From positions 1 to 56,873 of IMG/VR virus record IMGVR_UViG_3300025809_000002: DNA of 56,873 nt. One strand, given 5' to 3'. Each line of letters opens with the position of its first letter. Position 1 is the stretch's first letter. Below the pieces are notes generated by a model that was not told the origin of the DNA, made no database searches, and worked only from the letters and a program-made list of their open reading frames with translations. Shown in pieces: positions 1 through 56,873 of the stretch. The stretch is from a virus. The translations under genes were made by a program, and so were the position numbers.

Positions 1-127
1 AAATTACTTGCTCCAAAGGAGGACAGCAATGAATGAGTTGTACGATCAAGTTGAGGAACTGTTAGACGAACACCATGAGGCTGAGATCAGCGCTCTGTTA
101 GGTATCTCTGATACAGTCGCTAAGCTA
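1..127. repeat. Terminal overlap, copy 1 (circular assembly)
   Basis: The first 127 bases are identical to the last 127 (56747-56873). The overlap lies inside a coding region and the reading frame is continuous across the junction. The length of 127 equals a common maximum assembler k-mer. I therefore read it as the signature of a circular or circularly permuted genome, not as a biological terminal repeat. The packaging mode (headful or cos) cannot be decided from this. Confidence 0.9.
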
Positions 128-295
128 ATGGTGAGGGATATCCGCAGTCACATCACTGACTGGAGACCTGAGCGAAGTGGAGATGTCTGGGCTATTTTCA
201 GCGAAGACTATTCTGCTGAATACATAGACGCTGAAGGTAACTATCAATGCTTTGACACTGAAGCAGAGGCACTGGCATACATAAAGGAGATGTAG
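29..295 (+). CDS. Small acidic early protein, unknown function
   Basis: 88 residues. The ATG at 29 follows a strong AAAGGAGG ribosome site with 6 bases between them, so it is preferred over an upstream in-frame TTG at position 8. The protein is acidic. Its second half reads as a small beta-rich module ending in an EALAYIK helix, a pattern common in phage orphan proteins. It overlaps the end of the gene that closes the window (stop at 56780-56782), so both belong to one early operon across the junction. No family is recognised. Confidence 0.8.
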   Translation: MNELYDQVEELLDEHHEAEISALLGISDTVAKLMVRDIRSHITDWRPERSGDVWAIFSEDYSAEYIDAEGNYQCFDTEAEALAYIKEM

Positions 296-499
296 ATGTA
301 CACGAAGATACAGGTATGGGGACACTGGCAGGATGATAAAGTGAGGTTCACTCGCACTGTTGCTGTTCTGCACAGCAATTCACAAGCCGCAATGGATGCC
401 GCAATGGACGATGATGAGGTGTTCTTTGTTTTTGAAAAAGGTGAGCCTGTTATGGGAATGCATGACGGCTTCACCATCACCGAGAAGGAGGTGTGTTAA
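296..499 (+). CDS. Small hypothetical protein
   Basis: 67 residues, starting directly after the stop of the previous gene; AAAGGAGATG lies just upstream. The central part is alanine and aspartate rich (AAMDAAMDDDEVFFVFE), suggesting a short helix followed by a strand. No motif is recognised. The next gene has its own promoter-like element, so this may be the last gene of the first early sub-operon. Confidence 0.7.
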   Translation: MYTKIQVWGHWQDDKVRFTRTVAVLHSNSQAAMDAAMDDDEVFFVFEKGEPVMGMHDGFTITEKEVC

Positions 500-510
500 T
501 ACTTTCTTCC

Positions 511-557
511 CCTAGGGTTTGTCCCTATTCCATTCCATCAAACAGCAGATTTATAAT
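511..557 (+). promoter_or_regulatory. Rightward early promoter element, copy 3
   Basis: CCTAGGGTTTGTCCC (511-525) is followed by TATAAT at 552-557. The distance from the first G of GGGTTT (515) to TATAAT is 37 bases, the same as in the copies at 54878-54923 and 56102-56147. A CATT-like block sits near the -35 position, but there is no TTGACA. The element lies in the 103-base gap before the DUF932 gene, which it probably drives. Confidence 0.6.
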
Positions 558-602
558 GTAAACAGCAACGATTTTGTTGCACACTTTTCTAAAGGAAATA
601 TC

Positions 603-1487
603 ATGGCTCAAAACCTAATCTTCTCACGCTCTTCAACCAACGGTGAACTGAGCGCTGACCGTATGAATTACTTGGCTCCTGCCATCTTCGCTGACAGCGT
701 CAAGGACAGCCTGTCACCCCGCTATGCTCAGCTTCGTACCGCTGACGTTCTGCCAGTGCTTGCTGACCACGGCTTTGTCCCTGTTCAAGCCGCTCAGAAG
801 CGGAGTCGTAAGACATCAGCTGAACACACTCAGCACATGGTTGCCTTTGCTCACCGTGACAGCATCCCCTCTGTGTCTGGGCTTGAGGCATACAACCCTG
901 ATGCTAGCCGAGGTGAGATCATCCTGTATAACAGTCACGATGGCACTGGCTCTATCAAGCTGTTTGCAGGAGCATACAGATTTATCTGTAGCAACGGCAT
1001 CGTAGCAGGTGACGGCTACCAGTCTCGCCTCTACCACAACCAAGCCAACGTCAACAGCTTTGAGTTGATGCTCACCAACACAGTGAAGCGTTTGCCTGTG
1101 CTGTTGGAGCAGATTGAGAAGATGCGTGGCGTTCAGCTGACCCGAGATGCTCAGCGTGAGATGGCTACACAGTCAGCACTAACCCGTTGGAAGTGGACAC
1201 CTGAGCAGGTTGAGGATGCAGTGATCAAGGGCAGCTTTGCCACTGGTCACACAGTGAGTAGCTTGCTATCTGTTAACCGCTTCGCTGACTACGAAGAAGA
1301 TGCGTGGACTGTGTTCAACCGTATTCAAGAGAACGTCATCCGAGGTGGTGCGATGATCAAGAGTTTCAGTGAGCGTAATACTGATGGTGCCTACCGTAAG
1401 AGCCGTGCAGTTAACAGCGTGGCAGAGAATGTCCGAGTTAACCGTGAGTTGTGGGACATTGCAGAAAACATCTGCGAGATTGCTTAA
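603..1487 (+). CDS. DUF932 domain protein (phage/plasmid-like protein family)
   Basis: 294 residues. The ATG at 603 follows TAAAGGAAATATC; the in-frame TTG at 519 is rejected because it lies inside the promoter element. The middle of the protein carries the pattern I associate with DUF932: an AFAHRDS segment, a region around EIILYNSHDGTGSIKLFAG, an RFICSNGIVAG segment, then helical sequence with LPVLLEQIEKM. DUF932 proteins are widespread on phages, plasmids and integrative elements, often expressed early, with no settled biochemical role. Codon use is biased toward GCT, CGT and AAC, which suggests strong expression. It has its own promoter and a following hairpin, so it may be its own transcription unit. 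Confidence 0.8.
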   Translation: MAQNLIFSRSSTNGELSADRMNYLAPAIFADSVKDSLSPRYAQLRTADVLPVLADHGFVPVQAAQKRSRKTSAEHTQHMVAFAHRDSIPSVSGLEAYNPDASRGEIILYNSHDGTGSIKLFAGAYRFICSNGIVAGDGYQSRLYHNQANVNSFELMLTNTVKRLPVLLEQIEKMRGVQLTRDAQREMATQSALTRWKWTPEQVEDAVIKGSFATGHTVSSLLSVNRFADYEEDAWTVFNRIQENVIRGGAMIKSFSERNTDGAYRKSRAVNSVAENVRVNRELWDIAENICEIA

Positions 1488-1500
1488 TTTTTAATCAACG

Positions 1501-1518
1501 GAGGGGCACTGTCCCCTC
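1501..1518 (+). terminator. Strong hairpin after DUF932 gene (terminator or processing site)
   Basis: GAGGGG (1501-1506) pairs perfectly with CCCCTC (1513-1518) around a six-base loop. It lies 14 bases after the DUF932 stop. No U-run follows, so it is not a classic intrinsic terminator. It may stabilise the 3' end of the upstream message, and the ribosome site of the next gene follows within 20 bases. Confidence 0.5.
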
Positions 1519-1536
1519 TGTCCTTGGAGGAAATAC

Positions 1537-1767
1537 ATGATGACTAATTCAGAATATTTCGCCCTTGACCAGTGGCTGTGCGATTACCCCGATGACATGA
1601 CGTATGCTGAAATCATAGAGCGTCTGTCTGCCCCTAACGAATGGAGAGTGGACGACATCACGGTCTGGTACTTGGTTGAGAACAACACGACAGATCAAGT
1701 CGCACAGTTTATTGAAGATACTAAGGATGCACATGAACGTAGCCTCACATTTGGAGAACAGCAATGA
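1537..1767 (+). CDS. Small acidic hypothetical protein
   Basis: 76 residues. The ATG at 1537 has GGAGG six bases upstream; a second ATG at 1540 is possible. The protein is acidic and mostly helical, with a tryptophan-rich centre (NEWRVDDITVWYLVEN). It overlaps the next gene by four bases (ATGA), showing translational coupling. First gene of a run of small orphans after the hairpin at 1501. Confidence 0.7.
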   Translation: MMTNSEYFALDQWLCDYPDDMTYAEIIERLSAPNEWRVDDITVWYLVENNTTDQVAQFIEDTKDAHERSLTFGEQQ

Positions 1768-1982
1768 TGAAAGAACGAGCCGCTGATTGGGCACCAAGCG
1801 ACAGCCTCCTTGACTTAGTGGTGGAGCAGTACAGACAAGATGACATGGACGGCGACGTAACAGCATTCTATGACTTGCTTGACCGTCTGCCACGGGAGGT
1901 GCTGATTGCGTATCTATCCAATAGCCGACAGCAAGATGCGATATTAACTGGCGTGATAACTGAAGAGGAGGTGAGCGCATGA
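1764..1982 (+). CDS. Small acidic hypothetical protein
   Basis: 72 residues, start overlapping the previous stop by four bases; ATG at 1764 or 1767. Predicted helical and acidic (VVEQYRQDDMDGDVTAFYDL). No family recognised. The stop overlaps the next start, so it lies inside a tightly coupled operon. Confidence 0.7.
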   Translation: MMKERAADWAPSDSLLDLVVEQYRQDDMDGDVTAFYDLLDRLPREVLIAYLSNSRQQDAILTGVITEEEVSA

Positions 1983-2185
1983 TTGAAGAGTTTCCCCGCA
2001 AGTATTACATCCAAACGAGAACTATACATGGATGGCACCGCTTGCACCCTGAGAACTACCCGTCCCTGATTGATGCGGTGTATGGGATGGAGCGGCACAT
2101 TGACAGTATGTTCTTTGAACATGGAGAGATGTTGCCATCAGGAATATTCCGAATTGTTAAATGCAAACCAAGGAAATTAAAATGA
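1979..2185 (+). CDS. Small basic hypothetical protein
   Basis: 68 residues, aromatic and basic (KYYIQTRTIHGWHRLHPENY), ending in a lysine-rich tail. GAGGAG lies just before the start, and the start overlaps the previous stop by four bases. No family recognised. Confidence 0.7.
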   Translation: MIEEFPRKYYIQTRTIHGWHRLHPENYPSLIDAVYGMERHIDSMFFEHGEMLPSGIFRIVKCKPRKLK

Positions 2186-2370
2186 CAAACATTCAAGTTA
2201 CATTTACACAGGATGGCATCACTATGGGGACTATACAGCTAAGCGCAGGTATGGCAACGCTGATTGATATTACTGATATCAATACAGTGTGTCAGACTTT
2301 TCGCACCAACTTTAACGCAATGGGTGAGCCTTTGGATTTTAAAATTGAATACACATCGGAGGATAATTAA
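2182..2370 (+). CDS. Small hypothetical protein
   Basis: 62 residues. The ATG at 2182 follows AAGGAAATTAAA; an in-frame ATG at 2161 would overlap the previous gene by 25 bases and lacks a ribosome site. The sequence looks beta-rich (NIQVTFTQDGITMGTIQLS). Function unknown. Confidence 0.65.
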   Translation: MTNIQVTFTQDGITMGTIQLSAGMATLIDITDINTVCQTFRTNFNAMGEPLDFKIEYTSEDN

Positions 2371-2371
2371 A

Positions 2372-2638
2372 ATGGAAAAGACATTCACCGTCACAATGTA
2401 CAGTGACCCCTCTCATGCTTGGGCTAAGGTTAAGCGTCAAGTGTTGGTCAACCTAGGTATTGACAAACAGGTTAGTGAGTACAGCTACCAGTACAAGGAC
2501 AACGTGTACCTTGAGGAAGACTGTGACCTGCACTTGTTGTATCAGCGTCTGCTTAAGGATGAAGTGCGTATGAAATTCGTTGAGAAGTATAGCGAAAATC
2601 CTAGCCGCATCCGTAGTTATGAAAGCTATCACCCATGA
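2372..2638 (+). CDS. Hypothetical protein
   Basis: 88 residues. The ATG at 2372 is placed after TCGGAGGATAATTAAA. Alternating charged and aromatic residues (EYSYQYKDNVYLEEDCDLH) suggest a small alpha/beta fold. The stop overlaps the start of the following wall hydrolase by four bases. No family recognised. Confidence 0.65.
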   Translation: MEKTFTVTMYSDPSHAWAKVKRQVLVNLGIDKQVSEYSYQYKDNVYLEEDCDLHLLYQRLLKDEVRMKFVEKYSENPSRIRSYESYHP

Positions 2639-3069
2639 GGTCGGTGGTACTGGTGTGCTTGCTGACATTCAGTCAATCGTTGTGGGCACACAAGATTAAC
2701 TTCAATGATATGCAATGCATGGCTGACAACCTACACCATGAAGCGAAGGTTGATGGGATGCGAGGCATGGAGGCGGTGGCATCAGTGGTGATGAACCGAG
2801 TACGTGACTCTCGCTACCCTGACACTGTGTGTGGTGTTGTGTATCAGCCTAGCCAGTTCAGCTGGACGTTGAAGAAGAGGCTCAAGCAGCTGAAGATTAA
2901 GCATGACTGGAAGACGTTAGCTGTAGCTACAATGGCACTGGACGGTAGCTTGATAGACAAGACAGGCGGTGCAACACATTACCATGCGGTGTATGTGACA
3001 CCGTACTGGGGTAAGGTGTATGACTTCACGGTTCAGGTGGGGCATCATCTCTTTTATAGGAAACCATAA
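2635..3069 (+). CDS. SleB-type cell wall hydrolase with signal peptide
   Basis: 144 residues, matching the SleB/CwlJ hydrolase fold (Hydrolase_2): a CMADNLHHEAKVDG core with the likely catalytic glutamate E36, then GMEAVASVVMNRV, then a VVYQPSQFSW segment typical of the family. The known activity is peptidoglycan cleavage at the glycan strand. Residues 1-18 form a signal peptide (MRSVVLVCLLTFSQSLWA), so the product should reach the periplasm without a holin. It sits in the rightward early unit, far from the M15 peptidase and holin-like genes of the late unit. Its role may therefore differ from final lysis, for example wall remodelling or superinfection blocking; that is inference. Confidence 0.85.
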   Translation: MRSVVLVCLLTFSQSLWAHKINFNDMQCMADNLHHEAKVDGMRGMEAVASVVMNRVRDSRYPDTVCGVVYQPSQFSWTLKKRLKQLKIKHDWKTLAVATMALDGSLIDKTGGATHYHAVYVTPYWGKVYDFTVQVGHHLFYRKP

Positions 3070-3284
3070 TGATAAGTGGAATTGACATTGAGGATTGGGA
3101 TAGAGGTGACCCTGTGCCTCTATATTCTGTGCGTCCTAAGACGTACATTGAGTGGTTAGGTGTCACGTATTGGTTTGATCATGTTGACGGTAGGGATTGC
3201 TACTGTATGAGATGGGATAACACAATTGTAAAGATCAGTGGGAGCGCAACAGTTGCTCCTCTATTTAAAGGAGAAAACAAATGA
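3069..3284 (+). CDS. Small hypothetical protein
   Basis: 71 residues; the start shares one base with the previous stop. Tryptophan-rich and acidic at the N-terminus (IEDWDRGDPVPLYSVRPKTY), with a WFDHVDGRDCYCMRWDN stretch. No motif recognised. It overlaps the next small gene by four bases. Confidence 0.65.
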   Translation: MISGIDIEDWDRGDPVPLYSVRPKTYIEWLGVTYWFDHVDGRDCYCMRWDNTIVKISGSATVAPLFKGENK

Positions 3285-3448
3285 CGTTTGATGATGTACG
3301 ACAAGATATAAAAGCATTGCTAGACACACAGCTATATGATGAGCAGGAGGTGTTGGACTCCATCATCTACAGCTGCGTGATTGCTAAAGAGAAACTAGCA
3401 CGAGAGCCGCAACCTATTGATAACGTAATGAGTAAGGTTAACGGATGA
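3281..3448 (+). CDS. Very small acidic protein
   Basis: 55 residues, open from ATG 3281 to TGA 3446-3448. It has an AAAGGAG ribosome site and four-base overlaps with both neighbours, which is strong evidence for a real gene despite its size. The product is helical (DVRQDIKALLDTQLYDEQEV). Function unknown. Confidence 0.75.
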   Translation: MTFDDVRQDIKALLDTQLYDEQEVLDSIIYSCVIAKEKLAREPQPIDNVMSKVNG

Positions 3449-4281
3449 CACGAGACCAAGTACTAGGTATGATCATTGGCTGTGCTGTAGGTGATGCCTA
3501 CGGTGCGCCATATGAGTTCATGTCACCAGAAGATGTACGTCCAGCCAAGGGGTATAGCACTGGCGGTACACATGATGTCACCATCGGTGAGTGGACAGAC
3601 GACACTGCTATGATGGTGGCGACAATGGATGCCTACATCACTCACCAAGAGTTTGATGCACAGGCTATCGCCAACAACTTTAAACTGTGGAAAAGCACAG
3701 GTAAGTTTGGTACACGAGGATATGTCTTTGACATAGGACAAACAACGGCGCAAGCCATAGATAGGATTACAGATGACACCCCTTATGCTAGTTCTGCTCA
3801 CACATTTGCCAGTGGTAACGGCTCCATCATGCGAGTTGCCCCTGCCATTGCCGCTAACTTCAACAACCCCGCCAGAGCAATCGGAGAAGCAGTTGCTCTG
3901 TCCCTAATTACTCACGGTAACTCTGACACCATCACCTACATCTCTGCCTTTACGGACGAGGTGATACGTGGTACTAAGAACCCTGTCAATAAACTGTTGC
4001 GTCACTACGATGTGTACCAGACGTACAACACAGGCTCCATCATGCACAGCTACAACGTTGCTCACCTTGCCGCTCACTATGGCTCAGGCTTTGAGGGTGC
4101 GTTGATGGAGGCAGCTAAGCTAGGCTATGACACCGACACCAATTGTGCTGTCACTGGTATGCTTGTTGGTTCTTATATGGGGTATGAGAGTATCCCCAAA
4201 CGTTTCTTAAAAGACTTACAGCAACATGATATGTTGTTAGACATGGCAAATAAAATGTACGACATAGGAGCAAGAGGATGA
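3445..4281 (+). CDS. ADP-ribosylglycohydrolase family protein
   Basis: 278 residues, full length for the ARH/DraG family. Motifs in order: CAVGDAYGAPYEF (13-25), EWTDDTAMM with the metal-binding T51-D52-D53, GNGSIMRVAP in the middle, THGNSDT, and LGYDTDTN with D229 and D231 completing the two-Mg2+ site. Family members remove ADP-ribose from arginine or other acceptors on proteins or nucleic acids. It lies in the early unit immediately before the integrase (four-base overlap), so it acts in the cytoplasm early in infection. Plausible jobs are reversing host ADP-ribosylation defences or balancing an ADP-ribosyltransferase of the phage itself (see the 1716-residue virion protein). The substrate cannot be deduced. 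Confidence 0.9.
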   Translation: MTRDQVLGMIIGCAVGDAYGAPYEFMSPEDVRPAKGYSTGGTHDVTIGEWTDDTAMMVATMDAYITHQEFDAQAIANNFKLWKSTGKFGTRGYVFDIGQTTAQAIDRITDDTPYASSAHTFASGNGSIMRVAPAIAANFNNPARAIGEAVALSLITHGNSDTITYISAFTDEVIRGTKNPVNKLLRHYDVYQTYNTGSIMHSYNVAHLAAHYGSGFEGALMEAAKLGYDTDTNCAVTGMLVGSYMGYESIPKRFLKDLQQHDMLLDMANKMYDIGARG

Positions 4282-5387
4282 AGCCGTCATACCTGATGGA
4301 AGTTAAGCGTGGTGATGCCATCATCTACAGATACAACCCACCCAAGGATGCGATTGATGCGGGTGTTGTTAAGCGAGTGATGCTTGGCACTGACTTCACT
4401 GCTGCCTGCACCTACATTGAAGAGCAGAATGCTTTGATGTCTGAGTGGAGGAAAGAGCGTAAGTATTTAAAAGAACTAACAAGCAAGAGCAAAGTGTCTG
4501 ACTTAATTAAAAGCTACACTGCCAGCCTGTCATTCACCAAGCTGTCTGCCAAGACGCAGAGTGACTACCTGTACTACCTCAAGTGCTGGTACAAGAGCAA
4601 GGTTGCTGGTGTGCTGATGGAGCAGGCGAAGCTCGGCAACATCGTGACACCTATGTGTCAACGTGTGTATGAGGAACACGCTGGCAATAGCGTTAGCCTA
4701 GCCAACCATAGCCTTGCTGTGTACCGTTTACTTTTTAATTATGCAATTAGGCACGGCTTTACACAATACAATCCATTCACTCATGTGAAGGGACAGAAGA
4801 AGCGTAGTCGCAAGGTGGTATGGGAGAGAGAACACGTTCGTGCTTTCCTTAACACAGCATTCAGTAAGTTTGAGTGGCGCAACGCAGGCTTGATTGTCAA
4901 CATGGCATACGAGTGGGGGCAGCGTCTTGGTGATATGCGAACGCTGACATGGGATAGCTATGATGTAGAGACAGGGACACTAACCTTGACACAGAGCAAG
5001 CGAGGTGCTAAGATCACTATCCCCACCAGCACAGGACTACAAGCAATGCTTGCTCAACAACACGCAGACTTCGGATGGCAACCATACATTGCCCCTGTGC
5101 CTAAGTCTGTGAAGGGTAAGCTGCAACCGTATAGCTTAAACAAGCTGAGTAAGATTGGTAGTGTCATCATGCAAGAGGCAGACCTACCTGATGAGTTAAC
5201 GTTGATGGATCTGAGGCGCACTGCCATCACTGAGATGGTTGATGTGGGTGTACCTATGTCATCCATCATGTCAATGTCTGGTCATGCAACACCATCTTCG
5301 TTGACACCGTACATTAAACACACACTGCGAAGTGCCACTAATGCACAGACCATGAGAGAATTTCCAACCAACTTAATGGAGAGATAA
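4278..5387 (+). CDS. int: Tyrosine recombinase / integrase
   Basis: 369 residues with an N-terminal arm domain, a SAM-like core-binding domain (about 72-165) and a catalytic domain (about 180-350). Catalytic positions: R216 in GQRLGDMRTL, K241 in QSKRGAK, R313 in DLRRTA, H336 in SGHAT and nucleophile Y345 in PYIKHT. The usual histidine of the HxxR box is methionine here (M310-D-L-R313), which is unusual but tolerated in some recombinases. It is embedded in the early operon between the ARH and a nucleotide-pool gene, with four-base coupling upstream. No attP is visible next to it; an att-like sequence lies at 54252. Confidence 0.9.
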   Translation: MKPSYLMEVKRGDAIIYRYNPPKDAIDAGVVKRVMLGTDFTAACTYIEEQNALMSEWRKERKYLKELTSKSKVSDLIKSYTASLSFTKLSAKTQSDYLYYLKCWYKSKVAGVLMEQAKLGNIVTPMCQRVYEEHAGNSVSLANHSLAVYRLLFNYAIRHGFTQYNPFTHVKGQKKRSRKVVWEREHVRAFLNTAFSKFEWRNAGLIVNMAYEWGQRLGDMRTLTWDSYDVETGTLTLTQSKRGAKITIPTSTGLQAMLAQQHADFGWQPYIAPVPKSVKGKLQPYSLNKLSKIGSVIMQEADLPDELTLMDLRRTAITEMVDVGVPMSSIMSMSGHATPSSLTPYIKHTLRSATNAQTMREFPTNLMER

Positions 5388-5723
5388 ATGGAAACAGGAA
5401 TTAAATTTGACACAGGCAAGCCAGAGTATGGGCTTATACCACCCAACGCCTTGGAAGAGATAGCCAAGGTGCTAACCTATGGCGCACAGAAGTACAGCCG
5501 TGACAACTGGAAGCAGGTGCCTGACAAAGAGCGCCGCTACTTTGATGCTATGCAACGCCACATCTGGGCACATAGACGAGGCGAAGTCAATGACCCTGAG
5601 ACAGGCATGAATCATTTAGCACACGCTGCCTGTTGTATTCTTTATCTTGCAGAGTTTGATCTATCACCTGAGTTTAAACCTGCTGAGCGTAAAAAAGTTA
5701 TCGTAAGGAGGTACATCAAATGA
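5388..5723 (+). CDS. dATP/dGTP diphosphohydrolase-like protein (dGTP_diPhyd_N / DUF5664)
   Basis: 111 residues. The opening KFDTGKPEYGLIPPNALEE, then YGAQKYSRDNWK and a helical HLAHAACCILYLAEFD segment, is the pattern of the family annotated as dATP/dGTP diphosphohydrolase, all-alpha enzymes related to MazG. It starts directly after the integrase stop with GGAGAT upstream. In 2-aminoadenine phages a related enzyme helps adjust purine pools. No PurZ is present here, so I infer nucleotide-pool cleansing only. It overlaps the next gene by four bases. Confidence 0.75.
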   Translation: METGIKFDTGKPEYGLIPPNALEEIAKVLTYGAQKYSRDNWKQVPDKERRYFDAMQRHIWAHRRGEVNDPETGMNHLAHAACCILYLAEFDLSPEFKPAERKKVIVRRYIK

Positions 5724-6055
5724 TCATTCAATACATAATGGATAAGATTAACAGCCTTAAAGCCAACGCATTTGACGGTGTGGATTACCAACATGACCGT
5801 GACTTTAGTCGGCTTAAGAATCAAGGGGAGCGTGTATATAGGTTCGTACAGAATGGTGAGTGGACAACGCTGCGTGAGATCTCTGCTGCTACAGGCGCAC
5901 CTGAAGCTAGTGTTAGCGCACACTTACGAGACCTACGCAAGCCTAAGTTTGGTGGGCATACAGTGGAGAAGAAGTATGCAGGCAATGGTCTATATCAGTA
6001 CCGAGTTATCTTTGCTGACGTTACAGAAGATACACAACAAACCTTAAAATTTTAG
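5720..6055 (+). CDS. Winged-helix DNA-binding protein
   Basis: 111 residues. ATG at 5720 has AAGGAGG eight bases upstream. From about residue 35 it forms a helix-turn-helix: ERVYRFV, then WTTLREISAATGAPEASVSAHL with a recognition helix, then a wing (GGHTVEKKYAGNGLYQYRV). This fits a MarR/ArsR-like winged helix used as a transcription regulator or replication accessory. It is the only clear transcription-factor fold in the genome, so it is a candidate for controlling the repeated early promoters or the lysis-lysogeny choice. That role is inference. Confidence 0.7.
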   Translation: MIIQYIMDKINSLKANAFDGVDYQHDRDFSRLKNQGERVYRFVQNGEWTTLREISAATGAPEASVSAHLRDLRKPKFGGHTVEKKYAGNGLYQYRVIFADVTEDTQQTLKF

Positions 6056-6063
6056 GAACAATT

Positions 6064-6711
6064 ATGACAGTAAAGCTTGTATGGTCAACACCCAAGGGTG
6101 AAGAACTTATTGCCTACATGGCACGGGTGTCAAACCCCAACAACCAAGACAACCCTGAGACAGCACCTAAGCTGTTGAAATACTTGATAAGAAATAAACA
6201 TTGGTCACCATTTGAGATGGTCAATGTCTGTATGGAAATAAAATGCACCCGTGATATTGCACGACAGATCCTACGTCACCGAAGCTTCAGCTTCCAAGAG
6301 TTTAGCCAACGCTATGCAGAAGCATTTGATTGGGAGTTTGGTGAGGCACGGATGCAGGATGAGAAGAACCGACAGAACAGTTTACCCACGCAAGACCGTG
6401 AGCTTGAGCGGTGGTGGCATGATCAACAAGCTAGCCTCACAGCACAGGCAAGAGGTGTGTATGGTGCCGCACTGAATGCAGGCATTGCCAAAGAGGTTGC
6501 TCGTAAGGTGTTGCCAGAGGGACTGACAATGTCCACCATGTACATGAACGGGACGTTGCGTAGCTGGATGCACTACCTTGACATTCGCTGTAACATGGCA
6601 ACACAGAAGGAACACAGGGTAGTGGCAGAGCAGTGCCTTGGTGTGTTGGTTAAAGAGTTCCCCTCTCTGTTTAATCTTCCCTCCGATGCATGGTCAGAAA
6701 GGATTGTGTGA
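6064..6711 (+). CDS. thyX: Flavin-dependent thymidylate synthase ThyX
   Basis: 215 residues, usual length. The signature RHRSFSFQEFSQRY (71-84) contains the RHRxxS box that binds FAD and dUMP. The product makes dTMP from dUMP with methylene-tetrahydrofolate and NADPH. It provides dTTP for phage replication together with the ribonucleotide reductase at 13.7-16.7 kb. Start ATG 6064 follows TTAGGAACAATT. The next gene starts on its stop codon. Confidence 0.95.
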   Translation: MTVKLVWSTPKGEELIAYMARVSNPNNQDNPETAPKLLKYLIRNKHWSPFEMVNVCMEIKCTRDIARQILRHRSFSFQEFSQRYAEAFDWEFGEARMQDEKNRQNSLPTQDRELERWWHDQQASLTAQARGVYGAALNAGIAKEVARKVLPEGLTMSTMYMNGTLRSWMHYLDIRCNMATQKEHRVVAEQCLGVLVKEFPSLFNLPSDAWSERIV

Positions 6712-6938
6712 TGTTAAAAGCAGATGGGTTTGATTCAGCAGCCATAGGTACGGCGTATGTGCGTAACAATGATGTGCTTGTGTACTCAGTAGAGAAGTGT
6801 CTGGATGTGCTGATGCAACAAGGCATGACGATGGACGAAGCAGTGGACTACTTTGAGTTTAATGTGAGCGGTGCTTACGTTGGTGAAAGCACACCCATCT
6901 TTGTGTATGATTTAATGGGAGAGTTAGATGAAGGTTGA
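6711..6938 (+). CDS. Small acidic hypothetical protein
   Basis: 75 residues; ATG at 6711 overlaps the ThyX stop by one base. An in-frame ATG at 6690 would lie inside thyX and is less likely. A helical middle part (EKCLDVLMQQGMTMDEAVDY) is followed by a beta-like FEFNVSGAYVGESTPIFVYD tail. This resembles small phage proteins of the type EAxxxFExNVxGAYVGE, found near replication genes. Function unknown. Confidence 0.7.
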   Translation: MLKADGFDSAAIGTAYVRNNDVLVYSVEKCLDVLMQQGMTMDEAVDYFEFNVSGAYVGESTPIFVYDLMGELDEG

Positions 6939-7158
6939 TATCAACGACATTCTCAGTGAGGATTTTCAAGACATAATTGTCACCAAAGAATTAAAAAGAA
7001 TTCATGGTTATATGAGAGAGTATCTAGAAAAGTATGAGGAAAAAGATCATGGGTTCATAGCTATATTCTCTACTGATGAAGAGGAAGACAAGGCGCAGAT
7101 AGAAACAATGAGGGAGGCGCTTGAAATCTTGCTAAAGTATTATGGAGAAGAAGTATGA
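6928..7158 (+). CDS. Small acidic hypothetical protein
   Basis: 76 residues, very acidic and charged, predicted helical (KYEEKDHGFIAIFSTDEEED). Overlaps both neighbours. First of three adjacent acidic orphans (6928-7588) between thyX and the primase-helicase; such acidic proteins are candidates for host-protein inhibitors, but nothing specific is visible. Confidence 0.6.
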   Translation: MKVDINDILSEDFQDIIVTKELKRIHGYMREYLEKYEEKDHGFIAIFSTDEEEDKAQIETMREALEILLKYYGEEV

Positions 7159-7370
7159 ACGAAATGCAACAAGAAGAACGTGATGCTGAACTACGGGCGT
7201 ATGTTAAAGAGTTTTTTGAAGGATATTTAAACCGTGTAGAGGAGAGTGATAACGGGAAAGAGTTTAACCCAATTACTATAAGCTGTTGTAGAGCGCTTAT
7301 GCTAGAACCGCTGAACAATCTACTAAACAGAATGGCTGAATTGTCTGGAGCAGAAAGGAAGAACACATGA
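7155..7370 (+). CDS. Small hypothetical protein
   Basis: 71 residues, helical and charged, with AYVKEFFEGYLNRVEESDN and a short CCRALMLEPLNNLL helix. Coupled by four-base overlaps to the genes on both sides. No family recognised. Confidence 0.6.
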   Translation: MNEMQQEERDAELRAYVKEFFEGYLNRVEESDNGKEFNPITISCCRALMLEPLNNLLNRMAELSGAERKNT

Positions 7371-7588
7371 CTGATACTATTGGAACATCAAAAGTAACAT
7401 TAATCCGTGAGAACGAGGATGGTAGTGCAGACTTTCAATGCAACTTTTCACCAGAGGAATTAGATGCGTTGACTAGACTAGGTATATTAACCGCAATACA
7501 GGCGGGGATTGAGGATGCTAAAAAGCTAGACCCAGAAACATATAAAGACTGGCATAGTGAATTTGACCCTGAAGAACATGACCGATAA
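7367..7588 (+). CDS. Small hypothetical protein
   Basis: 73 residues. The N-terminal half is beta-like (KVTLIRENEDGSADFQCNFS) and the second half helical (EELDALTRLGILTAIQAGIE). Similar short proteins occur in phage early regions, but no function is known to me. AAGGAAG lies before the start. Confidence 0.6.
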   Translation: MTDTIGTSKVTLIRENEDGSADFQCNFSPEELDALTRLGILTAIQAGIEDAKKLDPETYKDWHSEFDPEEHDR

Positions 7589-7787
7589 GATTAGTGGTGA
7601 TGGTGTGGCAATGGTAGACCACAGCTACTACTGGCGTCCATTAGAGACAGCACCTCATGGTGTTAAGCTGCAACTGCTTAGCATCTACGGCGTGGCGTCT
7701 TATGGTTCGCTATCACCATCTATAATTGAAGAGGGCTTCTGGTCAGCATGGGCACCACTACCTAAGATAAAGAAAGAAAACAAATGA
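7578..7787 (+). CDS. DUF551-like small protein
   Basis: 69 residues. ATG at 7578 is chosen over an upstream in-frame alternative at 7557 because it shortens the overlap with the preceding gene. YYWRPLETAPHGVKLQLLS followed by GFWSAWAPLP matches the DUF551 pattern (W-P..TAP..G...L...GFW..W.PLP) common in phage early regions. Function is unknown. It overlaps the primase-helicase by four bases. Confidence 0.6.
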   Translation: MTDKISGDGVAMVDHSYYWRPLETAPHGVKLQLLSIYGVASYGSLSPSIIEEGFWSAWAPLPKIKKENK

Positions 7788-9397
7788 CGTTTGCATTATT
7801 GCATCAACCGTGCGCTAACTGTAAGAGCAGTGACGGCCTCAGCTACAACGAAGACGGAAGTAGTATGTGCTTTGCTTGTAACGAATACACACGCCCTCCT
7901 GAAGATGAAGAATTTATTTTGCCTGTTAAGAAAGAGAAGCCTGTGAACGAAGCCTACCTGAAGCACTTGACCGATGGCAACACTGTGTCCATTACAGAGC
8001 GCCGCATCAGCCGCAACACAGCAGAGAAGTTTGGTGTGGTGCGTGATGGAGATCATTACTATTTCCCTTACTATACGCCGGCGGGTGACGTCACTGCCGC
8101 CAAGGTGAGGGGTGTTAAAGAAAAGACATTCGCCAGTGAAGGACAGTGGAGCAAGGGCACCTTGTTTGGACAGCAACTGTTCACCAGTGGTGGTAAGTAT
8201 CTTACTATAGTTGAGGGAGAGTTTGACGCCCTTGCTGCTTTCCAATTAACAGGTAGCAAGTACCCCGTCGTGTCCATCCGCAACGGTGCAACCAGTGCGC
8301 TCAAGGATTGCAAGGCACAGTATGAATGGATTGATTCCTTTGAGAACATCGTCATCTGCTTTGACAACGACAAGCCGGGTAAGGATGCGGCAAGAGAAGT
8401 GGCTGAGTTGTTTGGTGCTAAGAGTAAGATCTTTAAACACGAAACAGATTACAAAGATGCTTGCGATTATTTAGCTGAGAGCAAGGAGGCTTTGTATGTA
8501 CAGCAATGGTGGAGGGCTGAGGCTTACACCCCTGACGGTATTGTTTCAGGCACCAGCTTGTGGGACTTGGTATCACAGCCGCTTGAACCAGCACAGTGTC
8601 AGTACCCTTGGGTAGGACTGAACGAATTAACTTATGGTATTCGGTACGGTGAGTTGGTGACGATAACTGCCGGAAGCGGATTGGGCAAGAGTCAACTGTT
8701 GCGTGAGATCGTATGGCACTTGTTACAACATACCAAAGACAACGTTGGCTTGATGTTCTTGGAAGAAAGCATTCGTAAGACAGGCTTGTCGCTCATGAGC
8801 ATGGCGGCTAATGTACCTATGCACCTGCCTGACACACCCACCAGTGATGCAGAACGCAAGACGGCATATGACGCAACGCTAGGCACAGGTCGTGTGTTTT
8901 TGTTTGATCACTTCGGTAGCACCAGTGTTGACAACATCGTTAACCGTGTGCGCTACATGGCTAAGGCAATGAACTGCAAGTATATCTTTGTTGACCACAT
9001 ATCCATCATTGTGTCAGCACAGGAGAGCGGCGATGAGCGCAAAGCGATTGACGAAATAATGACAAAGCTTCGTATGCTTGTACAGGAAACCGACATTGCT
9101 TTGTTTGCTGTGTCCCATCTGAAGCGTCCTGAAGGACGAGGCCATGAGGAAGGGGCAGCTACATCACTGGCACAGCTACGAGGCAGTGGATCTATTGCAC
9201 AGCTAAGTGACATTGTTATTGGCGCTGAACGTAACGGTCAAGCTGATGACCCTATTGTTCGCAACACAACCCACGTGCGTGTGCTGAAGAACCGCTTCAG
9301 TGGACAGACAGGACCTGCTTGTCACTTGCTCTATACCAAAGAGACAGGTAGAATGCTGGAGTACAACGAGCCAGAAGAAGACGAACAAACATTTTAA
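7784..9397 (+). CDS. Bifunctional DNA primase-helicase (T7 gp4 type)
   Basis: 537 residues. The N-terminal zinc ribbon has two Cys pairs (PCANCKSS and MCFACNEY). A TOPRIM-type primase domain follows, with VEGEFDALAA and ICFDNDKPGKDAA. The C-terminal RecA-like DnaB helicase has Walker A AGSGLGKS (296-303), a hydrophobic strand ending in IFVDHISI (Walker B), and a VSHLKRP box with an SLAQLRGSGSI element. It unwinds DNA 5'-3' and primes lagging-strand synthesis at the phage fork, beside its polymerase (8-base gap) and SSB. Length and order are as in T7-like replisomes. Confidence 0.95.
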   Translation: MTFALLHQPCANCKSSDGLSYNEDGSSMCFACNEYTRPPEDEEFILPVKKEKPVNEAYLKHLTDGNTVSITERRISRNTAEKFGVVRDGDHYYFPYYTPAGDVTAAKVRGVKEKTFASEGQWSKGTLFGQQLFTSGGKYLTIVEGEFDALAAFQLTGSKYPVVSIRNGATSALKDCKAQYEWIDSFENIVICFDNDKPGKDAAREVAELFGAKSKIFKHETDYKDACDYLAESKEALYVQQWWRAEAYTPDGIVSGTSLWDLVSQPLEPAQCQYPWVGLNELTYGIRYGELVTITAGSGLGKSQLLREIVWHLLQHTKDNVGLMFLEESIRKTGLSLMSMAANVPMHLPDTPTSDAERKTAYDATLGTGRVFLFDHFGSTSVDNIVNRVRYMAKAMNCKYIFVDHISIIVSAQESGDERKAIDEIMTKLRMLVQETDIALFAVSHLKRPEGRGHEEGAATSLAQLRGSGSIAQLSDIVIGAERNGQADDPIVRNTTHVRVLKNRFSGQTGPACHLLYTKETGRMLEYNEPEEDEQTF

Positions 9398-9405
9398 GGA
9401 ACAAG

Positions 9406-11109
9406 ATGCGGGTCTACTTAGACATAGAAACAAACCTTGCACACGACACCATATGGATGTGCGCCACTAAGAAAGGTGACGAGGTGTTGGTGTGGAGAGA
9501 TGCAGATAACTTACAGGAGTATTTAAATGGATTTGTTTTGGTTGCTCATAACGGCATCGGCTTTGATTTTCCTCTACTAAAAAAACTGTGGGGCATAGAA
9601 GTTGCTGATGACTTACAACGGGACACGTTGGTGATGTCTCGGTTATACAATCCTGAACTACTAGCACCTGAAGGTAGCAAAGCTAAGCCGCACAGTCTTG
9701 AAGCATGGGGCTTACGCCTCGGTGATTACAAGGGTGGCTTCACAGACTTTGATGCTGGCTACAGCAAAGAGATGGAAGACTACTGTGTACAAGACGTACA
9801 CGTGTTAGAGAAGCTAGACCTGATGCTGGAGCAGACAATGCAAGAGCTGAAGTTTAGCGAGGAAAGTATTGTTATTGAGCATAAGGTTGCTCAGATTTGT
9901 AAGGGAATGGAACGCAATGGATTTGCACTTAACATTGAGAAGGCTCAGGTCTTGCTGGCAACTTTGTCAGGTGAGATGGTGGATATTGAAACTGAATTTC
10001 AAACTGTTTTTCCTCCGATCATTACGGAACGTATTAGCGAAAAGACCGGGAAGAAATTAAAAGATAAAGTTACAGTCTTTAATCCGGGTAGTCGTAAGCA
10101 GATTGCTGAACGTCTTATTAACAAGGGTGTGAAGCTAACAAAGAAGACAGAGAAGGGCAGCTTCATCATTGATGAGAAGGTGCTGGAAGGTATTGATCTA
10201 CCAGAGGCTAAGATCTTTGGGCGCTACCTGATGATTCAGAAACGTGTAGCTGCTGTCAGTAGCTGGCTTGATCTTGTTGGTGATGACGGTCGTGTGCATG
10301 GGCGAATCATAACTAATGGTGCTGTCACTGGCAGAGCTACACACAACACGCCTAACATGGGGCAGGTGCCAGCAGTGGGTAAGCCTTATGGCGCTGAGTG
10401 CAGGGCTATGTTTGGTGTTGCTCCCGGCATGGTGCAGGTTGGTGTTGACTTATCTGGGATTGAGCTGAGATGTCTTGGGCATTATCTTAATGATCAGGAA
10501 TGGATTGATGAGCTTTTAAAAGGTGACATCCACTGGTTCAATGCACAAAGCTTTGGGCTTGTGGCTAAAGGCACTGTCAAAGATGACAGCAACCCTGAGC
10601 ATAAGACAGCCCGTAACCGTACCAAGACGCTGACATATGGTGTGTTGTATGGAGCAGGTGCAGCTAAGGCCGGGTCTATTGTTGGAGGCAACAGCACACA
10701 TGGTAAGAGATTGATTGATAGCTTTGTTAATAACACACCGGGGCTTGCCGCATTGAAGACAAAGATATCTAAGTTTGCAAAGAAGGGACACTTACCCGGA
10801 CTTGATGGACGTAGGGTTTGGATTCGTAGTGAACACGCTGCATTAAATACTTTGTTGCAATCTGCAGGTGCAATCATTGCCAAGCAGTGGTTGATTGAAT
10901 GTGACAAAGCATTGACTGAAGCTAATGTTCCTGCGAAGTTAATGGCGTGGGTGCATGATGAGGTGCAGTATGAAACAGCACCAGAAAATGCAGACACATT
11001 AAAAGAAATTGTAGAAAAAGCTGCCACAAAAGCAGGCATTGTGCTACAATTTAGATGTCCTGTTGATGCCGAAGGAAAGATCGGAATTAATTGGTACGAG
11101 ACTCACTGA
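9406..11109 (+). CDS. polA: DNA polymerase family A (T7-like) with 3'-5' exonuclease
   Basis: 567 residues. The N-terminal exonuclease domain shows D6-x-E8 in YLDIETN, HNGIGFDFPLL and a YCVQDV box. Polymerase motif A is VDLSGIELR (D348), motif B is RTKTLTYGVLYG with K407 and Y411, and motif C is VHDEV (H517-D518-E519). The residue matching E. coli Phe762 / T7 Tyr526 is tyrosine (Y411), a form reported to be associated with virulent phages. This sits oddly with the integrase. The protein is shorter than T7 gp5 and lacks an obvious long thioredoxin-binding insert. It replicates the phage genome with the neighbouring helicase and SSB. Confidence 0.95.
   Translation: MRVYLDIETNLAHDTIWMCATKKGDEVLVWRDADNLQEYLNGFVLVAHNGIGFDFPLLKKLWGIEVADDLQRDTLVMSRLYNPELLAPEGSKAKPHSLEAWGLRLGDYKGGFTDFDAGYSKEMEDYCVQDVHVLEKLDLMLEQTMQELKFSEESIVIEHKVAQICKGMERNGFALNIEKAQVLLATLSGEMVDIETEFQTVFPPIITERISEKTGKKLKDKVTVFNPGSRKQIAERLINKGVKLTKKTEKGSFIIDEKVLEGIDLPEAKIFGRYLMIQKRVAAVSSWLDLVGDDGRVHGRIITNGAVTGRATHNTPNMGQVPAVGKPYGAECRAMFGVAPGMVQVGVDLSGIELRCLGHYLNDQEWIDELLKGDIHWFNAQSFGLVAKGTVKDDSNPEHKTARNRTKTLTYGVLYGAGAAKAGSIVGGNSTHGKRLIDSFVNNTPGLAALKTKISKFAKKGHLPGLDGRRVWIRSEHAALNTLLQSAGAIIAKQWLIECDKALTEANVPAKLMAWVHDEVQYETAPENADTLKEIVEKAATKAGIVLQFRCPVDAEGKIGINWYETH
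11041..11050 (+). promoter_or_regulatory. Possible extended -10 promoter for the SSB gene
   Basis: TGTGCTACAATTT at the end of polA contains TG-n-TACAAT (TACAAT at 11045-11050), an extended -10 match. No good -35 is seen. It would start transcription about 80 bases before the SSB gene, a protein needed in large amounts. Weak evidence, since it lies inside coding sequence. Confidence 0.25.
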
Positions 11110-11137
11110 GTCATTTTGTTTTTGATTGGAGTTTATT

Positions 11138-11554
11138 ATGAGTGAAGAAAAGCAACGCATTAAGATTAATGCTGATGTGTATTGGGCACAGTTGAATAAA
11201 GTTAATGATATGTCAGGAAAGTATCAAGTTAACTTGTGTAACCTATCTGATAAAGCAGCTGATGCTTTGGAATCTATGGGTCTATCTATTCAGGAAGACG
11301 CCGAGAAGAAAGCAGACATGGGTAAGTACGTTACTTGTAAGAGTAACAGACCTATTCGTGCGTATGATACGGATGGCGAGGAGCTTGATACGCTCATTGG
11401 TAACAAGAGTCGTTGCAAAGCGCTTGTCAGTACGTATGATTGGACACACAAAAACAAGAAAGGTAAAAGCCCTTCGTTGTTGAAGCTGGTCATCACAGAC
11501 TTGGTTGAGTTTGCTGGTGGTAACGAGATGAGCGCTGACGAAGAAGCTCTGTGA
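11138..11554 (+). CDS. Single-stranded DNA-binding protein (T7 gp2.5-like)
   Basis: 138 residues. ATG at 11138 follows GGAGTTTATT; an in-frame TTG at 11126 is ignored. The OB-fold-like body (KINADVYWAQLNKVN, KYQVNLCNLSDKA, KYVTCKSNRPIRAYD) and the acidic C-terminal tail NEMSADEEAL fit phage ssDNA-binding proteins of the gp2.5 type. The tail normally contacts polymerase and helicase. It sits between polA and the exonuclease, completing the replisome. The next gene overlaps by four bases. Confidence 0.8.
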   Translation: MSEEKQRIKINADVYWAQLNKVNDMSGKYQVNLCNLSDKAADALESMGLSIQEDAEKKADMGKYVTCKSNRPIRAYDTDGEELDTLIGNKSRCKALVSTYDWTHKNKKGKSPSLLKLVITDLVEFAGGNEMSADEEAL

Positions 11555-12240
11555 TTGCCCTGCTTGACAGCGATATCCTTGCCTACCGCATTGGGTTTGC
11601 CTGTGAAGCAGAGAGTGTCGGTCTTGCTCTTTCTAGATTAGATAAGATCATCACCGACATTCTTCTAGACTGTGATCATGGAGACTTCTTCTATGATGAG
11701 TGGAAGCTTTTCTTAACTGGTAGTAATAACTTCAGGAAAGAGATAGCAACCACCGCAGTCTACAAAGGCAACCGCACTGCGCCTAAGCCGCAACATCTAC
11801 CTGCTTTACGTAAGCATATGATTGAGCAGTGGGGAGCAGTGGTGGCAGAGGGGGAAGAAGCTGATGACGCAATAGCGATTGAAGGAACTAAGTATGGTGA
11901 TTCATGTATTATGATATCGCTGGACAAAGACTTTGATCAGATACCCGGATGGCATTACAACTTTGTAAAGAAGAAACACTACTATGTAGATCAAGCACAG
12001 GGTGATCGTTTCTTTTATACACAGATACTCACTGGCGATAAGGCAGATAACATCATAGGTTTGTTTAGGGTTGGTCCTGTTAAGGCTGCGAAGCTATTAG
12101 AAGAGACAACAACTGTTAAAGAAATGTATGATGCTTGTGTCAAAGCCTACGATGGTAATGCTGACAGGGTGATAGAAAATGCAAGACTTTTATGGCTAAG
12201 AAGATATGACAACGAATTATGGGAACCTCCCGCAGACTAA
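11551..12240 (+). CDS. 5'-3' exonuclease (T7 gp6 / FEN-like)
   Basis: 229 residues with a GTG start at 11551, overlapping the SSB stop. The PIN/FEN fold is shown by an N-terminal LLDSDILAYR (first aspartates), EGEEADDAIAIEG, SLDKDFDQIPG and LTGDKADNIIGLFRVGPVKAAKLL, the last being the helix-hairpin-helix that binds DNA. These supply the two-metal site. Expected roles are removal of RNA primers, degradation of host DNA for nucleotides and making recombination ends. It is downstream of helicase, polymerase and SSB, as in T7-like modules. Confidence 0.9.
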   Translation: MIALLDSDILAYRIGFACEAESVGLALSRLDKIITDILLDCDHGDFFYDEWKLFLTGSNNFRKEIATTAVYKGNRTAPKPQHLPALRKHMIEQWGAVVAEGEEADDAIAIEGTKYGDSCIMISLDKDFDQIPGWHYNFVKKKHYYVDQAQGDRFFYTQILTGDKADNIIGLFRVGPVKAAKLLEETTTVKEMYDACVKAYDGNADRVIENARLLWLRRYDNELWEPPAD

Positions 12241-12547
12241 CCTAGAAGGTGATGACGTTGTTATTGTCTTACGTCCTAAAAAGAAAGATGGTGAGTGGAC
12301 AGGCTTGTATGACATTATCCAGTCAGTGGTGGAGCCATCCACACTGGCAGGGAAAGATGCGTACAGTGTTGCGTTCACTAGCTTGCTCATGGCTTTGTTA
12401 CCTCAGTACCTCAGCGAAGATGAAGACTTCAATGACCACTACATAGAGTACATTTTTGCTGAACACGCTGATCTTGTAGAACAGTTATTAGAGAAGCACA
12501 ACCTTGTTAAAGATATGTTGCAAGGATTTACTGGAAAGTTACATTGA
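12206..12547 (+). CDS. Conserved-looking hypothetical replication-module protein
   Basis: 113 residues. The start overlaps the exonuclease by 35 bases, which is rather long. A beta-like start (DDVVIVLRPKKKDGEWTGLYD) is followed by a helical acidic body with LLMALLPQYLSEDEDFND. Small proteins with this layout often sit after the exonuclease in environmental podoviruses. Function not known. Confidence 0.6.
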   Translation: MTTNYGNLPQTNLEGDDVVIVLRPKKKDGEWTGLYDIIQSVVEPSTLAGKDAYSVAFTSLLMALLPQYLSEDEDFNDHYIEYIFAEHADLVEQLLEKHNLVKDMLQGFTGKLH

Positions 12548-12548
12548 T

Positions 12549-12725
12549 ATGAAAGTAGTTATTAAATTCTCCTTGACTGTTGAGGAAGCAGATCTCCCGA
12601 TCTCTTTCCTTGATGATCAATACTTTGCTGAAGTGTTACGAGAGAACATTGAAGATGTTTTTTTAGGAGCTGACATCTCTGACTTCACAATTGAAGATGT
12701 CACAGTGGATGTAAAGGGAGAATGA
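12549..12725 (+). CDS. Small acidic hypothetical protein
   Basis: 58 residues from ATG 12549, directly after the previous stop; an in-frame ATG at 12504 would lie inside the previous gene. It is acidic with a beta-alpha pattern (MKVVIKFSLTVEEADLPISF). Its last codons contain the AAGGGAG that serves the next gene. Confidence 0.6.
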   Translation: MKVVIKFSLTVEEADLPISFLDDQYFAEVLRENIEDVFLGADISDFTIEDVTVDVKGE

Positions 12726-12726
12726 T

Positions 12727-13125
12727 ATAGCTGCGAAGAAGAAACCAGTAGAGAAACCGTACAACGGTGGTACTTGGACAGCCTCTCGTATGACCAGCTT
12801 TATCAAGGGAGGCTTACGAACCCTGTCAAGGAAGTGGCCTCAGAAGTACGAAGCAATTAGCTTGGCTAATGTAGGTAGGCGGTTTGATCCGAAGACAGGT
12901 AAAGAAAGTTATCGCTACAAGTGTGCTGCCTGTGGTAATATCTTTAAGTCAACGGAGATTCAAGCAGATCACATTGATCCTGTAGTGTCGGTGGAAGATG
13001 GATTTATTGATTGGAATGAATATATCAAGAGGCTGTTCTGTGAGGCGGACAACTACCAAGTTCTTTGTGTAGCTTGTCACGGAGTTAAGACCGACAATGA
13101 GCGTAAGCAGAGGAAAAAGAAATGA
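12727..13125 (+). CDS. HNH endonuclease, apparently with an ATA start codon
   Basis: 132 residues if begun at ATA 12727; 111 if begun at the first in-frame ATG (12790). The zinc-ribbon HNH core is clear: CAACGNIF, then QADHIDPVV with the DH pair, then NYQVLCVACHGVKTDNE. The segment before 12790 (KPYNGGTWTASRMTSF) matches the usual N-terminus of this family (KPYNxGTWTxxR), so translation must begin upstream. AAGGGAG stands six bases before the ATA and no ATG, GTG or TTG lies between. The role could be homing or genome processing; its place within the replication module is typical of free-standing HNH genes. Confidence 0.75.
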   Translation: MAAKKKPVEKPYNGGTWTASRMTSFIKGGLRTLSRKWPQKYEAISLANVGRRFDPKTGKESYRYKCAACGNIFKSTEIQADHIDPVVSVEDGFIDWNEYIKRLFCEADNYQVLCVACHGVKTDNERKQRKKK

Positions 13126-13352
13126 AGATAGAAATTGATGATGAGTATGCAGATGAGGTGGTGGCAGCAATACTGCGTGAGATCTACGTTGATTCTTTAT
13201 ATGAGATCAAGATGGACGATAGACACACAGATGATCTAGAATGTTTAGAGGAGCTTATCATTCATATCCCTCCTGTGCTTTCCTACCTCATGCCAACAGG
13301 AGCTTACGAAGAGTTTATGCAACGTGTTAAGGAGATGAAAGAAAATGATTGA
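13122..13352 (+). CDS. Small acidic hypothetical protein
   Basis: 76 residues, strongly acidic (MKIEIDDEYADEVVAAILRE), helical, with a ECLEELIIHIPPVL segment. Coupled by four-base overlap to the HNH gene and by eight bases to the MazG-like gene. The pattern of a two-helix acidic protein next to MazG is common in phages, but the function is unknown. Confidence 0.65.
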   Translation: MKIEIDDEYADEVVAAILREIYVDSLYEIKMDDRHTDDLECLEELIIHIPPVLSYLMPTGAYEEFMQRVKEMKEND

Positions 13353-13665
13353 TGTAGATGACTACCAAGTTAAGGCAATGAAGTTTCGTTTGCCCTCAGC
13401 CAATGGAACCTATGCGTTATTAAACCTCGCTGGTGAGGCCGGAGAAGCCCTTAGCTTGGCAGCAAAGTTTATTAGGGATGGTGACCAGTACCCTGAAGAC
13501 TATCGTAAGAGCATGAAGAAAGAACTAGGCGACATCATGTGGATGGTAGCTGCTGTCGCTAAGGATCACGGCCTGTTAATGTCTGATATTTGCCGAGGAA
13601 ATCTGGACAAATTGCAGAGCAGACAGGACAGAAATGTCATAAATGGTAGTGGCGATGAGCGCTAA
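13345..13665 (+). CDS. MazG-like nucleotide pyrophosphohydrolase
   Basis: 106 residues. NLAGEAGEALSLAAKF and KKELGDIMWMVAAVA contain the EAGE and ELGD metal-binding pairs of the MazG fold. The enzyme hydrolyses NTPs or dNTPs to monophosphates; in phages it is proposed to cleanse pools or modulate (p)ppGpp. It sits directly upstream of the ribonucleotide reductase genes and ends at an intrinsic terminator, so it closes the replication operon. Confidence 0.85.
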   Translation: MIDVDDYQVKAMKFRLPSANGTYALLNLAGEAGEALSLAAKFIRDGDQYPEDYRKSMKKELGDIMWMVAAVAKDHGLLMSDICRGNLDKLQSRQDRNVINGSGDER

Positions 13666-13669
13666 TTTG

Positions 13670-13678
13670 TGCTATAAC
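13670..13678 (+). promoter_or_regulatory. Possible extended -10 promoter before the RNR operon
   Basis: TG-c-TATAAC with TATAAC at 13673-13678 is a good extended -10 box, but no clear -35 is present. The predicted start (about 13685) lies just before the terminator hairpin at 13690. Either the match is fortuitous or new transcripts meet the terminator at once, giving an attenuated promoter for the RNR genes. Confidence 0.35.
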
Positions 13679-13689
13679 TAAACTCCACC

Positions 13690-13710
13690 AGCAGCTTCGG
13701 CTGCTTTTTT
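13690..13710 (+). terminator. Intrinsic terminator with UUCG tetraloop
   Basis: AGCAGC-TTCG-GCTGCT followed by a run of six T residues is a textbook rho-independent terminator. It separates the MazG-like gene (end 13665) from the RNR large subunit (start 13733), so it partly insulates the ribonucleotide reductase genes from the replication operon. Confidence 0.9.
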
Positions 13711-13732
13711 AATCACTAATACAAAGGTACTA

Positions 13733-15505
13733 ATGTCTATAACAATTGACCCCTCTCGTGATAGCTTATTTGATACTTTAGGACTACAACGTCTTAGAGA
13801 AAGCTACATGATGGAAGAAGAAACAAGCCCTCAAGAAAGGTTCGCTTATGTATCACAAGCTTTCTCCTCTAATCCTGAACATGCTCAGCGGCTTTACGAG
13901 TATAGCTCTAAGCATTGGCTGTCTTATAGCACTCCCATTCTTTCTTTTGGGCGCAGTAAGCGTGGCCTACCTATTAGTTGCTTCCTCAATTACATGGATG
14001 ATAGCGCAGAAGGTTTGGTCAATAACCTGTCTGAGACTAACTGGCTTTCAATGCTTGGAGGTGGTGTTGGTGTCCACCTTGGTATTCGTAACAGTGACGA
14101 TAAATCTACTGGGGTGATGCCCCACCTTAAGATGTATGATGCAAGCTCTCTGGCATACCGTCAGGGGCGCACACGGAGAGGAAGCTATGCTGCATTCTTG
14201 GATGTTAGTCACCCTGACATTACTCAGTTTTTGGAAATGCGTAAACCTACTGGGGATCAAAATCTACGCACCCTCAACCTCAATCATGGTATTAATATCA
14301 GCGATAAGTTCATGGATATTATTGAGGTATGCATGAAAGACCCAGAGGCCAATGATGACTGGCCTTTGATTAACCCTGCTAACGGTGAAGTGGCTGAGGT
14401 GGTGAGCGCTAAAGGGCTGTGGCAGAAGATGCTTGACCTGCGTATGCAGACAGGTGAGCCATACTTCATCTTCATTGACACCGCCAACCGAGCCATGCCT
14501 CAGTGGTTACAGGATAAAGGACTGAAGATCAACGGATCTAATCTGTGTACTGAAATCTTCTTGCCTACAAGTGCTGATCGCACAGCAGTATGCTGCTTGT
14601 CTAGCCTTAACTTGGAGTACTATGATGACTGGAAAGAGGTGGAGAAATTTATCCCAGATGTTATGGAGATGCTTGATAACGTTCTTCAATATTTTATTGA
14701 TAACGCCCCTAATCATATTCACCGGGCTATTCTTTCTGCTACCGCTGAGAGGTCTGTTGGACTGGGCACTCTAGGATTCCATGCCTACCTACAGAAAAAC
14801 AATTTACCTATTGATGGTGTGATGGCAAAGCTCACCAACAAAGATATCTTTAGCCACATTAAAAAGGAGTGTGAACGTGCAGACGCTGATCTTGTTATTG
14901 AAAGAGGGCCTTGCCCGGATGCAGCTAGCGCTGGTATGCTGCGTAGGTTTAGCCACCATATGGCTATTGCTCCCAATGCTTCTTCCAGTCTTATTATGGG
15001 TAACACTTCGCCATCCGTGGAACCGTATAGAGCAAATGTTTTTAGGCAGGATACCTTAAGTGGAGCATTTGTATACCGCAACCGCTTCCTTACTAAACGC
15101 CTTGCTGATCTTGGTATGGACGATGATGACACTTGGTCTTCTATTATTGCCCACGATGGTAGCATCCAGCATCTGGATGTCCCAGAAGATCTGAAGGAAG
15201 TATTTAAGACAGCAATGGAGATTGACCAGCGATGGTTGGTGGAGCTGGCAGCAGATCGCCAAGCCTTTGTGGACCAAGGCCAGAGTATTAATCTATTCTT
15301 CCAACCAAACACAACCATTGCCTACCTACATGCTGTACATTTTATGGCGTGGAAGCAGGGGCTGAAGAGCCTGTATTACCTACGCTCTGACAAGGTGCGT
15401 AAGGCTGATAAGGTGGGGGCGCAGATCCAGCGCCAACGTATTGAAGAAACAATTGACATGACAGCCATTGCTAATGGTGAAACATGTCTAGCATGTGAGG
15501 GTTGA
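13733..15505 (+). CDS. nrdA: Class Ia ribonucleotide reductase, large subunit, lacking ATP cone
   Basis: 590 residues, short for NrdA because the N-terminal ATP cone is missing, as in several phages. Active-site residues: C83 in SCFLNYM, N270-x-C272-x-E274 in NLCTE, C287/C288 in CCLSSLN, a tyrosine pair in SLYYLRSD for radical transfer, and the shuttle cysteines C585/C588 in CLACEG. It reduces ribonucleoside diphosphates to deoxy forms together with the small subunit at 15755 and the thioredoxin between them. Loss of the ATP cone predicts weak dATP feedback, so dNTP synthesis would stay high during infection. Confidence 0.95.
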   Translation: MSITIDPSRDSLFDTLGLQRLRESYMMEEETSPQERFAYVSQAFSSNPEHAQRLYEYSSKHWLSYSTPILSFGRSKRGLPISCFLNYMDDSAEGLVNNLSETNWLSMLGGGVGVHLGIRNSDDKSTGVMPHLKMYDASSLAYRQGRTRRGSYAAFLDVSHPDITQFLEMRKPTGDQNLRTLNLNHGINISDKFMDIIEVCMKDPEANDDWPLINPANGEVAEVVSAKGLWQKMLDLRMQTGEPYFIFIDTANRAMPQWLQDKGLKINGSNLCTEIFLPTSADRTAVCCLSSLNLEYYDDWKEVEKFIPDVMEMLDNVLQYFIDNAPNHIHRAILSATAERSVGLGTLGFHAYLQKNNLPIDGVMAKLTNKDIFSHIKKECERADADLVIERGPCPDAASAGMLRRFSHHMAIAPNASSSLIMGNTSPSVEPYRANVFRQDTLSGAFVYRNRFLTKRLADLGMDDDDTWSSIIAHDGSIQHLDVPEDLKEVFKTAMEIDQRWLVELAADRQAFVDQGQSINLFFQPNTTIAYLHAVHFMAWKQGLKSLYYLRSDKVRKADKVGAQIQRQRIEETIDMTAIANGETCLACEG

Positions 15506-15762
15506 TGATGAAGATGCTTAAATTTTATGCACAGTGGTGCGCTCCATGTAAAGCACTAAGCCTTGTTATGGAGAAGGTCAATCATAATATTCCTGTGGGG
15601 TATATTGATATTGAAAAGGAAAGAGATGTTGCTGTTTACTACGGCGTTAGATCTGTTCCTTTGTTGCTGTTGATAGACGAGAACGATAATATTATTAACC
15701 GTCACAACGGTGCGATGACTGAAGATGAGTTTAAGAAATTTATAAAGGTAAAAGATGACTAA
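15505..15762 (+). CDS. Thioredoxin/glutaredoxin-like redox protein
   Basis: 85 residues, short thioredoxin fold. KFYAQWCAPCKAL carries the CAPC active site, and YGVRSVPLLLLIDEND contains the cis-proline after valine. It starts on the stop of nrdA and overlaps nrdB by eight bases, so it is most likely the electron donor that re-reduces the C-terminal CLAC pair of the large subunit. Two tandem ATG codons (15505, 15508) are available. Confidence 0.9.
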   Translation: MMKMLKFYAQWCAPCKALSLVMEKVNHNIPVGYIDIEKERDVAVYYGVRSVPLLLLIDENDNIINRHNGAMTEDEFKKFIKVKDD

Positions 15763-16717
15763 CAAAAAACCACAACTAACTGAAGATCGCAACACATTCA
15801 AGCCGTTCAAGTACCCTTGGGCATATGATGCTTGGCTTCAGCATGAGCAGAGCCACTGGCTGCACACTGAGGTGCCTATGGGTGAAGACCTGAAAGACTA
15901 CCAGAATAAACTGAAGAAGGAAGAGAAAGAATTCCTTACAAAGATCTTACGCTTCTTTGTACAAGGGGACTTGGACATTGGTGACGGCTACTACACCCAT
16001 TACCTGCCTGTGTTTAAGCAGCCAGAGGTGCGGATGATGATGTCAGGCTTTGCTGGTCGTGAAGCCCTACACGTTGCTGCTTACGCCCACCTGATTGAGA
16101 CCCTAGGCTTGCCTGAGAAGACCTACAACGAGTTCCTACAGTACGGTGAGATGGTGGAGAAGCATGACTACTACCAGAACCTAGGCGATGCACCAATGGC
16201 AGAGAAGATTGCCACGATTAGCGCCTTTGGTGAGGGGATGCAGCTGTTCTCTAGCTTTGTTATGTTGCTCAACTTCGCCCGTCACGGCAAGCTTAAGGGA
16301 CTAGGTCAGATCATTGCTTGGTCCATCGTGGATGAGACGCAACACGCTGAGGGTATGATCAAGGTGTACCGTGATTGGGTTAAACAGAACCCAGAAGAAA
16401 GCAGCAGTGACCGCATCAAAGAGATTGCTCAAGAGATGGTGGCGCTGGAAGACAAGTTCATTGACCTCGCCTTCGGTATGTACGAGGTTGAAGGACTGAC
16501 AGCAGAGGAAGTAAAAGAATACATCCGCTACATTGCTGACCGTCGCTTGATCAGCATGGGCATGAAGGGTGTGTTCAAGATTAAGAAGAACCCTATGCCT
16601 TGGGTTGATGGAATGCTTGGTGTTAGTCACACAAACTTCTTTGAGCAGCGTGTCACAGATTATTCTAAAGGTGCCACTAAAGGTACATGGGATGATGTGT
16701 GGGGTAAGGCAGCTTAA
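15755..16717 (+). CDS. nrdB: Class Ia ribonucleotide reductase, small subunit
   Basis: 320 residues, ferritin-like. Diiron and radical residues can be matched to E. coli NrdB: D72, E103 and H106 in REALHVAAY, radical Tyr Y110 at the same +4 spacing after the histidine, a glutamate in FGEGMQLF, and the E-x-x-H pair in VDETQHAEG. It generates the tyrosyl radical used by the large subunit. The start lies inside the thioredoxin gene, indicating coupled translation of all three proteins. Confidence 0.95.
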   Translation: MTNKKPQLTEDRNTFKPFKYPWAYDAWLQHEQSHWLHTEVPMGEDLKDYQNKLKKEEKEFLTKILRFFVQGDLDIGDGYYTHYLPVFKQPEVRMMMSGFAGREALHVAAYAHLIETLGLPEKTYNEFLQYGEMVEKHDYYQNLGDAPMAEKIATISAFGEGMQLFSSFVMLLNFARHGKLKGLGQIIAWSIVDETQHAEGMIKVYRDWVKQNPEESSSDRIKEIAQEMVALEDKFIDLAFGMYEVEGLTAEEVKEYIRYIADRRLISMGMKGVFKIKKNPMPWVDGMLGVSHTNFFEQRVTDYSKGATKGTWDDVWGKAA

Positions 16718-16719
16718 TG

Positions 16720-16728
16720 TGTTACAAT
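16720..16728 (+). promoter_or_regulatory. Possible extended -10 promoter
   Basis: TG-T-TACAAT (TACAAT 16723-16728) lies just after the nrdB stop and before the small genes at 16750-17526 and the tRNA. A -35 box is not evident. It could give separate expression of the distal genes and tRNA. Confidence 0.35.
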
Positions 16729-16749
16729 ATTTCTTTTTGAAAGCTTTTT

Positions 16750-16935
16750 ATGATACGATTTGCACTAAGGCAAGGTATTGGATTTGACATTGAATACAAT
16801 GATGAAATCTGTTATATTGCTATAGGAGAAGACGGTCGTGAAATGATGTTGGGATTTAATGGCATGATCATTAAACTCCCTTTCATTCAGATTGATTGGG
16901 GTGAGATGTATGAATTGGAGATTAATCAGAAATGA
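16750..16935 (+). CDS. Small hypothetical protein
   Basis: 61 residues, beta-rich (FDIEYNDEICYIAIGEDG) with no recognised motif. The ribosome site is weak (GAAAG). It overlaps the next gene by four bases. Confidence 0.55.
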   Translation: MIRFALRQGIGFDIEYNDEICYIAIGEDGREMMLGFNGMIIKLPFIQIDWGEMYELEINQK

Positions 16936-17117
16936 GCGATAACAAACCAAGAGTTTCGTACCAGTTTAAGGAAGGACACTATGCCTTCTTTAAAGGTAAA
17001 ATGAATAACCTACATCACCCCGAATCACATCGGGGCAAAGAATGGCAGCGGGGTTTTGACAGAGCCTATTTTGAAAACTTAGATAGGATCACTCGCCATG
17101 CAGAACAAAAGGTTTGA
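16932..17117 (+). CDS. Small basic hypothetical protein
   Basis: 61 residues, rich in His, Arg and Lys, with HHPESHRGKEWQRGFDRAYF. The HRGKEWQRGFDRAY pattern resembles small phage proteins with a conserved GxEWxRGFD segment. Function unknown. It overlaps the next gene by 20 bases. Confidence 0.55.
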   Translation: MSDNKPRVSYQFKEGHYAFFKGKMNNLHHPESHRGKEWQRGFDRAYFENLDRITRHAEQKV

Positions 17118-17526
17118 TAAAGAATTGTTTGACAAGTACGACAAGATGGGACGAGACATTGTCAAATCCTATGTCGGACAGTGGGGCATGGTTGCTGAAG
17201 ATAACCCTGATAGATACGGTGTAGACCTGAATCTATATGCCGAAGGTAAGCTGGTAGGGGTTGCTGAGGTTGAGGTGCGAAACTCTTGGAAGACTGTAGA
17301 GTTTCCTTACGAAGATCTTAATGTACCCCACAGAAAGAAGAAGCTGTTAGAGAATGACATTGACACCTTCTTCTTCTCCATCAATGCTGAAGGGTCTGCC
17401 TTGTTCTTCTGTAAAGCAGAAGATGTGCTGTCATCAGAGGTGAAAGAAAGCCGCAACAAGTATGTTTATAAAGGGGAACACTTCTACAAAGTCCCCCTTG
17501 ATAAGCTTACTCATGTAGCTTTGTAA
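17098..17526 (+). CDS. PD-(D/E)XK nuclease-like protein (tentative)
   Basis: 142 residues. RYGVDLNLYAEGKLVGVAEVEVR has the spacing of a PD-(D/E)XK core: an aspartate in the first strand, then an E-x-E pair where the second strand normally carries E-x-K. The final lysine is replaced by Val-Arg, so activity is uncertain. It is followed by an aromatic FFFSINAEGSALFFCKAED segment. Single proteins of this type in phages may act in host DNA degradation or recombination. It is the last rightward gene and ends one base before the tRNA. Confidence 0.5.
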   Translation: MQNKRFDKELFDKYDKMGRDIVKSYVGQWGMVAEDNPDRYGVDLNLYAEGKLVGVAEVEVRNSWKTVEFPYEDLNVPHRKKKLLENDIDTFFFSINAEGSALFFCKAEDVLSSEVKESRNKYVYKGEHFYKVPLDKLTHVAL

Positions 17527-17603
17527 CTGTCCCTAGCTCAATCGGATAGAGCAACAGCCTTCTAAGCTGTAGGTTGCTGGTTCAATTCCAGCGGGGCAGG
17601 CCA
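17527..17603 (+). tRNA. tRNA-Arg (anticodon TCT)
   Basis: A full cloverleaf of 77 bases: acceptor CTGTCCC/GGGGCAG (one G-U pair), D stem GCTC/GAGC, anticodon stem ACAGC/GCTGT with loop CTTCTAA, T stem GCTGG/CCAGC with loop TTCAATT, discriminator G and an encoded CCA. It reads AGA, a codon used often in the late genes. It fills the gap between the two convergent units exactly: the upstream stop ends at 17526 and the last leftward gene stops at 17604. Confidence 0.95.
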
Positions 17604-20600
17604 TTACTTCCTGCTAGCCAGTCCACCCTTTGCCAACTTAGAAGCTGCTTCTTGGATGGCTCTGGTGGCTGGTACTCTGTTATCTGATTTACGGATATCA
17701 TCCATGTTGTCTGCAATCTTACGCAGCAGCTTAGCTCTCTCCACAGACCCCTGCTTCTCTAACACATCTGCAATGTTTCGCAGTGGGGTGGGATACAAAG
17801 GTGAAGCAGCCACCCGTGCTGTGTACTGCTGACCCATCCCTGTCTTTGTTGATGTGATCTTTGCAGCTGCAGCGTAGGATTTAAACAATTCACGCACAGC
17901 TTTGTATGAATTATTAGCAGCGATCCTCTGCTCTTTCTCTGGGAGTGCTTGGAATTTCTTAGTGTCGTTAGCAACAGCTGCATATGAGTTATACATCTGT
18001 ATAGCTGCACTACGCTTCTCAGCAATCGGCTCATAATCAGCAAGCTTACTTGCCGCAGACTCATCTGCTTTGTTAATCATCAGCTTGTCTGCTTCAACAA
18101 ATGCATCCTCTGTTTCATTCATGTTACCTGTGCGAGGTAGAGATAATGGGCGAGTTGATAAGGGGTCACCACTAATGCTCTGAGCAATGACATCCAAGTC
18201 TTGATTGTTATAAGCTTCTCTAGGCATGTTTACACGGCTGAACAAGTAGTCAGCATAAGGCATCTTTGTAGAAACAATAGCTGACGGGTCTCTTCCACCA
18301 AAAGAACCTGTATTAAATTGCAAGTTTAAGTCTTTGGTGAAAGACGGAGCAGCCACTTCCAGCTCTGTCTGTTTAAACCTTTCTCTTTGTGGTTTAGCAA
18401 AACCTGACTTAGCCAATCCTTCTGCTCTATTTGGATTACCGTGGAAGAGTTCAATCGGAGGTGTGTCTTTGTACTTAACACGAAGACGATCTAGTTCCTT
18501 TTGTTTCTTCTGTGCAAGATCTTTAAACAATGATCTATCTTTTGCTTTACTTGGGTCAGCTTCTCTTTTATTTAATACTCTAAAGTCACCTTGTGTGATA
18601 CCAATAACAGAATCTTCAACACCTTCTACCTTTAGCTTAGGGAATCGTTGTGTACGAACCTCACGTATCTGTTCAATCATATCATTACGATCATTCAGAT
18701 TGTTAATTGTTTTCAACGGACCTTTGATTGCACGGTCGGACACCATAACAACAGGCTCTTCATCAACAGGCTGCATCAAACCTTTAGTAGTTGGCGGAGC
18801 TTCGGCTTCCTTCTGTGCAACAGTCTTGGTAAAGTCGTAGGCACCTTCATCATCTATGAAGTCAAAGATGCTGCCAGCACCGGGGTGTGGTTCGTCATCT
18901 ACATCTTTGCCCATGTGAATAAACACAGTGTTGTCATACTTCTCTGGGTGGTTCTTCTTTAAGAACTCCATTGAAGAAGCACCCTCAAACTCTGAAGCCT
19001 TTGCTTCAGCAGCAGCAACTTCTTCTGGTGCATACTTAGACAAACCACTGACTTGTATTGTGGAAGGAGGTATCGCTTCTTCTGTTTGCTTAGCTAGCGA
19101 TGCTTCAATTTCTGGGGCTACAGGGGGCGTAGCTTTGACGGCAGCTTTTTTCTGCATCTCTTCCATCAGATCTGCTGATGTCTTCTTGCCTGAAGATTTA
19201 ACCAATCCTTTTAAAGCTGCTTTACCTACAAAGCCGCCAGCAGCCATCTCTATAGCTTTCATTTTTTTCTCGTACACATCTATAGCCATGTAGTCTTTCG
19301 CTTTTTCCAGCGTTACACCATCATGATCATCAGCATACATCTCATTGATAAGCATCCGCTTTTCTTGAGAGAATTTATTGTATTTATTTTTATACACTTT
19401 CTGTATATCAGCGGCCTTGTATGTACCATTGACAATCTTCTTAGCTATAGCTGTGCTACGGTTAATACTGCTTTTTAAAGCAAGGCGTTTCTTCAGCGGG
19501 GATAATGCTTGATATGTAGGACTCTTAAGTGTATTACCAACATTTCTCATCACTTGATTGTTAGCTTCCTCAGTATATAAACGGTCGTATTCTTTATCAC
19601 CAGAGGGACTACCATACAAACGCCAAGCCTCAAAGTTAAGTTTGGCAACTTCCCTTTCAATAGGATTTTTATATGGATCTTTTCTAAAACCAACTAAGCG
19701 GTTAAAGAACTGACCTTCTCTAATGATAGGTCCTTCACGTAACCGAGGTATTGCTTCAGGTAAATCTTCTTTCCATCCGGGAATCCTAGACTGTATACGT
19801 TTCTTTACAGCGTCTGTATTTATAAGAGGTAGGTCACCCTCAAAACCTAAAGCGTTTACTGCCGGTCCTACAATTGGTACATCTTTAACTCTAACAGTAG
19901 CGTCTGTATCAATAACATTAGGGTCACGGGCAACAGCCCCTTCTTCGTTAATTAAATCATACAAGTCATAGAAATTTTTAACGACAAAAGGTTGTGTAAA
20001 TCTAGTAGCAAAATCACCAAACATCTTACCAACAGTTATAGCCCACTGCTCTGCTTCTTTTTCTGTATCAATAGAAGCAATAAGCTGATCTGCTATTACG
20101 TTTTGAGAACCTGCTGGCATCTTCATGCCGACAACAGCTTGATAAGCGTCTGATATTTTATATGGAACACCTTGTTCAGCCCGTGCGAATAAGTCAGCAA
20201 CAGCAAAGTAAGGAGCAAGAGGGAACAAGGCACGAATATCTGTAGTGCTTCCATCATCATTCTTAACGTTGTACCACTCTGTATCTAGATTATTCATCCT
20301 GTAATCGTATGCAGCCATCAGACCACCAAGTCCAACACTGCCTTGCATAACTTTTAAATTACCGTCCCGCAAAGCTTTTGTAGCTTTGTCTGTTTCGCCT
20401 GCATTTTTAGCAATAATGTATTTAGCATAATCAGAGCCACCTCCTACAAGACCTCCGATAGGACTATATCTATACTGGAAAGCCATAGCATTAGCCATAA
20501 ATCTAGGGAAAGGAATAGCTAATGAGCTGCCGGGCCATTGCTCAATAAGACGAATAATCCTCCCGGCTCCTGCTTCAAAGGCTCCTTCTATACCTCTCTT

Positions 20601-22754
20601 GCCGGGCTTAGGCATATAACTAAACGAAGCTTTTAGTGCATCATCAACAGCACGGCTAAGGACTGCTGTAGGAATTAGCTTACCTTCCTGTATCATCTTG
20701 TACATATCCATGCCTTGCCTACGCATACTTGTCTCAACGGAGGCAGTGAAGATAGCTCGTCTAAAGAATACATCCTGTGCTGTGTTTAGTACGTTAGCCA
20801 TCTTACCTATACGAGAGATATCTCTGTTAGATGTTTCTTGTAAAGCACTAAGTAGGTTGTTGCGTAGGGTAGGAGAATGCTCTAGCAGAATGTCAGTAAC
20901 CTCACCAGCCAGTCCGTTCTTTTTCATGTATACAAAAGTGCGGGTAGCATCTTGGAGACTGCCAGCTAAAGAATCTGCTGCTCTCTTAAAACCTTTACCT
21001 TGAACTCCATCTTTAACTGCAACACCTAAAGAATAAAGAAGACCTTCCATGATATCAGAGCCAGACTTAGCAGTTAGACCTATAGCAGTGCCTGCAACGT
21101 TACGCATAGTGGTATCAACGCCACTGGTAATCCACGCCTTACCTTCTCTCTCTACACGGTTGACTCCATTTAAACCAGCACGGAATATTTCCCAAGCTCC
21201 TGTAGATTTCTCATCGTAGAGGTCCTTCATTTGCTTATCAAACTCAGGATCAGCACCTCTAAGTCTTTTCATCAATTGAGATGCATTAGAGTATTGCTGC
21301 ATAATTCTAGCAGCATCGGACACCGTCACCTTATTTGCCGCAGCAAAGTCAGCAGGGGTTAATCCCTCCGCACGAATAGCTCTTTCTAACACAGCATCAT
21401 CAATGGTATCTAAAGAAGCAAACACCCTCTCAATAGCATCACTTGTTTTCTGTGATGGCTTAATCATAAACTCAGGGTCATCTTGAATGACACGCAACGC
21501 AACACGCACAGCTCTGCCACTAAGTTCAGTGGCAATCTTAGCGTCCACCATAGCGCTGGCTGGTCCAAACTGATCTAGTATCTTAGCGCCTTCTTTCTTC
21601 ACGAAGTTAGAAACTTCTTCATCAATCTGTTTATTAACAGGATCAATTAGTTTCTTCTCCAAGGAAGTAACAGGAGATGTAGGTGACTGAGGAATAACTT
21701 CCTCTGCTCTTTTCTTTAACTCTTCTTTAAGAAAGCCTTCTTTTGGTTTTGTTCTAGTAGCGGCTTTACCACCAGCATAACCAGCAGTGGCTCCAGATAG
21801 AAGCATAGCAGCGCCTACTCGCCAAGGGTTAAGCTCATCCACCTCTTCACCCGCTGCCTCAGACACTGCTTGTTGAATGCGCTGATCAACAATATCTCCA
21901 CCACCGCCAACAAGAGCTTCAGTGGCTACAGATGTACCAATAGTGGTGGCTTTCTTAATGGCTTCAGAGGTGGCTTTACTTACTGCAACGCCAGCCCCTT
22001 TACCAAAGATAAAACCTAGGTAGTTTAGAGGGTCAGTTACAATTGCTTTAACAGCATCAGCATAAGGACGGAAACCTGCCTGACCTCCCTTCTCAGTGAC
22101 GCCTGCTGTTTCTTGGTACACCTTATGGACAAGAGCGGTCTTTGCCGCATCCTCTGGAGAAGCGTTGCGGATGTAGTTAAGCTCAGGTAATGCTTCCATG
22201 AGAACGTTAAGCTCTTTCCCTCTCATGCTCTCCATCCAATCAGCCACGAATTCTTGTCTAGTTTCGGTGGTCTTCTCACCACGTCTCATTCTAATTAAGT
22301 CTTCGGTTGTAGCAGTGCGATCAGATTCCAGATTAGTTATGTCACCTTTAAACTCACGGCCTGATCTAGCTTTAGCGTAGTCTTGGATAATATTAAACAG
22401 ATCATCCCTTTGCCATAAGTCATCAAACGTGTATGTAGAAGGGGCGCTCTTTTCTGGCTCCATATCCATACCAGCAAACTCGCTAGTGGGGTCAATGGGC
22501 ATGAAGCCTGCTGTAGGTACGTCAGAGGTGGTTGCTACAGGTGTTTCGTTTAACTGGCGAAGTTCTTGTTCATAGTCAACTGGCTGCTCTGTTTTAGTTT
22601 CGGTGGTCTGCTCACCACGCCTCATGCTAATTAAGTCTTCGGTTGTAGCAGTGCGATCAGAGTCAAGACTCAGTTGGCGTAGCTCTTCCTCGTAATCAAC
22701 AGCCTGTTCTGCTTCTAAATTCCGCAGCTCTTCTTCGTAGTTAATATCTGCCAT
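17604..22754 (-). CDS. Giant internal virion / DNA ejection protein with ADP-ribosyltransferase-like C-terminal segment
   Basis: 1716 residues, the largest gene. The N-terminus repeats a YEEELRxL motif three times and a TATTEDLIxMRRGE unit twice. Then comes a glycine/alanine-rich, membrane-active-looking stretch (about 225-330) and a long helical body. This size and place fit an internal virion protein like T7 gp16, which enters the cell ahead of the DNA. Residues about 1432-1560 carry ELFHGNPN (H1438-G), AAPSFTKD and NETEDAF, in the order of His, Ser/Tyr-x-Thr and Glu motifs of ADP-ribosyltransferases; this is tentative. The C-terminus ends in AKGGLASRK, a motif shared with other virion proteins here. 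Confidence 0.75.
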   Translation of the reverse strand: MADINYEEELRNLEAEQAVDYEEELRQLSLDSDRTATTEDLISMRRGEQTTETKTEQPVDYEQELRQLNETPVATTSDVPTAGFMPIDPTSEFAGMDMEPEKSAPSTYTFDDLWQRDDLFNIIQDYAKARSGREFKGDITNLESDRTATTEDLIRMRRGEKTTETRQEFVADWMESMRGKELNVLMEALPELNYIRNASPEDAAKTALVHKVYQETAGVTEKGGQAGFRPYADAVKAIVTDPLNYLGFIFGKGAGVAVSKATSEAIKKATTIGTSVATEALVGGGGDIVDQRIQQAVSEAAGEEVDELNPWRVGAAMLLSGATAGYAGGKAATRTKPKEGFLKEELKKRAEEVIPQSPTSPVTSLEKKLIDPVNKQIDEEVSNFVKKEGAKILDQFGPASAMVDAKIATELSGRAVRVALRVIQDDPEFMIKPSQKTSDAIERVFASLDTIDDAVLERAIRAEGLTPADFAAANKVTVSDAARIMQQYSNASQLMKRLRGADPEFDKQMKDLYDEKSTGAWEIFRAGLNGVNRVEREGKAWITSGVDTTMRNVAGTAIGLTAKSGSDIMEGLLYSLGVAVKDGVQGKGFKRAADSLAGSLQDATRTFVYMKKNGLAGEVTDILLEHSPTLRNNLLSALQETSNRDISRIGKMANVLNTAQDVFFRRAIFTASVETSMRRQGMDMYKMIQEGKLIPTAVLSRAVDDALKASFSYMPKPGKRGIEGAFEAGAGRIIRLIEQWPGSSLAIPFPRFMANAMAFQYRYSPIGGLVGGGSDYAKYIIAKNAGETDKATKALRDGNLKVMQGSVGLGGLMAAYDYRMNNLDTEWYNVKNDDGSTTDIRALFPLAPYFAVADLFARAEQGVPYKISDAYQAVVGMKMPAGSQNVIADQLIASIDTEKEAEQWAITVGKMFGDFATRFTQPFVVKNFYDLYDLINEEGAVARDPNVIDTDATVRVKDVPIVGPAVNALGFEGDLPLINTDAVKKRIQSRIPGWKEDLPEAIPRLREGPIIREGQFFNRLVGFRKDPYKNPIEREVAKLNFEAWRLYGSPSGDKEYDRLYTEEANNQVMRNVGNTLKSPTYQALSPLKKRLALKSSINRSTAIAKKIVNGTYKAADIQKVYKNKYNKFSQEKRMLINEMYADDHDGVTLEKAKDYMAIDVYEKKMKAIEMAAGGFVGKAALKGLVKSSGKKTSADLMEEMQKKAAVKATPPVAPEIEASLAKQTEEAIPPSTIQVSGLSKYAPEEVAAAEAKASEFEGASSMEFLKKNHPEKYDNTVFIHMGKDVDDEPHPGAGSIFDFIDDEGAYDFTKTVAQKEAEAPPTTKGLMQPVDEEPVVMVSDRAIKGPLKTINNLNDRNDMIEQIREVRTQRFPKLKVEGVEDSVIGITQGDFRVLNKREADPSKAKDRSLFKDLAQKKQKELDRLRVKYKDTPPIELFHGNPNRAEGLAKSGFAKPQRERFKQTELEVAAPSFTKDLNLQFNTGSFGGRDPSAIVSTKMPYADYLFSRVNMPREAYNNQDLDVIAQSISGDPLSTRPLSLPRTGNMNETEDAFVEADKLMINKADESAASKLADYEPIAEKRSAAIQMYNSYAAVANDTKKFQALPEKEQRIAANNSYKAVRELFKSYAAAAKITSTKTGMGQQYTARVAASPLYPTPLRNIADVLEKQGSVERAKLLRKIADNMDDIRKSDNRVPATRAIQEAASKLAKGGLASRK
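22260..22328 (-). repeat. Coding repeat unit A (TATTEDLI...MRRGE)
   Basis: About 69 bases near-identical to 22596-22664, 336 bases (112 codons) apart in the same frame, inside the 1716-residue gene. Each encodes the segment from SDRTATTED to RRGExTTET. The third-base differences are few, so the duplication is recent or constrained. Confidence 0.8.
22596..22664 (-). repeat. Coding repeat unit B (TATTEDLI...MRRGE)
   Basis: Partner of the unit at 22260-22328. It lies between two copies of the YEEELRxL motif at the extreme N-terminus, suggesting that a short linear-motif cassette was duplicated. Confidence 0.8.
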
Positions 22755-22757
22755 AGC

Positions 22758-24194
22758 TTATTCTCCTATTATGGCATATCCATTTTTTTTCATATCTTCC
22801 ATGATTGTAGCTACATCTGTTGGTAAGGTATTATTACGGTTTTCAGCTCTCTTAGCTGCCATTTGTCTAATTTGGTCCATTGTAACTTTTTTCTCTTGAG
22901 GAGCTTCCTGTGCTGCTGGTGCTGCTTGTCCTGTCGCTGGCGGTAACACCACCTTTGGCTTTTCTTGTCCATCGGTATTAGGATCAGCAGAAGGCATAGG
23001 CGTAAAGATTGGTCTACCTTGATCATCAAAAGGTATTAGCATGGAGCGCAGAGCGGTAGCTACGTCTGTGTTAACAGGCACACCATTTTTATCTAGGTAA
23101 GGCTGTGCCATTTTCTCAATAACAGATCTTGCATAATCGTTCACTTCTTTTCTCTTCGCAGAATCTTGACCGATATAGTTGTAAGTACCACTACCATCTG
23201 GTAATGTCTCAATGATTAGATCTTTTGACTGCTCTGGACCAAATTTTTCATTGAGCGCTCTAGACGCAGTGCTAGAGAACAGTCGTGCTAATATACTAAC
23301 AGTAGGAACACCGCTGTCTTCTTTCTTGCCCTTAGCTTCAATAGCTAATACTCTGTCGTATTCTTTTTCAGCTGCTGCTCGTATCTCTGGTGTTTCACCA
23401 TTTAGCATAGTCATCTTTAAAGCACCAACAGTTGAAGCCCAGTTAGCTTTGTCTGGGTCAAGAGTATCTTTAATTGTTCGTAAACCATCGTAGGTATTCT
23501 TAGCTGAGAGAGCTTGCTCACTATCTTTACCATATTCAGAAACAGCATCAGCATATGACATACCTGCTTCTTGTAAACGCCCTTCAATTGTTTTCTTCTT
23601 CTTCAAGAACCCCGAAGAAACACTACCCATAGAACCTAAGTCAGAAACAGGGGCAGCGCCTTCTGCATATGCGTCCAGCTCGTCAGCACCCACACCATAC
23701 TGCTCAGCGTACATCTGTCTTTTTCTTTCGCTGGGAGAAACATCAATGAAACCAAGCAGTTTATTAGTCTGTCCTTCAGCCGGTTTCACTTCACCAACTT
23801 GTGGCTGCACTCTCTGTTGCACCAAGTCCATTGCTGTTGTAAATTTTTCAGGCATCTCTCCAACTTTTACATAGTTAGATAAGATATTAGCTTTCTCATC
23901 ATCACTGAAGCCCTCTTCATGAGCCTTCATCAAAGTGTCGTAGTTAGTCTCGGTACTGATAGCAGCTGCTATTTGCTGTTCCGTCGCCATAGGGTAAACA
24001 GAGCTAAAGTTTTTAACTCTAGTTTCATAAACCTTTCTTAACTCGGAGGCTTCTTTCTGCCGTGTCAATCTGTTAGAAGCGGCTAAGTTAAAACGATTAG
24101 AAAGAATCTTTTCTTCTTTTTCCCGCTCATCTTCAATACGAGTGGCTAAAGTTTTAGCGAAGCCTGTAGCAAAACCTTTTAAATTAATCCCCAT
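22758..24194 (-). CDS. Internal virion protein (T7 gp15-like position)
   Basis: 478 residues, charged and helical throughout. A coiled-coil-like N-terminal part (TRIEDEREKEEKILSNRFNL) and a proline/alanine-rich hinge near residue 410 (PPATGQAAPAAQEAPQEKK) are visible. Its place directly upstream of the giant ejection protein fits a partner in the ejection complex. There is no catalytic motif. It overlaps the preceding gene by 11 bases, and a three-base gap separates it from the next. Confidence 0.6.
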   Translation of the reverse strand: MGINLKGFATGFAKTLATRIEDEREKEEKILSNRFNLAASNRLTRQKEASELRKVYETRVKNFSSVYPMATEQQIAAAISTETNYDTLMKAHEEGFSDDEKANILSNYVKVGEMPEKFTTAMDLVQQRVQPQVGEVKPAEGQTNKLLGFIDVSPSERKRQMYAEQYGVGADELDAYAEGAAPVSDLGSMGSVSSGFLKKKKTIEGRLQEAGMSYADAVSEYGKDSEQALSAKNTYDGLRTIKDTLDPDKANWASTVGALKMTMLNGETPEIRAAAEKEYDRVLAIEAKGKKEDSGVPTVSILARLFSSTASRALNEKFGPEQSKDLIIETLPDGSGTYNYIGQDSAKRKEVNDYARSVIEKMAQPYLDKNGVPVNTDVATALRSMLIPFDDQGRPIFTPMPSADPNTDGQEKPKVVLPPATGQAAPAAQEAPQEKKVTMDQIRQMAAKRAENRNNTLPTDVATIMEDMKKNGYAIIGE

Positions 24195-24660
24195 TATTTT
24201 CTCCTCTTGCCATCAAGCCTTTTGGCTGAGGTTCTTCTTTATCCTTAACAGAAGATTTTACTTCTGCAATAATTTCTTTTAACATTTTTTCACTAACAGC
24301 TTTAGGTTTCTTTGAATCTTCAGGGGTAGTTTTATAACCAACACCACTGATATCGCCAATAGTCTTAATGATCTCAGCAATAATAGGGAAGGCAATTAAA
24401 CCAACATCAACAGAGTGGATGCCTTGCATTACGGATGCCTTCATAAACGTGTTAGCTAAGTCTGTTACAGTGGCATCTCTAGAAAGAACGTCAGCGATGC
24501 CGTCAACAGCCTCATCGCTTGTTAAGCGTTCTGTGTAGAAGTCTACGACATCAGCAAGTTTCACGTACTTTGGAGGCTGCTCCCAAGGATAATTACCCGG
24601 CTCACCTGTTAGTGACATACCGGGTACGGGGTTAGTATTGAATACAAGATCAGCGTCCAT
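24184..24660 (-). CDS. Virion-associated protein, unknown function
   Basis: 158 residues. Asn-Pro-Gly-rich start (FNTNPVPGMSLTGEPGNYPW), a helical middle with a hydrophobic GLIAFPIIAEII stretch, and a lysine/glutamate-rich tail. It lies among internal virion genes and overlaps both neighbours by about 11 bases. Probably a structural or ejection accessory protein; no family recognised. Confidence 0.6.
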   Translation of the reverse strand: MDADLVFNTNPVPGMSLTGEPGNYPWEQPPKYVKLADVVDFYTERLTSDEAVDGIADVLSRDATVTDLANTFMKASVMQGIHSVDVGLIAFPIIAEIIKTIGDISGVGYKTTPEDSKKPKAVSEKMLKEIIAEVKSSVKDKEEPQPKGLMARGENNGD

Positions 24661-24853
24661 TGATCAACTCCTGTTTTGTTTTTCTAATCATAGAGATATA
24701 ATTAGCAACCTGACTGTCTGTGTCAGTGCCTTGTTTTGTTTTTGTTGGTATCTTGGAAGGAGACAGTAAACCAGAAGCTGGTGTTTTCTTTACTTTCGGA
24801 TCTTCAGCAAGCATGCTGTCAATCTTCTTCATATACTTAGAATAGTTTTTCAT
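24650..24853 (-). CDS. Small basic protein, unknown function
   Basis: 67 residues from the ATG at 24853, just after the stop of the 824-residue gene. A longer in-frame start would run into that gene and give an unlikely cysteine-run N-terminus. Basic, with KTPASGLLSPSKIPTKTK in the centre. Function unknown. Confidence 0.6.
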   Translation of the reverse strand: MKNYSKYMKKIDSMLAEDPKVKKTPASGLLSPSKIPTKTKQGTDTDSQVANYISMIRKTKQELINGR

Positions 24854-24858
24854 AATTA

Positions 24859-27333
24859 TTAACTTGTTACAACAGCAGCAACCACACTTCCGATTGCGTT
24901 CCACAATGAGCCATCCTCAGCAGAACCTGCTGCTGATACCTTAGCTTCTGCCTCAAGCTGAGCAATGGCTAAGTTGGTCATCCTATTGACAGAGTTTTCA
25001 TACGCATTAAAGGCGTTAGAAATTTGATCTCTGTACAACTGCGTCTCATTATTATACTCAGCCAGTGTCATCTGTGTCATGTTCTGAGCATTTAAATAAT
25101 TAGCTGAGTTCTCTGCAGCAGTGTTAGCTGTGGAAATATCTCTACGCCATTGTGCATTAGCTTGATCAATGACCAATCGGTTTGTGCTGTTAAATTGATC
25201 TCTGGCATTCTGTGCCTCTGTGTTTAGTTTAACAATGGCATTAGCTTGGTCAACGTTAAACTGCTCAACCGCATTCTTTTGTGCGGCATTGAACTGATTT
25301 ACCTGAGAAGTTAGAGAAGCCATGAACTGGTTAGTCTGGTTTTCTGAGGTGGCATTGAATTGCTTAGCAGCATTGTCAGCAGCAGTGTCGGTTAACAAAG
25401 CATTTGTATTTGTTTGCGCTTTAAATATACTTGTCTGCTGCTCATTACCTAAGTTAGCCAAGTCCATCTGCAAGAAGCTCTGTGCATTAACAACCTGAGC
25501 TTGTTGTCTGTTGTTTAAGTTAGTTGTCTCAAGTGTTGCAATCTGTGCAGCCTCTGCCATCACCACAGCTTGTTGGTTGCTAAGGTTAGCAAGGTCTACA
25601 CTCTGCGCCATGCGAGCATTCTCCAAAGCAATCTGTTGACTGGCAGTGAAGTTCATGTTAGCAATGTCAGAAACCTTAGCAGCGTTTGTCACCTTCACTT
25701 GGAAAGCCTGATCAAACTCCTGCCCCAAGAAAGCAGCACGTTGCTGAGCAGCTAACACAGCTGTCTGCTGCTTGTTGCTCAGGTTCTGCAGGCCCATCTG
25801 CTCAAACACTTTAGCATCAGCAGAGGCAATAGGAACAGCAGCTTCCATTGCTGCCTGAATGATTGCTTGACCTGCCATACTAGAAGCGCTAAGTCCTCTA
25901 GCTGACATCTGTGCCACAGCAGAGCGCATTGTAGAAGCTGCCCACGGTGGTGGGTTGCCTGCGTCAAAGTTAGACAGCACTTTATTAAGCTGACCCTGCA
26001 CAGTCATGTCTTCAGTGACAGTGCCTTGAGCAGCAGAGGCTGCGGTTTGTGCTGCCAATGCCTCAGCCTGTGTCATGTCAACACCAGTGCCGCTGATCAT
26101 CTCACCAGCCTGCGCTGTTCTAGCATCAGGTGCATCCACCTCCTGCGCCTTGTCCAGTGTCTCTGCTGTCAAATCGCCCACAGCTGTTGTTGTGGGGTCT
26201 TTCTCTTGTGCTTTCACTTTTTTTGTTACATCGCCCTCGGCTGCGCTTAGTTTATCTAATTCTGTTTGCACCCCGGCAGCTGCTTCAGACGCACTCATCG
26301 TCTCAGCTGTCATAGGGGTAGGTGCTCCTACTGTAGCTGCTGTGCCCGCTTGGTCTGCTGTGCCTTGAGCTGCTGTTGCAGGAGCTAAGCCTTCGGTGCC
26401 AACGTCCTGCTCAGCAGTGGCAGTGATCTGAGCAGCTGTCATTGTAGGTGCGGCACCCGCAACAGGCTTACCTTGATCGTCAGTTGTTGTTCTACTTGCT
26501 AAGGCTGCTTTTGCTTGGGTAAGTTCTGTCTGAGCGGCTGCTTTTGAAGCGGCATCTGTAGCAGCAGCCACCTTAGCTTCTAGGTCCGTCACTGTTTTTT
26601 CAAGTTGAACCATCTGAGGGGATTTAACATCTGCGGGAGCTTGCCCAGTAAACGTGTTGTACCCTGCTTGAATATTAGAATCAAGAAGACCTTTACTCCT
26701 AAAATATTTAACAGCTGCTGCTCGTGTTTCCTCTGTATCTGCACCGCCAGCTGAGGCTATGTATTGTTGATAAGCAGCGGCAATTTGAGCAGGGGTGCTT
26801 GTAGCAGAAATGTTTTCTGCAAGGTCTAATTTAGGCGGGGTAGCTGCTGGCGCTGCTGGTGTCGTAGCTACTGGTGCTGCTGGTGTTGGTGTCGTAGCTG
26901 CTGGTGCTGCAGCAGTTATAGCTGGTGTTGTCGCTGCTGGCGTTGGTGTTGTATACGCTGTATACCCTGCTTGAATATTAGTGTCACTAATACCTTTATC
27001 TTGTAGAAACTTAGCGGCTGCTACTCTGTTAGCCTCAGTGTCACCACCAGCAGTATCAGTATATGCTTTATAAGCAGTACTAATCTGTTCAGGTGTGCTA
27101 TCAGCTGTTAATTGTTCTGCTATGTTTCCGCCAGCAGCATACTTACGCACCTTACGTTGGCTGGTCAATCCACCCTTTGCCATGCGCTGAACATACTTGT
27201 TAGTCACCATGTTATACTTGGCAGACAGTGCAGGAGAAGAAGCAAGGAACGATTCAAAGCCCTGCATAGGCCCTTCATATCCAAGCTTACGAGCAAGGAT
27301 TTCTTTTTGTCCTGATGTAAATTCTTTTTTCAT
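24859..27333 (-). CDS. Large alanine-rich internal virion protein
   Basis: 824 residues, low complexity. It contains MAKGGLTSQRK (51-61), then two copies of a helical unit of about 48 residues (TPEQISTAYKAY...NIQAGYTAYT and TPAQIAAAYQQY...NIQAGYNTFT) joined by an Ala/Pro/Thr linker. An Ala/Thr-rich coiled region follows, then an Asn/Gln/Phe-rich part with repeated QFNA and NLxNxQQ heptad-like patterns from about 540 to 790. This composition suits an internal core or ejection protein forming a helical tube. No enzymatic motif. The very AT-poor, GCT/GCA-rich linker suggests repeat expansion. Confidence 0.6.
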   Translation of the reverse strand: MKKEFTSGQKEILARKLGYEGPMQGFESFLASSPALSAKYNMVTNKYVQRMAKGGLTSQRKVRKYAAGGNIAEQLTADSTPEQISTAYKAYTDTAGGDTEANRVAAAKFLQDKGISDTNIQAGYTAYTTPTPAATTPAITAAAPAATTPTPAAPVATTPAAPAATPPKLDLAENISATSTPAQIAAAYQQYIASAGGADTEETRAAAVKYFRSKGLLDSNIQAGYNTFTGQAPADVKSPQMVQLEKTVTDLEAKVAAATDAASKAAAQTELTQAKAALASRTTTDDQGKPVAGAAPTMTAAQITATAEQDVGTEGLAPATAAQGTADQAGTAATVGAPTPMTAETMSASEAAAGVQTELDKLSAAEGDVTKKVKAQEKDPTTTAVGDLTAETLDKAQEVDAPDARTAQAGEMISGTGVDMTQAEALAAQTAASAAQGTVTEDMTVQGQLNKVLSNFDAGNPPPWAASTMRSAVAQMSARGLSASSMAGQAIIQAAMEAAVPIASADAKVFEQMGLQNLSNKQQTAVLAAQQRAAFLGQEFDQAFQVKVTNAAKVSDIANMNFTASQQIALENARMAQSVDLANLSNQQAVVMAEAAQIATLETTNLNNRQQAQVVNAQSFLQMDLANLGNEQQTSIFKAQTNTNALLTDTAADNAAKQFNATSENQTNQFMASLTSQVNQFNAAQKNAVEQFNVDQANAIVKLNTEAQNARDQFNSTNRLVIDQANAQWRRDISTANTAAENSANYLNAQNMTQMTLAEYNNETQLYRDQISNAFNAYENSVNRMTNLAIAQLEAEAKVSAAGSAEDGSLWNAIGSVVAAVVTS

Positions 27334-27335
27334 AT

Positions 27336-27641
27336 TTATCTCTTATCAACAGCATTCGCTAAGTATTGTAACATGTTTGGGTTATCCTTTAACAAACTTA
27401 GTAACCCAACAGTGGTACAGTACACCTGTCTTTCTGTTAGATTTAATTGAAATCTTTCATCCAATGCGTGAATGCATTCATGAAGGAGGGTGTCAGCTTC
27501 GTCATAAACAGTCTGGTCTGCTTGTATCTTTATGATGCCTTTAGCCGTATATGTTTCCCCGTAGCTATCAGGAAACTCTTCAGCTGTAAGAAGCTGTACT
27601 GTGTACTCTTTCCCTATAACTGTAAGAGAAGAGGGGATCAT
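27336..27641 (-). CDS. HExxH metallopeptidase-like protein
   Basis: 101 residues. TLLHECIHALDERF contains H54-E55-x-x-H58, with E70 in LTERQVY as a possible third zinc ligand. The small alpha/beta body with YTAKGIIKIQAD before the helix fits minimal zinc proteases related to ImmA/SprT-like families. It overlaps the M15 peptidase gene by four bases. It could process virion proteins or host factors; the substrate is unknown. Confidence 0.65.
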   Translation of the reverse strand: MIPSSLTVIGKEYTVQLLTAEEFPDSYGETYTAKGIIKIQADQTVYDEADTLLHECIHALDERFQLNLTERQVYCTTVGLLSLLKDNPNMLQYLANAVDKR

Positions 27642-28096
27642 TGGATTCCTGTTACATATTTAGTTTTACCATTAACCTTGGTTGCTGTCAAGACCTGTGC
27701 TTTCAGGTCTTTAGCGTCATAGGCACAATGCACCCACCCACTATTGGGGTCACCCTCAGTATAAAACTCAAGAATTAGTTGTGTGAATTGTAGGTTATCT
27801 CTAATCCAAATAGCCAGCTCTTTATTATCTAGACCAGTAACTTCAAAGTCAGCAGCAAAGCCGTAGCAATGTTGGCTGGTTTTAGAGCCGCCAATAGAAG
27901 AATTAAGTAGAGGACTACGATAACCGCTGGTCACTTTAACACTGCCGAATTTATCTCTAACAACTTGCAGGACATTGTCAACCAAAGCCTGCAGGTTAGC
28001 TGTGACAACCTCGTCTGGTGTGTTATCAATTCCTTTACGGATTGCTGTGGAAGATTTAATCATCTCAGCTAGACTGAAGTTTGTAGATAATTTCAT
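27638..28096 (-). CDS. Peptidase M15 endolysin (D-Ala-D-Ala carboxypeptidase type)
   Basis: 152 residues. KVTSGYRSPLLN, SQHCYGFAADFEV (H76, D83) and SGWVHCAYD (H123) are the zinc-binding boxes of the M15A family. The known role is cutting the peptide part of peptidoglycan. It follows a holin-like gene with a four-base overlap, which places it in the late lysis cassette. No signal peptide, so it depends on a holin. Confidence 0.9.
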   Translation of the reverse strand: MKLSTNFSLAEMIKSSTAIRKGIDNTPDEVVTANLQALVDNVLQVVRDKFGSVKVTSGYRSPLLNSSIGGSKTSQHCYGFAADFEVTGLDNKELAIWIRDNLQFTQLILEFYTEGDPNSGWVHCAYDAKDLKAQVLTATKVNGKTKYVTGIQ

Positions 28097-28488
28097 TTTG
28101 TTATTCCAGTTTTCTTTTCATATGTACGCAAGCCACCTAAACCTAACATACCTAAGAGTACAGGCATCAGCGAACTCATATCAAACTGAGGAAGAGGTGG
28201 TATAGAAATTCCGGCAGCAGCGGTACCGAATATAAGAATGGGCTGGATAATAAAGTGATAAGCAAAAGCAATACCACAAACCCACCCAATGAAAGGTCGC
28301 CATCCTCCTTTGAACAAAGAACCACTAGCAGCTTCTGCTTTATTAACTTCAATCTGAGACATAGCCAGCTGTTGGGCATGCTTCTCAGACATCGTAGCAA
28401 TTTCGTGGGCAAGTGCATTCTTCTGGTCCTTGTCTTCAACGAACTTATCTAGCAGCCCTGAGACAGGACCAATCAAAGCTTGTAGCAT
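28093..28488 (-). CDS. Holin-like membrane protein (3TM holin family)
   Basis: 131 residues. An amphipathic charged N-terminal helix is followed by FKGGWRPFIGWVCGIAFAYHF and two more hydrophobic segments (PILIFGTAAAGI, LMPVLLGMLGLGGL), ending in RTYEKKTGITK. The GGWRPFIGWVC and GLRTYEKxKG patterns are those of the GTA/phage 3TM holin family. It would open the inner membrane for the M15 endolysin that follows. Confidence 0.8.
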   Translation of the reverse strand: MLQALIGPVSGLLDKFVEDKDQKNALAHEIATMSEKHAQQLAMSQIEVNKAEAASGSLFKGGWRPFIGWVCGIAFAYHFIIQPILIFGTAAAGISIPPLPQFDMSSLMPVLLGMLGLGGLRTYEKKTGITK

Positions 28489-28805
28489 TATTTGTCTTTC
28501 TTAGCTTGGTAAGCAGAAGCTCCAAAAAAGCTCGCTAAAATCAGGCTAGTGCTAGGGAAATAGATTGTTGCCATAGCACCTAAAATATCTGATGCTTTAT
28601 CCAGCGCCAGCAAACTAGAGGCAACAACAAACAAAGGGTAGCTAAGCATACCTGCCAACACCCACCACACCATCCTGCGTTGTTGGTCTCGCTGAGCATC
28701 GGCATCTTCAATCTCTAAACGCTTTCTCTTTAGCTCCAGCTGAAACTCATCAGGTGTTAACACACCGTCCCCGTTGATGTCGGCTTGTTTAAATTCATCT
28801 GTCAT
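28488..28805 (-). CDS. Two-TM membrane protein with an EF-hand loop
   Basis: 105 residues. D9-x-N11-x-D13-G14-x-L16...E20 is a full canonical 12-residue EF-hand calcium loop. A basic helix (about 27-45) and two membrane segments (about 46-66 and 78-95) follow. It sits in the lysis cassette, coupled by one base to the holin-like gene and by four bases to the gene before it. A calcium-sensing spanin or holin regulator is conceivable, but that is inference. Confidence 0.7.
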   Translation of the reverse strand: MTDEFKQADINGDGVLTPDEFQLELKRKRLEIEDADAQRDQQRRMVWWVLAGMLSYPLFVVASSLLALDKASDILGAMATIYFPSTSLILASFFGASAYQAKKDK

Positions 28806-29245
28806 ACTTGGCCTTTCGTTACAATAAGCCAGATAATTCCAGCTACAATGACTAGCCCTGTCACAACAGCAGCTACAATTAAAACCCCATTAATCCAAGC
28901 CCACAGTTTCTCTTTACGTTTTATCTGGGCTAAGACAATCTCTCTAGCCTCAGCCTCTCGTTTACGTTTGGCCTCAGCTTGAAACTTTAACCAATCATCC
29001 CACAGACCTGCTCGGCCTTGGTAGATGAATAACTCTTGGATAGCCGCCTCATGTTGTTTAATCTGTTCAAGAGCAAAGAAAGCCTCTGAGTCTGACCCAG
29101 ACTTATTAGCCTTCTTTGCTAACTCTGACTTAGAATCAAAGAACTTAAAGATGTGCTGACCAGCTGCCATGATGTCCCCACCGTTGGCTATGGTTTCTTT
29201 AATCACACCAAAGGCAGCATTGGCTATTGCCAGTTCAGCAAGCAT
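28802..29245 (-). CDS. Membrane-anchored coiled-coil protein of the lysis cassette
   Basis: 147 residues. A small helical N-terminus (LAIANAAFGVIKETIANGG) is followed by a long charged coiled coil (about 55-110) and one or two membrane helices near the C-terminus (AWINGVLIVAAVVTGLVIVA). The arrangement resembles proteins found in marine podovirus lysis modules. A role as spanin-like or ejection accessory is possible; not proven. Confidence 0.6.
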   Translation of the reverse strand: MLAELAIANAAFGVIKETIANGGDIMAAGQHIFKFFDSKSELAKKANKSGSDSEAFFALEQIKQHEAAIQELFIYQGRAGLWDDWLKFQAEAKRKREAEAREIVLAQIKRKEKLWAWINGVLIVAAVVTGLVIVAGIIWLIVTKGQV

Positions 29246-29448
29246 TATCTATTCCATGTTGTTACAAACCAAGCAACAAATCCAGAGACAGCAGAGGCCA
29301 TAGCCATTCCCATCCAGAAGCCACCCTTGCTTTTGTTAGCTAAAGCTAGAAGTTCTTTAATATCGCTCTCCATGCTTTCTACTTTGCAGGTTAAATTTTC
29401 AACCTGTGCTGTTAGTTTTCCATACTCTACGGGGTCAATGCTTGTCAT
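29245..29448 (-). CDS. Small coiled-coil / single-TM protein (XhlA-like)
   Basis: 67 residues: a heptad-like N-terminal half (LTAQVENLTCKVESMESDI) and a single membrane helix (FWMGMAMASAVSGFVAWFV). This resembles XhlA-type hemolysin/holin accessory proteins. It overlaps the next gene by one base and opens the lysis cassette. Confidence 0.65.
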   Translation of the reverse strand: MTSIDPVEYGKLTAQVENLTCKVESMESDIKELLALANKSKGGFWMGMAMASAVSGFVAWFVTTWNR

Positions 29449-29451
29449 TTA

Positions 29452-29964
29452 TTACTCCGGCTTCTCAGGCCATGTGATGTCATTAGGAAAACCCGCCTGT
29501 GCGCTTACGTCACGCAAGGCTTGTCGGTAGGTTGCCCACTCTGTTGACACCGTTGTGCCGCCCTCAAAGGCTTTGATAGCCATCCAGTCGCATGAGGCGA
29601 TTAAACCGTCACGGGTAGCACGGGCGGCAGTAGCGGCCTCTGCATCCTTACGGGCTGTGTACGCTTCTTCTTGCTCTGCCTTGGTGTGAGCCGTACCATC
29701 TTCGTCAGTGTAATCAGAGAACATATCACGTTCAACATACGCCTGCACCCAGTTACCATTGGCATCCTGAGTAACACCATTGCGACTGACCACCTTGTAC
29801 TCACCTGAAGCCGCTGGAGCAGGAGCCGCCAGCACTGGGTCAATTCCTAAGAATTCACAGATGTCAGCAGTCCATACCCGAGGCAGAGATGTGTTAGGCA
29901 TTGAGCGGCGAATCTCGCCTTGTGTGTTTACTGCACCAGTGGTGCGATTACGATATTCAGACAT
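29452..29964 (-). CDS. Tail fibre assembly / chaperone-like protein
   Basis: 170 residues. A disordered start, a YKVVSRNGVTQDANGNWVQ beta segment, a charged helical middle and the C-terminal pattern WATYRQALRDVSAQAGFPND with WPEKPE. This is typical of phage tail-fibre assembly chaperones, which sit after fibre genes. Its location directly after the fibre cluster supports the call. Confidence 0.7.
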   Translation of the reverse strand: MSEYRNRTTGAVNTQGEIRRSMPNTSLPRVWTADICEFLGIDPVLAAPAPAASGEYKVVSRNGVTQDANGNWVQAYVERDMFSDYTDEDGTAHTKAEQEEAYTARKDAEAATAARATRDGLIASCDWMAIKAFEGGTTVSTEWATYRQALRDVSAQAGFPNDITWPEKPE

Positions 29965-29994
29965 GATATTGATCCTTTAAAAGTCTGTTGAGGG

Positions 29995-31926
29995 TTAGGC
30001 AATTGCCAAGAAGATGTACGTGTCGTTATTTACGTTTGTGTCTACGTCACTTCCCGAAATAAAATTAACGGTAAAGCCGCTTGCGGCGGCGTCAAGTCGG
30101 TCTGTGTTTGTAACTTCAGCATCTGTATTGTTTAGCTGTAAATACGGGTCGTTCCCTGCAACAATACCCCTAGTTGTATCAAACACAAGCCAACTGCCGC
30201 TGTTACTAGATCGTTTCACCAGCACAAATCTAGCGCCGTTACTAAACCCACAGTCAATAGTCTGAGTTGTTCCGTTACCAACATAACTGCCCACCTTACT
30301 TACGCCCGGGCAGGATGCGAAGAGATAGGCTACGCTTGCTCCGTTATTTGCAACCCATCCACCAGTAAATGTTTGGAATGTCGTAGAAGTTGCTGAAAAG
30401 TAAGTACTTGCCGTAGGAGTTAGCGCAAACGTGGAGTCCAATATCCCATATGTTTTTGTGGGCTGAGACAGCGCAGAGCAATAAACATACCAACTAAAAG
30501 TTCCTGTTCTGCTTTTTAAAATTACAAGCTCAGGAGACACGCCTAGGTTATGTGTGAACGACAAATTGCCAGAAGAATCTCCGTTAGGGCAAACCACATC
30601 AAAGAAGCCGGGGGCACGGCGGAACATCCAAGAGTAGCGATAAGCGGCTATTTGTGTATTATTTCTCCAGCCATCCTGAAAGTCAAAAGTAAAACCTGTA
30701 TTTCCTGTTTCTGCTTGTGTAAGCTCCAAAGCCATCCAAGCTTTACTGGTTAAACGTGAAGATACAAAACCACTAGACCCGTCTGTTTGTTTATAAAATG
30801 CCATATCTACTGGAAAACCAGAGTTAAATGCAGGTGGTGTCGGCGCTGTTGCCCCACTTGTATCCATAGCGAACACCTCAGTCCCAGACTCAGGAGTCTT
30901 CATCGGCCCACGGCGGATGGCGATGTAGATGTAGGTGTCCCCGTTAGGGTAGTCAGCATCATTAAAGCCAGCACCTGTTAACTTAAACCCTGTGGGTGTT
31001 AATTCAAACTGACCACCTAAAGAAAACGGACCTTCAGCCTCACTACTGTTAGGCTTTAAATAATAATCACTACCACCACTTACAATGCCACGCATATTGT
31101 CAACTATAATCCAGTTAGAGGTGGCATCTGCGCTTTTTACAAGAATCCACTGAGGCTCAAACCCTAGGTCTACCTCTCTTTCGTCCGGATAGTTAGACGT
31201 ATAACTCCCACAGCTAATAACATTCTGCTCGCCATCGTCGCCAAAGCCCCCTGCATCGTGGGCGAATAGGTAGGCAACATAAGTGCCACCTGTACTATTT
31301 ACTCCAGTGCTTATAACTGTAAAAGTAGAATCATCCACCGCTGTAATATTTGATCCAACAGTAGCCGCACCTGTATCAAATAAAAGGCGGCTCCCTGTAA
31401 TCCCACCAGAAAGACCATTGTGGAAAATCGTCCAAACAGAAGAAGCATTTGTTCTTTTAATAATAATACATCCGGGTACACTTCCAAGTGAATGTGGAAT
31501 TTCCCGACCACTAACACCATCACCCGTCCACGTCACCACATCAAAGAACTTTGGAGCCTTGCGGAATGTCCATGAGGCGTATGTCTCTGGGCTATGATTT
31601 ACATACCAAAAAGAATCAGAACCAAGAGAATACCCATTAGAATTAAATGACGTAATCATATCGGTAGTGTTATTAAAACCACCTGTTTCGTCACTTTTCA
31701 AAAACTTAGTATTTCCATTTACCGTATCAAATAGCGCATGGTTATATCCAGAAGCGCTTCTTACTTTTGTCCAAACCAACCCACCCTCACCCGCCAGATC
31801 AATCCCGTTGGTGATGGTCTGCGTAGAGCTGTTGCCTGCGTAGAGGTAGGTGCTGAACACATCTTCAACATATTCACCCCCGCCACCAACACCAGCGGCG
31901 GCTTGAACTACGTCACGTACTGCCAT
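29995..31926 (-). CDS. DUF7483-like lectin-type tail adhesin
   Basis: 643 residues from ATG 31926, which overlaps the previous stop (TAATG). An in-frame ATG at 31962 would extend into that gene. It contains several copies of a beta-rich unit with FVLVKR or WILVKS, SxxWxxFDTxRG and YLxxNxxxAE. This pattern matches the DUF7483 domain found in environmental phage tail proteins, probably jelly-roll/lectin-like. It probably forms part of the receptor-binding apparatus. No catalytic residues are visible. Confidence 0.7.
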   Translation of the reverse strand: MAVRDVVQAAAGVGGGGEYVEDVFSTYLYAGNSSTQTITNGIDLAGEGGLVWTKVRSASGYNHALFDTVNGNTKFLKSDETGGFNNTTDMITSFNSNGYSLGSDSFWYVNHSPETYASWTFRKAPKFFDVVTWTGDGVSGREIPHSLGSVPGCIIIKRTNASSVWTIFHNGLSGGITGSRLLFDTGAATVGSNITAVDDSTFTVISTGVNSTGGTYVAYLFAHDAGGFGDDGEQNVISCGSYTSNYPDEREVDLGFEPQWILVKSADATSNWIIVDNMRGIVSGGSDYYLKPNSSEAEGPFSLGGQFELTPTGFKLTGAGFNDADYPNGDTYIYIAIRRGPMKTPESGTEVFAMDTSGATAPTPPAFNSGFPVDMAFYKQTDGSSGFVSSRLTSKAWMALELTQAETGNTGFTFDFQDGWRNNTQIAAYRYSWMFRRAPGFFDVVCPNGDSSGNLSFTHNLGVSPELVILKSRTGTFSWYVYCSALSQPTKTYGILDSTFALTPTASTYFSATSTTFQTFTGGWVANNGASVAYLFASCPGVSKVGSYVGNGTTQTIDCGFSNGARFVLVKRSSNSGSWLVFDTTRGIVAGNDPYLQLNNTDAEVTNTDRLDAAASGFTVNFISGSDVDTNVNNDTYIFLAIA

Positions 31927-32513
31927 TACGCCATCCCCAATCCGAGGACAAAGCCTCTCCAAGTTGTGCCACCGTCTGAGGTGAAGAATGCCAGTGTGTC
32001 AACACCAGCGGCTGTCAGTGTGGGAGCCGTTGCCGCCGCCCAAGTTACACCTGAGAAGAACGTTAAAGCCGCAGAGCCACCGTTGGTCACCTCAAGCACA
32101 AATGCGCTTACAGAGCCACTAGAAGCCACGTTGCTGACCGTTAGTGTTTGAGCGCCTGACAAAGTGTAGGTGAAGTAGTTGCCAGCAGACAGATCAATGT
32201 CGTGAGCGCCCATTGCCACCTTGGTCTCAACAACACCAGTGATGGTTTTACCGGACAACACTTGCGTATCAGTTGTACCTACAACAGCTCCACTAGGGAA
32301 TGTAGGAAGTGTTGGTGTGCCGCTCACATCAGCATATGCACCTGTAGTTGCCACTGTTGCCAGCGTTGGTGTGCCGCTCACATCAGCATATGCACCTGTA
32401 GTTGCCACTGTTGCCAGTGTTGGTGTGCCGCTCACTTCTGCATAGGCCACAGTACCGTCTGCCAATACGTTACCAGTTGATACTGTCGTTGCTAATGTTT
32501 GTGCTTTACTCAT
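31926..32513 (-). CDS. Repeat-containing tail fibre protein
   Basis: 195 residues. Three tandem repeats of YAxVSGTPTLATVATTGA (18-residue period) form the N-terminal shaft. A C-terminal beta domain with GNYFTYTLSGAQTLTVSNV and TLAFFTSDGGTTWRGF resembles a fibre head. The DNA repeats lie at about 32290-32450. Member of the fibre/adhesin cluster. Confidence 0.7.
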   Translation of the reverse strand: MSKAQTLATTVSTGNVLADGTVAYAEVSGTPTLATVATTGAYADVSGTPTLATVATTGAYADVSGTPTLPTFPSGAVVGTTDTQVLSGKTITGVVETKVAMGAHDIDLSAGNYFTYTLSGAQTLTVSNVASSGSVSAFVLEVTNGGSAALTFFSGVTWAAATAPTLTAAGVDTLAFFTSDGGTTWRGFVLGLGMA

Positions 32514-32529
32514 TTGTTATTTCTCCGTC

Positions 32530-32862
32530 TTATGTATTCAGAGCATCAAGGCGATCCCACACCCAAGTAGCGGCAGCGGCTGGGTCAAAAGGGACAGGGT
32601 CAGCATCAGGGGTTTCACCGGGCGTTGTCCAGTCAGCACCCACAGCCGTCAGATACGTCTGTAAATCAGCCTTAGTTGCAACGTGTTCTGCGTCACCAAT
32701 CTCATCATTCTCAGAGATGCCAATCAGCACCCAGTCACGGGGGCTTGGTGTTGTCAGGTCTTCAACTGCGTATGCGCCACCAACACTGCCCTCATGGAAA
32801 CAGAGAAACGTTGGGATTGTGCCTTCAGCAGTGAGGCGGTACTTAATGCATTTATGTGTCAT
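32530..32862 (-). CDS. Small tail-region protein, unknown function
   Basis: 110 residues with an aromatic beta start, a WVLIGISENDEIGDAEHVAT segment and a Pro/Ala-rich tail. Not recognised. It lies within the fibre cluster, two bases before the coiled-coil gene, so it may be a tail accessory. Confidence 0.6.
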   Translation of the reverse strand: MTHKCIKYRLTAEGTIPTFLCFHEGSVGGAYAVEDLTTPSPRDWVLIGISENDEIGDAEHVATKADLQTYLTAVGADWTTPGETPDADPVPFDPAAAATWVWDRLDALNT

Positions 32863-32863
32863 G

Positions 32864-33685
32864 TTATGTTTCCTTATATTCTAAACGGTTGGTCAGGCTG
32901 GTTTCGTCATACACCATGAAGCCACGGCGTGAAGCAAATGTCTCTGGGTCTTTAGCCCACTTGTCTGCACAGGCTTCCAACCAGCGCATGGTCATCTCAT
33001 GTGTTGGAGCGTTGCCTTTAGAAATAATCTCGTTTTCCATATTGAGGTAGGCAAACACTTCAGCCTGCGCTTGTGCAGCGTTGATGCCCAAGTCAAACAA
33101 GTAGATGAGGTTGCCTTCGTCAATCATGCCGTTGCGACTACGGGCAGCGTTCAAGCCCTGCTTCATGCAAGTCATAATGTGGTAGCGAGATTCTTCTTGC
33201 TCGTAGTCTTCTTCTGTAATGGTTTCCTTACCAACCTTTTCAAGCAACTGCTTGTGCTGGTTTACCATAAAATTCATCTTTCGTAAAGCCCCATTTACGT
33301 GGTTCTGCGTTCCCTCTATGTGGCTGTTCAGTTCCAAGATCTCAATCTCTAACAGTTCACGGTCAAGGTCATCGGTGCAGGAAGCAATCTCACGCTCTTT
33401 TTTCTTGAGTTCGTTTTGCTTCTTACGCAGACCGATGTAGGCTTCTTGCAGGGCAGAGCGTGTCTTGTCAATCTCAGCAAGCGTGTGCTTGATAGAGCGA
33501 ATAGGCGTGATGGCTGTAACGTCCAATGTCACAGACATAAATTGGCTGTGGGACTTGTGGAAGTTGCTGGTGTCTTTCTCCACCATCGGCATCCGGTCTT
33601 GGATGTTCTTTAACATCACGCCGTACTCTGGCTTTTTAATCGCCAGTGCGGTGTTCATGTTGCCTAGTATTAGATCGTTGCTCAA
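32864..33685 (-). CDS. Coiled-coil protein of the tail cluster
   Basis: 273 residues. A long heptad-rich coiled coil runs from about 65 to 155, including LRKKQNELKKKEREIASC and ELLEIEILELNSHIEGT. A C-terminal helical domain with MRWLEACADKWAKDPETF follows. No enzymatic motif. ATG 33685 has AGGAGAATC upstream. It may be a trimeric or dimeric structural or chaperone protein; not assignable. Confidence 0.6.
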   Translation of the reverse strand: MSNDLILGNMNTALAIKKPEYGVMLKNIQDRMPMVEKDTSNFHKSHSQFMSVTLDVTAITPIRSIKHTLAEIDKTRSALQEAYIGLRKKQNELKKKEREIASCTDDLDRELLEIEILELNSHIEGTQNHVNGALRKMNFMVNQHKQLLEKVGKETITEEDYEQEESRYHIMTCMKQGLNAARSRNGMIDEGNLIYLFDLGINAAQAQAEVFAYLNMENEIISKGNAPTHEMTMRWLEACADKWAKDPETFASRRGFMVYDETSLTNRLEYKET

Positions 33686-33709
33686 AAGATTCTCCTGTTT
33701 AAAATTTTG

Positions 33710-34738
33710 TTATAACCCGCCGTGTCCGTTTGAACAGGCGGCTAAATAACTGCGGCTCAGTGTTAAATCACCGAAATCCGTAGCGTTTCCTGCGGAGGAT
33801 ATGGTTACATAACTTGTTGTGTTAGTGAAGTCACCGGGATAACCACCTCCAAAAACTCCACGAATACTAGAAGAACACGCCGCTAATCCAGATGTTGCGG
33901 CTGTTAAGTCCCCAAAATCAGAGGCGTTGCCAGTTGAGGCAATGGTTACGTAATCAATTACATTTGAGTTTGAAGCCCCGGTAGTGCCGCCTCCAAACAA
34001 TCCACGAGTGCCGGAAGAACAGCTTGATCCGTAGTATCTAGCAACAGTAAGATCGCCAAAATCTGTGGCGTTCCCTGTAGTGGAAATCGTAATGTACTGA
34101 ATTACATTAGGTGTATCGCTGCTTCCAGCAAATAAGCCTCGTGTTGTTGAGGCGCACCCAAAAAGCCCCCTGATGGCAGCAAGCAAATCCCCAAAGTCTA
34201 AAGCGTTGCCTGTTGTTGCAATTGTTACGTAGTCAATAATATTGACATTACCCCCTGAGCCTTCACCACCTCCAAACAATCCACGAGTGCCAGATGAGCA
34301 AGCTGTTAACTCTGCACGGGCAAGTGTAAGATCACCAAAATCCAATGCACTGCCAAAGCTGGCTATAGTTACATAATCTATGACATTGAATATTGTTGCC
34401 CCAGCGTAACCACCACCAAACAATCCACGAGTGCCAGATGAGCAAGCTGAAAGAGCTTGCCTAGCTGCGGTCAAGTCCCCAAAATCAGAGGCGTTTCCTG
34501 TTGACATAATTGACACGTAATCAATCACGTTTACGTTTCCGGAGCTTGATCCCCCACCCCCGAAAATTCCACGATTTGCTGGATCAACATTCCCAGCAAC
34601 GGGCCACAGCCCCTGCTTCTGCCAATAGGCCACCTGATCCAGCGTCCACACACCTGATGCAGTGCCGTCTTGAAATGGGCCTGCTGGTACTACAGGGGTG
34701 TCGCTAACAACAGCACCGGGCCATTTTTTGATACTCAT
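33710..34738 (-). CDS. Propeller-like tail adhesin 2
   Basis: 342 residues from ATG 34738, which has GGAGG six bases upstream; a longer in-frame start is not needed. After an 85-residue head (KKWPGAVVSDTPVV...) come six repeats of about 43-46 residues with the pattern IDYVTIASTGNAxDFGDLT followed by ACSSGTRGLFGGG. The glycine-ending blades suggest a six-bladed kelch-like propeller. It ends in HGGL like the adjacent paralogue at 34735. It probably binds host surface molecules. Confidence 0.75.
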   Translation of the reverse strand: MSIKKWPGAVVSDTPVVPAGPFQDGTASGVWTLDQVAYWQKQGLWPVAGNVDPANRGIFGGGGSSSGNVNVIDYVSIMSTGNASDFGDLTAARQALSACSSGTRGLFGGGYAGATIFNVIDYVTIASFGSALDFGDLTLARAELTACSSGTRGLFGGGEGSGGNVNIIDYVTIATTGNALDFGDLLAAIRGLFGCASTTRGLFAGSSDTPNVIQYITISTTGNATDFGDLTVARYYGSSCSSGTRGLFGGGTTGASNSNVIDYVTIASTGNASDFGDLTAATSGLAACSSSIRGVFGGGYPGDFTNTTSYVTISSAGNATDFGDLTLSRSYLAACSNGHGGL

Positions 34739-35952
34739 TGAAGTCCTCCGTGGGCAGATGAGCAAGCTGCTGATGCGTTTGTTGCTGTAGACAAGTCGCC
34801 AAAGTCACTGGCTGTTCCGCCAGAAGGAAAGCCTAGGTATTCTATTGTGTTTAAACTAATACTGCTGGAATTTCGTCCGTGTCCAAACAACCCTCTTGTA
34901 TTAGAAGAAGCACAAGCAACATTTTCCCTAGCTGCCGTTAAATTACCAAAACTGGTAGAATTTCCCGTCGTTGCGATAGTAATTTGTTCTATTGATGACG
35001 TAATGCTGGGATTGGTTCCGCCTACAAATATTCCAACCGTAGAAGAAGAACAACTCCCGTGATTGCTACGAGCCGCAGAAAGATCGCCAAAGTCTATTGC
35101 GTTTCCAGTTGAAGCGATTGTGGCGTAATCAATTACATTAGTCCTTGCCCCACTCTCGCCACCAGCCCAGACGGCTCTAGTAGGTGAAGCACACCCAGCA
35201 AAGGCACTGCGTGTAATCGTCATATCGCCGTAATCAATTGCGTTTCCAGTTGAAGCAATTGTGACATAGCTAATATTATTTACAGTGCTGCCACCAGAAA
35301 TTAAACCTCTTGTTGCGTTTGATGATCCAACTGTGTATGTCCCTGTGTATAACATATCACCAAAGTCAGTAGCGTTACCAGAAGATGCAAAGGTCACATA
35401 CTGAATTACGTTTGTATTAACAAATCCTTGTGTTCTTCCACAAGCGAAAACGCCTCTGTAAGATGAGGCAAAAGACGACATACTTGCGGTTGGGTTTAGT
35501 AAATCACCAAAGTCGGTGGAGTTTCCTAATGTGCTAATAATTACTTGGTCAATAACATTAGAAAAATTAGTTGTGTTGCTATCATATGACCCGCCCCACA
35601 AGGCAATTGCCGCAGCAGGACTCACACTCCCACTTGTACCCGCAGGGCCATACTGAACACCGTTGGTTGCTTGCACCCCAAACGTGTAGGCTGTCCCGTT
35701 GGTTAACCCAGTTACAGTCAATGGAGATGATGCACCAGTAGCAGTAAAGCCACCCGGCGTTGATGTGGCAAGGTAGCCTGTAACGCCAGCAGGTATGCCG
35801 GTAAATGTAGGCTGAGTAAACGTCACCGTTGCCTGTGTATCTCCAGCAGTAGCACTTACATTAGTCGGCGCTCCGGGAGATTGAGGCCACTGTAAACTAG
35901 CCTTGGCCTGCATCTGGGCAGGGAGATTCCATACACCTGAATAGCTTGGCAT
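34735..35952 (-). CDS. Fibronectin III + propeller-like tail adhesin 1
   Basis: 405 residues. A short anchor is followed by an Fn3 domain (about 28-110) with PGAPTNVSATAGDTQATVTF and GLTNGTAYTFGVQATN. Then come six blades of the DFGDL / TRGLFGGG repeat family as in the neighbouring gene, ending in HGGLQ. The two genes overlap by four bases and arose by duplication. Sequence drift between blades is larger here. Confidence 0.75.
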   Translation of the reverse strand: MPSYSGVWNLPAQMQAKASLQWPQSPGAPTNVSATAGDTQATVTFTQPTFTGIPAGVTGYLATSTPGGFTATGASSPLTVTGLTNGTAYTFGVQATNGVQYGPAGTSGSVSPAAAIALWGGSYDSNTTNFSNVIDQVIISTLGNSTDFGDLLNPTASMSSFASSYRGVFACGRTQGFVNTNVIQYVTFASSGNATDFGDMLYTGTYTVGSSNATRGLISGGSTVNNISYVTIASTGNAIDYGDMTITRSAFAGCASPTRAVWAGGESGARTNVIDYATIASTGNAIDFGDLSAARSNHGSCSSSTVGIFVGGTNPSITSSIEQITIATTGNSTSFGNLTAARENVACASSNTRGLFGHGRNSSSISLNTIEYLGFPSGGTASDFGDLSTATNASAACSSAHGGLQ

Positions 35953-36359
35953 TAGATCACCTCAATCCATGATGTTGTGTCTTCGTCCCAGCGGTAGATT
36001 TTTTCATCGGCGGGGTAGGGCGTCGGGGCTTTAAAGGAGCAGATCGTTTCATCAAACACCCAAGAGGCGAAACCTGATTCTGCCCAGTCCGCCTTAACGG
36101 CGTCTTGCTTGGCGGCTATTTCTTCCGCAGTCATTGAACGAACATGATGCACGTCAGTTACTACGCTACCTTGCCATTCGTATGTAACACCCTCATAGAC
36201 TTCGTAAACACCAGCAACAGGGGCTTCAATGCGCACGAACCGAGCAAACGATTCAGGCAAGTTGTCTGTATCAATGTTGGGGAAGGCCTGCTGAAAGTTA
36301 TCCCCAAAAATAGGATGCTCAAAGGGCTGACCATTGCGTATTTGAATAAACAGTTCCAT
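35952..36359 (-). CDS. Tail fibre-associated protein
   Basis: 135 residues. FIQIRNGQPFEHPIFGDNF at the start, a VYEVYEG segment, MTAEEIAAKQDAVKADW and a C-terminal KIYRWDEDTTSWIEV. This arrangement is common for small proteins next to fibre genes in marine phages, likely chaperone or fibre tip. It overlaps by one base the genes on both sides. Confidence 0.65.
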   Translation of the reverse strand: MELFIQIRNGQPFEHPIFGDNFQQAFPNIDTDNLPESFARFVRIEAPVAGVYEVYEGVTYEWQGSVVTDVHHVRSMTAEEIAAKQDAVKADWAESGFASWVFDETICSFKAPTPYPADEKIYRWDEDTTSWIEVI

Positions 36360-37339
36360 TAAAGATCACCTGTATTTGTTGATGGGAATTGGCGTGTGTC
36401 GCCGGGCCAAATGATGCGGACACCACCTACGCCGCCCACGCCGCCAGCTGGGTTTCCACCCGAACCGCCACCATGAACACCCCCGTTGGGTGTGGTTCCA
36501 CCTGTTGCTGAACTACCTAGACCAAGTAGGCCAACACCTCCACCACCAACATAAGGCCAACCGCCGCTGCTGCCACCACCGCCAGTGCTGGGGACGCTAC
36601 TGCCTCCCCAAACAGCCGAACCCCCGTCACCAGTGTAGCCACCAGCGCCGCCGCCGCTATATCCGGGGTTTCCTGATGCGCCACGGCCTCCAGAATACCC
36701 TGCGTCATACGTTCCACTTGGAACGCCGCCTGCAGCCGCTGCTGCACTCCTGCCTCCACCCGCAGTCATTGTGCCGAAACCTGCTGTAAATGTTGAATTT
36801 CCCCCATCGCTTCCTGACGCACCACCACCGGCGCTAATACCACTAGCGCCTACAACGACAGTGTATGAACTACCCGGCACAACGGTAATGTTGTTTTTAT
36901 ACGCTAAAGCGCCACCACCGCCTCCACCAGCCCCAGCTCCAACAGAGACGACCGATACTGTAGTAACCTCAGCAGGAGCAACCCATGAATAAGTGCCTGC
37001 TGTTGTGTATGCTTGCTGGCCTTGCGCTAACGGCGTCACGCTATTACTAGCCGCACTAAACGGCCCCGGCCCATAAGTATTCAGTGCCCACACCGTAAAT
37101 GTGTACGCCGTACCATTGGTCAATCCTGTAACGGATACAGGTGATGATGCCGTAATACCACCGGGGTTTGAGACAACGTAATACGCAGATACAGCAGAGC
37201 CACCCACATTAGATGGCGGCGTAAAGGACACGTCAGCCGATTGATCGCCACCAGACGCCGACACACCGGTAGGCGCATCAGGGTTTTTTAGCGGGTCAAA
37301 GCCGGGGCGTATAAAGCCAGATGGAGATCGCATACTCAT
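36359..37339 (-). CDS. Fn3 and glycine-rich tail adhesin
   Basis: 326 residues. An Fn3 domain (about 18-108; PDAPTGVSASGGDQSADVSF, GLTNGTAYTFTVWALN) is followed by a beta start and a glycine-rich region (about 190-315) with GGGGS/GGxGG runs. Such polyglycine-II-like domains are known from phage adhesins such as T4/S16 gp38-type tips, where they contact outer-membrane proteins. It ends in VRIIWPGDTRQFPST, a tail also frequent in such proteins. Probably receptor binding. Confidence 0.75.
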   Translation of the reverse strand: MSMRSPSGFIRPGFDPLKNPDAPTGVSASGGDQSADVSFTPPSNVGGSAVSAYYVVSNPGGITASSPVSVTGLTNGTAYTFTVWALNTYGPGPFSAASNSVTPLAQGQQAYTTAGTYSWVAPAEVTTVSVVSVGAGAGGGGGGALAYKNNITVVPGSSYTVVVGASGISAGGGASGSDGGNSTFTAGFGTMTAGGGRSAAAAAGGVPSGTYDAGYSGGRGASGNPGYSGGGAGGYTGDGGSAVWGGSSVPSTGGGGSSGGWPYVGGGGVGLLGLGSSATGGTTPNGGVHGGGSGGNPAGGVGGVGGVRIIWPGDTRQFPSTNTGDL

Positions 37340-37351
37340 GTTGCGCTCCGG

Positions 37352-37732
37352 TTAGCTTGCACTAATTACTTCATAAGAGATCGTGTAACTAATCTTGCTT
37401 GCCGTGCCAGAAGTCACAACAATTGATTTGTCTTCTTCAAGATAGATTGAGGTTGTCTTATCAGCAACGATTAGCGAGGCATCAGACGGTACAGACACCG
37501 TTGACACAATGGCGTGGCTTGTGCCACTACCAGCCGCCGCTTCATTGATCGCCACAGTTACGTCAACAGCGTTAGTGCCGTCAATGTTTGCCGCCACGAT
37601 CTGATTGATCTTCAACACTGTGCCACTGGCTGCGGCGTTAGCCAGCAAGACGTTAGAAGCCGTGTCTGTTGGTGTTAGATATGCGGTCTTTCCGTAGATG
37701 CTGGTGACCGATACGATGTTTGGGTTTGCCAT
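37352..37732 (-). CDS. Structural beta-protein of the tail region
   Basis: 126 residues, Ser/Thr/Ala-rich and beta-like (VTSIYGKTAYLTPTDTASN, SIYLEEDKSIVVTSGTASK). Proteins of this pattern are common decorations of podovirus tails in environmental genomes. It sits between the fibre and the adhesins; no further assignment. Confidence 0.6.
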   Translation of the reverse strand: MANPNIVSVTSIYGKTAYLTPTDTASNVLLANAAASGTVLKINQIVAANIDGTNAVDVTVAINEAAAGSGTSHAIVSTVSVPSDASLIVADKTTSIYLEEDKSIVVTSGTASKISYTISYEVISAS

Positions 37733-37744
37733 TGTGTGTGTTCC

Positions 37745-40078
37745 TTAAAATCCAAATACTATTGCCATTGCGATAGCTTTACCTGTAGTGAATCCGGGAG
37801 CAGGAGTCACGAAAGACAGCGAACCGCTGCCGTCAGTTTTCAATAGTTGATCTGATGTACCGTCTGTTGTAGGTAGTGTAAACGTTCCTACAAAAGATGT
37901 CAAGTTGCTGTCATAGGCTTGTATTGTACTACCAATGTCTGCGTCATTCAGCAAAGTGGCATCGTAGGCTTGTACTGTGACACCAATGTCTGACGATTGT
38001 AAAGCCGAATCAGCCAACGCACCCTGAGCTGTTGTAGCAAACCGTGCATCAGCAGCCGCCTTAGTGTAGACATCTCCTAAAGCAAAAGCGCCATACGCCA
38101 CGATGTCAATCAAGTCACCAGCAGTTGCGCCTGTAGCTAGTACAATGTCTGTACCGCTGGTGGCTGTGAAGTCTGTGCCTGTAACAAGCTTGACACCGTT
38201 TTGGTAAACATCTACAAAGCCAGCATCATAGATGATGGCAAAGGTTGTTTGGCTTGCTGTTGCTGTATACACTGCACGTTCAGAAGTGCCATTTACGGCA
38301 GAGCCTGCAGCAACCCAGCTAGAGCCGGTGTAGACACGCATTTGCTCGGCAGTGGTATCCCAGTACAAAGCACCAGTTAACAGCGCATTACCGTCGTTGT
38401 CCAGAGTAGGCGTAGAAGACTTGCTTCCTAGATAGCGGTCATCAAAGGCATCGTAGCTGTCAGCAGCAGCTGTTGCAGCTAATTCTGCAGCAGTGGCAGA
38501 ACCCGAAGCTTGTGTCGCACTGGTTGATGCATTGCCTTCGGAAGTTGCTGCGTTACTTTCAGAAGTGGCGGCATTTGATGCAGAAATAGCAGCTGCTGTA
38601 GCAGAACCCAGTATACCGTCCACATATGTTTTGGTAGTGGCATCTTGATCAGCAGTTGGGTCACCAAGACCTGTTATCTTATTTGTTCCTAACGCAATTG
38701 CGCCAGACATTGTGCCACCAGTTAAAGGAAGATTAAGTGCATCAGCAGTGTCTACATAAGTTTTAGTGGCAGCGTCTTGGTTTGCTGTTGGGTCACCTAA
38801 GCCTGTAATCTTATTAGTGCCCATCGCAATGGCACCACTCATTGTGCCACCAGCAAGAGCCAGTTTTAAAGCATCAGCAGTATCTACATAGGTTTTTGTT
38901 GCAGCGTCTTGGGCAAGAGTGGGGTCACCGACACCAGTGATCTTGTTTGTCCCCATTGCAATGGAGCCAGACATTGTGCCACCAGCCAAAGGAAGCTTTG
39001 TTGCGATGCTGTTGGTAACAGTGGTGGAGAAGTTGGCGTCATCACCAAGAGCTGCTGCCAGCTCATTCAACGTATCAAGAGCAGCAGGAGCTGCGTCAAT
39101 CACGTTAGCAATTGATGTATCAACATATCCTTTGGTTGCAGCGTCAGCGGTTGCGGTTGGTGTACCAAGACCAGTGATCTTGTTCGTTCCCATCGCAATA
39201 GCACCTGACATGGTACCACCGGACAGGTTCAGCTTCAACGCATCAGCAGCGTCTACGTATCCTTTTGTAGCTGCATCACCAGTGTTTGTAGGAGAGGTTA
39301 AGTTTGTGATGGTCGCTGAAGTGCCAGCGTTCATGTTCAAACCACCGTTAATCACCACATCGTTAAATGTAGATGACCCGCTAGAGGCTGTGACGTTACC
39401 CGTCAAATCTCCAGTGACGTTCCCTGTCACGTTGCCTGTGAGGTTACCAGTTACATTACCAGTGACGTTGCCCGTCAGTCCACCAGCAAAGCCAGTGGTT
39501 GCTGTAACCAACGTACCAGTGATAGCTTGAGCAGCAGCGCCGCCGATAACAGCGCCGTCAATAGTACCTGCGTTAATATCAGCAGAAGCAATAGTTGCTG
39601 CTGTGTTTACGGTTAAGTTAGTTGCAGTGACTGCAGCTGGTGTTGTTGCCCCCACCACAGTGCCATCAATAGTGCCACCGTTAATGTCAGCAGTGTCAGC
39701 AACTAAGCTGTCAATGTTTGCTGTACCGTCAATGTACAAGTCTTTAAACTGAGCGCCAGAAGAACCCAAGTCAATGTCATCATCTGTAACAGGTACAACG
39801 GCTCCATCTTGGAAGCGTACCTGCTCAACAGGTGCTGCAGAAACTTCAACAAACACACCAACACGGTTGTTGCTTGTATCAACAGCAACTTTATTTTTAG
39901 CATCTATGTCAGCAATGACAGGTACGAAAGCACCTTCGGCTGCTGTGCCGTCATGCTTGTGTCCAGTGGTTGCAGCTAATGCGTCACGAAGTGCATTGAA
40001 TTCGTTATTAAGAGGCGTAGCACGTACAACAGCGGTAGGTACTATGTCAGCAGAAGATTGTCTTGTGTATCCAGCCAA
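37745..40078 (-). CDS. Tail fibre protein
   Basis: 777 residues. The N-terminal domain (ADIVPTAVVRATPLNNEFNAL and FKDLYIDGTANIDSL) is of the podovirus fibre type that binds the tail. A TGNVTGN hexapeptide run at about 200-230 follows. Then come at least five shaft repeats of about 45 residues (GAIAMGTNKITGLGDPTANQ, DAATKTYVD), an Ala/Ser/Thr coiled region, a globular VDVYQNGVKLVTGTDF domain and a QAYDxxL segment near the C-terminus. Probable trimeric fibre. DNA repeats lie at 38600-39300. Confidence 0.85.
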   Translation of the reverse strand: MAGYTRQSSADIVPTAVVRATPLNNEFNALRDALAATTGHKHDGTAAEGAFVPVIADIDAKNKVAVDTSNNRVGVFVEVSAAPVEQVRFQDGAVVPVTDDDIDLGSSGAQFKDLYIDGTANIDSLVADTADINGGTIDGTVVGATTPAAVTATNLTVNTAATIASADINAGTIDGAVIGGAAAQAITGTLVTATTGFAGGLTGNVTGNVTGNLTGNVTGNVTGDLTGNVTASSGSSTFNDVVINGGLNMNAGTSATITNLTSPTNTGDAATKGYVDAADALKLNLSGGTMSGAIAMGTNKITGLGTPTATADAATKGYVDTSIANVIDAAPAALDTLNELAAALGDDANFSTTVTNSIATKLPLAGGTMSGSIAMGTNKITGVGDPTLAQDAATKTYVDTADALKLALAGGTMSGAIAMGTNKITGLGDPTANQDAATKTYVDTADALNLPLTGGTMSGAIALGTNKITGLGDPTADQDATTKTYVDGILGSATAAAISASNAATSESNAATSEGNASTSATQASGSATAAELAATAAADSYDAFDDRYLGSKSSTPTLDNDGNALLTGALYWDTTAEQMRVYTGSSWVAAGSAVNGTSERAVYTATASQTTFAIIYDAGFVDVYQNGVKLVTGTDFTATSGTDIVLATGATAGDLIDIVAYGAFALGDVYTKAAADARFATTAQGALADSALQSSDIGVTVQAYDATLLNDADIGSTIQAYDSNLTSFVGTFTLPTTDGTSDQLLKTDGSGSLSFVTPAPGFTTGKAIAMAIVFGF

Positions 40079-40089
40079 TTGTTTTCTCC

Positions 40090-41646
40090 TTATCGCCTGT
40101 CATTGACAGCGTAATTTAATACGATGCCTTGAATGTCATGACTAGCGTTTGTGTCATTTGTTACATATCTGAAAGCTATAGAGAACCCAGAGCCTGAGAT
40201 ATTAGTTTTTGTTACTGGTGAAGGGTTTCCATCATAAATAGCAGCTGCATCATAAACAGCTTCGTTATAATATGCAGCCGCACCTTGTGTGTTTATGGTG
40301 TAGTTAGCAGGATTAAATACCCCCTGACTATCATCAAAATCATACGACACACCTAACAAAATTTCAGAGGCCCCTTCGCTTCTTAAGAATGTAGTGGTGT
40401 TGTAAAAGTTTTTACGAATCGTTGGGTCTTGAAAGTAGTAGTAAGGTGTTTGATAAATTGAAAGAATTTCAGCATTATCAAAAGATGTACCACTTTCCTG
40501 CAGATGCACTTTACCAGCAGCATCCCCGTGGATAAGAACCTCATCAACACCAATATAACCGCTAGAGGCTGCTGTCGCAGGGATTCCAAAGATCTGTGAA
40601 TACTCAAAATTAAAACCTTGAGCTGTCTGACGTAATCCTCCAAGCAAACCAAAGTTGCCTTCAGCAGGTAAGAAGAATCTAAACTGAGACTTTGTACGAA
40701 GCACAACGCTTGTTAAAGTTTCTGGGTCTGTACTACCTGCTACAATTTCTTGAATGATGGCGTTGATTGTAAATTGAATTTGCTTGGAGATTGTTTGCAG
40801 CTCAACGTCACCAATATTAGAAGTTCCTGAGATAGGTCTAAATCCGTCAGGACCTAAGAATATAAGGCTTCCGCCTAGTTCTACCACACTATCAGGAACA
40901 AGGCAACCTAAGTTGGTAGTGACCTCAGACACAACAAAGTCAGCAAGGCTATTACCATTTAATCGTTTGATTTGATTCTTACCAAAGATATATAAAGTAT
41001 CCCGAAAAGATTTAATCTGTACAATCTCAAAACCGACATTGATAACTCCAGCTCCATTAGCAGGAGAAAAGTTTGTCTCTGATACAGGGGAAGAGAAATA
41101 TAAATTGTAAGCTTCGGCAGGATCACCACACAAAAACATATGGTTCTTATATGGGCTGGAATACTTAGGGGCACTCGGCGCATTAGTGTCTGTGATCTGT
41201 GTATACGTTATACCGTCATACACAGCAGCAGGATTAATACCGTCAGTTAATAAAAGCTTAGGAGCACCCCAATTAAAACGAGAGAAGCGTACTTTATTAA
41301 CGCCTGTCATACTGACAGAGACGGGTGTTGTCACTGCCACCCAGTCAGTTGTGCCTACATCCCAACGAAAGAAATAATCAGTACCTACTGAAGGCTTGCG
41401 GCAAGCAAAGATATTATCATTAATGCCTTCTAGAATAGCAACGCCTAAGACATTACCTGTCCCCGGTACAGTGCCATAGGTATTAGTAAAACCGCTAAGT
41501 CTCCTATAACCACCAGTAATAGAAGGCTCATAGTTAATTAGCTGCGTAGCTGAACCGGGTGTATCTTCTCCTTGAGACAGCACATCCCTGTTGGTGTTCA
41601 TGCCACCAACACAGTTTACCTTAAACGCATTAATTCTATCTGCCAT
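40090..41646 (-). CDS. Tail tubular protein B-like (T7 gp12)
   Basis: 518 residues, beta-propeller/nozzle-type sequence: it starts with INAFKVNCVGGMNTNRDVLS, NYEPSITGGYRRLSGF, FLGPDGFRPISG and a RFSRFNWGAPKLLLTDGINP segment. This fits nozzle or stabilisation proteins of short tails. It overlaps the tubular protein A gene by one base, the classic T7 order. Confidence 0.8.
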   Translation of the reverse strand: MADRINAFKVNCVGGMNTNRDVLSQGEDTPGSATQLINYEPSITGGYRRLSGFTNTYGTVPGTGNVLGVAILEGINDNIFACRKPSVGTDYFFRWDVGTTDWVAVTTPVSVSMTGVNKVRFSRFNWGAPKLLLTDGINPAAVYDGITYTQITDTNAPSAPKYSSPYKNHMFLCGDPAEAYNLYFSSPVSETNFSPANGAGVINVGFEIVQIKSFRDTLYIFGKNQIKRLNGNSLADFVVSEVTTNLGCLVPDSVVELGGSLIFLGPDGFRPISGTSNIGDVELQTISKQIQFTINAIIQEIVAGSTDPETLTSVVLRTKSQFRFFLPAEGNFGLLGGLRQTAQGFNFEYSQIFGIPATAASSGYIGVDEVLIHGDAAGKVHLQESGTSFDNAEILSIYQTPYYYFQDPTIRKNFYNTTTFLRSEGASEILLGVSYDFDDSQGVFNPANYTINTQGAAAYYNEAVYDAAAIYDGNPSPVTKTNISGSGFSIAFRYVTNDTNASHDIQGIVLNYAVNDRR

Positions 41647-42353
41647 TAAATAATTCTACCGCTTAAAGGTCTAGATGATAAAGCTGTTGACGTAATATAC
41701 AACGGCTCATCCAGATACAAACGACGCATCGTCTTAATACCTTGATCAAATCTTGTCTGATGGATAGAAGCACTTTGTTCGTTAGAGCGATACACCATCA
41801 TGTATACCATCGCTCCATCTAATATAACGCTAGAGAATCGGTCAGGAATAATACATACATCATCAGCAGCCACCATGTTAGCAGGGAAAGACCAGTATTT
41901 GTATTCAATCTCATAAGCACGATCAGGAAGAGGCGTGACACCAAATTTAAGATCTTGTGTCTGATAAACATAGCGGGGAGAGTTATACCCTCCAACACCA
42001 TTCAAATCATCTTGTGGGCGATACTTGCTGATGTAGTCAACATAGCTCAACGTATCCAGCTTACCCGGCTGATTAATACTATCAAATGTTTTAAGGTAGA
42101 AGCTCTCCCAATCAACACTAGACATATCAGCAGGAAAATCGTATACAGATTGACCAATGGTCATTGTCTGTGTATAAGTCTGCAGAGTGAAAGGCCACTC
42201 CTGTGCCACATGTAAGATTTCTCTAACGGATGAATTGATAGCGGTTTTAGCAAGAGCTTGAATATTACGTGCGGTTGGAAGCTCAGATGAGTCCATCGGC
42301 ACTTCGCCCAAGCGTTGTAGCAATTCATTCGTTAAAGAAAGGTAGGTAGCCAT
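41646..42353 (-). CDS. Tail tubular protein A-like (T7 gp11)
   Basis: 235 residues. TYLSLTNELLQRLGEVP at the start, AKTAINSSVREILHVAQEWPF, YDFPADMSSVDWESFYLK and a C-terminal helical part with PRYVYQTQDLKFGVTPLPD correspond to the gatekeeper/adaptor ring of short-tailed phages. It sits between the capsid gene and tubular protein B. Confidence 0.85.
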   Translation of the reverse strand: MATYLSLTNELLQRLGEVPMDSSELPTARNIQALAKTAINSSVREILHVAQEWPFTLQTYTQTMTIGQSVYDFPADMSSVDWESFYLKTFDSINQPGKLDTLSYVDYISKYRPQDDLNGVGGYNSPRYVYQTQDLKFGVTPLPDRAYEIEYKYWSFPANMVAADDVCIIPDRFSSVILDGAMVYMMVYRSNEQSASIHQTRFDQGIKTMRRLYLDEPLYITSTALSSRPLSGRII

Positions 42354-42365
42354 AATAATATATAA

Positions 42366-42400
42366 GTAAAAAGAAGGAACCGCCGCAGAGCAGCAGTCCC
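42366..42400 (-). terminator. Intrinsic terminator after the capsid gene
   Basis: On the leftward strand GGGACTGC pairs with GCGGTTCC (eight pairs, two G-U) around a nine-base loop, followed by TTCTTTTT. It begins 15 bases after the capsid stop. This would end most capsid messages while allowing some read-through to the tail genes. Confidence 0.75.
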
Positions 42401-42414
42401 CTCTCAGTCAGCGT

Positions 42415-43482
42415 TTAGGCTACGTTGTAAGCAGCCGTCACGATGCCTTCAGGACGAAGGATCTTGCGACCGTACAAGTGCATGCCACGAACGATGTCAG
42501 CAAAGCTGTCGGGATCACGGTAAGACTCAGTCTTAGTGATCTGCTCAGCCGTTGCAACTGCGCTTTGATGACCAGCGGTAAGAACACCGTAGTTGGTATC
42601 TTGCTCAGTAGCACCAGCAGTGCCAGCACCAGTGCCGATCTGTGGCAAGTTGTTAGACACATACACTTTGAAACCGTGCAAGTTGTTCAACACCAAGCCG
42701 TTCTGCATACCAGAACCACCGAAGTCACCGTTCAACAAACGGCTGTCCTCGTCCTTCAACATTTCCATGAAGACAGGATCGACAACCAACCAGCGACCGT
42801 TGCTGTCAACGAACTTCTGGTCCAACAAACGAGCCATACGAGCAACCAGCATCAAAGGAGATACAGTAGTCGTAGGGATGGAAGTTGCACCGGGAAGGCG
42901 AGGAGCCAACGGAATAGAGCCACCAGTAGAGGCGCTAGTCAAGTTGCTGAATGACTCACGGAAAAGCTTCATAGAAGCCAACAGTTCGTCAGCACCAGCA
43001 GTGGTGTCAGCCTTAGTACCAGCAGGAGCGGTACGGGCAGTGTCAGCCACGCCGTTCTTGGCAGACTGCTTGAAGCCAGTCATGTAACCAAGGATGTCTT
43101 GGTCATAGTTGTCACGCAGGCGATAACCAGCACGTTCGGTGGACAGAGACATCCAGTTCACATGTGAGTGAGCGGCTTCAATGTCATCAACCTTGAATGC
43201 GAAGTAGTTGCCTTGGTCAACAACCAGCGTGAAGTCAGCATCGTCGATGTCATCAGGTGCAATCGTCGTGCCACGGTTATACGCCTTTACTGAGATTTCA
43301 GGTTCTTTAATAATACGAACACTGTCACCGTAGTTAGCGATCTCACCGAAGTAGTCGTTGTTAGTGATGGCTTCTGCGATAGAAGACTTACGGAAAGCAA
43401 GTTGAACCTGCTTGGAATAAATTACGGGGCTGAAGTTGCCATTAGGCAAGTTCGTGTAACCCGCTGCGGATGGGAAAGCCAT
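42415..43482 (-). CDS. Major capsid protein
   Basis: 355 residues, suitable for an HK97-fold coat. IYSKQVQLAFRKSSIAEAIT, GDSVRIIKEPEISVKAYNRG, DYDQ-type helical regions and WLVVDPVFMEMLKDEDSRLL are typical of podovirus coat proteins of this type. It follows the scaffold gene and has its own strong promoter, long leader, AAGGAG ribosome site and terminator, as expected for the most abundant protein. Codon use (AAC, GGT, CGT, TTC) is the most biased in the window. Confidence 0.85.
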   Translation of the reverse strand: MAFPSAAGYTNLPNGNFSPVIYSKQVQLAFRKSSIAEAITNNDYFGEIANYGDSVRIIKEPEISVKAYNRGTTIAPDDIDDADFTLVVDQGNYFAFKVDDIEAAHSHVNWMSLSTERAGYRLRDNYDQDILGYMTGFKQSAKNGVADTARTAPAGTKADTTAGADELLASMKLFRESFSNLTSASTGGSIPLAPRLPGATSIPTTTVSPLMLVARMARLLDQKFVDSNGRWLVVDPVFMEMLKDEDSRLLNGDFGGSGMQNGLVLNNLHGFKVYVSNNLPQIGTGAGTAGATEQDTNYGVLTAGHQSAVATAEQITKTESYRDPDSFADIVRGMHLYGRKILRPEGIVTAAYNVA

Positions 43483-43734
43483 TATATATCTCCTTGATGT
43501 TAGGCTTAATTCACTGAAATACCTACTCAGGGCCGTACTCGTTTAGGTGGCTAATACAGAAAGTTCTAGATTCTTTCTGCATTAACGGCTAAAGGTACTG
43601 GGTTGTCTCGTAGCCTATAGACAGTGATACATAGGACATTTCTGTCCGTTTTGGGTTAGGCTTAAAGGTGTGTCTCTAGAAGACGGCTTTGTTGCCTAGT
43701 GAGGAGAAGGGGAGAATTCCCCAACCCCTAGTAA
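43483..43734 (-). promoter_or_regulatory. Structured 5' leader of the capsid gene
   Basis: A 252-base gene-free stretch between the capsid start and its promoter. It has a 12-pair hairpin (43552-43563 with 43573-43584, one G-U), a five-pair GGACA/TGTCC hairpin (43634-43647) and an 11-base direct repeat GTTAGGCTTAA (43499-43509 and 43655-43665) flanking them. The second repeat copy lies just ahead of the ribosome site. It may regulate translation or stability of the capsid message; no open reading frame of note. Confidence 0.5.
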
Positions 43735-43763
43735 GTTATACAGAAGTATTCACTTTCTGTCAA
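43735..43763 (-). promoter_or_regulatory. Sigma70 promoter of the capsid gene
   Basis: Leftward TTGACA (plus-strand 43758-43763), 17-base spacer, TATAAC (43735-43740), preceded by CTG as in the two leftward control-region promoters. The predicted start is near 43728, giving a 246-base leader. It lies seven bases after the scaffold stop codon. Confidence 0.85.
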
Positions 43764-43770
43764 CTAATTT

Positions 43771-44619
43771 TTAACGTGCATTTCCTGTAACGTCATACAC
43801 GAATTTATTGGTGCGCTGTGCCGTTAGGATTGCCTCAGCATTTTTTTCAAACTCGTTCATAGACATCTTCTCCACCTGACTCTCATAGATGAGACCTTCA
43901 GTGTTGGCAGCAGATGGTGCCGAGCGTGAGCCTCGACCAATAGCAGAAGCTAAATCTTTGTCAGAAGTTTTCTTACTAGCTTTAATACCTTTGTCTGACT
44001 TATAGAGATCAATAGCTCTAGCCGCAGCTTTTGCATCAGTATCATTGTCATACAAAGCTTGCTGTACCCAATTAGGTTGTTCTTCAACCCATTCATGAAA
44101 TTCATCTTGATCACGTATTTCTCCAAAATCAGGGTGCAGGCGTGTCAGCTCAACTTCTGCTTTTTCTCTAGCATTGTTTTTCTCAGCTTCATCAATCTTC
44201 TTCAGCCGATCTTCAATACCAGTGGATTGTTCTTTTGCTTTCTTAATTGCAATTGTTTCTACAATCTTGTAGACATCAGGGTACTCTGACGCCCAAGCAT
44301 TAAGTTCGTCTTCTGACTTAGGTAGACGAATTTCTTTCTTGGTTGTTTTTGTTAGTTGTTCTTTTAAAGAATCAATCTGCGTTTGCAGGTCATCTTGCAA
44401 CTTTTGACTATGGCGACGAAGGTCACCGTAGCGTTTCTTAAATGTCCTCTCTTCAGAACCCTCTGGTTCTTTCTCGTCATCGTCTTTCTCAACAGGGTTT
44501 TCTCTAGCCTCTGTCAGCGCTTTAATCTCTTCCTCTGTTTGACGAATTCTTTCTTCACTAGCATTACGCCGTCCAAATGCAACCACTGGTTTTGCAACAG
44601 GTATAATAACTTCACTCAT
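43771..44619 (-). CDS. Capsid scaffolding protein
   Basis: 282 residues, very charged and helical (EEIKALTEARENPVEKDDDEKE, KLQDDLQTQIDSLKEQLT), with an acidic N-terminal half and a basic C-terminus. Location directly before the major capsid gene and low sequence complexity are typical for podovirus scaffolds. ATG 44619 follows TAAAGGAAAAAAG. Confidence 0.8.
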   Translation of the reverse strand: MSEVIIPVAKPVVAFGRRNASEERIRQTEEEIKALTEARENPVEKDDDEKEPEGSEERTFKKRYGDLRRHSQKLQDDLQTQIDSLKEQLTKTTKKEIRLPKSEDELNAWASEYPDVYKIVETIAIKKAKEQSTGIEDRLKKIDEAEKNNAREKAEVELTRLHPDFGEIRDQDEFHEWVEEQPNWVQQALYDNDTDAKAAARAIDLYKSDKGIKASKKTSDKDLASAIGRGSRSAPSAANTEGLIYESQVEKMSMNEFEKNAEAILTAQRTNKFVYDVTGNAR

Positions 44620-44744
44620 CTTTTTTCCTTTAAGTTGGGGCTAACAGTAGCAACACTCTGTGTTGGGAATTAGGTAGCCATTGACGGTGGGTTGTTGTTG
44701 AGTATTGGTCAGCCCACCACTGATCCCAATATTTATATTATATC

Positions 44745-46190
44745 TTATTTCTTAGCAGCTAAACCTTTTTTAGTAGGTTTTGCTTTTGCAGGACGTTTCT
44801 TTACCATACCGCCTTTAGCCATATTACCGGCATCATCTTCCTCACCGTATCCGCCGGAGCCATCATCCATGCTAAAGCCGCCGGGGGTTTCACCACCGCT
44901 AGGGCTAGAGCTATAAACGTTAGGGTTGGAGCTAACGGGTGCTGAAGGCCTACCGGGGTCTGCCGCATCAGGATTAACTTCGTTGGCATCTACATCGGTG
45001 CCTTTAGCACTTTCAGTACCAACAACCGAGGCAATCTCTCCATTGCTATTATAGGTAACAATCGCATTCGGGTTTGAAGAGTCTACACCTTTAAGTGCTT
45101 TATCATATAAAGATTTTTGTGCTTTAGCGTATGGCGTCTCAGGGATAAAAGAAAACTTTGATCGTGCATAGGTTGCTACTTTTGCAGCTGCCTTAGCTGC
45201 TGTTGGGTTTTGTGCGTAGAATTGAGCTAGCTTACCATAATCAGTTTCTGTCGTTGCTTGCGTTTCTCCGCTTCCGCTTACGTCTGTAATAGATTTAGCA
45301 GCTTCTTTTTCATCAGCGGCTTTACCTACAAGTTTTTCTACAGGTTCTTTTGTTTCTTTAAAACCTTCAGGAATAGATGTAGAAGGTTTACCATTTAAGT
45401 ATGTAATAAACATAACCCTGCCATCAGGGTGTTTAAAATATCTTACATCTACAACAGGGTTCTTAGTCCAATCCATCTTAGTAGCATCAGCTTCTGTAAC
45501 AATACCCCCAAGAGCAAACCCTTCTGGCATTGCGTCATCACCTTCTTCTGCCATGATGTCATCAATCTCTGCTTCAAAATCTTCATCACCTTGTTCGCTA
45601 AATGTTTGGTCAGGATTTGCAACTTCCTCAGCATTCCCCATCTGGCCCATTTCGTTCATACGTTGTAGGCCCTGCTTTGCTTTATCCCGCATAGCCATCA
45701 GCTTCTCTAGGCCAATGTAACGAACAACATCAGCAGGCACAACAAACTCGCCCTCGCTAAGCTGTGCTGGAATATCATCAGCAACTTCTTCTCGTAAAGA
45801 ACCCGGAGGAACTTCTACACCGTTGACGCTTTCGCCACTGTCATCCATCATGCCGCCTTCGGCGAATAGTTTATTCATTTGTTCCACGTTGCCACCCTTT
45901 GCATATTTCTCTGGAGCATTAGCGCCCCCTGCATCTGATTTTCTAATAGCATCATCTACAGCTTCTTTAATAGACTCAAAAGATCTATACTCGTTTTTAG
46001 TATTTAAAGCATTCTCAATTGCTTCATCTTCGGATACAATCTGACCGTTCCAAAGTGAAGGAATGTTTGTGGGCTTACCTTTGTTTAAGCGGGGGTCTGT
46101 GACAGTGATACTAACCTCACTCATATCTTCACCTGAATCGCTCTTAACAGTAGGAAGACCATCGTGTGTCTTTAAATTATTTTGACCCAT
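44745..46190 (-). CDS. Head-region structural protein with AKGG motifs
   Basis: 481 residues from ATG 46190; a second ATG lies three codons upstream (46199), but AAGGGA is better spaced for 46190. The N-terminal half has TDPRLNKGKPTNIPSLWNGQIV, a segment also known from phage/lysozyme-type proteins. Then PAQLSEGEFVVPADVVRYIGLEK, a conserved pattern of head proteins in environmental podoviruses. KYAKGGN, FAEGGMM, FALGGIV and a final MAKGGMVKKR repeat a glycine motif seen in other virion proteins here. The C-terminus is Lys/Pro-rich. Function unknown. Confidence 0.6.
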   Translation of the reverse strand: MGQNNLKTHDGLPTVKSDSGEDMSEVSITVTDPRLNKGKPTNIPSLWNGQIVSEDEAIENALNTKNEYRSFESIKEAVDDAIRKSDAGGANAPEKYAKGGNVEQMNKLFAEGGMMDDSGESVNGVEVPPGSLREEVADDIPAQLSEGEFVVPADVVRYIGLEKLMAMRDKAKQGLQRMNEMGQMGNAEEVANPDQTFSEQGDEDFEAEIDDIMAEEGDDAMPEGFALGGIVTEADATKMDWTKNPVVDVRYFKHPDGRVMFITYLNGKPSTSIPEGFKETKEPVEKLVGKAADEKEAAKSITDVSGSGETQATTETDYGKLAQFYAQNPTAAKAAAKVATYARSKFSFIPETPYAKAQKSLYDKALKGVDSSNPNAIVTYNSNGEIASVVGTESAKGTDVDANEVNPDAADPGRPSAPVSSNPNVYSSSPSGGETPGGFSMDDGSGGYGEEDDAGNMAKGGMVKKRPAKAKPTKKGLAAKK

Positions 46191-46392
46191 TAATTTCATC
46201 CCTTAATTGCTTCAGCTTCTTAAGAGCCATGACTGCGCCTTGTGCCCTGTGTATTTCTACAGTATTGGTGGCCTGCTCTAAAGACTTCTGCTGAATGCTG
46301 GTGTAATAATCAACCATATCTTCAAAGGCTTGCCACTGAGTAGGAGCTGAGACCAGAGGCTTTAAAGCACTTAGCCACTTCTTCTCTGTCAT
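46177..46392 (-). CDS. Small helical head-region protein
   Basis: 71 residues, helical throughout (QWQAFEDMVDYYTSIQQKSL, AVMALKKLKQLRDE). Short coupled genes of this type follow the portal gene in T7-like and marine podoviruses. It overlaps the portal gene by four bases. Confidence 0.65.
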   Translation of the reverse strand: MTEKKWLSALKPLVSAPTQWQAFEDMVDYYTSIQQKSLEQATNTVEIHRAQGAVMALKKLKQLRDEINGSK

Positions 46393-48506
46393 TGCATCGG
46401 TCCTTGTGGAGCCGCTGGTGCAGCAGGAGGTGCTGCCTGTGCAGGAGCGCCACTAAATCCTTGCTCACCCGGAGCAGGTGCTGTACCCACGCCCATGTTG
46501 CCGCCACCACCACCAGAAGTATCTGACACAGGAGGAGGACCACCAGCACCAGCAGCAGCTGGCTCAGGGGCTGGTTGCATCTTCTGCAGAATCAACGCCT
46601 GTCTAGCTGCTTCGTCCATGTTGTTCGCCACCAAGTCGGGATCAAGATCCATACTCTTAGCAATTTCACGCACAATGTAAGGCAGCTTAGCAAATGGAGC
46701 CAGTGCAGGGTTCTGAATAACTTGTAAGAATTGCAGCAGACGCTGTGAGCGCACTTCGTTCTGCATCAAGCTTTCAGTACCACGGGCTTTAACTTCTAAG
46801 TCACCAGCAGCTTCTGGGTCATAATCAAACTGCATGTTAAAGGCAAAGAAAGCCTCTCCCATTGGACGCAGTAGATAATCATCCACGTTCTTAATCACAG
46901 TCTTGATGCCGCCGCTTGCCGCATTCATCAGCATAGAGATGCCAGAGGCTGTGCGTCCAACACCAGCTACGCCAGTTTGACCGTGCGAGAATGAAGGAAG
47001 ACCTGTAGACTCATCAGCAAGCTGCCGTGCTTTGTCAAACATCTGCAGGTTTTCTTGCGAGACGTTGGGGAACTTAGTACCAAAAAGCGCTTGACCGGGT
47101 GCGCCCCCTTGTCGGCGAAACACTTTGCCGGGGTGGATGGTTAAGTCTTGACCGGGAACAAGGTTTGTTTCATCAACCTCAAACACAAGATTGCCCGACA
47201 GGACCGCATTATCCACCGACAGACGCATAAACCCATTCATAAGAGTTTGGGTATCATCCATGTTCTCGGCGATACCGACACCAAAAAAGGAGTAGGGGTT
47301 TAGTTCATATGGAACAGCATAATACGGAATCCTGACGGGCTTAAAAGGATTTAAAACAAGACGGATAATCTTACCATTGGTAAACCAGATGTTAGCTTGC
47401 AACTCGGGCATATCTTCTAACTCTTTAGGAATCTTAATGTCATTCTGCTCTAAGAGTTCAACATCAACAACGCCCCAGTACTCTAACACCTCATAACGCT
47501 CAACACCAGTGTCAGTTTGATAATCATTTAAATCATCTTCCCAAGATTTCTTAACATAGTCAGGACCATTAGCAATCACCATGTCAATGACGTTGCTACG
47601 AAACATAGGACGCTTCTTCAGCCCACGCAACTGTGTGCTGCTCATCTTATGACGCTCAATAAAGTATTGCATCTCATCAGTGTTGCTGGCGTCAGGATCA
47701 GGGTACGCATTCCACACACTTACATGAGAAGTTTGTGGCATTGTCTTGATGATGGGATTATATTTACCTTCTTCGTCCCATCGTGGATATTCTTTATCCA
47801 CAGCAAAAGGACCCTTCATAATACCTGTACCAAACAGCGCCATCTCAAAAGCAGCAGATCGTAGTTGCTTGTTGGCGTTGCTCTCGTCAAGCTGGTCCAT
47901 AATCTTCTTCTGCATCTTCTTAGCAGCAACCATCGCCGGGTGGAAAGTGACTGAAGTTGGTGTTGCGCCTGCACCTTCTTTAACGTCTAGCTCAGCAAGC
48001 TTCTCTTTCAAAGGACCAAGCATATCTGCTAGTGATGTTGCAGTGGCACCTTTAGGAAAGTCTTTACCGTCTCCTTTATAGCCAAACAATGAAGATTGTT
48101 CTTCTGGCATATCTGCCATCTTAGGGTCAGCCTCAACGTGTACGCTCTCAGCTACACCCTCTGGTAGGATGGTGGGTTCAATAGAAAGAGGGAATGTATT
48201 ATTAGCAAACAATACATCAGTGATCTGACCATACGCAGCTAGAGTCTTAGTCTTTGTAACTTTTATAAAGACACGACTCTTCTCTGCCTCAGTAAATTGA
48301 ACGTCAGTGCCGTAGATTCCACGATAGTTGCGATACGCACGGAGCCAACGATCTTCGTCAGAGCGACGAGCATCCTCAGCACGGGAGAAGCGCTCATCCA
48401 AAAAGGCCATCAAGCCATTAGCTTGTAATATATCTTCGTAGACATCCTTGCTGTCAGGAAGTCCTACAGCTTTATCATCCATAAAAGGGGTGTCAGATTT
48501 GTTCAT
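46389..48506 (-). CDS. Portal protein
   Basis: 705 residues, within the size range of podovirus portals. It begins with a helical domain (FLDERFSRAEDARRSDEDRW, RAYRNYRGIYG), then a central alpha/beta part with YPDPDASNTDEMQYFIERH and PVRIPYYAVPYELNPYSFFG. The clip-like helical region with TASGISMLMNAASGGIK follows, and a Pro/Gly/Ala-rich tail. It forms the dodecameric ring at the tail vertex. The C-terminal tail (about 635-705) is low complexity. No Shine-Dalgarno sequence precedes its ATG (see the -10-like box upstream). Confidence 0.9.
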   Translation of the reverse strand: MNKSDTPFMDDKAVGLPDSKDVYEDILQANGLMAFLDERFSRAEDARRSDEDRWLRAYRNYRGIYGTDVQFTEAEKSRVFIKVTKTKTLAAYGQITDVLFANNTFPLSIEPTILPEGVAESVHVEADPKMADMPEEQSSLFGYKGDGKDFPKGATATSLADMLGPLKEKLAELDVKEGAGATPTSVTFHPAMVAAKKMQKKIMDQLDESNANKQLRSAAFEMALFGTGIMKGPFAVDKEYPRWDEEGKYNPIIKTMPQTSHVSVWNAYPDPDASNTDEMQYFIERHKMSSTQLRGLKKRPMFRSNVIDMVIANGPDYVKKSWEDDLNDYQTDTGVERYEVLEYWGVVDVELLEQNDIKIPKELEDMPELQANIWFTNGKIIRLVLNPFKPVRIPYYAVPYELNPYSFFGVGIAENMDDTQTLMNGFMRLSVDNAVLSGNLVFEVDETNLVPGQDLTIHPGKVFRRQGGAPGQALFGTKFPNVSQENLQMFDKARQLADESTGLPSFSHGQTGVAGVGRTASGISMLMNAASGGIKTVIKNVDDYLLRPMGEAFFAFNMQFDYDPEAAGDLEVKARGTESLMQNEVRSQRLLQFLQVIQNPALAPFAKLPYIVREIAKSMDLDPDLVANNMDEAARQALILQKMQPAPEPAAAGAGGPPPVSDTSGGGGGNMGVGTAPAPGEQGFSGAPAQAAPPAAPAAPQGPMQ

Positions 48507-48512
48507 GTTTTA

Positions 48513-48518
48513 GTTATA
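48513..48518 (-). promoter_or_regulatory. Possible extended -10 box abutting the portal start
   Basis: Leftward TGGTATAAC (TATAAC at 48513-48518) lies six bases before the portal ATG (48506). No -35 match is seen. If used, transcription would start at the ATG, giving a leaderless message, which fits the missing ribosome site. Weak evidence alone. Confidence 0.3.
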
Positions 48519-48528
48519 CCATAAATTA

Positions 48529-49938
48529 TTAGTAACCAAAAGTTTTATCTGTTGGTTGATACACACGTTGTGAAGCTGGATTGTAATCAAAAATGCTTGA
48601 ACTACGTGGGCGAGACATAAGACCATAACGTAGGGCGTCATAGGTGTGGTCATTCTTAACCTTAGTGTCTACGTCTTCTACGTTTGTTTTATCAAGAGGC
48701 AGCGAAGGCAAGTCAGCAATAAGCTGAGTGCAGTTGCTAAAGATTGTCATTCGGGGTGCTTCGGTGAACGGATCAATCTGCAAGCGACGATGCACCTCGT
48801 TCTTACCAGCCACACGGCTACCAGCACTCCTATCAGCAGGACGCCAACGGCACCCCTTCATAATCATACGTTCAGCAATAGAAGGACCAGTGTCGCCCCG
48901 CTTATGCCAGCAGCTACTATCCAACACACCGTAACGAATTGGTTCATTATCTTCCATTTCTAGCACCATATTGGCTAAATCTTCTGCCAATACCTTAGTG
49001 ACGTAAAGTTCACGGTATACAACGATGGACTCATCAGGAGCAACAGCAAACCAAATAACAGCGGAGAAACTTCCATAACCATAATCACAAGCCCTAAAAC
49101 GTACCCAATCTCTTGGGATGGCATAGGGTTCTACAACGTGTATGGCCCTGTTAAACTCAGAGAATGCTGCACCTTCTGCAACATCCCAGTTACCATCAAG
49201 CAATTGCTTGCGCTGATGCTCTGGCAATGACAGCAACATCGTCTCATAGTCGCCAGTCTGTGCCAGATGCGGGTTGTCCACCAGTTTTGCTGGTATAAAC
49301 CTACGTTTAAATAGGGGGTCTCCCTCTTTACTGTGTCCTGTAGGGTAGGTCATCACCTCCCCTGTCTCTGTATCCGTGGCCCAGAAGGACTTACCTGCTG
49401 GTGAAGGGTCAATAAAGGTCTTCTTAACCCACGAATGCCCCTTGTTACCGGGGTTTGTTGACGCTCTCATGTACACAGGCAGGTCTGGTGCCGTGCTACG
49501 TAAGCGTGAACGCATATAATTCCACGCAAAAGGCGTTGCCCACTGCGTAAGCTCGTCAAATCCTATCCAACTGAAGGAAAGTCCTTGATATCTTAAGACA
49601 TCTTCGTCCCTATCTAGGTAGGACATCCACAATCTACCCCCACTTGGGGCTTCCCACTGCATCTTTCGCTCACTCCACTTGATGCCGGGGTAGATTTTGG
49701 GGTATAGCTCTTGGCTTTTCCAAATAAGTTCCCGTAATTCCTCTGTAGTGTGGCGCAAAAGCAGCCCAGAAAACTGTGGGTGGGGCAAATACCGCAAAGG
49801 ATCTGCCAACATTGCGTAGGATTTACCTCCACCAGCAGCTCCACCGTACAAAACCTCCCTATCTGCCGCCGCCAGAAACGCTGTCTGCGGTCCGGGGTTG
49901 GGAGCAAAGATAATATTCTCATTCTCTGCTGTCGGCAA
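48529..49938 (-). CDS. terL: Terminase large subunit
   Basis: 469 residues if begun at TTG 49938. A longer frame runs up to GTG 50109 (526 residues), but it overlaps the previous gene by 191 bases and gives a Ser/Lys-rich segment unlike terminases. Walker A is GGAAGGGKS (31-39), Walker B lies in SFSWIGFDELT, and the C-terminal nuclease begins with RACDYGYG. It pumps DNA into the prohead. Start remains uncertain. Confidence 0.9.
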   Translation of the reverse strand: MPTAENENIIFAPNPGPQTAFLAAADREVLYGGAAGGGKSYAMLADPLRYLPHPQFSGLLLRHTTEELRELIWKSQELYPKIYPGIKWSERKMQWEAPSGGRLWMSYLDRDEDVLRYQGLSFSWIGFDELTQWATPFAWNYMRSRLRSTAPDLPVYMRASTNPGNKGHSWVKKTFIDPSPAGKSFWATDTETGEVMTYPTGHSKEGDPLFKRRFIPAKLVDNPHLAQTGDYETMLLSLPEHQRKQLLDGNWDVAEGAAFSEFNRAIHVVEPYAIPRDWVRFRACDYGYGSFSAVIWFAVAPDESIVVYRELYVTKVLAEDLANMVLEMEDNEPIRYGVLDSSCWHKRGDTGPSIAERMIMKGCRWRPADRSAGSRVAGKNEVHRRLQIDPFTEAPRMTIFSNCTQLIADLPSLPLDKTNVEDVDTKVKNDHTYDALRYGLMSRPRSSSIFDYNPASQRVYQPTDKTFGY

Positions 49939-50395
49939 GCTCTGTAGCTGCCCGCTCTCTGAGGGCGACGTAATGATCGCTGCGGAAGAAGGGGTTGGTT
50001 TCTTTGCGCTTTGTTTTTTCTTCGTACTCTTCAATTTTGTTGAGCGCTTGCGTGAGCCTTCGGGCAAGCTCCCTGTAGTATCTAGCTTTGCTCTTATAGG
50101 ACTGCTCACTTCTTACCCTTTTTAATAACCCTGTGTAGGTGATGCTCCTGCCTGTTCTTGTTGTTAACCAAGCTGCTACCTGTCTGGCGCTGTATTTCTT
50201 TAAATGCTTCTTTGCCTGCTCTAGAAAGTCTAGCTCCAGCGGGATCGGCTTCCATACTCCCTCATCGTCTGGGTCCTCTTCGTATCCAAACGGTGCAACC
50301 ACGTAGTTGATGGGCTTAGGAATAGACACCCATACATCCTCTTCACGAGGCTGAGGCAATATCCAAGTACCGAAGTCTCTTTCATTCTGCTGCAT
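49919..50395 (-). CDS. Conserved phage protein between TerS and TerL
   Basis: 158 residues: a beta start with TWILPQPREEDVWVSIPKP, a VWKPIPLELDFLEQAKKHLK link, then YSARQVAAWLTTRTGRSITYTGLLKRVR, a clear helix-turn-helix, and a basic helical tail. Proteins like this occur next to terminase genes in marine podoviruses. A DNA-recognition role in packaging is possible. It overlaps TerS by 14 bases. Confidence 0.7.
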   Translation of the reverse strand: MQQNERDFGTWILPQPREEDVWVSIPKPINYVVAPFGYEEDPDDEGVWKPIPLELDFLEQAKKHLKKYSARQVAAWLTTRTGRSITYTGLLKRVRSEQSYKSKARYYRELARRLTQALNKIEEYEEKTKRKETNPFFRSDHYVALRERAATELADSRE

Positions 50396-50750
50396 CTTTT
50401 GCTGGGAGAATCATGATACCGTTGCTGGCCTGAATCTCCATCTTCTCTGTCTTAACAACACCTGCACGATCTAACAGATCTTTAGCAGCGTTAAGCTTCT
50501 CTTTGATGCCAAGCTCTGTTGGGTCAACCAATCCACTAACAACTGCCATTGCCGCTCTAGGAGCGTTGGTTGCAATGTACAGCTGAGTGGCCTCAATGAT
50601 CTCTGCCTTCAGTGTGTCCATGATCATCTTAGTGGCGTAGCCTTCGCTGTAGCCAGCAAGCTTACGAGCCTTTGCAGGGTTGCCACCAGCCTCTCCGAAA
50701 AGCACCTCAATGAATTTCTGCTGCTGTTCGTTTAATTCTCTCTTAGCCAT
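50382..50750 (-). CDS. terS: Terminase small subunit
   Basis: 122 residues. LNEQQQKFIEVLFGEAGGNPAKARKLAGYS and YATKMIMDTLKAEIIEATQLY match the small terminase pattern with its N-terminal HTH (the GN..KA....GYS box). A helical oligomerisation part and a tail with MEIQASNGIMILPAKD follow. It recognises phage DNA for packaging, and it stands upstream of TerL as expected. Confidence 0.8.
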   Translation of the reverse strand: MAKRELNEQQQKFIEVLFGEAGGNPAKARKLAGYSEGYATKMIMDTLKAEIIEATQLYIATNAPRAAMAVVSGLVDPTELGIKEKLNAAKDLLDRAGVVKTEKMEIQASNGIMILPAKDAAE

Positions 50751-50761
50751 ATTGTCTCTCT

Positions 50762-51115
50762 TTATTGTCTAGATGTGGGGTCGTAATATTCTTCAACAGT
50801 GAGGGTGGCATCAATGGTGGAGCCTGCCTCTGGTGTGAAGCAGATGTGGTCACCAGCATTCAATGTTAAATAGCTACCATCTAGCTTTAAGAAGTTGTAA
50901 GCAGAAATAACATAGCCGCCAATAATATAAAATTCTGAGTCGCTGTGTGAATTGTACCATTTAATAGCTAGTGTTTTATTACCACTGCCTAGGTTGGCAG
51001 CAAACAGCAACACAATATGTGAGGTGTAGTTATTGGGGCAGGTGTAGACGATGTTTTCCACACCCGCCGTGAGCTGCATGCCCACACTTCTACTCTTGAA
51101 GATGTTGCGATCCAT
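50762..51115 (-). CDS. Beta-structured virion protein
   Basis: 117 residues, beta-rich (GMQLTAGVENIVYTCPNNYT, HICFTPEAGSTIDATLTVEEY). Similar small proteins occur near packaging genes in environmental podoviruses and may decorate the head or tail. It overlaps its neighbour by one base. Confidence 0.65.
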   Translation of the reverse strand: MDRNIFKSRSVGMQLTAGVENIVYTCPNNYTSHIVLLFAANLGSGNKTLAIKWYNSHSDSEFYIIGGYVISAYNFLKLDGSYLTLNAGDHICFTPEAGSTIDATLTVEEYYDPTSRQ

Positions 51116-51825
51116 TACTTCTTCTTGCCAGTTTCTTCACGAGCTTTCTTTTGCAAAGCTTTTTTCTTAGCAGCCATCTTGTCTTGCTCAGCTCTAAACT
51201 CAGCTTGACTTTGAATAGGCTTCAGTGCTGCTTTAGGTTTATCTTTCTTAGCGGGAGCATCTCGGCGAGTTAAACCACGCTCTTTATTTAATAAATCCCT
51301 TAGCGTTTTATCTGTACCATACTTCTTCTTAAAAGCGTCCAGCTCTGCTTTGCTAACAAACACCTTACCGTTCTTAACTTCTCTACCACCAAGCATTTTC
51401 TTCTCAGTTTTAGGCGCTGCTTTAGGCGTTATTTTAGGGGCTGCTTTTTCCTTTGTTGTTGAACCACTAGGTGCTACACCGCCACGGCTATCTTTAGCTT
51501 CTGCTTTAGGTTTAGCTTTTGCTTCAGCTTTATCTTTAATCGCTGACACAGCACCTACTCCTGCGGCGGCTACATTCGCTGCTGCCGCTGCTTTCGCAAC
51601 ACCACTTGAACCTTTTGATTTTTTTGCTGCCGCTGCTGCTTCTTTAGCAATATCTCTAACAGGGCCTCCTTGACCTTTTGCTTTTTCTACCTGCTTTGCT
51701 ATACGCAATATTGATGCATCAGTTACATCATTCATGTTTAGGTCTTTAAGCTTCTTACCCTTCTTTAAGGCAGAAGCGCCTCTAGCGAGAAAAGGTGCCG
51801 CTCTAACTATTAGTGGTAATACCAT
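51115..51825 (-). CDS. Lys/Ala-rich protein, probable virion or DNA-binding
   Basis: 236 residues, strongly basic, with low-complexity AAAAKKS and KAEAKAKPKAEAKD runs, a KMLGGREVKNGKVFVSKAEL segment and a basic tail. Composition resembles histone-H1-like tails and suggests DNA binding or disorder. No defined domain except the short KFVSKAELDAFKKKYG-like helix. Confidence 0.6.
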   Translation of the reverse strand: MVLPLIVRAAPFLARGASALKKGKKLKDLNMNDVTDASILRIAKQVEKAKGQGGPVRDIAKEAAAAAKKSKGSSGVAKAAAAANVAAAGVGAVSAIKDKAEAKAKPKAEAKDSRGGVAPSGSTTKEKAAPKITPKAAPKTEKKMLGGREVKNGKVFVSKAELDAFKKKYGTDKTLRDLLNKERGLTRRDAPAKKDKPKAALKPIQSQAEFRAEQDKMAAKKKALQKKAREETGKKK

Positions 51826-51827
51826 GA

Positions 51828-52265
51828 TTATTTACTCCCTGATGCTTTAACACTAGCTCCGCAATTTGCGTAGCCGCCTTTTGCCATCTTCTTAGCTGGC
51901 TTCTTTTTATCCGTCAAACCAACCATCACAGCAACCACTGGTGACTGGCGGGTCATCTCTTTCTTAGCAGCAGGCTTCTTAACAGCACCACCTTTAGCCA
52001 TAGCACTGTCCTTCATCATGCTGCCGTCCGGCATCTTGTGCATGCCTTTCATTTTAGTGGCATCGCCCCCGTACATGTAGCCCTTCTTCTTAACAGCACC
52101 ACCCTTAGCCATTGTCTCACCGCCCTTAACAGCCTTGTCATAGAACTCAAGCTCAATGGCGTTGGCTCTATCTAACATCTCATTACGAGCTTCCTGTGGA
52201 ATGCTCTTGTCTTTTGCTTGCGCTCTTAAACGCTTAATCTCTGCTGCCGCTGCTTTCTTGTCCAT
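51828..52265 (-). CDS. Basic protein with repeated MAKGG motifs
   Basis: 145 residues. A helical N-terminus (EIKRLRAQAKDKSIPQEARN) is followed by three MAKGGA/Y motifs, a methionine/glycine-rich GYMYGGDATKMKGMHKMPDG part and Lys-rich linkers. The motif recurs in three large virion proteins of this genome, so this is probably packaged too. Function unknown. Confidence 0.65.
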   Translation of the reverse strand: MDKKAAAAEIKRLRAQAKDKSIPQEARNEMLDRANAIELEFYDKAVKGGETMAKGGAVKKKGYMYGGDATKMKGMHKMPDGSMMKDSAMAKGGAVKKPAAKKEMTRQSPVVAVMVGLTDKKKPAKKMAKGGYANCGASVKASGSK

Positions 52266-52290
52266 TTTGTTTCCTTGGGGTTGTTAATCG

Positions 52291-52677
52291 TTATGCACGA
52301 TACTTCTTTGCTTTATCAGCCACCTTCTGGGGCTGCTTAACAAACTGCTTACCTGCCTTATTGCCAGCGGCTTTAGCAGCATTCGTCGCCTTCTTCTCAG
52401 AGGCCGTCAACGAATTCCATGCCTTCTCAGGCAAATATCTTTTCTTCCCCTCTGACGGCTTACCATCCGAGGTGGTCCACTTCTCTTTTGTCCATTTGCT
52501 TAGGCTCTTCTGCTGACCCGTCTTAGCGCCACTGTAGCCGCCACCAGCCTTCTTATATTCAGCTGCCAATAGCTGGGCCTTCCTAGCACTCCATTCGCCA
52601 GCGTCGCCCCCTTTAGAGGACGCCATCACCTTCTTCTTCAACCGCTCACGCAGCTCTGGTTTTGTATAACTCACCAC
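52291..52677 (-). CDS. DUF5872-like basic protein
   Basis: 128 residues. YTKPELRERLKKKVMASSKGG, EWSARKAQLLAAEYKKAGGGY and KWTKEKWTTSDGKP...RYLPEKAW match DUF5872, a family of small basic proteins found in phages and giant viruses. Highly basic, so DNA or RNA association is possible. It overlaps the previous gene by seven bases. Confidence 0.7.
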   Translation of the reverse strand: MVSYTKPELRERLKKKVMASSKGGDAGEWSARKAQLLAAEYKKAGGGYSGAKTGQQKSLSKWTKEKWTTSDGKPSEGKKRYLPEKAWNSLTASEKKATNAAKAAGNKAGKQFVKQPQKVADKAKKYRA

Positions 52678-52940
52678 TTAACCTTGTCTGCCCAGTAGGC
52701 CGCTGACGTCTTGCCTTTAGAAATGTTAGACGCATGACGGGCTTTAAAGCTTTTCTGCCTAGCCTTGTCCTTGGCTGTTGATGGCGCTGCACCAGCACCT
52801 TTAACACCCTGCTGTCCAAACCTAATTAGCTTAACTGTGTCACCTTCCTTCGCCAACACAGCATGGCTCTTCGTTGGGTGGTTGGGGGTTCGCTTTGGCT
52901 TGTTATAGCCAGAGAATTCTTCAGCGCCTCTTTTAATCAT
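52671..52940 (-). CDS. Small basic protein (DUF6321-like)
   Basis: 89 residues. FSGYNKPKRTPNHPTKSHAV, KLIRFGQQGVKG and RQKSFKARHASNISKGK...AYWADKVKW form the pattern often seen next to the DUF5872 gene. Such pairs are probably virion or DNA-processing proteins; unproven. It overlaps a very small gene by four bases. Confidence 0.65.
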   Translation of the reverse strand: MIKRGAEEFSGYNKPKRTPNHPTKSHAVLAKEGDTVKLIRFGQQGVKGAGAAPSTAKDKARQKSFKARHASNISKGKTSAAYWADKVKW

Positions 52941-53104
52941 TTTGTAACATCGTAGTGACAGAAAGCAGTGAAAGGGTTTTCTTTGTCTTGGTTAACCAGC
53001 AGCACCTTGTTAACACACTCTTGCTCTGTAGCTATGGAAATATTATGTACCACCTTAATCTCTCCTGTCGGGAAGAACAGCATCAGCACCAAAGCTATCT
53101 TCAT
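52937..53104 (-). CDS. Very small secreted-like protein
   Basis: 55 residues, ATG at 53104. It overlaps both neighbours by four bases (ATGA), the best evidence for reality. The first 13 residues (MKIALVLMLFFPT) are a signal peptide or membrane anchor; a short region with two cysteines follows. Possibly a periplasmic peptide; function unknown. Confidence 0.7.
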   Translation of the reverse strand: MKIALVLMLFFPTGEIKVVHNISIATEQECVNKVLLVNQDKENPFTAFCHYDVTK

Positions 53105-53331
53105 TTCTTACTCCAGCCTTCTGCCTTCATAGCCTTCTCCACCTGTGGCAGAGGAATAACAAACCCTGTGTTCTTCTCCAAAGCAGCTCTAACATAATAC
53201 ACATCACTGTGGTAGAGAGAAACACTATCCATCTTATCTTTAGCAATAGCCGTCATAGCTGCACTGTAGACAGAGAAGGGAGGTATGTTTAACAATCCTT
53301 CTTCTTCTAGTTGTTGTCTTGTCTTTAACAT
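53101..53331 (-). CDS. First leftward gene; small protein from a likely leaderless message
   Basis: 76 residues from ATG 53331. A longer in-frame extension to 53421 would cross the promoter, so it is rejected. Sequence: NIPPFSVYSAAMTAIAKDKM and LYHSDVYYVRAALEKNTGF, a pattern I associate with small conserved proteins of environmental podoviruses. There is no ribosome site, and the ATG coincides with the predicted transcription start of a perfect promoter. Confidence 0.75.
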   Translation of the reverse strand: MLKTRQQLEEEGLLNIPPFSVYSAAMTAIAKDKMDSVSLYHSDVYYVRAALEKNTGFVIPLPQVEKAMKAEGWSKK

Positions 53332-53337
53332 ATACCT

Positions 53338-53366
53338 ATTATACAGTAATACTTTAGTCTTGTCAA
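53338..53366 (-). promoter_or_regulatory. Perfect sigma70 promoter for the leftward unit
   Basis: Leftward TTGACA (53361-53366), 17-base spacer, TATAAT (53338-53343), matching consensus at all 12 positions. Six bases separate TATAAT from ATG 53331, so the message would begin at the start codon. It is the most upstream promoter for the structural genes that I can see, except the RNA promoter at 53885. Confidence 0.9.
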
Positions 53367-53431
53367 GACATAGGCTTCCTAAAGGTGGTATAGAGCAGAT
53401 GTCTATACCAACCTGTCCCAATGCTGTGTGG

Positions 53432-53606
53432 TCTGTAGATAAGAGATAAGAAGATAACCATTAGTAATTATCTTATGTTCTTAGCTACATCCTTTGTTCT
53501 TATCACATAGTGAAATAGATCTGTAGATAAGAGATATAAGATAATCTATTAGATTATTATTCTTAATCCCTGCTACTTCCTATGTCAATATCACATTGTG
53601 AAAGAC
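53432..53606. repeat. 88-bp imperfect tandem repeat
   Basis: Two units (53432-53519 and 53520-53606) begin with TCTGTAGATAAGAGATA and end with TATCACATnGTGAAA. The AT-rich middle differs more than the ends. The end box in unit 2 is a palindrome, TCACATTGTGA. Iteron-like repeats of this kind mark origins or operator arrays. It lies 66 bases upstream of the perfect leftward promoter. Confidence 0.85.
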
Positions 53607-53690
53607 AAGACGTTAAACACAGCACCTAGAAATCCCATAAGGAATATGTTCTTTTATGGTAGTCGTTAGGTCCACCCCCATTGGCAACTA
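53607..53690. other. Gene-free spacer with small hairpin
   Basis: No open frame with a ribosome site. CCATAA (53635-53640) can pair with TTATGG (53654-53659). GTTAGGTC occurs twice, at about 53665 and 53714. If the RNA beginning near 53878 reads through, this would be its 3' part. Confidence 0.4.
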
Positions 53691-53878
53691 CTTTTAACCT
53701 ATACCCATATTAAGTTAGGTCTGGACAGTGCAAGGTGTGAACACTGCCAGTGTACGAGCTTGATAGAGAAGTTGGCCTACCCCTCTACCAGTCCGTGTCT
53801 TTTCTCTTCAGCAGCCGATGCAAGCTCATTGTTTCATAGCACCCAGAAGGTAGGCTGTCACAGAAATCTGTGGCTATG
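53691..53878 (-). ncRNA. Candidate structured noncoding RNA with kissing loops
   Basis: Leftward. Its predicted first base (53878) coincides with the first base of helix 1. Helices in plus coordinates: H1 53873-53878/53835-53840; H1a 53868-53872/53859-53863; H2 53821-53827/53756-53762 (seven pairs); H2a 53802-53807/53765-53770; H3 53742-53750/53721-53730 (nine pairs, one bulge); H4 53716-53720/53697-53701. GGTAGGC (53849-53855) in the loop part of H1 is complementary to GCCTACC (53775-53781) in the loop of H2a, a seven-pair tertiary contact. No coding frame fits. The fold is from reading by eye and needs covariation support. Confidence 0.6.
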
Positions 53879-53884
53879 GGGTAT

Positions 53885-53913
53885 GTTATACAGATTTTTT
53901 GCAGCGGTGTCAA
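53885..53913 (-). promoter_or_regulatory. Sigma70 promoter of the structured RNA
   Basis: Leftward TTGACA (53908-53913), 17-base spacer, TATAAC (53885-53890), preceded by CTG as in the other leftward promoters. Six bases separate TATAAC from 53878, where helix 1 of the folded RNA begins. It may also feed the structural genes. Confidence 0.85.
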
Positions 53914-54054
53914 CAAGTTTTTGTAAAAAGTTTTCTTGGTCCTGTAGGGGGCCTTCATATTCTAACCTTTATTGTAGGTAATAAAAGGTGTTCTTAAGTT
54001 ATTATGTCAGTTGTGCAGATGAACTGTACGTATACACAGTGTCCAATCTAAAAA

Positions 54055-54173
54055 ACCCCGTGTGTGGGCGAGGCTGTATATATATAACGCCCACCCCCCA
54101 CCTGTCCCACACCCCCGCCCCCTCTGGCAAGCCTGCGCTCGCCGGCGCATGAGTGACTACGTCACGGCGCAGG
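54055..54173. other. GC-rich cluster of nested inverted repeats
   Basis: AAAAAACCCC at 54050-54059 precedes GTGGGCG (54064-54070) pairing with CGCCCAC (54088-54094) around a TATATATA loop. The C-rich stretch follows, then CCTGCGC (54132-54138) with GCGCAGG (54167-54173) enclosing GTGAC-tac-GTCAC (54153-54165). The local GC content is well above the genome. It could be a bidirectional terminator or insulator between the two units, or part of an origin. Confidence 0.5.
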
Positions 54174-54251
54174 TAGATCTTTATGGACTCCCTGAATTCA
54201 CTTGAATACAAAGATCTTCAATGCATTCAAAGGGTTAGAAAATCCTTGGCA

Positions 54252-54281
54252 ACTGATTCAAAATCAGTGTCCTACGGAAAT
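54252..54281 (+). other. tRNA-Leu-like anticodon and variable arm, candidate attachment core
   Basis: ACTGA-TTCAAAA-TCAGT (54252-54268) has the exact form of a tRNA-Leu(CAA) anticodon arm: five-pair stem, seven-base loop, anticodon CAA. GTCCTACGGA follows like a short variable arm. No acceptor, D or T arms are present, so it is not a tRNA gene. Phages that integrate in tRNA genes carry such partial identity as attP. It is 6.8 kb (via the junction) from the integrase start. Confidence 0.35.
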
Positions 54282-54558
54282 TAGGGACAGAAAACTGCTC
54301 ATTTTTTAAGCACACCCCGTGAAAACCCTAAGTCGGTGTATAATTTTTTGTAGTACTGTCCGATGTAATACTTTCCAGCTTTTATTAACTACGTTAATAG
54401 TCTTTGATACTACCATTGGCAGAACCGCCGATTTCCCCTTACGAAGTAAAGAACCGTGCCAACTTTTTCCTCACAGCTTTGCTGTCATGTGTGACGCCTA
54501 CATCATGATGATCGTGCGAGGCAAACCGACATCGCCGAAAAATGCCGCCGAAAATTAC

Positions 54559-54621
54559 GTCTTTATATTTTTAATTTTTCTCTTAAGCAAAGCGAAAGAG
54601 GAAAAATTTAAATATAAAGAC
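54559..54621. other. Large AT-rich hairpin
   Basis: Arms of about 24 bases, GTCTTTATATTT... and ...AAATATAAAGAC, pair nearly perfectly around AAGCAAAGCGA. A run of CGCCGA repeats (54426, 54533, 54545, 54646) surrounds it. Possible replication-origin cruciform or protein-binding palindrome. No gene fits this part of the region, despite an open frame at 54319-54666. Confidence 0.6.
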
Positions 54622-54763
54622 TTTAGAGAAAACCACTTTCAAATCCGCCGAATATCACTTCGGTAACAGCAAAGCTGTGAAGCATCGCTGACTGATCATT
54701 AACAATCTACGATTGCCGTCAGTATGCTCTGGTGACAGCGGAGCTGAAATTGGGCAACCTTGC

Positions 54764-54866
54764 TATGACATAGGTTAAAGTCATAGGCATTCTGGTAGAT
54801 GATTCGGATAATCTGCCCATGCTACAGCATAGCTGATTGGGGTCGGTTGGCACTGACTGCTGTAGC
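54764..54866. other. Two inverted repeats upstream of the first early promoter
   Basis: TATGAC (54764-54769) pairs with GTCATA (54780-54785). GCTACAGCA (54821-54829) pairs perfectly with TGCTGTAGC (54858-54866) across 28 bases. The second stands 12 bases before the GGGTTTTC box of the promoter at 54878. They may be regulator-binding sites. Confidence 0.45.
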
Positions 54867-54877
54867 AGAAAACAAAA

Positions 54878-54923
54878 TAGGGGTTTTCCCTTATAGCAAT
54901 GCCCTGAATTGCGTTGTTATAAT
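54878..54923 (+). promoter_or_regulatory. Rightward early promoter element, copy 1
   Basis: TAGGGGTTTTCCC then TATAGCAATGC and, 37 bases after the first G of GGGTTT (54881), TATAAT at 54918-54923 with TG before it (extended -10). TTATAGCAATGC and GCGTTGTTATAA form an imperfect inverted repeat across the promoter. It drives the first early gene at 54972. Confidence 0.75.
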
Positions 54924-54971
54924 GGAGGCTCTTCGGCAATGTCGCCGCTATTTATCCTGAAAGGATACACA

Positions 54972-55178
54972 ATGAAACTCATATCCAAAACCCAAGTCAC
55001 TATTGGCACTGAAGACTTCCTTGTAAAGGTTTACAAGGACAGCGATTGGAACGAATATGTTTGCCGTTTATTTATAAACGGTACTGAAAACAAAGACGCC
55101 TCTTATCATACTGATGATAAGTTGGATGCACTGGATACAGCTGTTGCAATGCTTCGTTTTGCTTCGGTAACTGCTTAA
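54972..55178 (+). CDS. First early gene; small protein of unknown function
   Basis: 68 residues; ATG at 54972 after CCTGAAAGGATACACA. A longer frame upstream would cross the promoter. The product is beta-rich then helical (KTQVTIGTEDFLVKVYKDSD, DALDTAVAMLRF). No family recognised. It probably acts first after DNA entry, since it has the strongest rightward promoter. Confidence 0.7.
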   Translation: MKLISKTQVTIGTEDFLVKVYKDSDWNEYVCRLFINGTENKDASYHTDDKLDALDTAVAMLRFASVTA

Positions 55179-55200
55179 TTTTTCCTGAAAGGAAACATCA

Positions 55201-55916
55201 TGTACAAAACCAAAAACCTGCTTTCCGTAGGAAACGATGCCAAAACCGTTAAAGGTGAGGCACTAGGTTTTCTGACAGGTATTTTATACCTGTTGCCGTC
55301 AGATCAGTCTGGCTATCAGGTTTGCCCTATGGCTAAGAAGGCACGGTGTGAAACACCCTGTCTCAATTCTGCAGGGCGAGGGGCTTTCAATTCGGTGCAG
55401 CTTTCCCGTCTCAATAAAACCTTATGGTTTTTTGAAGATCGTGACAGCTTCATGGCTCAGTTGGTTAAGAACATTAGTTCTTTGGTTAAGAAGGCTAACA
55501 AACAAGGTTTGTCACCAAGGGTGAGGCTCAACGGCACCAGTGATATCCGATGGGAAACCGTAAGGTTTACTGTTGATGGCACTGAATACAGCAACATCTT
55601 TCAGATGTTCCCTGATGTAATATTTTATGATTACACCAAGGATGCAAATCGCTCAGAATTGCCTAGCAATTATGATCTGACGTTTTCTTACTCTGGTGTA
55701 GACGAATTTCAACCTTATGTTGAAAAGGCACTGGATAAGGGTATGAGAATGGCGGTTGTCTTCCGTAAGGAAAATCAAATCCCTGCCACTTTCCGAGGCA
55801 TCCCCGTTGTCTCTGGAGACAAGTCAGATGTTCGTGACCTTGATGATCAAGGTGTCATTGTTGGGCTTTATGCCAAAGGCAAAGCGGTGTACGACACCAC
55901 TGGCTTTGTTGTTTAA
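55201..55916 (+). CDS. GP88-like / DUF7227-type early protein
   Basis: 238 residues. LLSVGNDAKTVKGEALGFLT, then the cysteine cluster VCPMAKKARCETPCLNSAGR (spacing C-x7-C-x3-C), LSRLNKTLWFFEDRDSFM, RVRLNGTSDIRW, and FYDYTKDANR correspond to the gene-product-88 family of phages, whose members share Cys-rich and RxHxSGD-like and YTKS segments. Function is not known; the Cys motif suggests a metal or iron-sulfur site. The ribosome site lies in a small hairpin, TTCCTGAAAGGAA. Confidence 0.65.
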
Positions 55917-55931
55917 CCAAGGAGAAAAATT

Positions 55932-56105
55932 ATGAATTTTTTACGTAAACACTTCGGCTACCGAGTCTACGGATTCGGCTACTCAAAAGAACACCGCACA
56001 TTCTCTCGCCGTGAGGCACTGGCTTGGGTCAGTTGCTATGACGAAGGGGCTTTGGTGATTCGCCGCCACAAGGTGGTGATGGTCAGACGTAGTCTGTTTG
56101 CTTAG
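55932..56105 (+). CDS. Very small basic early protein
   Basis: 57 residues, arginine-rich (KHFGYRVYGFGYSKEHRTFS, RRHKVVMVRRS). Open from ATG 55932 with AAGGAGAAAAATT upstream to TAG 56103-56105. It might bind nucleic acid. The promoter element copy 2 begins at its stop codon. Confidence 0.7.
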   Translation: MNFLRKHFGYRVYGFGYSKEHRTFSRREALAWVSCYDEGALVIRRHKVVMVRRSLFA

Positions 56106-56147
56106 GGTTTTCACCTATAGCATTGCTCTGATGCAGTGCTATAGAAT
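56102..56147 (+). promoter_or_regulatory. Rightward early promoter element, copy 2
   Basis: TTAGGGTTTTCACC, then TATAGCATTGC, and TAGAAT at 56142-56147, again 37 bases after the first G of GGGTTT (56105). CTATAGCATTGC (56115-56126) and GCAGTGCTATAG form a 12-base inverted repeat with one mismatch. It drives the gene at 56195. Confidence 0.65.
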
Positions 56148-56194
56148 GAATGTCCTAGGGCGATGTTGCCCTGCTCTTCCTGAAAGGAAACACC

Positions 56195-56584
56195 ATGAAA
56201 GTCTTCGTATACTTCAACCTGCACCGCAAGTGCTTCAGTGTTAAGGCACTGGAGGGTGCTAAGAAGGGGCGTGTCGTTGCTCATGTCAACGATGCCATCG
56301 TTTACAACCCCACCTTTAAGGTGTCGGAAGCAGGGCGGCAGAGGGTGCTGAGAGAACGTAAGAAGAATGTCCATGCAGGAGTTGTTGGGCAATGGTTTGA
56401 GGGTGAGTTCAACGCCAAGCGTTGTGCTGAGTTGATGGAATACACTGGCAGAGCCGTGACCTATAACCCTTATAGGTTTGACAGCTTTGTATACAAAAAC
56501 ACTGAGACGCCGATCAATGATCAGCCTCGTGTCGCCGCCTTGCACTCTGATGGGGTCAAGGCATCTATATTCGCTAACCTTTAA
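56195..56584 (+). CDS. Conserved early phage protein
   Basis: 129 residues. MKVFVYFNLHRKCFSVKALEG, VVAHVNDAIVYNPTFKVSEAG and RQRVLRERKKNVHAGVVGQW form a pattern seen in early proteins of diverse phages. The basic central helix could bind nucleic acid. The ribosome site lies in TTCCTGAAAGGAA. Function unknown. Confidence 0.75.
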   Translation: MKVFVYFNLHRKCFSVKALEGAKKGRVVAHVNDAIVYNPTFKVSEAGRQRVLRERKKNVHAGVVGQWFEGEFNAKRCAELMEYTGRAVTYNPYRFDSFVYKNTETPINDQPRVAALHSDGVKASIFANL

Positions 56585-56593
56585 GGAAACACA

Positions 56594-56782
56594 ATGAAAA
56601 TAACTGAAGCCTTGGACATCATAGATGATGTTCGCATCAACCTGAGCCAAGGGTTGTTAGAGACGCTGATGATCATGGGGGAAACCCCTGATTATTTCAG
56701 TGACACTGAGATGGTTGCCTACCGTAGGGTGATGGTAGACTTTCGTAAATTACTTGCTCCAAAGGAGGACAGCAATGAATGA
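56594..56782 (+). CDS. Small acidic early protein
   Basis: 62 residues, helical and acidic (ALDIIDDVRINLSQGLLETL). AAGGAAACACA precedes its ATG. It ends inside the terminal overlap and shares four-plus bases with the gene that starts at 56775 (= position 29). Confidence 0.7.
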   Translation: MKITEALDIIDDVRINLSQGLLETLMIMGETPDYFSDTEMVAYRRVMVDFRKLLAPKEDSNE

Positions 56783-56873
56783 GTTGTACGATCAAGTTGA
56801 GGAACTGTTAGACGAACACCATGAGGCTGAGATCAGCGCTCTGTTAGGTATCTCTGATACAGTCGCTAAGCTA
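56747..56873. repeat. Terminal overlap, copy 2; holds a partial second copy of the gene at 29
   Basis: Identical to 1-127. It includes the start (ATG 56775) and first 33 codons of the gene annotated at 29-295, and confirms circular continuity of the early operon. Confidence 0.9.

Follow-up and report, generated by a model that had tools for sequence, protein, structure and literature searches.

Genomic Context of the RNA

The analysed window, i.e., the whole stretch of 56,873 bases, belongs to a tailed phage with genes for an SU10-type portal protein, terminase, family A DNA polymerase, primase-helicase and ribonucleotide reductase. The phage is distantly related to Roseobacter phage CRP-13, which is its nearest isolate according to the portal gene. 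A real structured RNA is encoded in its control region, on the minus strand between 53878 and 53367, and relatives of this RNA were found in approximately 80 viral contigs, which fall into seven sequence groups (A–G).

In every locus examined, the RNA is co-directional with an operon and lies ahead of it. In the window this is the leftward structural operon, as had been stated in the initial annotation. In groups A–F the RNA heads the structural/terminase operon, usually opposite a divergent early operon, while in the temperate group G it is located after a cro-like gene and before the genes for a replication initiator and RusA. The cro-like genes of L210 and L206 were recognised by eye, and that of L217 is annotated as cro. 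In locus L126 the strand carrying the RNA runs on to the portal gene, with a ParB/methyltransferase gene in between.

Several other features of the window were recorded. A second conserved noncoding block (54049–54320) is present within the control region, on its early side, and contains TATATATA, a C-rich stretch and TTCAATGCATTCAA...CTGATTCAAAATC. It shares 60–75% identity with many contigs, including some without a detectable RNA, and is possibly the early promoter region or an origin. A strong terminator-like hairpin (−16.7 kcal/mol, followed by TTCTTTTT) lies between two genes of the leftward operon at ~42375 on the minus strand. A tRNA-Arg (TCT) gene occupies positions 17527–17603 (plus strand), where two convergent operons meet, and the early operon carries a gene of the ADP-ribosylglycohydrolase family and, after it, one for a tyrosine recombinase (phage integrase) (3445–5387, plus strand).

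Promoter and Extent of the RNA

The initial annotation placed a possible structured RNA at 53691–53913, behind a TTGACA-17-TATAAC promoter pointing left. This promoter is present at 53913–53885 on the minus strand, and the predicted transcription start (~53878) is, as was claimed, the first base of the foldable RNA, where the 5′ hairpin domain begins. The same arrangement is kept upstream of the relatives: TTGACA-17-TATAAC in L134, TTGACA-16-TAAAAC in L147, TTGACA-17-TAAAAC in L138, TTGACA-18-TATAAC in L003 and TTGACA-17-TAGAGT in L211. The RNA itself is longer than first described, as it extends from ~53878 to 53367, and the interval noted earlier holds its first part only. Across the family, the RNA measures ~330–510 nt and the core alone 117–207 nt. 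The features of the element are listed in Table 1.

Table 1. Features of the structured RNA and its promoters in the window.
Feature	Position	Strand	Basis and remarks
−35 hexamer TTGACA of the RNA's promoter	53908–53913	−	Kept in groups A–D and F
−10 hexamer TATAAC	53885–53890	−	17-nt spacer after TTGACA
5′ domain: CAUAGC/GCUAUG closing hairpins CACAG/CUGUG and GCCUA/UGGGU	53835–53878	−	Fold; group-specific, sequence differs in B
Conserved core (extent of model R1)	53623–53829	−	Covariance model; R2 covers 53750–53634
P0 hairpin AGCU-UGCAUC-GGCU	53813–53826	−	Near-invariant; AGCC/GGCU in F, GGCC/GGCU in G
P1, 5′ strand	53803–53812	−	Partner 53632–53624; RNAalifold; one two-sided change (L003)
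P2 variable hairpin, 17 pairs	53754–53796	−	14 pairs two-sided; compensated variation in A–C; missing in L003
P3 hairpin CUGGCAGUG/CACUG.CCAG	53721–53750	−	Loop with conserved CACC (53737–53734); covariation alignments
P4, 5′ strand ACCUA	53716–53720	−	Partner UAGGU, 53701–53697; 96.4% of cells paired, 4 of 5 pairs two-sided (31 cores)
P5, 5′ strand AAUAUG	53706–53711	−	Partner CAUAUU, 53648–53643, crosses P4; 98.8% of cells paired, 6 of 6 pairs two-sided
P6 hairpin GUAGUUG/CGACUAC	53659–53691	−	Loop with conserved GGUGG (53676–53672); 7 of 7 pairs two-sided
P7 short hairpin CC-UUAU-GG	53635–53642	−	RNAalifold consensus
Group-specific middle	53432–53603	−	Fold; two copies of a ~88-nt direct repeat (78% identical), long stem
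3′ domain	53367–53586	−	Closed by GACAUAGG (53586–53579)/CCUAUGUC (53374–53367); region of z −4.13
Universal 3′ hairpin AGGU-UGGUAUAGA...UCUAUACCACCU	53383–53414	−	GG.UGGUAU...AUACCA.CC in A; placed alike in nearly all of 15 representatives
Shine-Dalgarno-like AGGA (53380–53377) and AUG (53371–53369)	53369–53380	−	Frame of two codons in the window, Met-Ser-stop
Second promoter TTGACA-17-TATAAT, at the RNA 3′ end	53338–53366	−	Perfect consensus; same in L134, similar in L003 and L056

Relatives and Sequence Groups

The first relatives were fetched via the proteins adjoining the element; their noncoding region is 60–73% identical to that of the window, and near-identical contigs were obtained as well. 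A 23-mer from the core, ATCGGCTGCTGAAGAGAAAAGAC, has exact matches in 59 contigs. The covariance model R1, built from 20 aligned cores, recovered L056 (117.7 bits), L113 (46.9) and L126 (22.8), none of which belonged to its training set. A motif derived from L113 and L126 matched 12 viral contigs and thereby added ten new ones, and a motif derived from those gave seven more. Likewise, L225–L231 were matched by a model not trained on them, with E values between 1e-7 and 1e-16.

Group A gathers the window and L150/L134, and group B consists of L147 and ~55 others. Groups C, D and E are represented by L138, L003 and L056, respectively. Group F comprises L113, L208, L211–L213 and L215, and group G comprises L126, L206, L209, L210, L214, L216, L217 and L225–L231. 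The weak model matches L069, L070, L007 and L080 were not accepted as members. The match L218 in a genome contig proved to be a multiheme cytochrome gene, and L224, retrieved with the 3′-hairpin pattern, is a chance match in coding sequence.

Structure of the Core

The RNAalifold consensus of the 20 aligned cores contains 56 pairs, 26 of which show two-sided changes. With the pseudoknot included, 95.7% of the cells in the same alignment are paired and 29 of 61 pairs are two-sided, against a mean of 13 in shuffles; 0 of 500 shuffles reached the real value. The analysis of 31 cores (28 distinct rows from all seven groups) showed two-sided changes at 26 of the 27 pairs tested, so the compensatory changes whose absence would have spoken against an RNA are abundant. 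In these cores 82.9% of cells are paired, compared with 57.6% in shuffles and 27–37% with slid partners, and 211 cells are two-sided compared with 81 in shuffles; none of 500 shuffles matched the real alignment on any measure. The 31-core alignment was fitted to the nested helices of R2 and is thus biased towards them, but P4 lies outside the model and still pairs.

From 5′ to 3′, the order of elements in the 31 sequences is P3, P4 5′ strand, P5 5′ strand, P4 3′ strand, P6, P5 3′ strand and P7. The crossing of P4 and P5 is an H-type pseudoknot with the P6 hairpin inserted between its strands, and two-sided changes occur at 10 of the 11 pairs of the two helices together. P5 reads AAUAUG/CAUAUU in the window, GGUGUA/UACACC in group F, GAUUGA/UCAAUC in group G and UAGCGA/UCGCUA in L225. 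The P6 helix has a mean length of 8.1 bp with its own partner strand and 4.7 bp with a partner taken from another sequence. The core carries group-specific insertions of 1–2 nt, which are incompatible with a conserved reading frame; it is therefore noncoding, in agreement with the earlier claim that no coding frame fits.

The initial annotation traced six helices and a seven-pair contact between two loops (GGTAGGC, 53849–53855, with GCCTACC, 53775–53781). Covariation confirms that several helices are real, but the proposed contact, although it can form in the window, is absent from the near relative L134/L150 and from the other groups and is therefore not supported.

The folding energy of the single sequence, compared with shuffles, was weak to borderline for the core. 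The z value was −1.47 for 53600–53880 (minus strand), with 17 of 200 shuffles folding equally well, and −1.62 for the core region 53623–53878. At z values of only −1.5 to −1.6, single-sequence energy was dropped as a proof of the core, and the status of the RNA is settled by the comparative evidence, i.e., by covariation in the relatives. The region just 3′ of the core (53366–53600, minus strand) folds much better than shuffled sequences (z −4.13, 0 of 200).

3′ Domain and Start Codon

By inspection, helices matching the closing stem of the 3′ domain were found in L138 (GACAUA/UAUGUC) and L056 (GCAUAC/GUAUGC). The 3′ end has the same layout group by group: a hairpin, then an A/G-rich stretch, then AUG or GUG. 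In nearly all matched haplotypes, this codon is situated 16–17 nt after the start of the CCACC sequence.

In group G, the AUG/GUG at the end of the RNA opens downstream genes with mutually unrelated N-termini. It starts a replication initiator in L126, L206, L210 and L229 (phrog_9474 for L126 and L210) and a protein of 119–122 aa with the sequence IYRDKSLLK, unrelated to the initiator, in L226, L227 and L230. The frame is DNA-methyltransferase-like in L214 (read by eye), 248 aa long in L231 and 72 aa long in L228. Because unrelated genes start at this codon, the RNA appears to act as a portable leader that carries its own start codon. In groups A–E, most frames opened by the AUG/GUG have just 2–17 codons, so the codon may be structural there; those of A, C and E have 2–4 codons, and there the codon was seen by inspection to lie inside the helix closing the 3′ domain.

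A separate consensus promoter is located at or near the 3′ end of the RNA in groups A, D and E, which would make the operon independent of the leader in these groups. In group A it ends 6 nt before the ATG of a 76-aa gene (53331–53101), the mRNA of which would be leaderless.

Group G loci also contain a further conserved element upstream of the core, after a promoter (L217, L225–L231, L126, L206 and L210). It consists of two crossing helices, e.g., GUGGAAA/UUUCCAC and GCCGUUUAC/GUAAACGGC in L226, and the second is followed by a U-tract, resembling an intrinsic terminator. This element may be a small regulatory RNA or an attenuator near the boundary of cro and the replication genes.

Two loop contacts within the RNA are treated here as hypotheses. 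In 16 of 16 representatives, the P6-loop sequence GGUGG is complementary to the CCACC of the 3′ hairpin (duplexes of −10 to −17 kcal/mol), and this pairing shows no covariation, as permuted partners pair equally well (fraction 0.55). A kissing contact of the P3 and P6 loops (CACC:GGUG) is likewise possible; its complementarity is invariant or nearly so, and the permutation of partners gives it no covariation support.

Comparison with Known RNA Families and Search for Other Carriers

The scan of the window and seven relatives against Rfam 15 (cmscan) gave nothing at the gathering score except the distant tRNA-Arg, and with permissive settings the regions of the window, L211 and L210 returned chance-level unrelated matches only. 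Together with the covariation, this bears out the initial description of an undescribed structured RNA. No match was obtained with the covariance models of GOLLD, ROOL and the phi29 pRNA, and ARAGORN detected no tmRNA, one- or two-piece, with tRNA-like domain and tag frame, at the RNA loci. No tRNA gene lies near the RNA in the window, where the only one is at 17527, or in most of the other loci. The downstream genes differ between groups, and an aptamer placed before the genes of one pathway, as expected of a metabolite riboswitch, was not observed.

A BLAST search of 50,697 phage records gave a sole match, MW202484, which comes from a spring metagenome; searches of phage records with L003 and L211 gave chance matches, and the region 40,000–55,022 of Roseobacter phage CRP-13 gave none. 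Model R2 (E ≤ 0.001) had no match among 399 genomes from a single order or 398 from the phylum, nor had the group G pattern in 369 genomes of the class, these sets being a sample of host genomes centred on a Burkholderiaceae genome. We found no published description of the RNA in a search that covered few of the subscription journals, so this absence is not proof. The family matches nothing that was tested; "new" refers to the RNA class, and the mode of action may prove to be a known one, such as that of a leader or an antiterminator.

GOLLD and ROOL are large phage RNAs that contain pseudoknots, combine conserved parts with variable ones, have as yet no assigned function and are associated with tRNA islands (PMC12286853). 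The present RNA is likewise a large phage RNA with a pseudoknot and a division into conserved and variable parts, but it is smaller, has no Rfam match and is found behind a promoter at operon heads rather than in tRNA islands. The phi29 pRNA is also a phage RNA, and some groups of the present family likewise lie near packaging genes, but neither sequence nor structure matches and the position of the present RNA is not tied to the terminase. The cobalamin riboswitch is an example of a translational riboswitch in which a loop contacts the ribosome site. The present RNA shares with such riboswitches a folded core and a loop complementary to a hairpin beside the ribosome site, but it differs from them in its sequence and helices, its downstream genes do not form one pathway and no ligand is known.

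Possible Function

With the promoter, structure, pseudoknot, position and start codon established by computation, the reading that we favour, at somewhat less than an even chance, is that this new phage RNA family heads a long operon as its 5′ leader and acts in cis on the expression of that operon. It is favoured because the RNA recurs at operon heads, its promoter is conserved and a built-in start codon precedes unrelated genes. Of the functions offered initially, a long folded leader or regulatory RNA fits best and a packaging RNA worst. Transcription would begin at the RNA's own sigma-70-type promoter, and the RNA would stay joined to the operon mRNA and act in cis on its operon. As a first choice, the folded core and the 3′ hairpin would set whether ribosomes start at the AUG/GUG, and the pairing of the GGUGG of the P6 loop with the CCACC of the 3′ hairpin would be the switch.

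The main rival is processive antitermination of the kind performed by the put RNA of phage HK022, in which the nascent RNA folds after the promoter, stays on the polymerase and causes terminators to be read through. HK022 put is ~70 nt long with two stem-loops, and the cro/replication region is the site of nutR in lambda and of putR in HK022 (PMC9378689). The present RNA, too, is folded and directly follows a phage promoter. It heads an operon, 36 kb long in the window, and in group G it occupies a nutR/putR-like place between cro and the replication initiator. Moreover, four G members (L217, L228, L229 and L231) have a U-tract just after P7, an intrinsic-terminator-like hairpin occurs before the core in G members, and one strong terminator-like site (~42375) lies inside the window's leftward operon. 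Against this, the RNA is several times larger than put, with its ~330–510 nt, crossing pseudoknot and terminal start codon; the terminator-like hairpin of group G lies before the RNA; the leftward operon has 2 terminator-like sites compared with 3 and 3 on the control strands, i.e., no excess; and the fixed AUG/GUG would be left without a reason. We regard this mechanism as unlikely, though a serious competitor. An independent trans-acting RNA, a regulator or scaffold with its own promoter, a processed or terminated 3′ end and an adjoining gene served by its own promoter, seems to us improbable to a similar degree. The absence of a terminator at the RNA 3′ end in the window speaks against it, as do the invariably co-directional position immediately before an operon and the fact that in group G the conserved 3′ motif contains the start codon of the downstream gene. 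What such an RNA would explain is the consensus leaderless promoter exactly at the RNA 3′ end in group A (similar in D and E), the elaborate pseudoknotted fold and the variety of downstream genes, including the placement of the initiator, which is downstream of the RNA in L126, while its relative in L217 is upstream.

Two further explanations were considered. An origin-associated RNA within the divergent control region, serving as a replication primer or controlling one, would suit the position between divergent early and late operons near the change of sign of the GC skew, as well as the adjoining replication initiator in much of group G; as a different gene follows in L226, L228, L231 and L214 and no positive sign of a primer was seen, we consider it very unlikely. 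Least credible is a packaging RNA like the phi29 pRNA, to which we assign hardly any probability. In group F the RNA is directly followed by a small-terminase-like gene and by that of the large terminase, and in A–E it heads the operon with terminase and portal genes, but this function fits worst because in group G several kb separate the RNA from the terminase and portal genes downstream. Its neighbours there are cro and the replication initiator, a replication context. Moreover, no Rfam family matched, phage packaging RNA included.

To our knowledge, few large structured phage RNAs have been found, and most of them are unexplained. In the family described here, the pseudoknotted core is well supported. 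Its carriers differ in gene layout, with the RNA at the head of a structural operon in some phages and in a cro/replication region in others, and the RNA lies at the switch point of the genome. Beyond the cis-acting leader, it is conceivable, if somewhat less probable, that the family represents a class of viral RNA not known before, which has become distributed over unrelated tailed phages as a portable operon head. A promoter, a pseudoknotted core and a translation start would then together switch on the genes that follow, and an RNA-only mechanism, either control of the translation start or modification of the polymerase, would take the place of a regulatory protein. As the listed loci allow models R1 and R2 to be rebuilt, the distribution and the function of the RNA are directly testable, for example as a phage-encoded operon switch.
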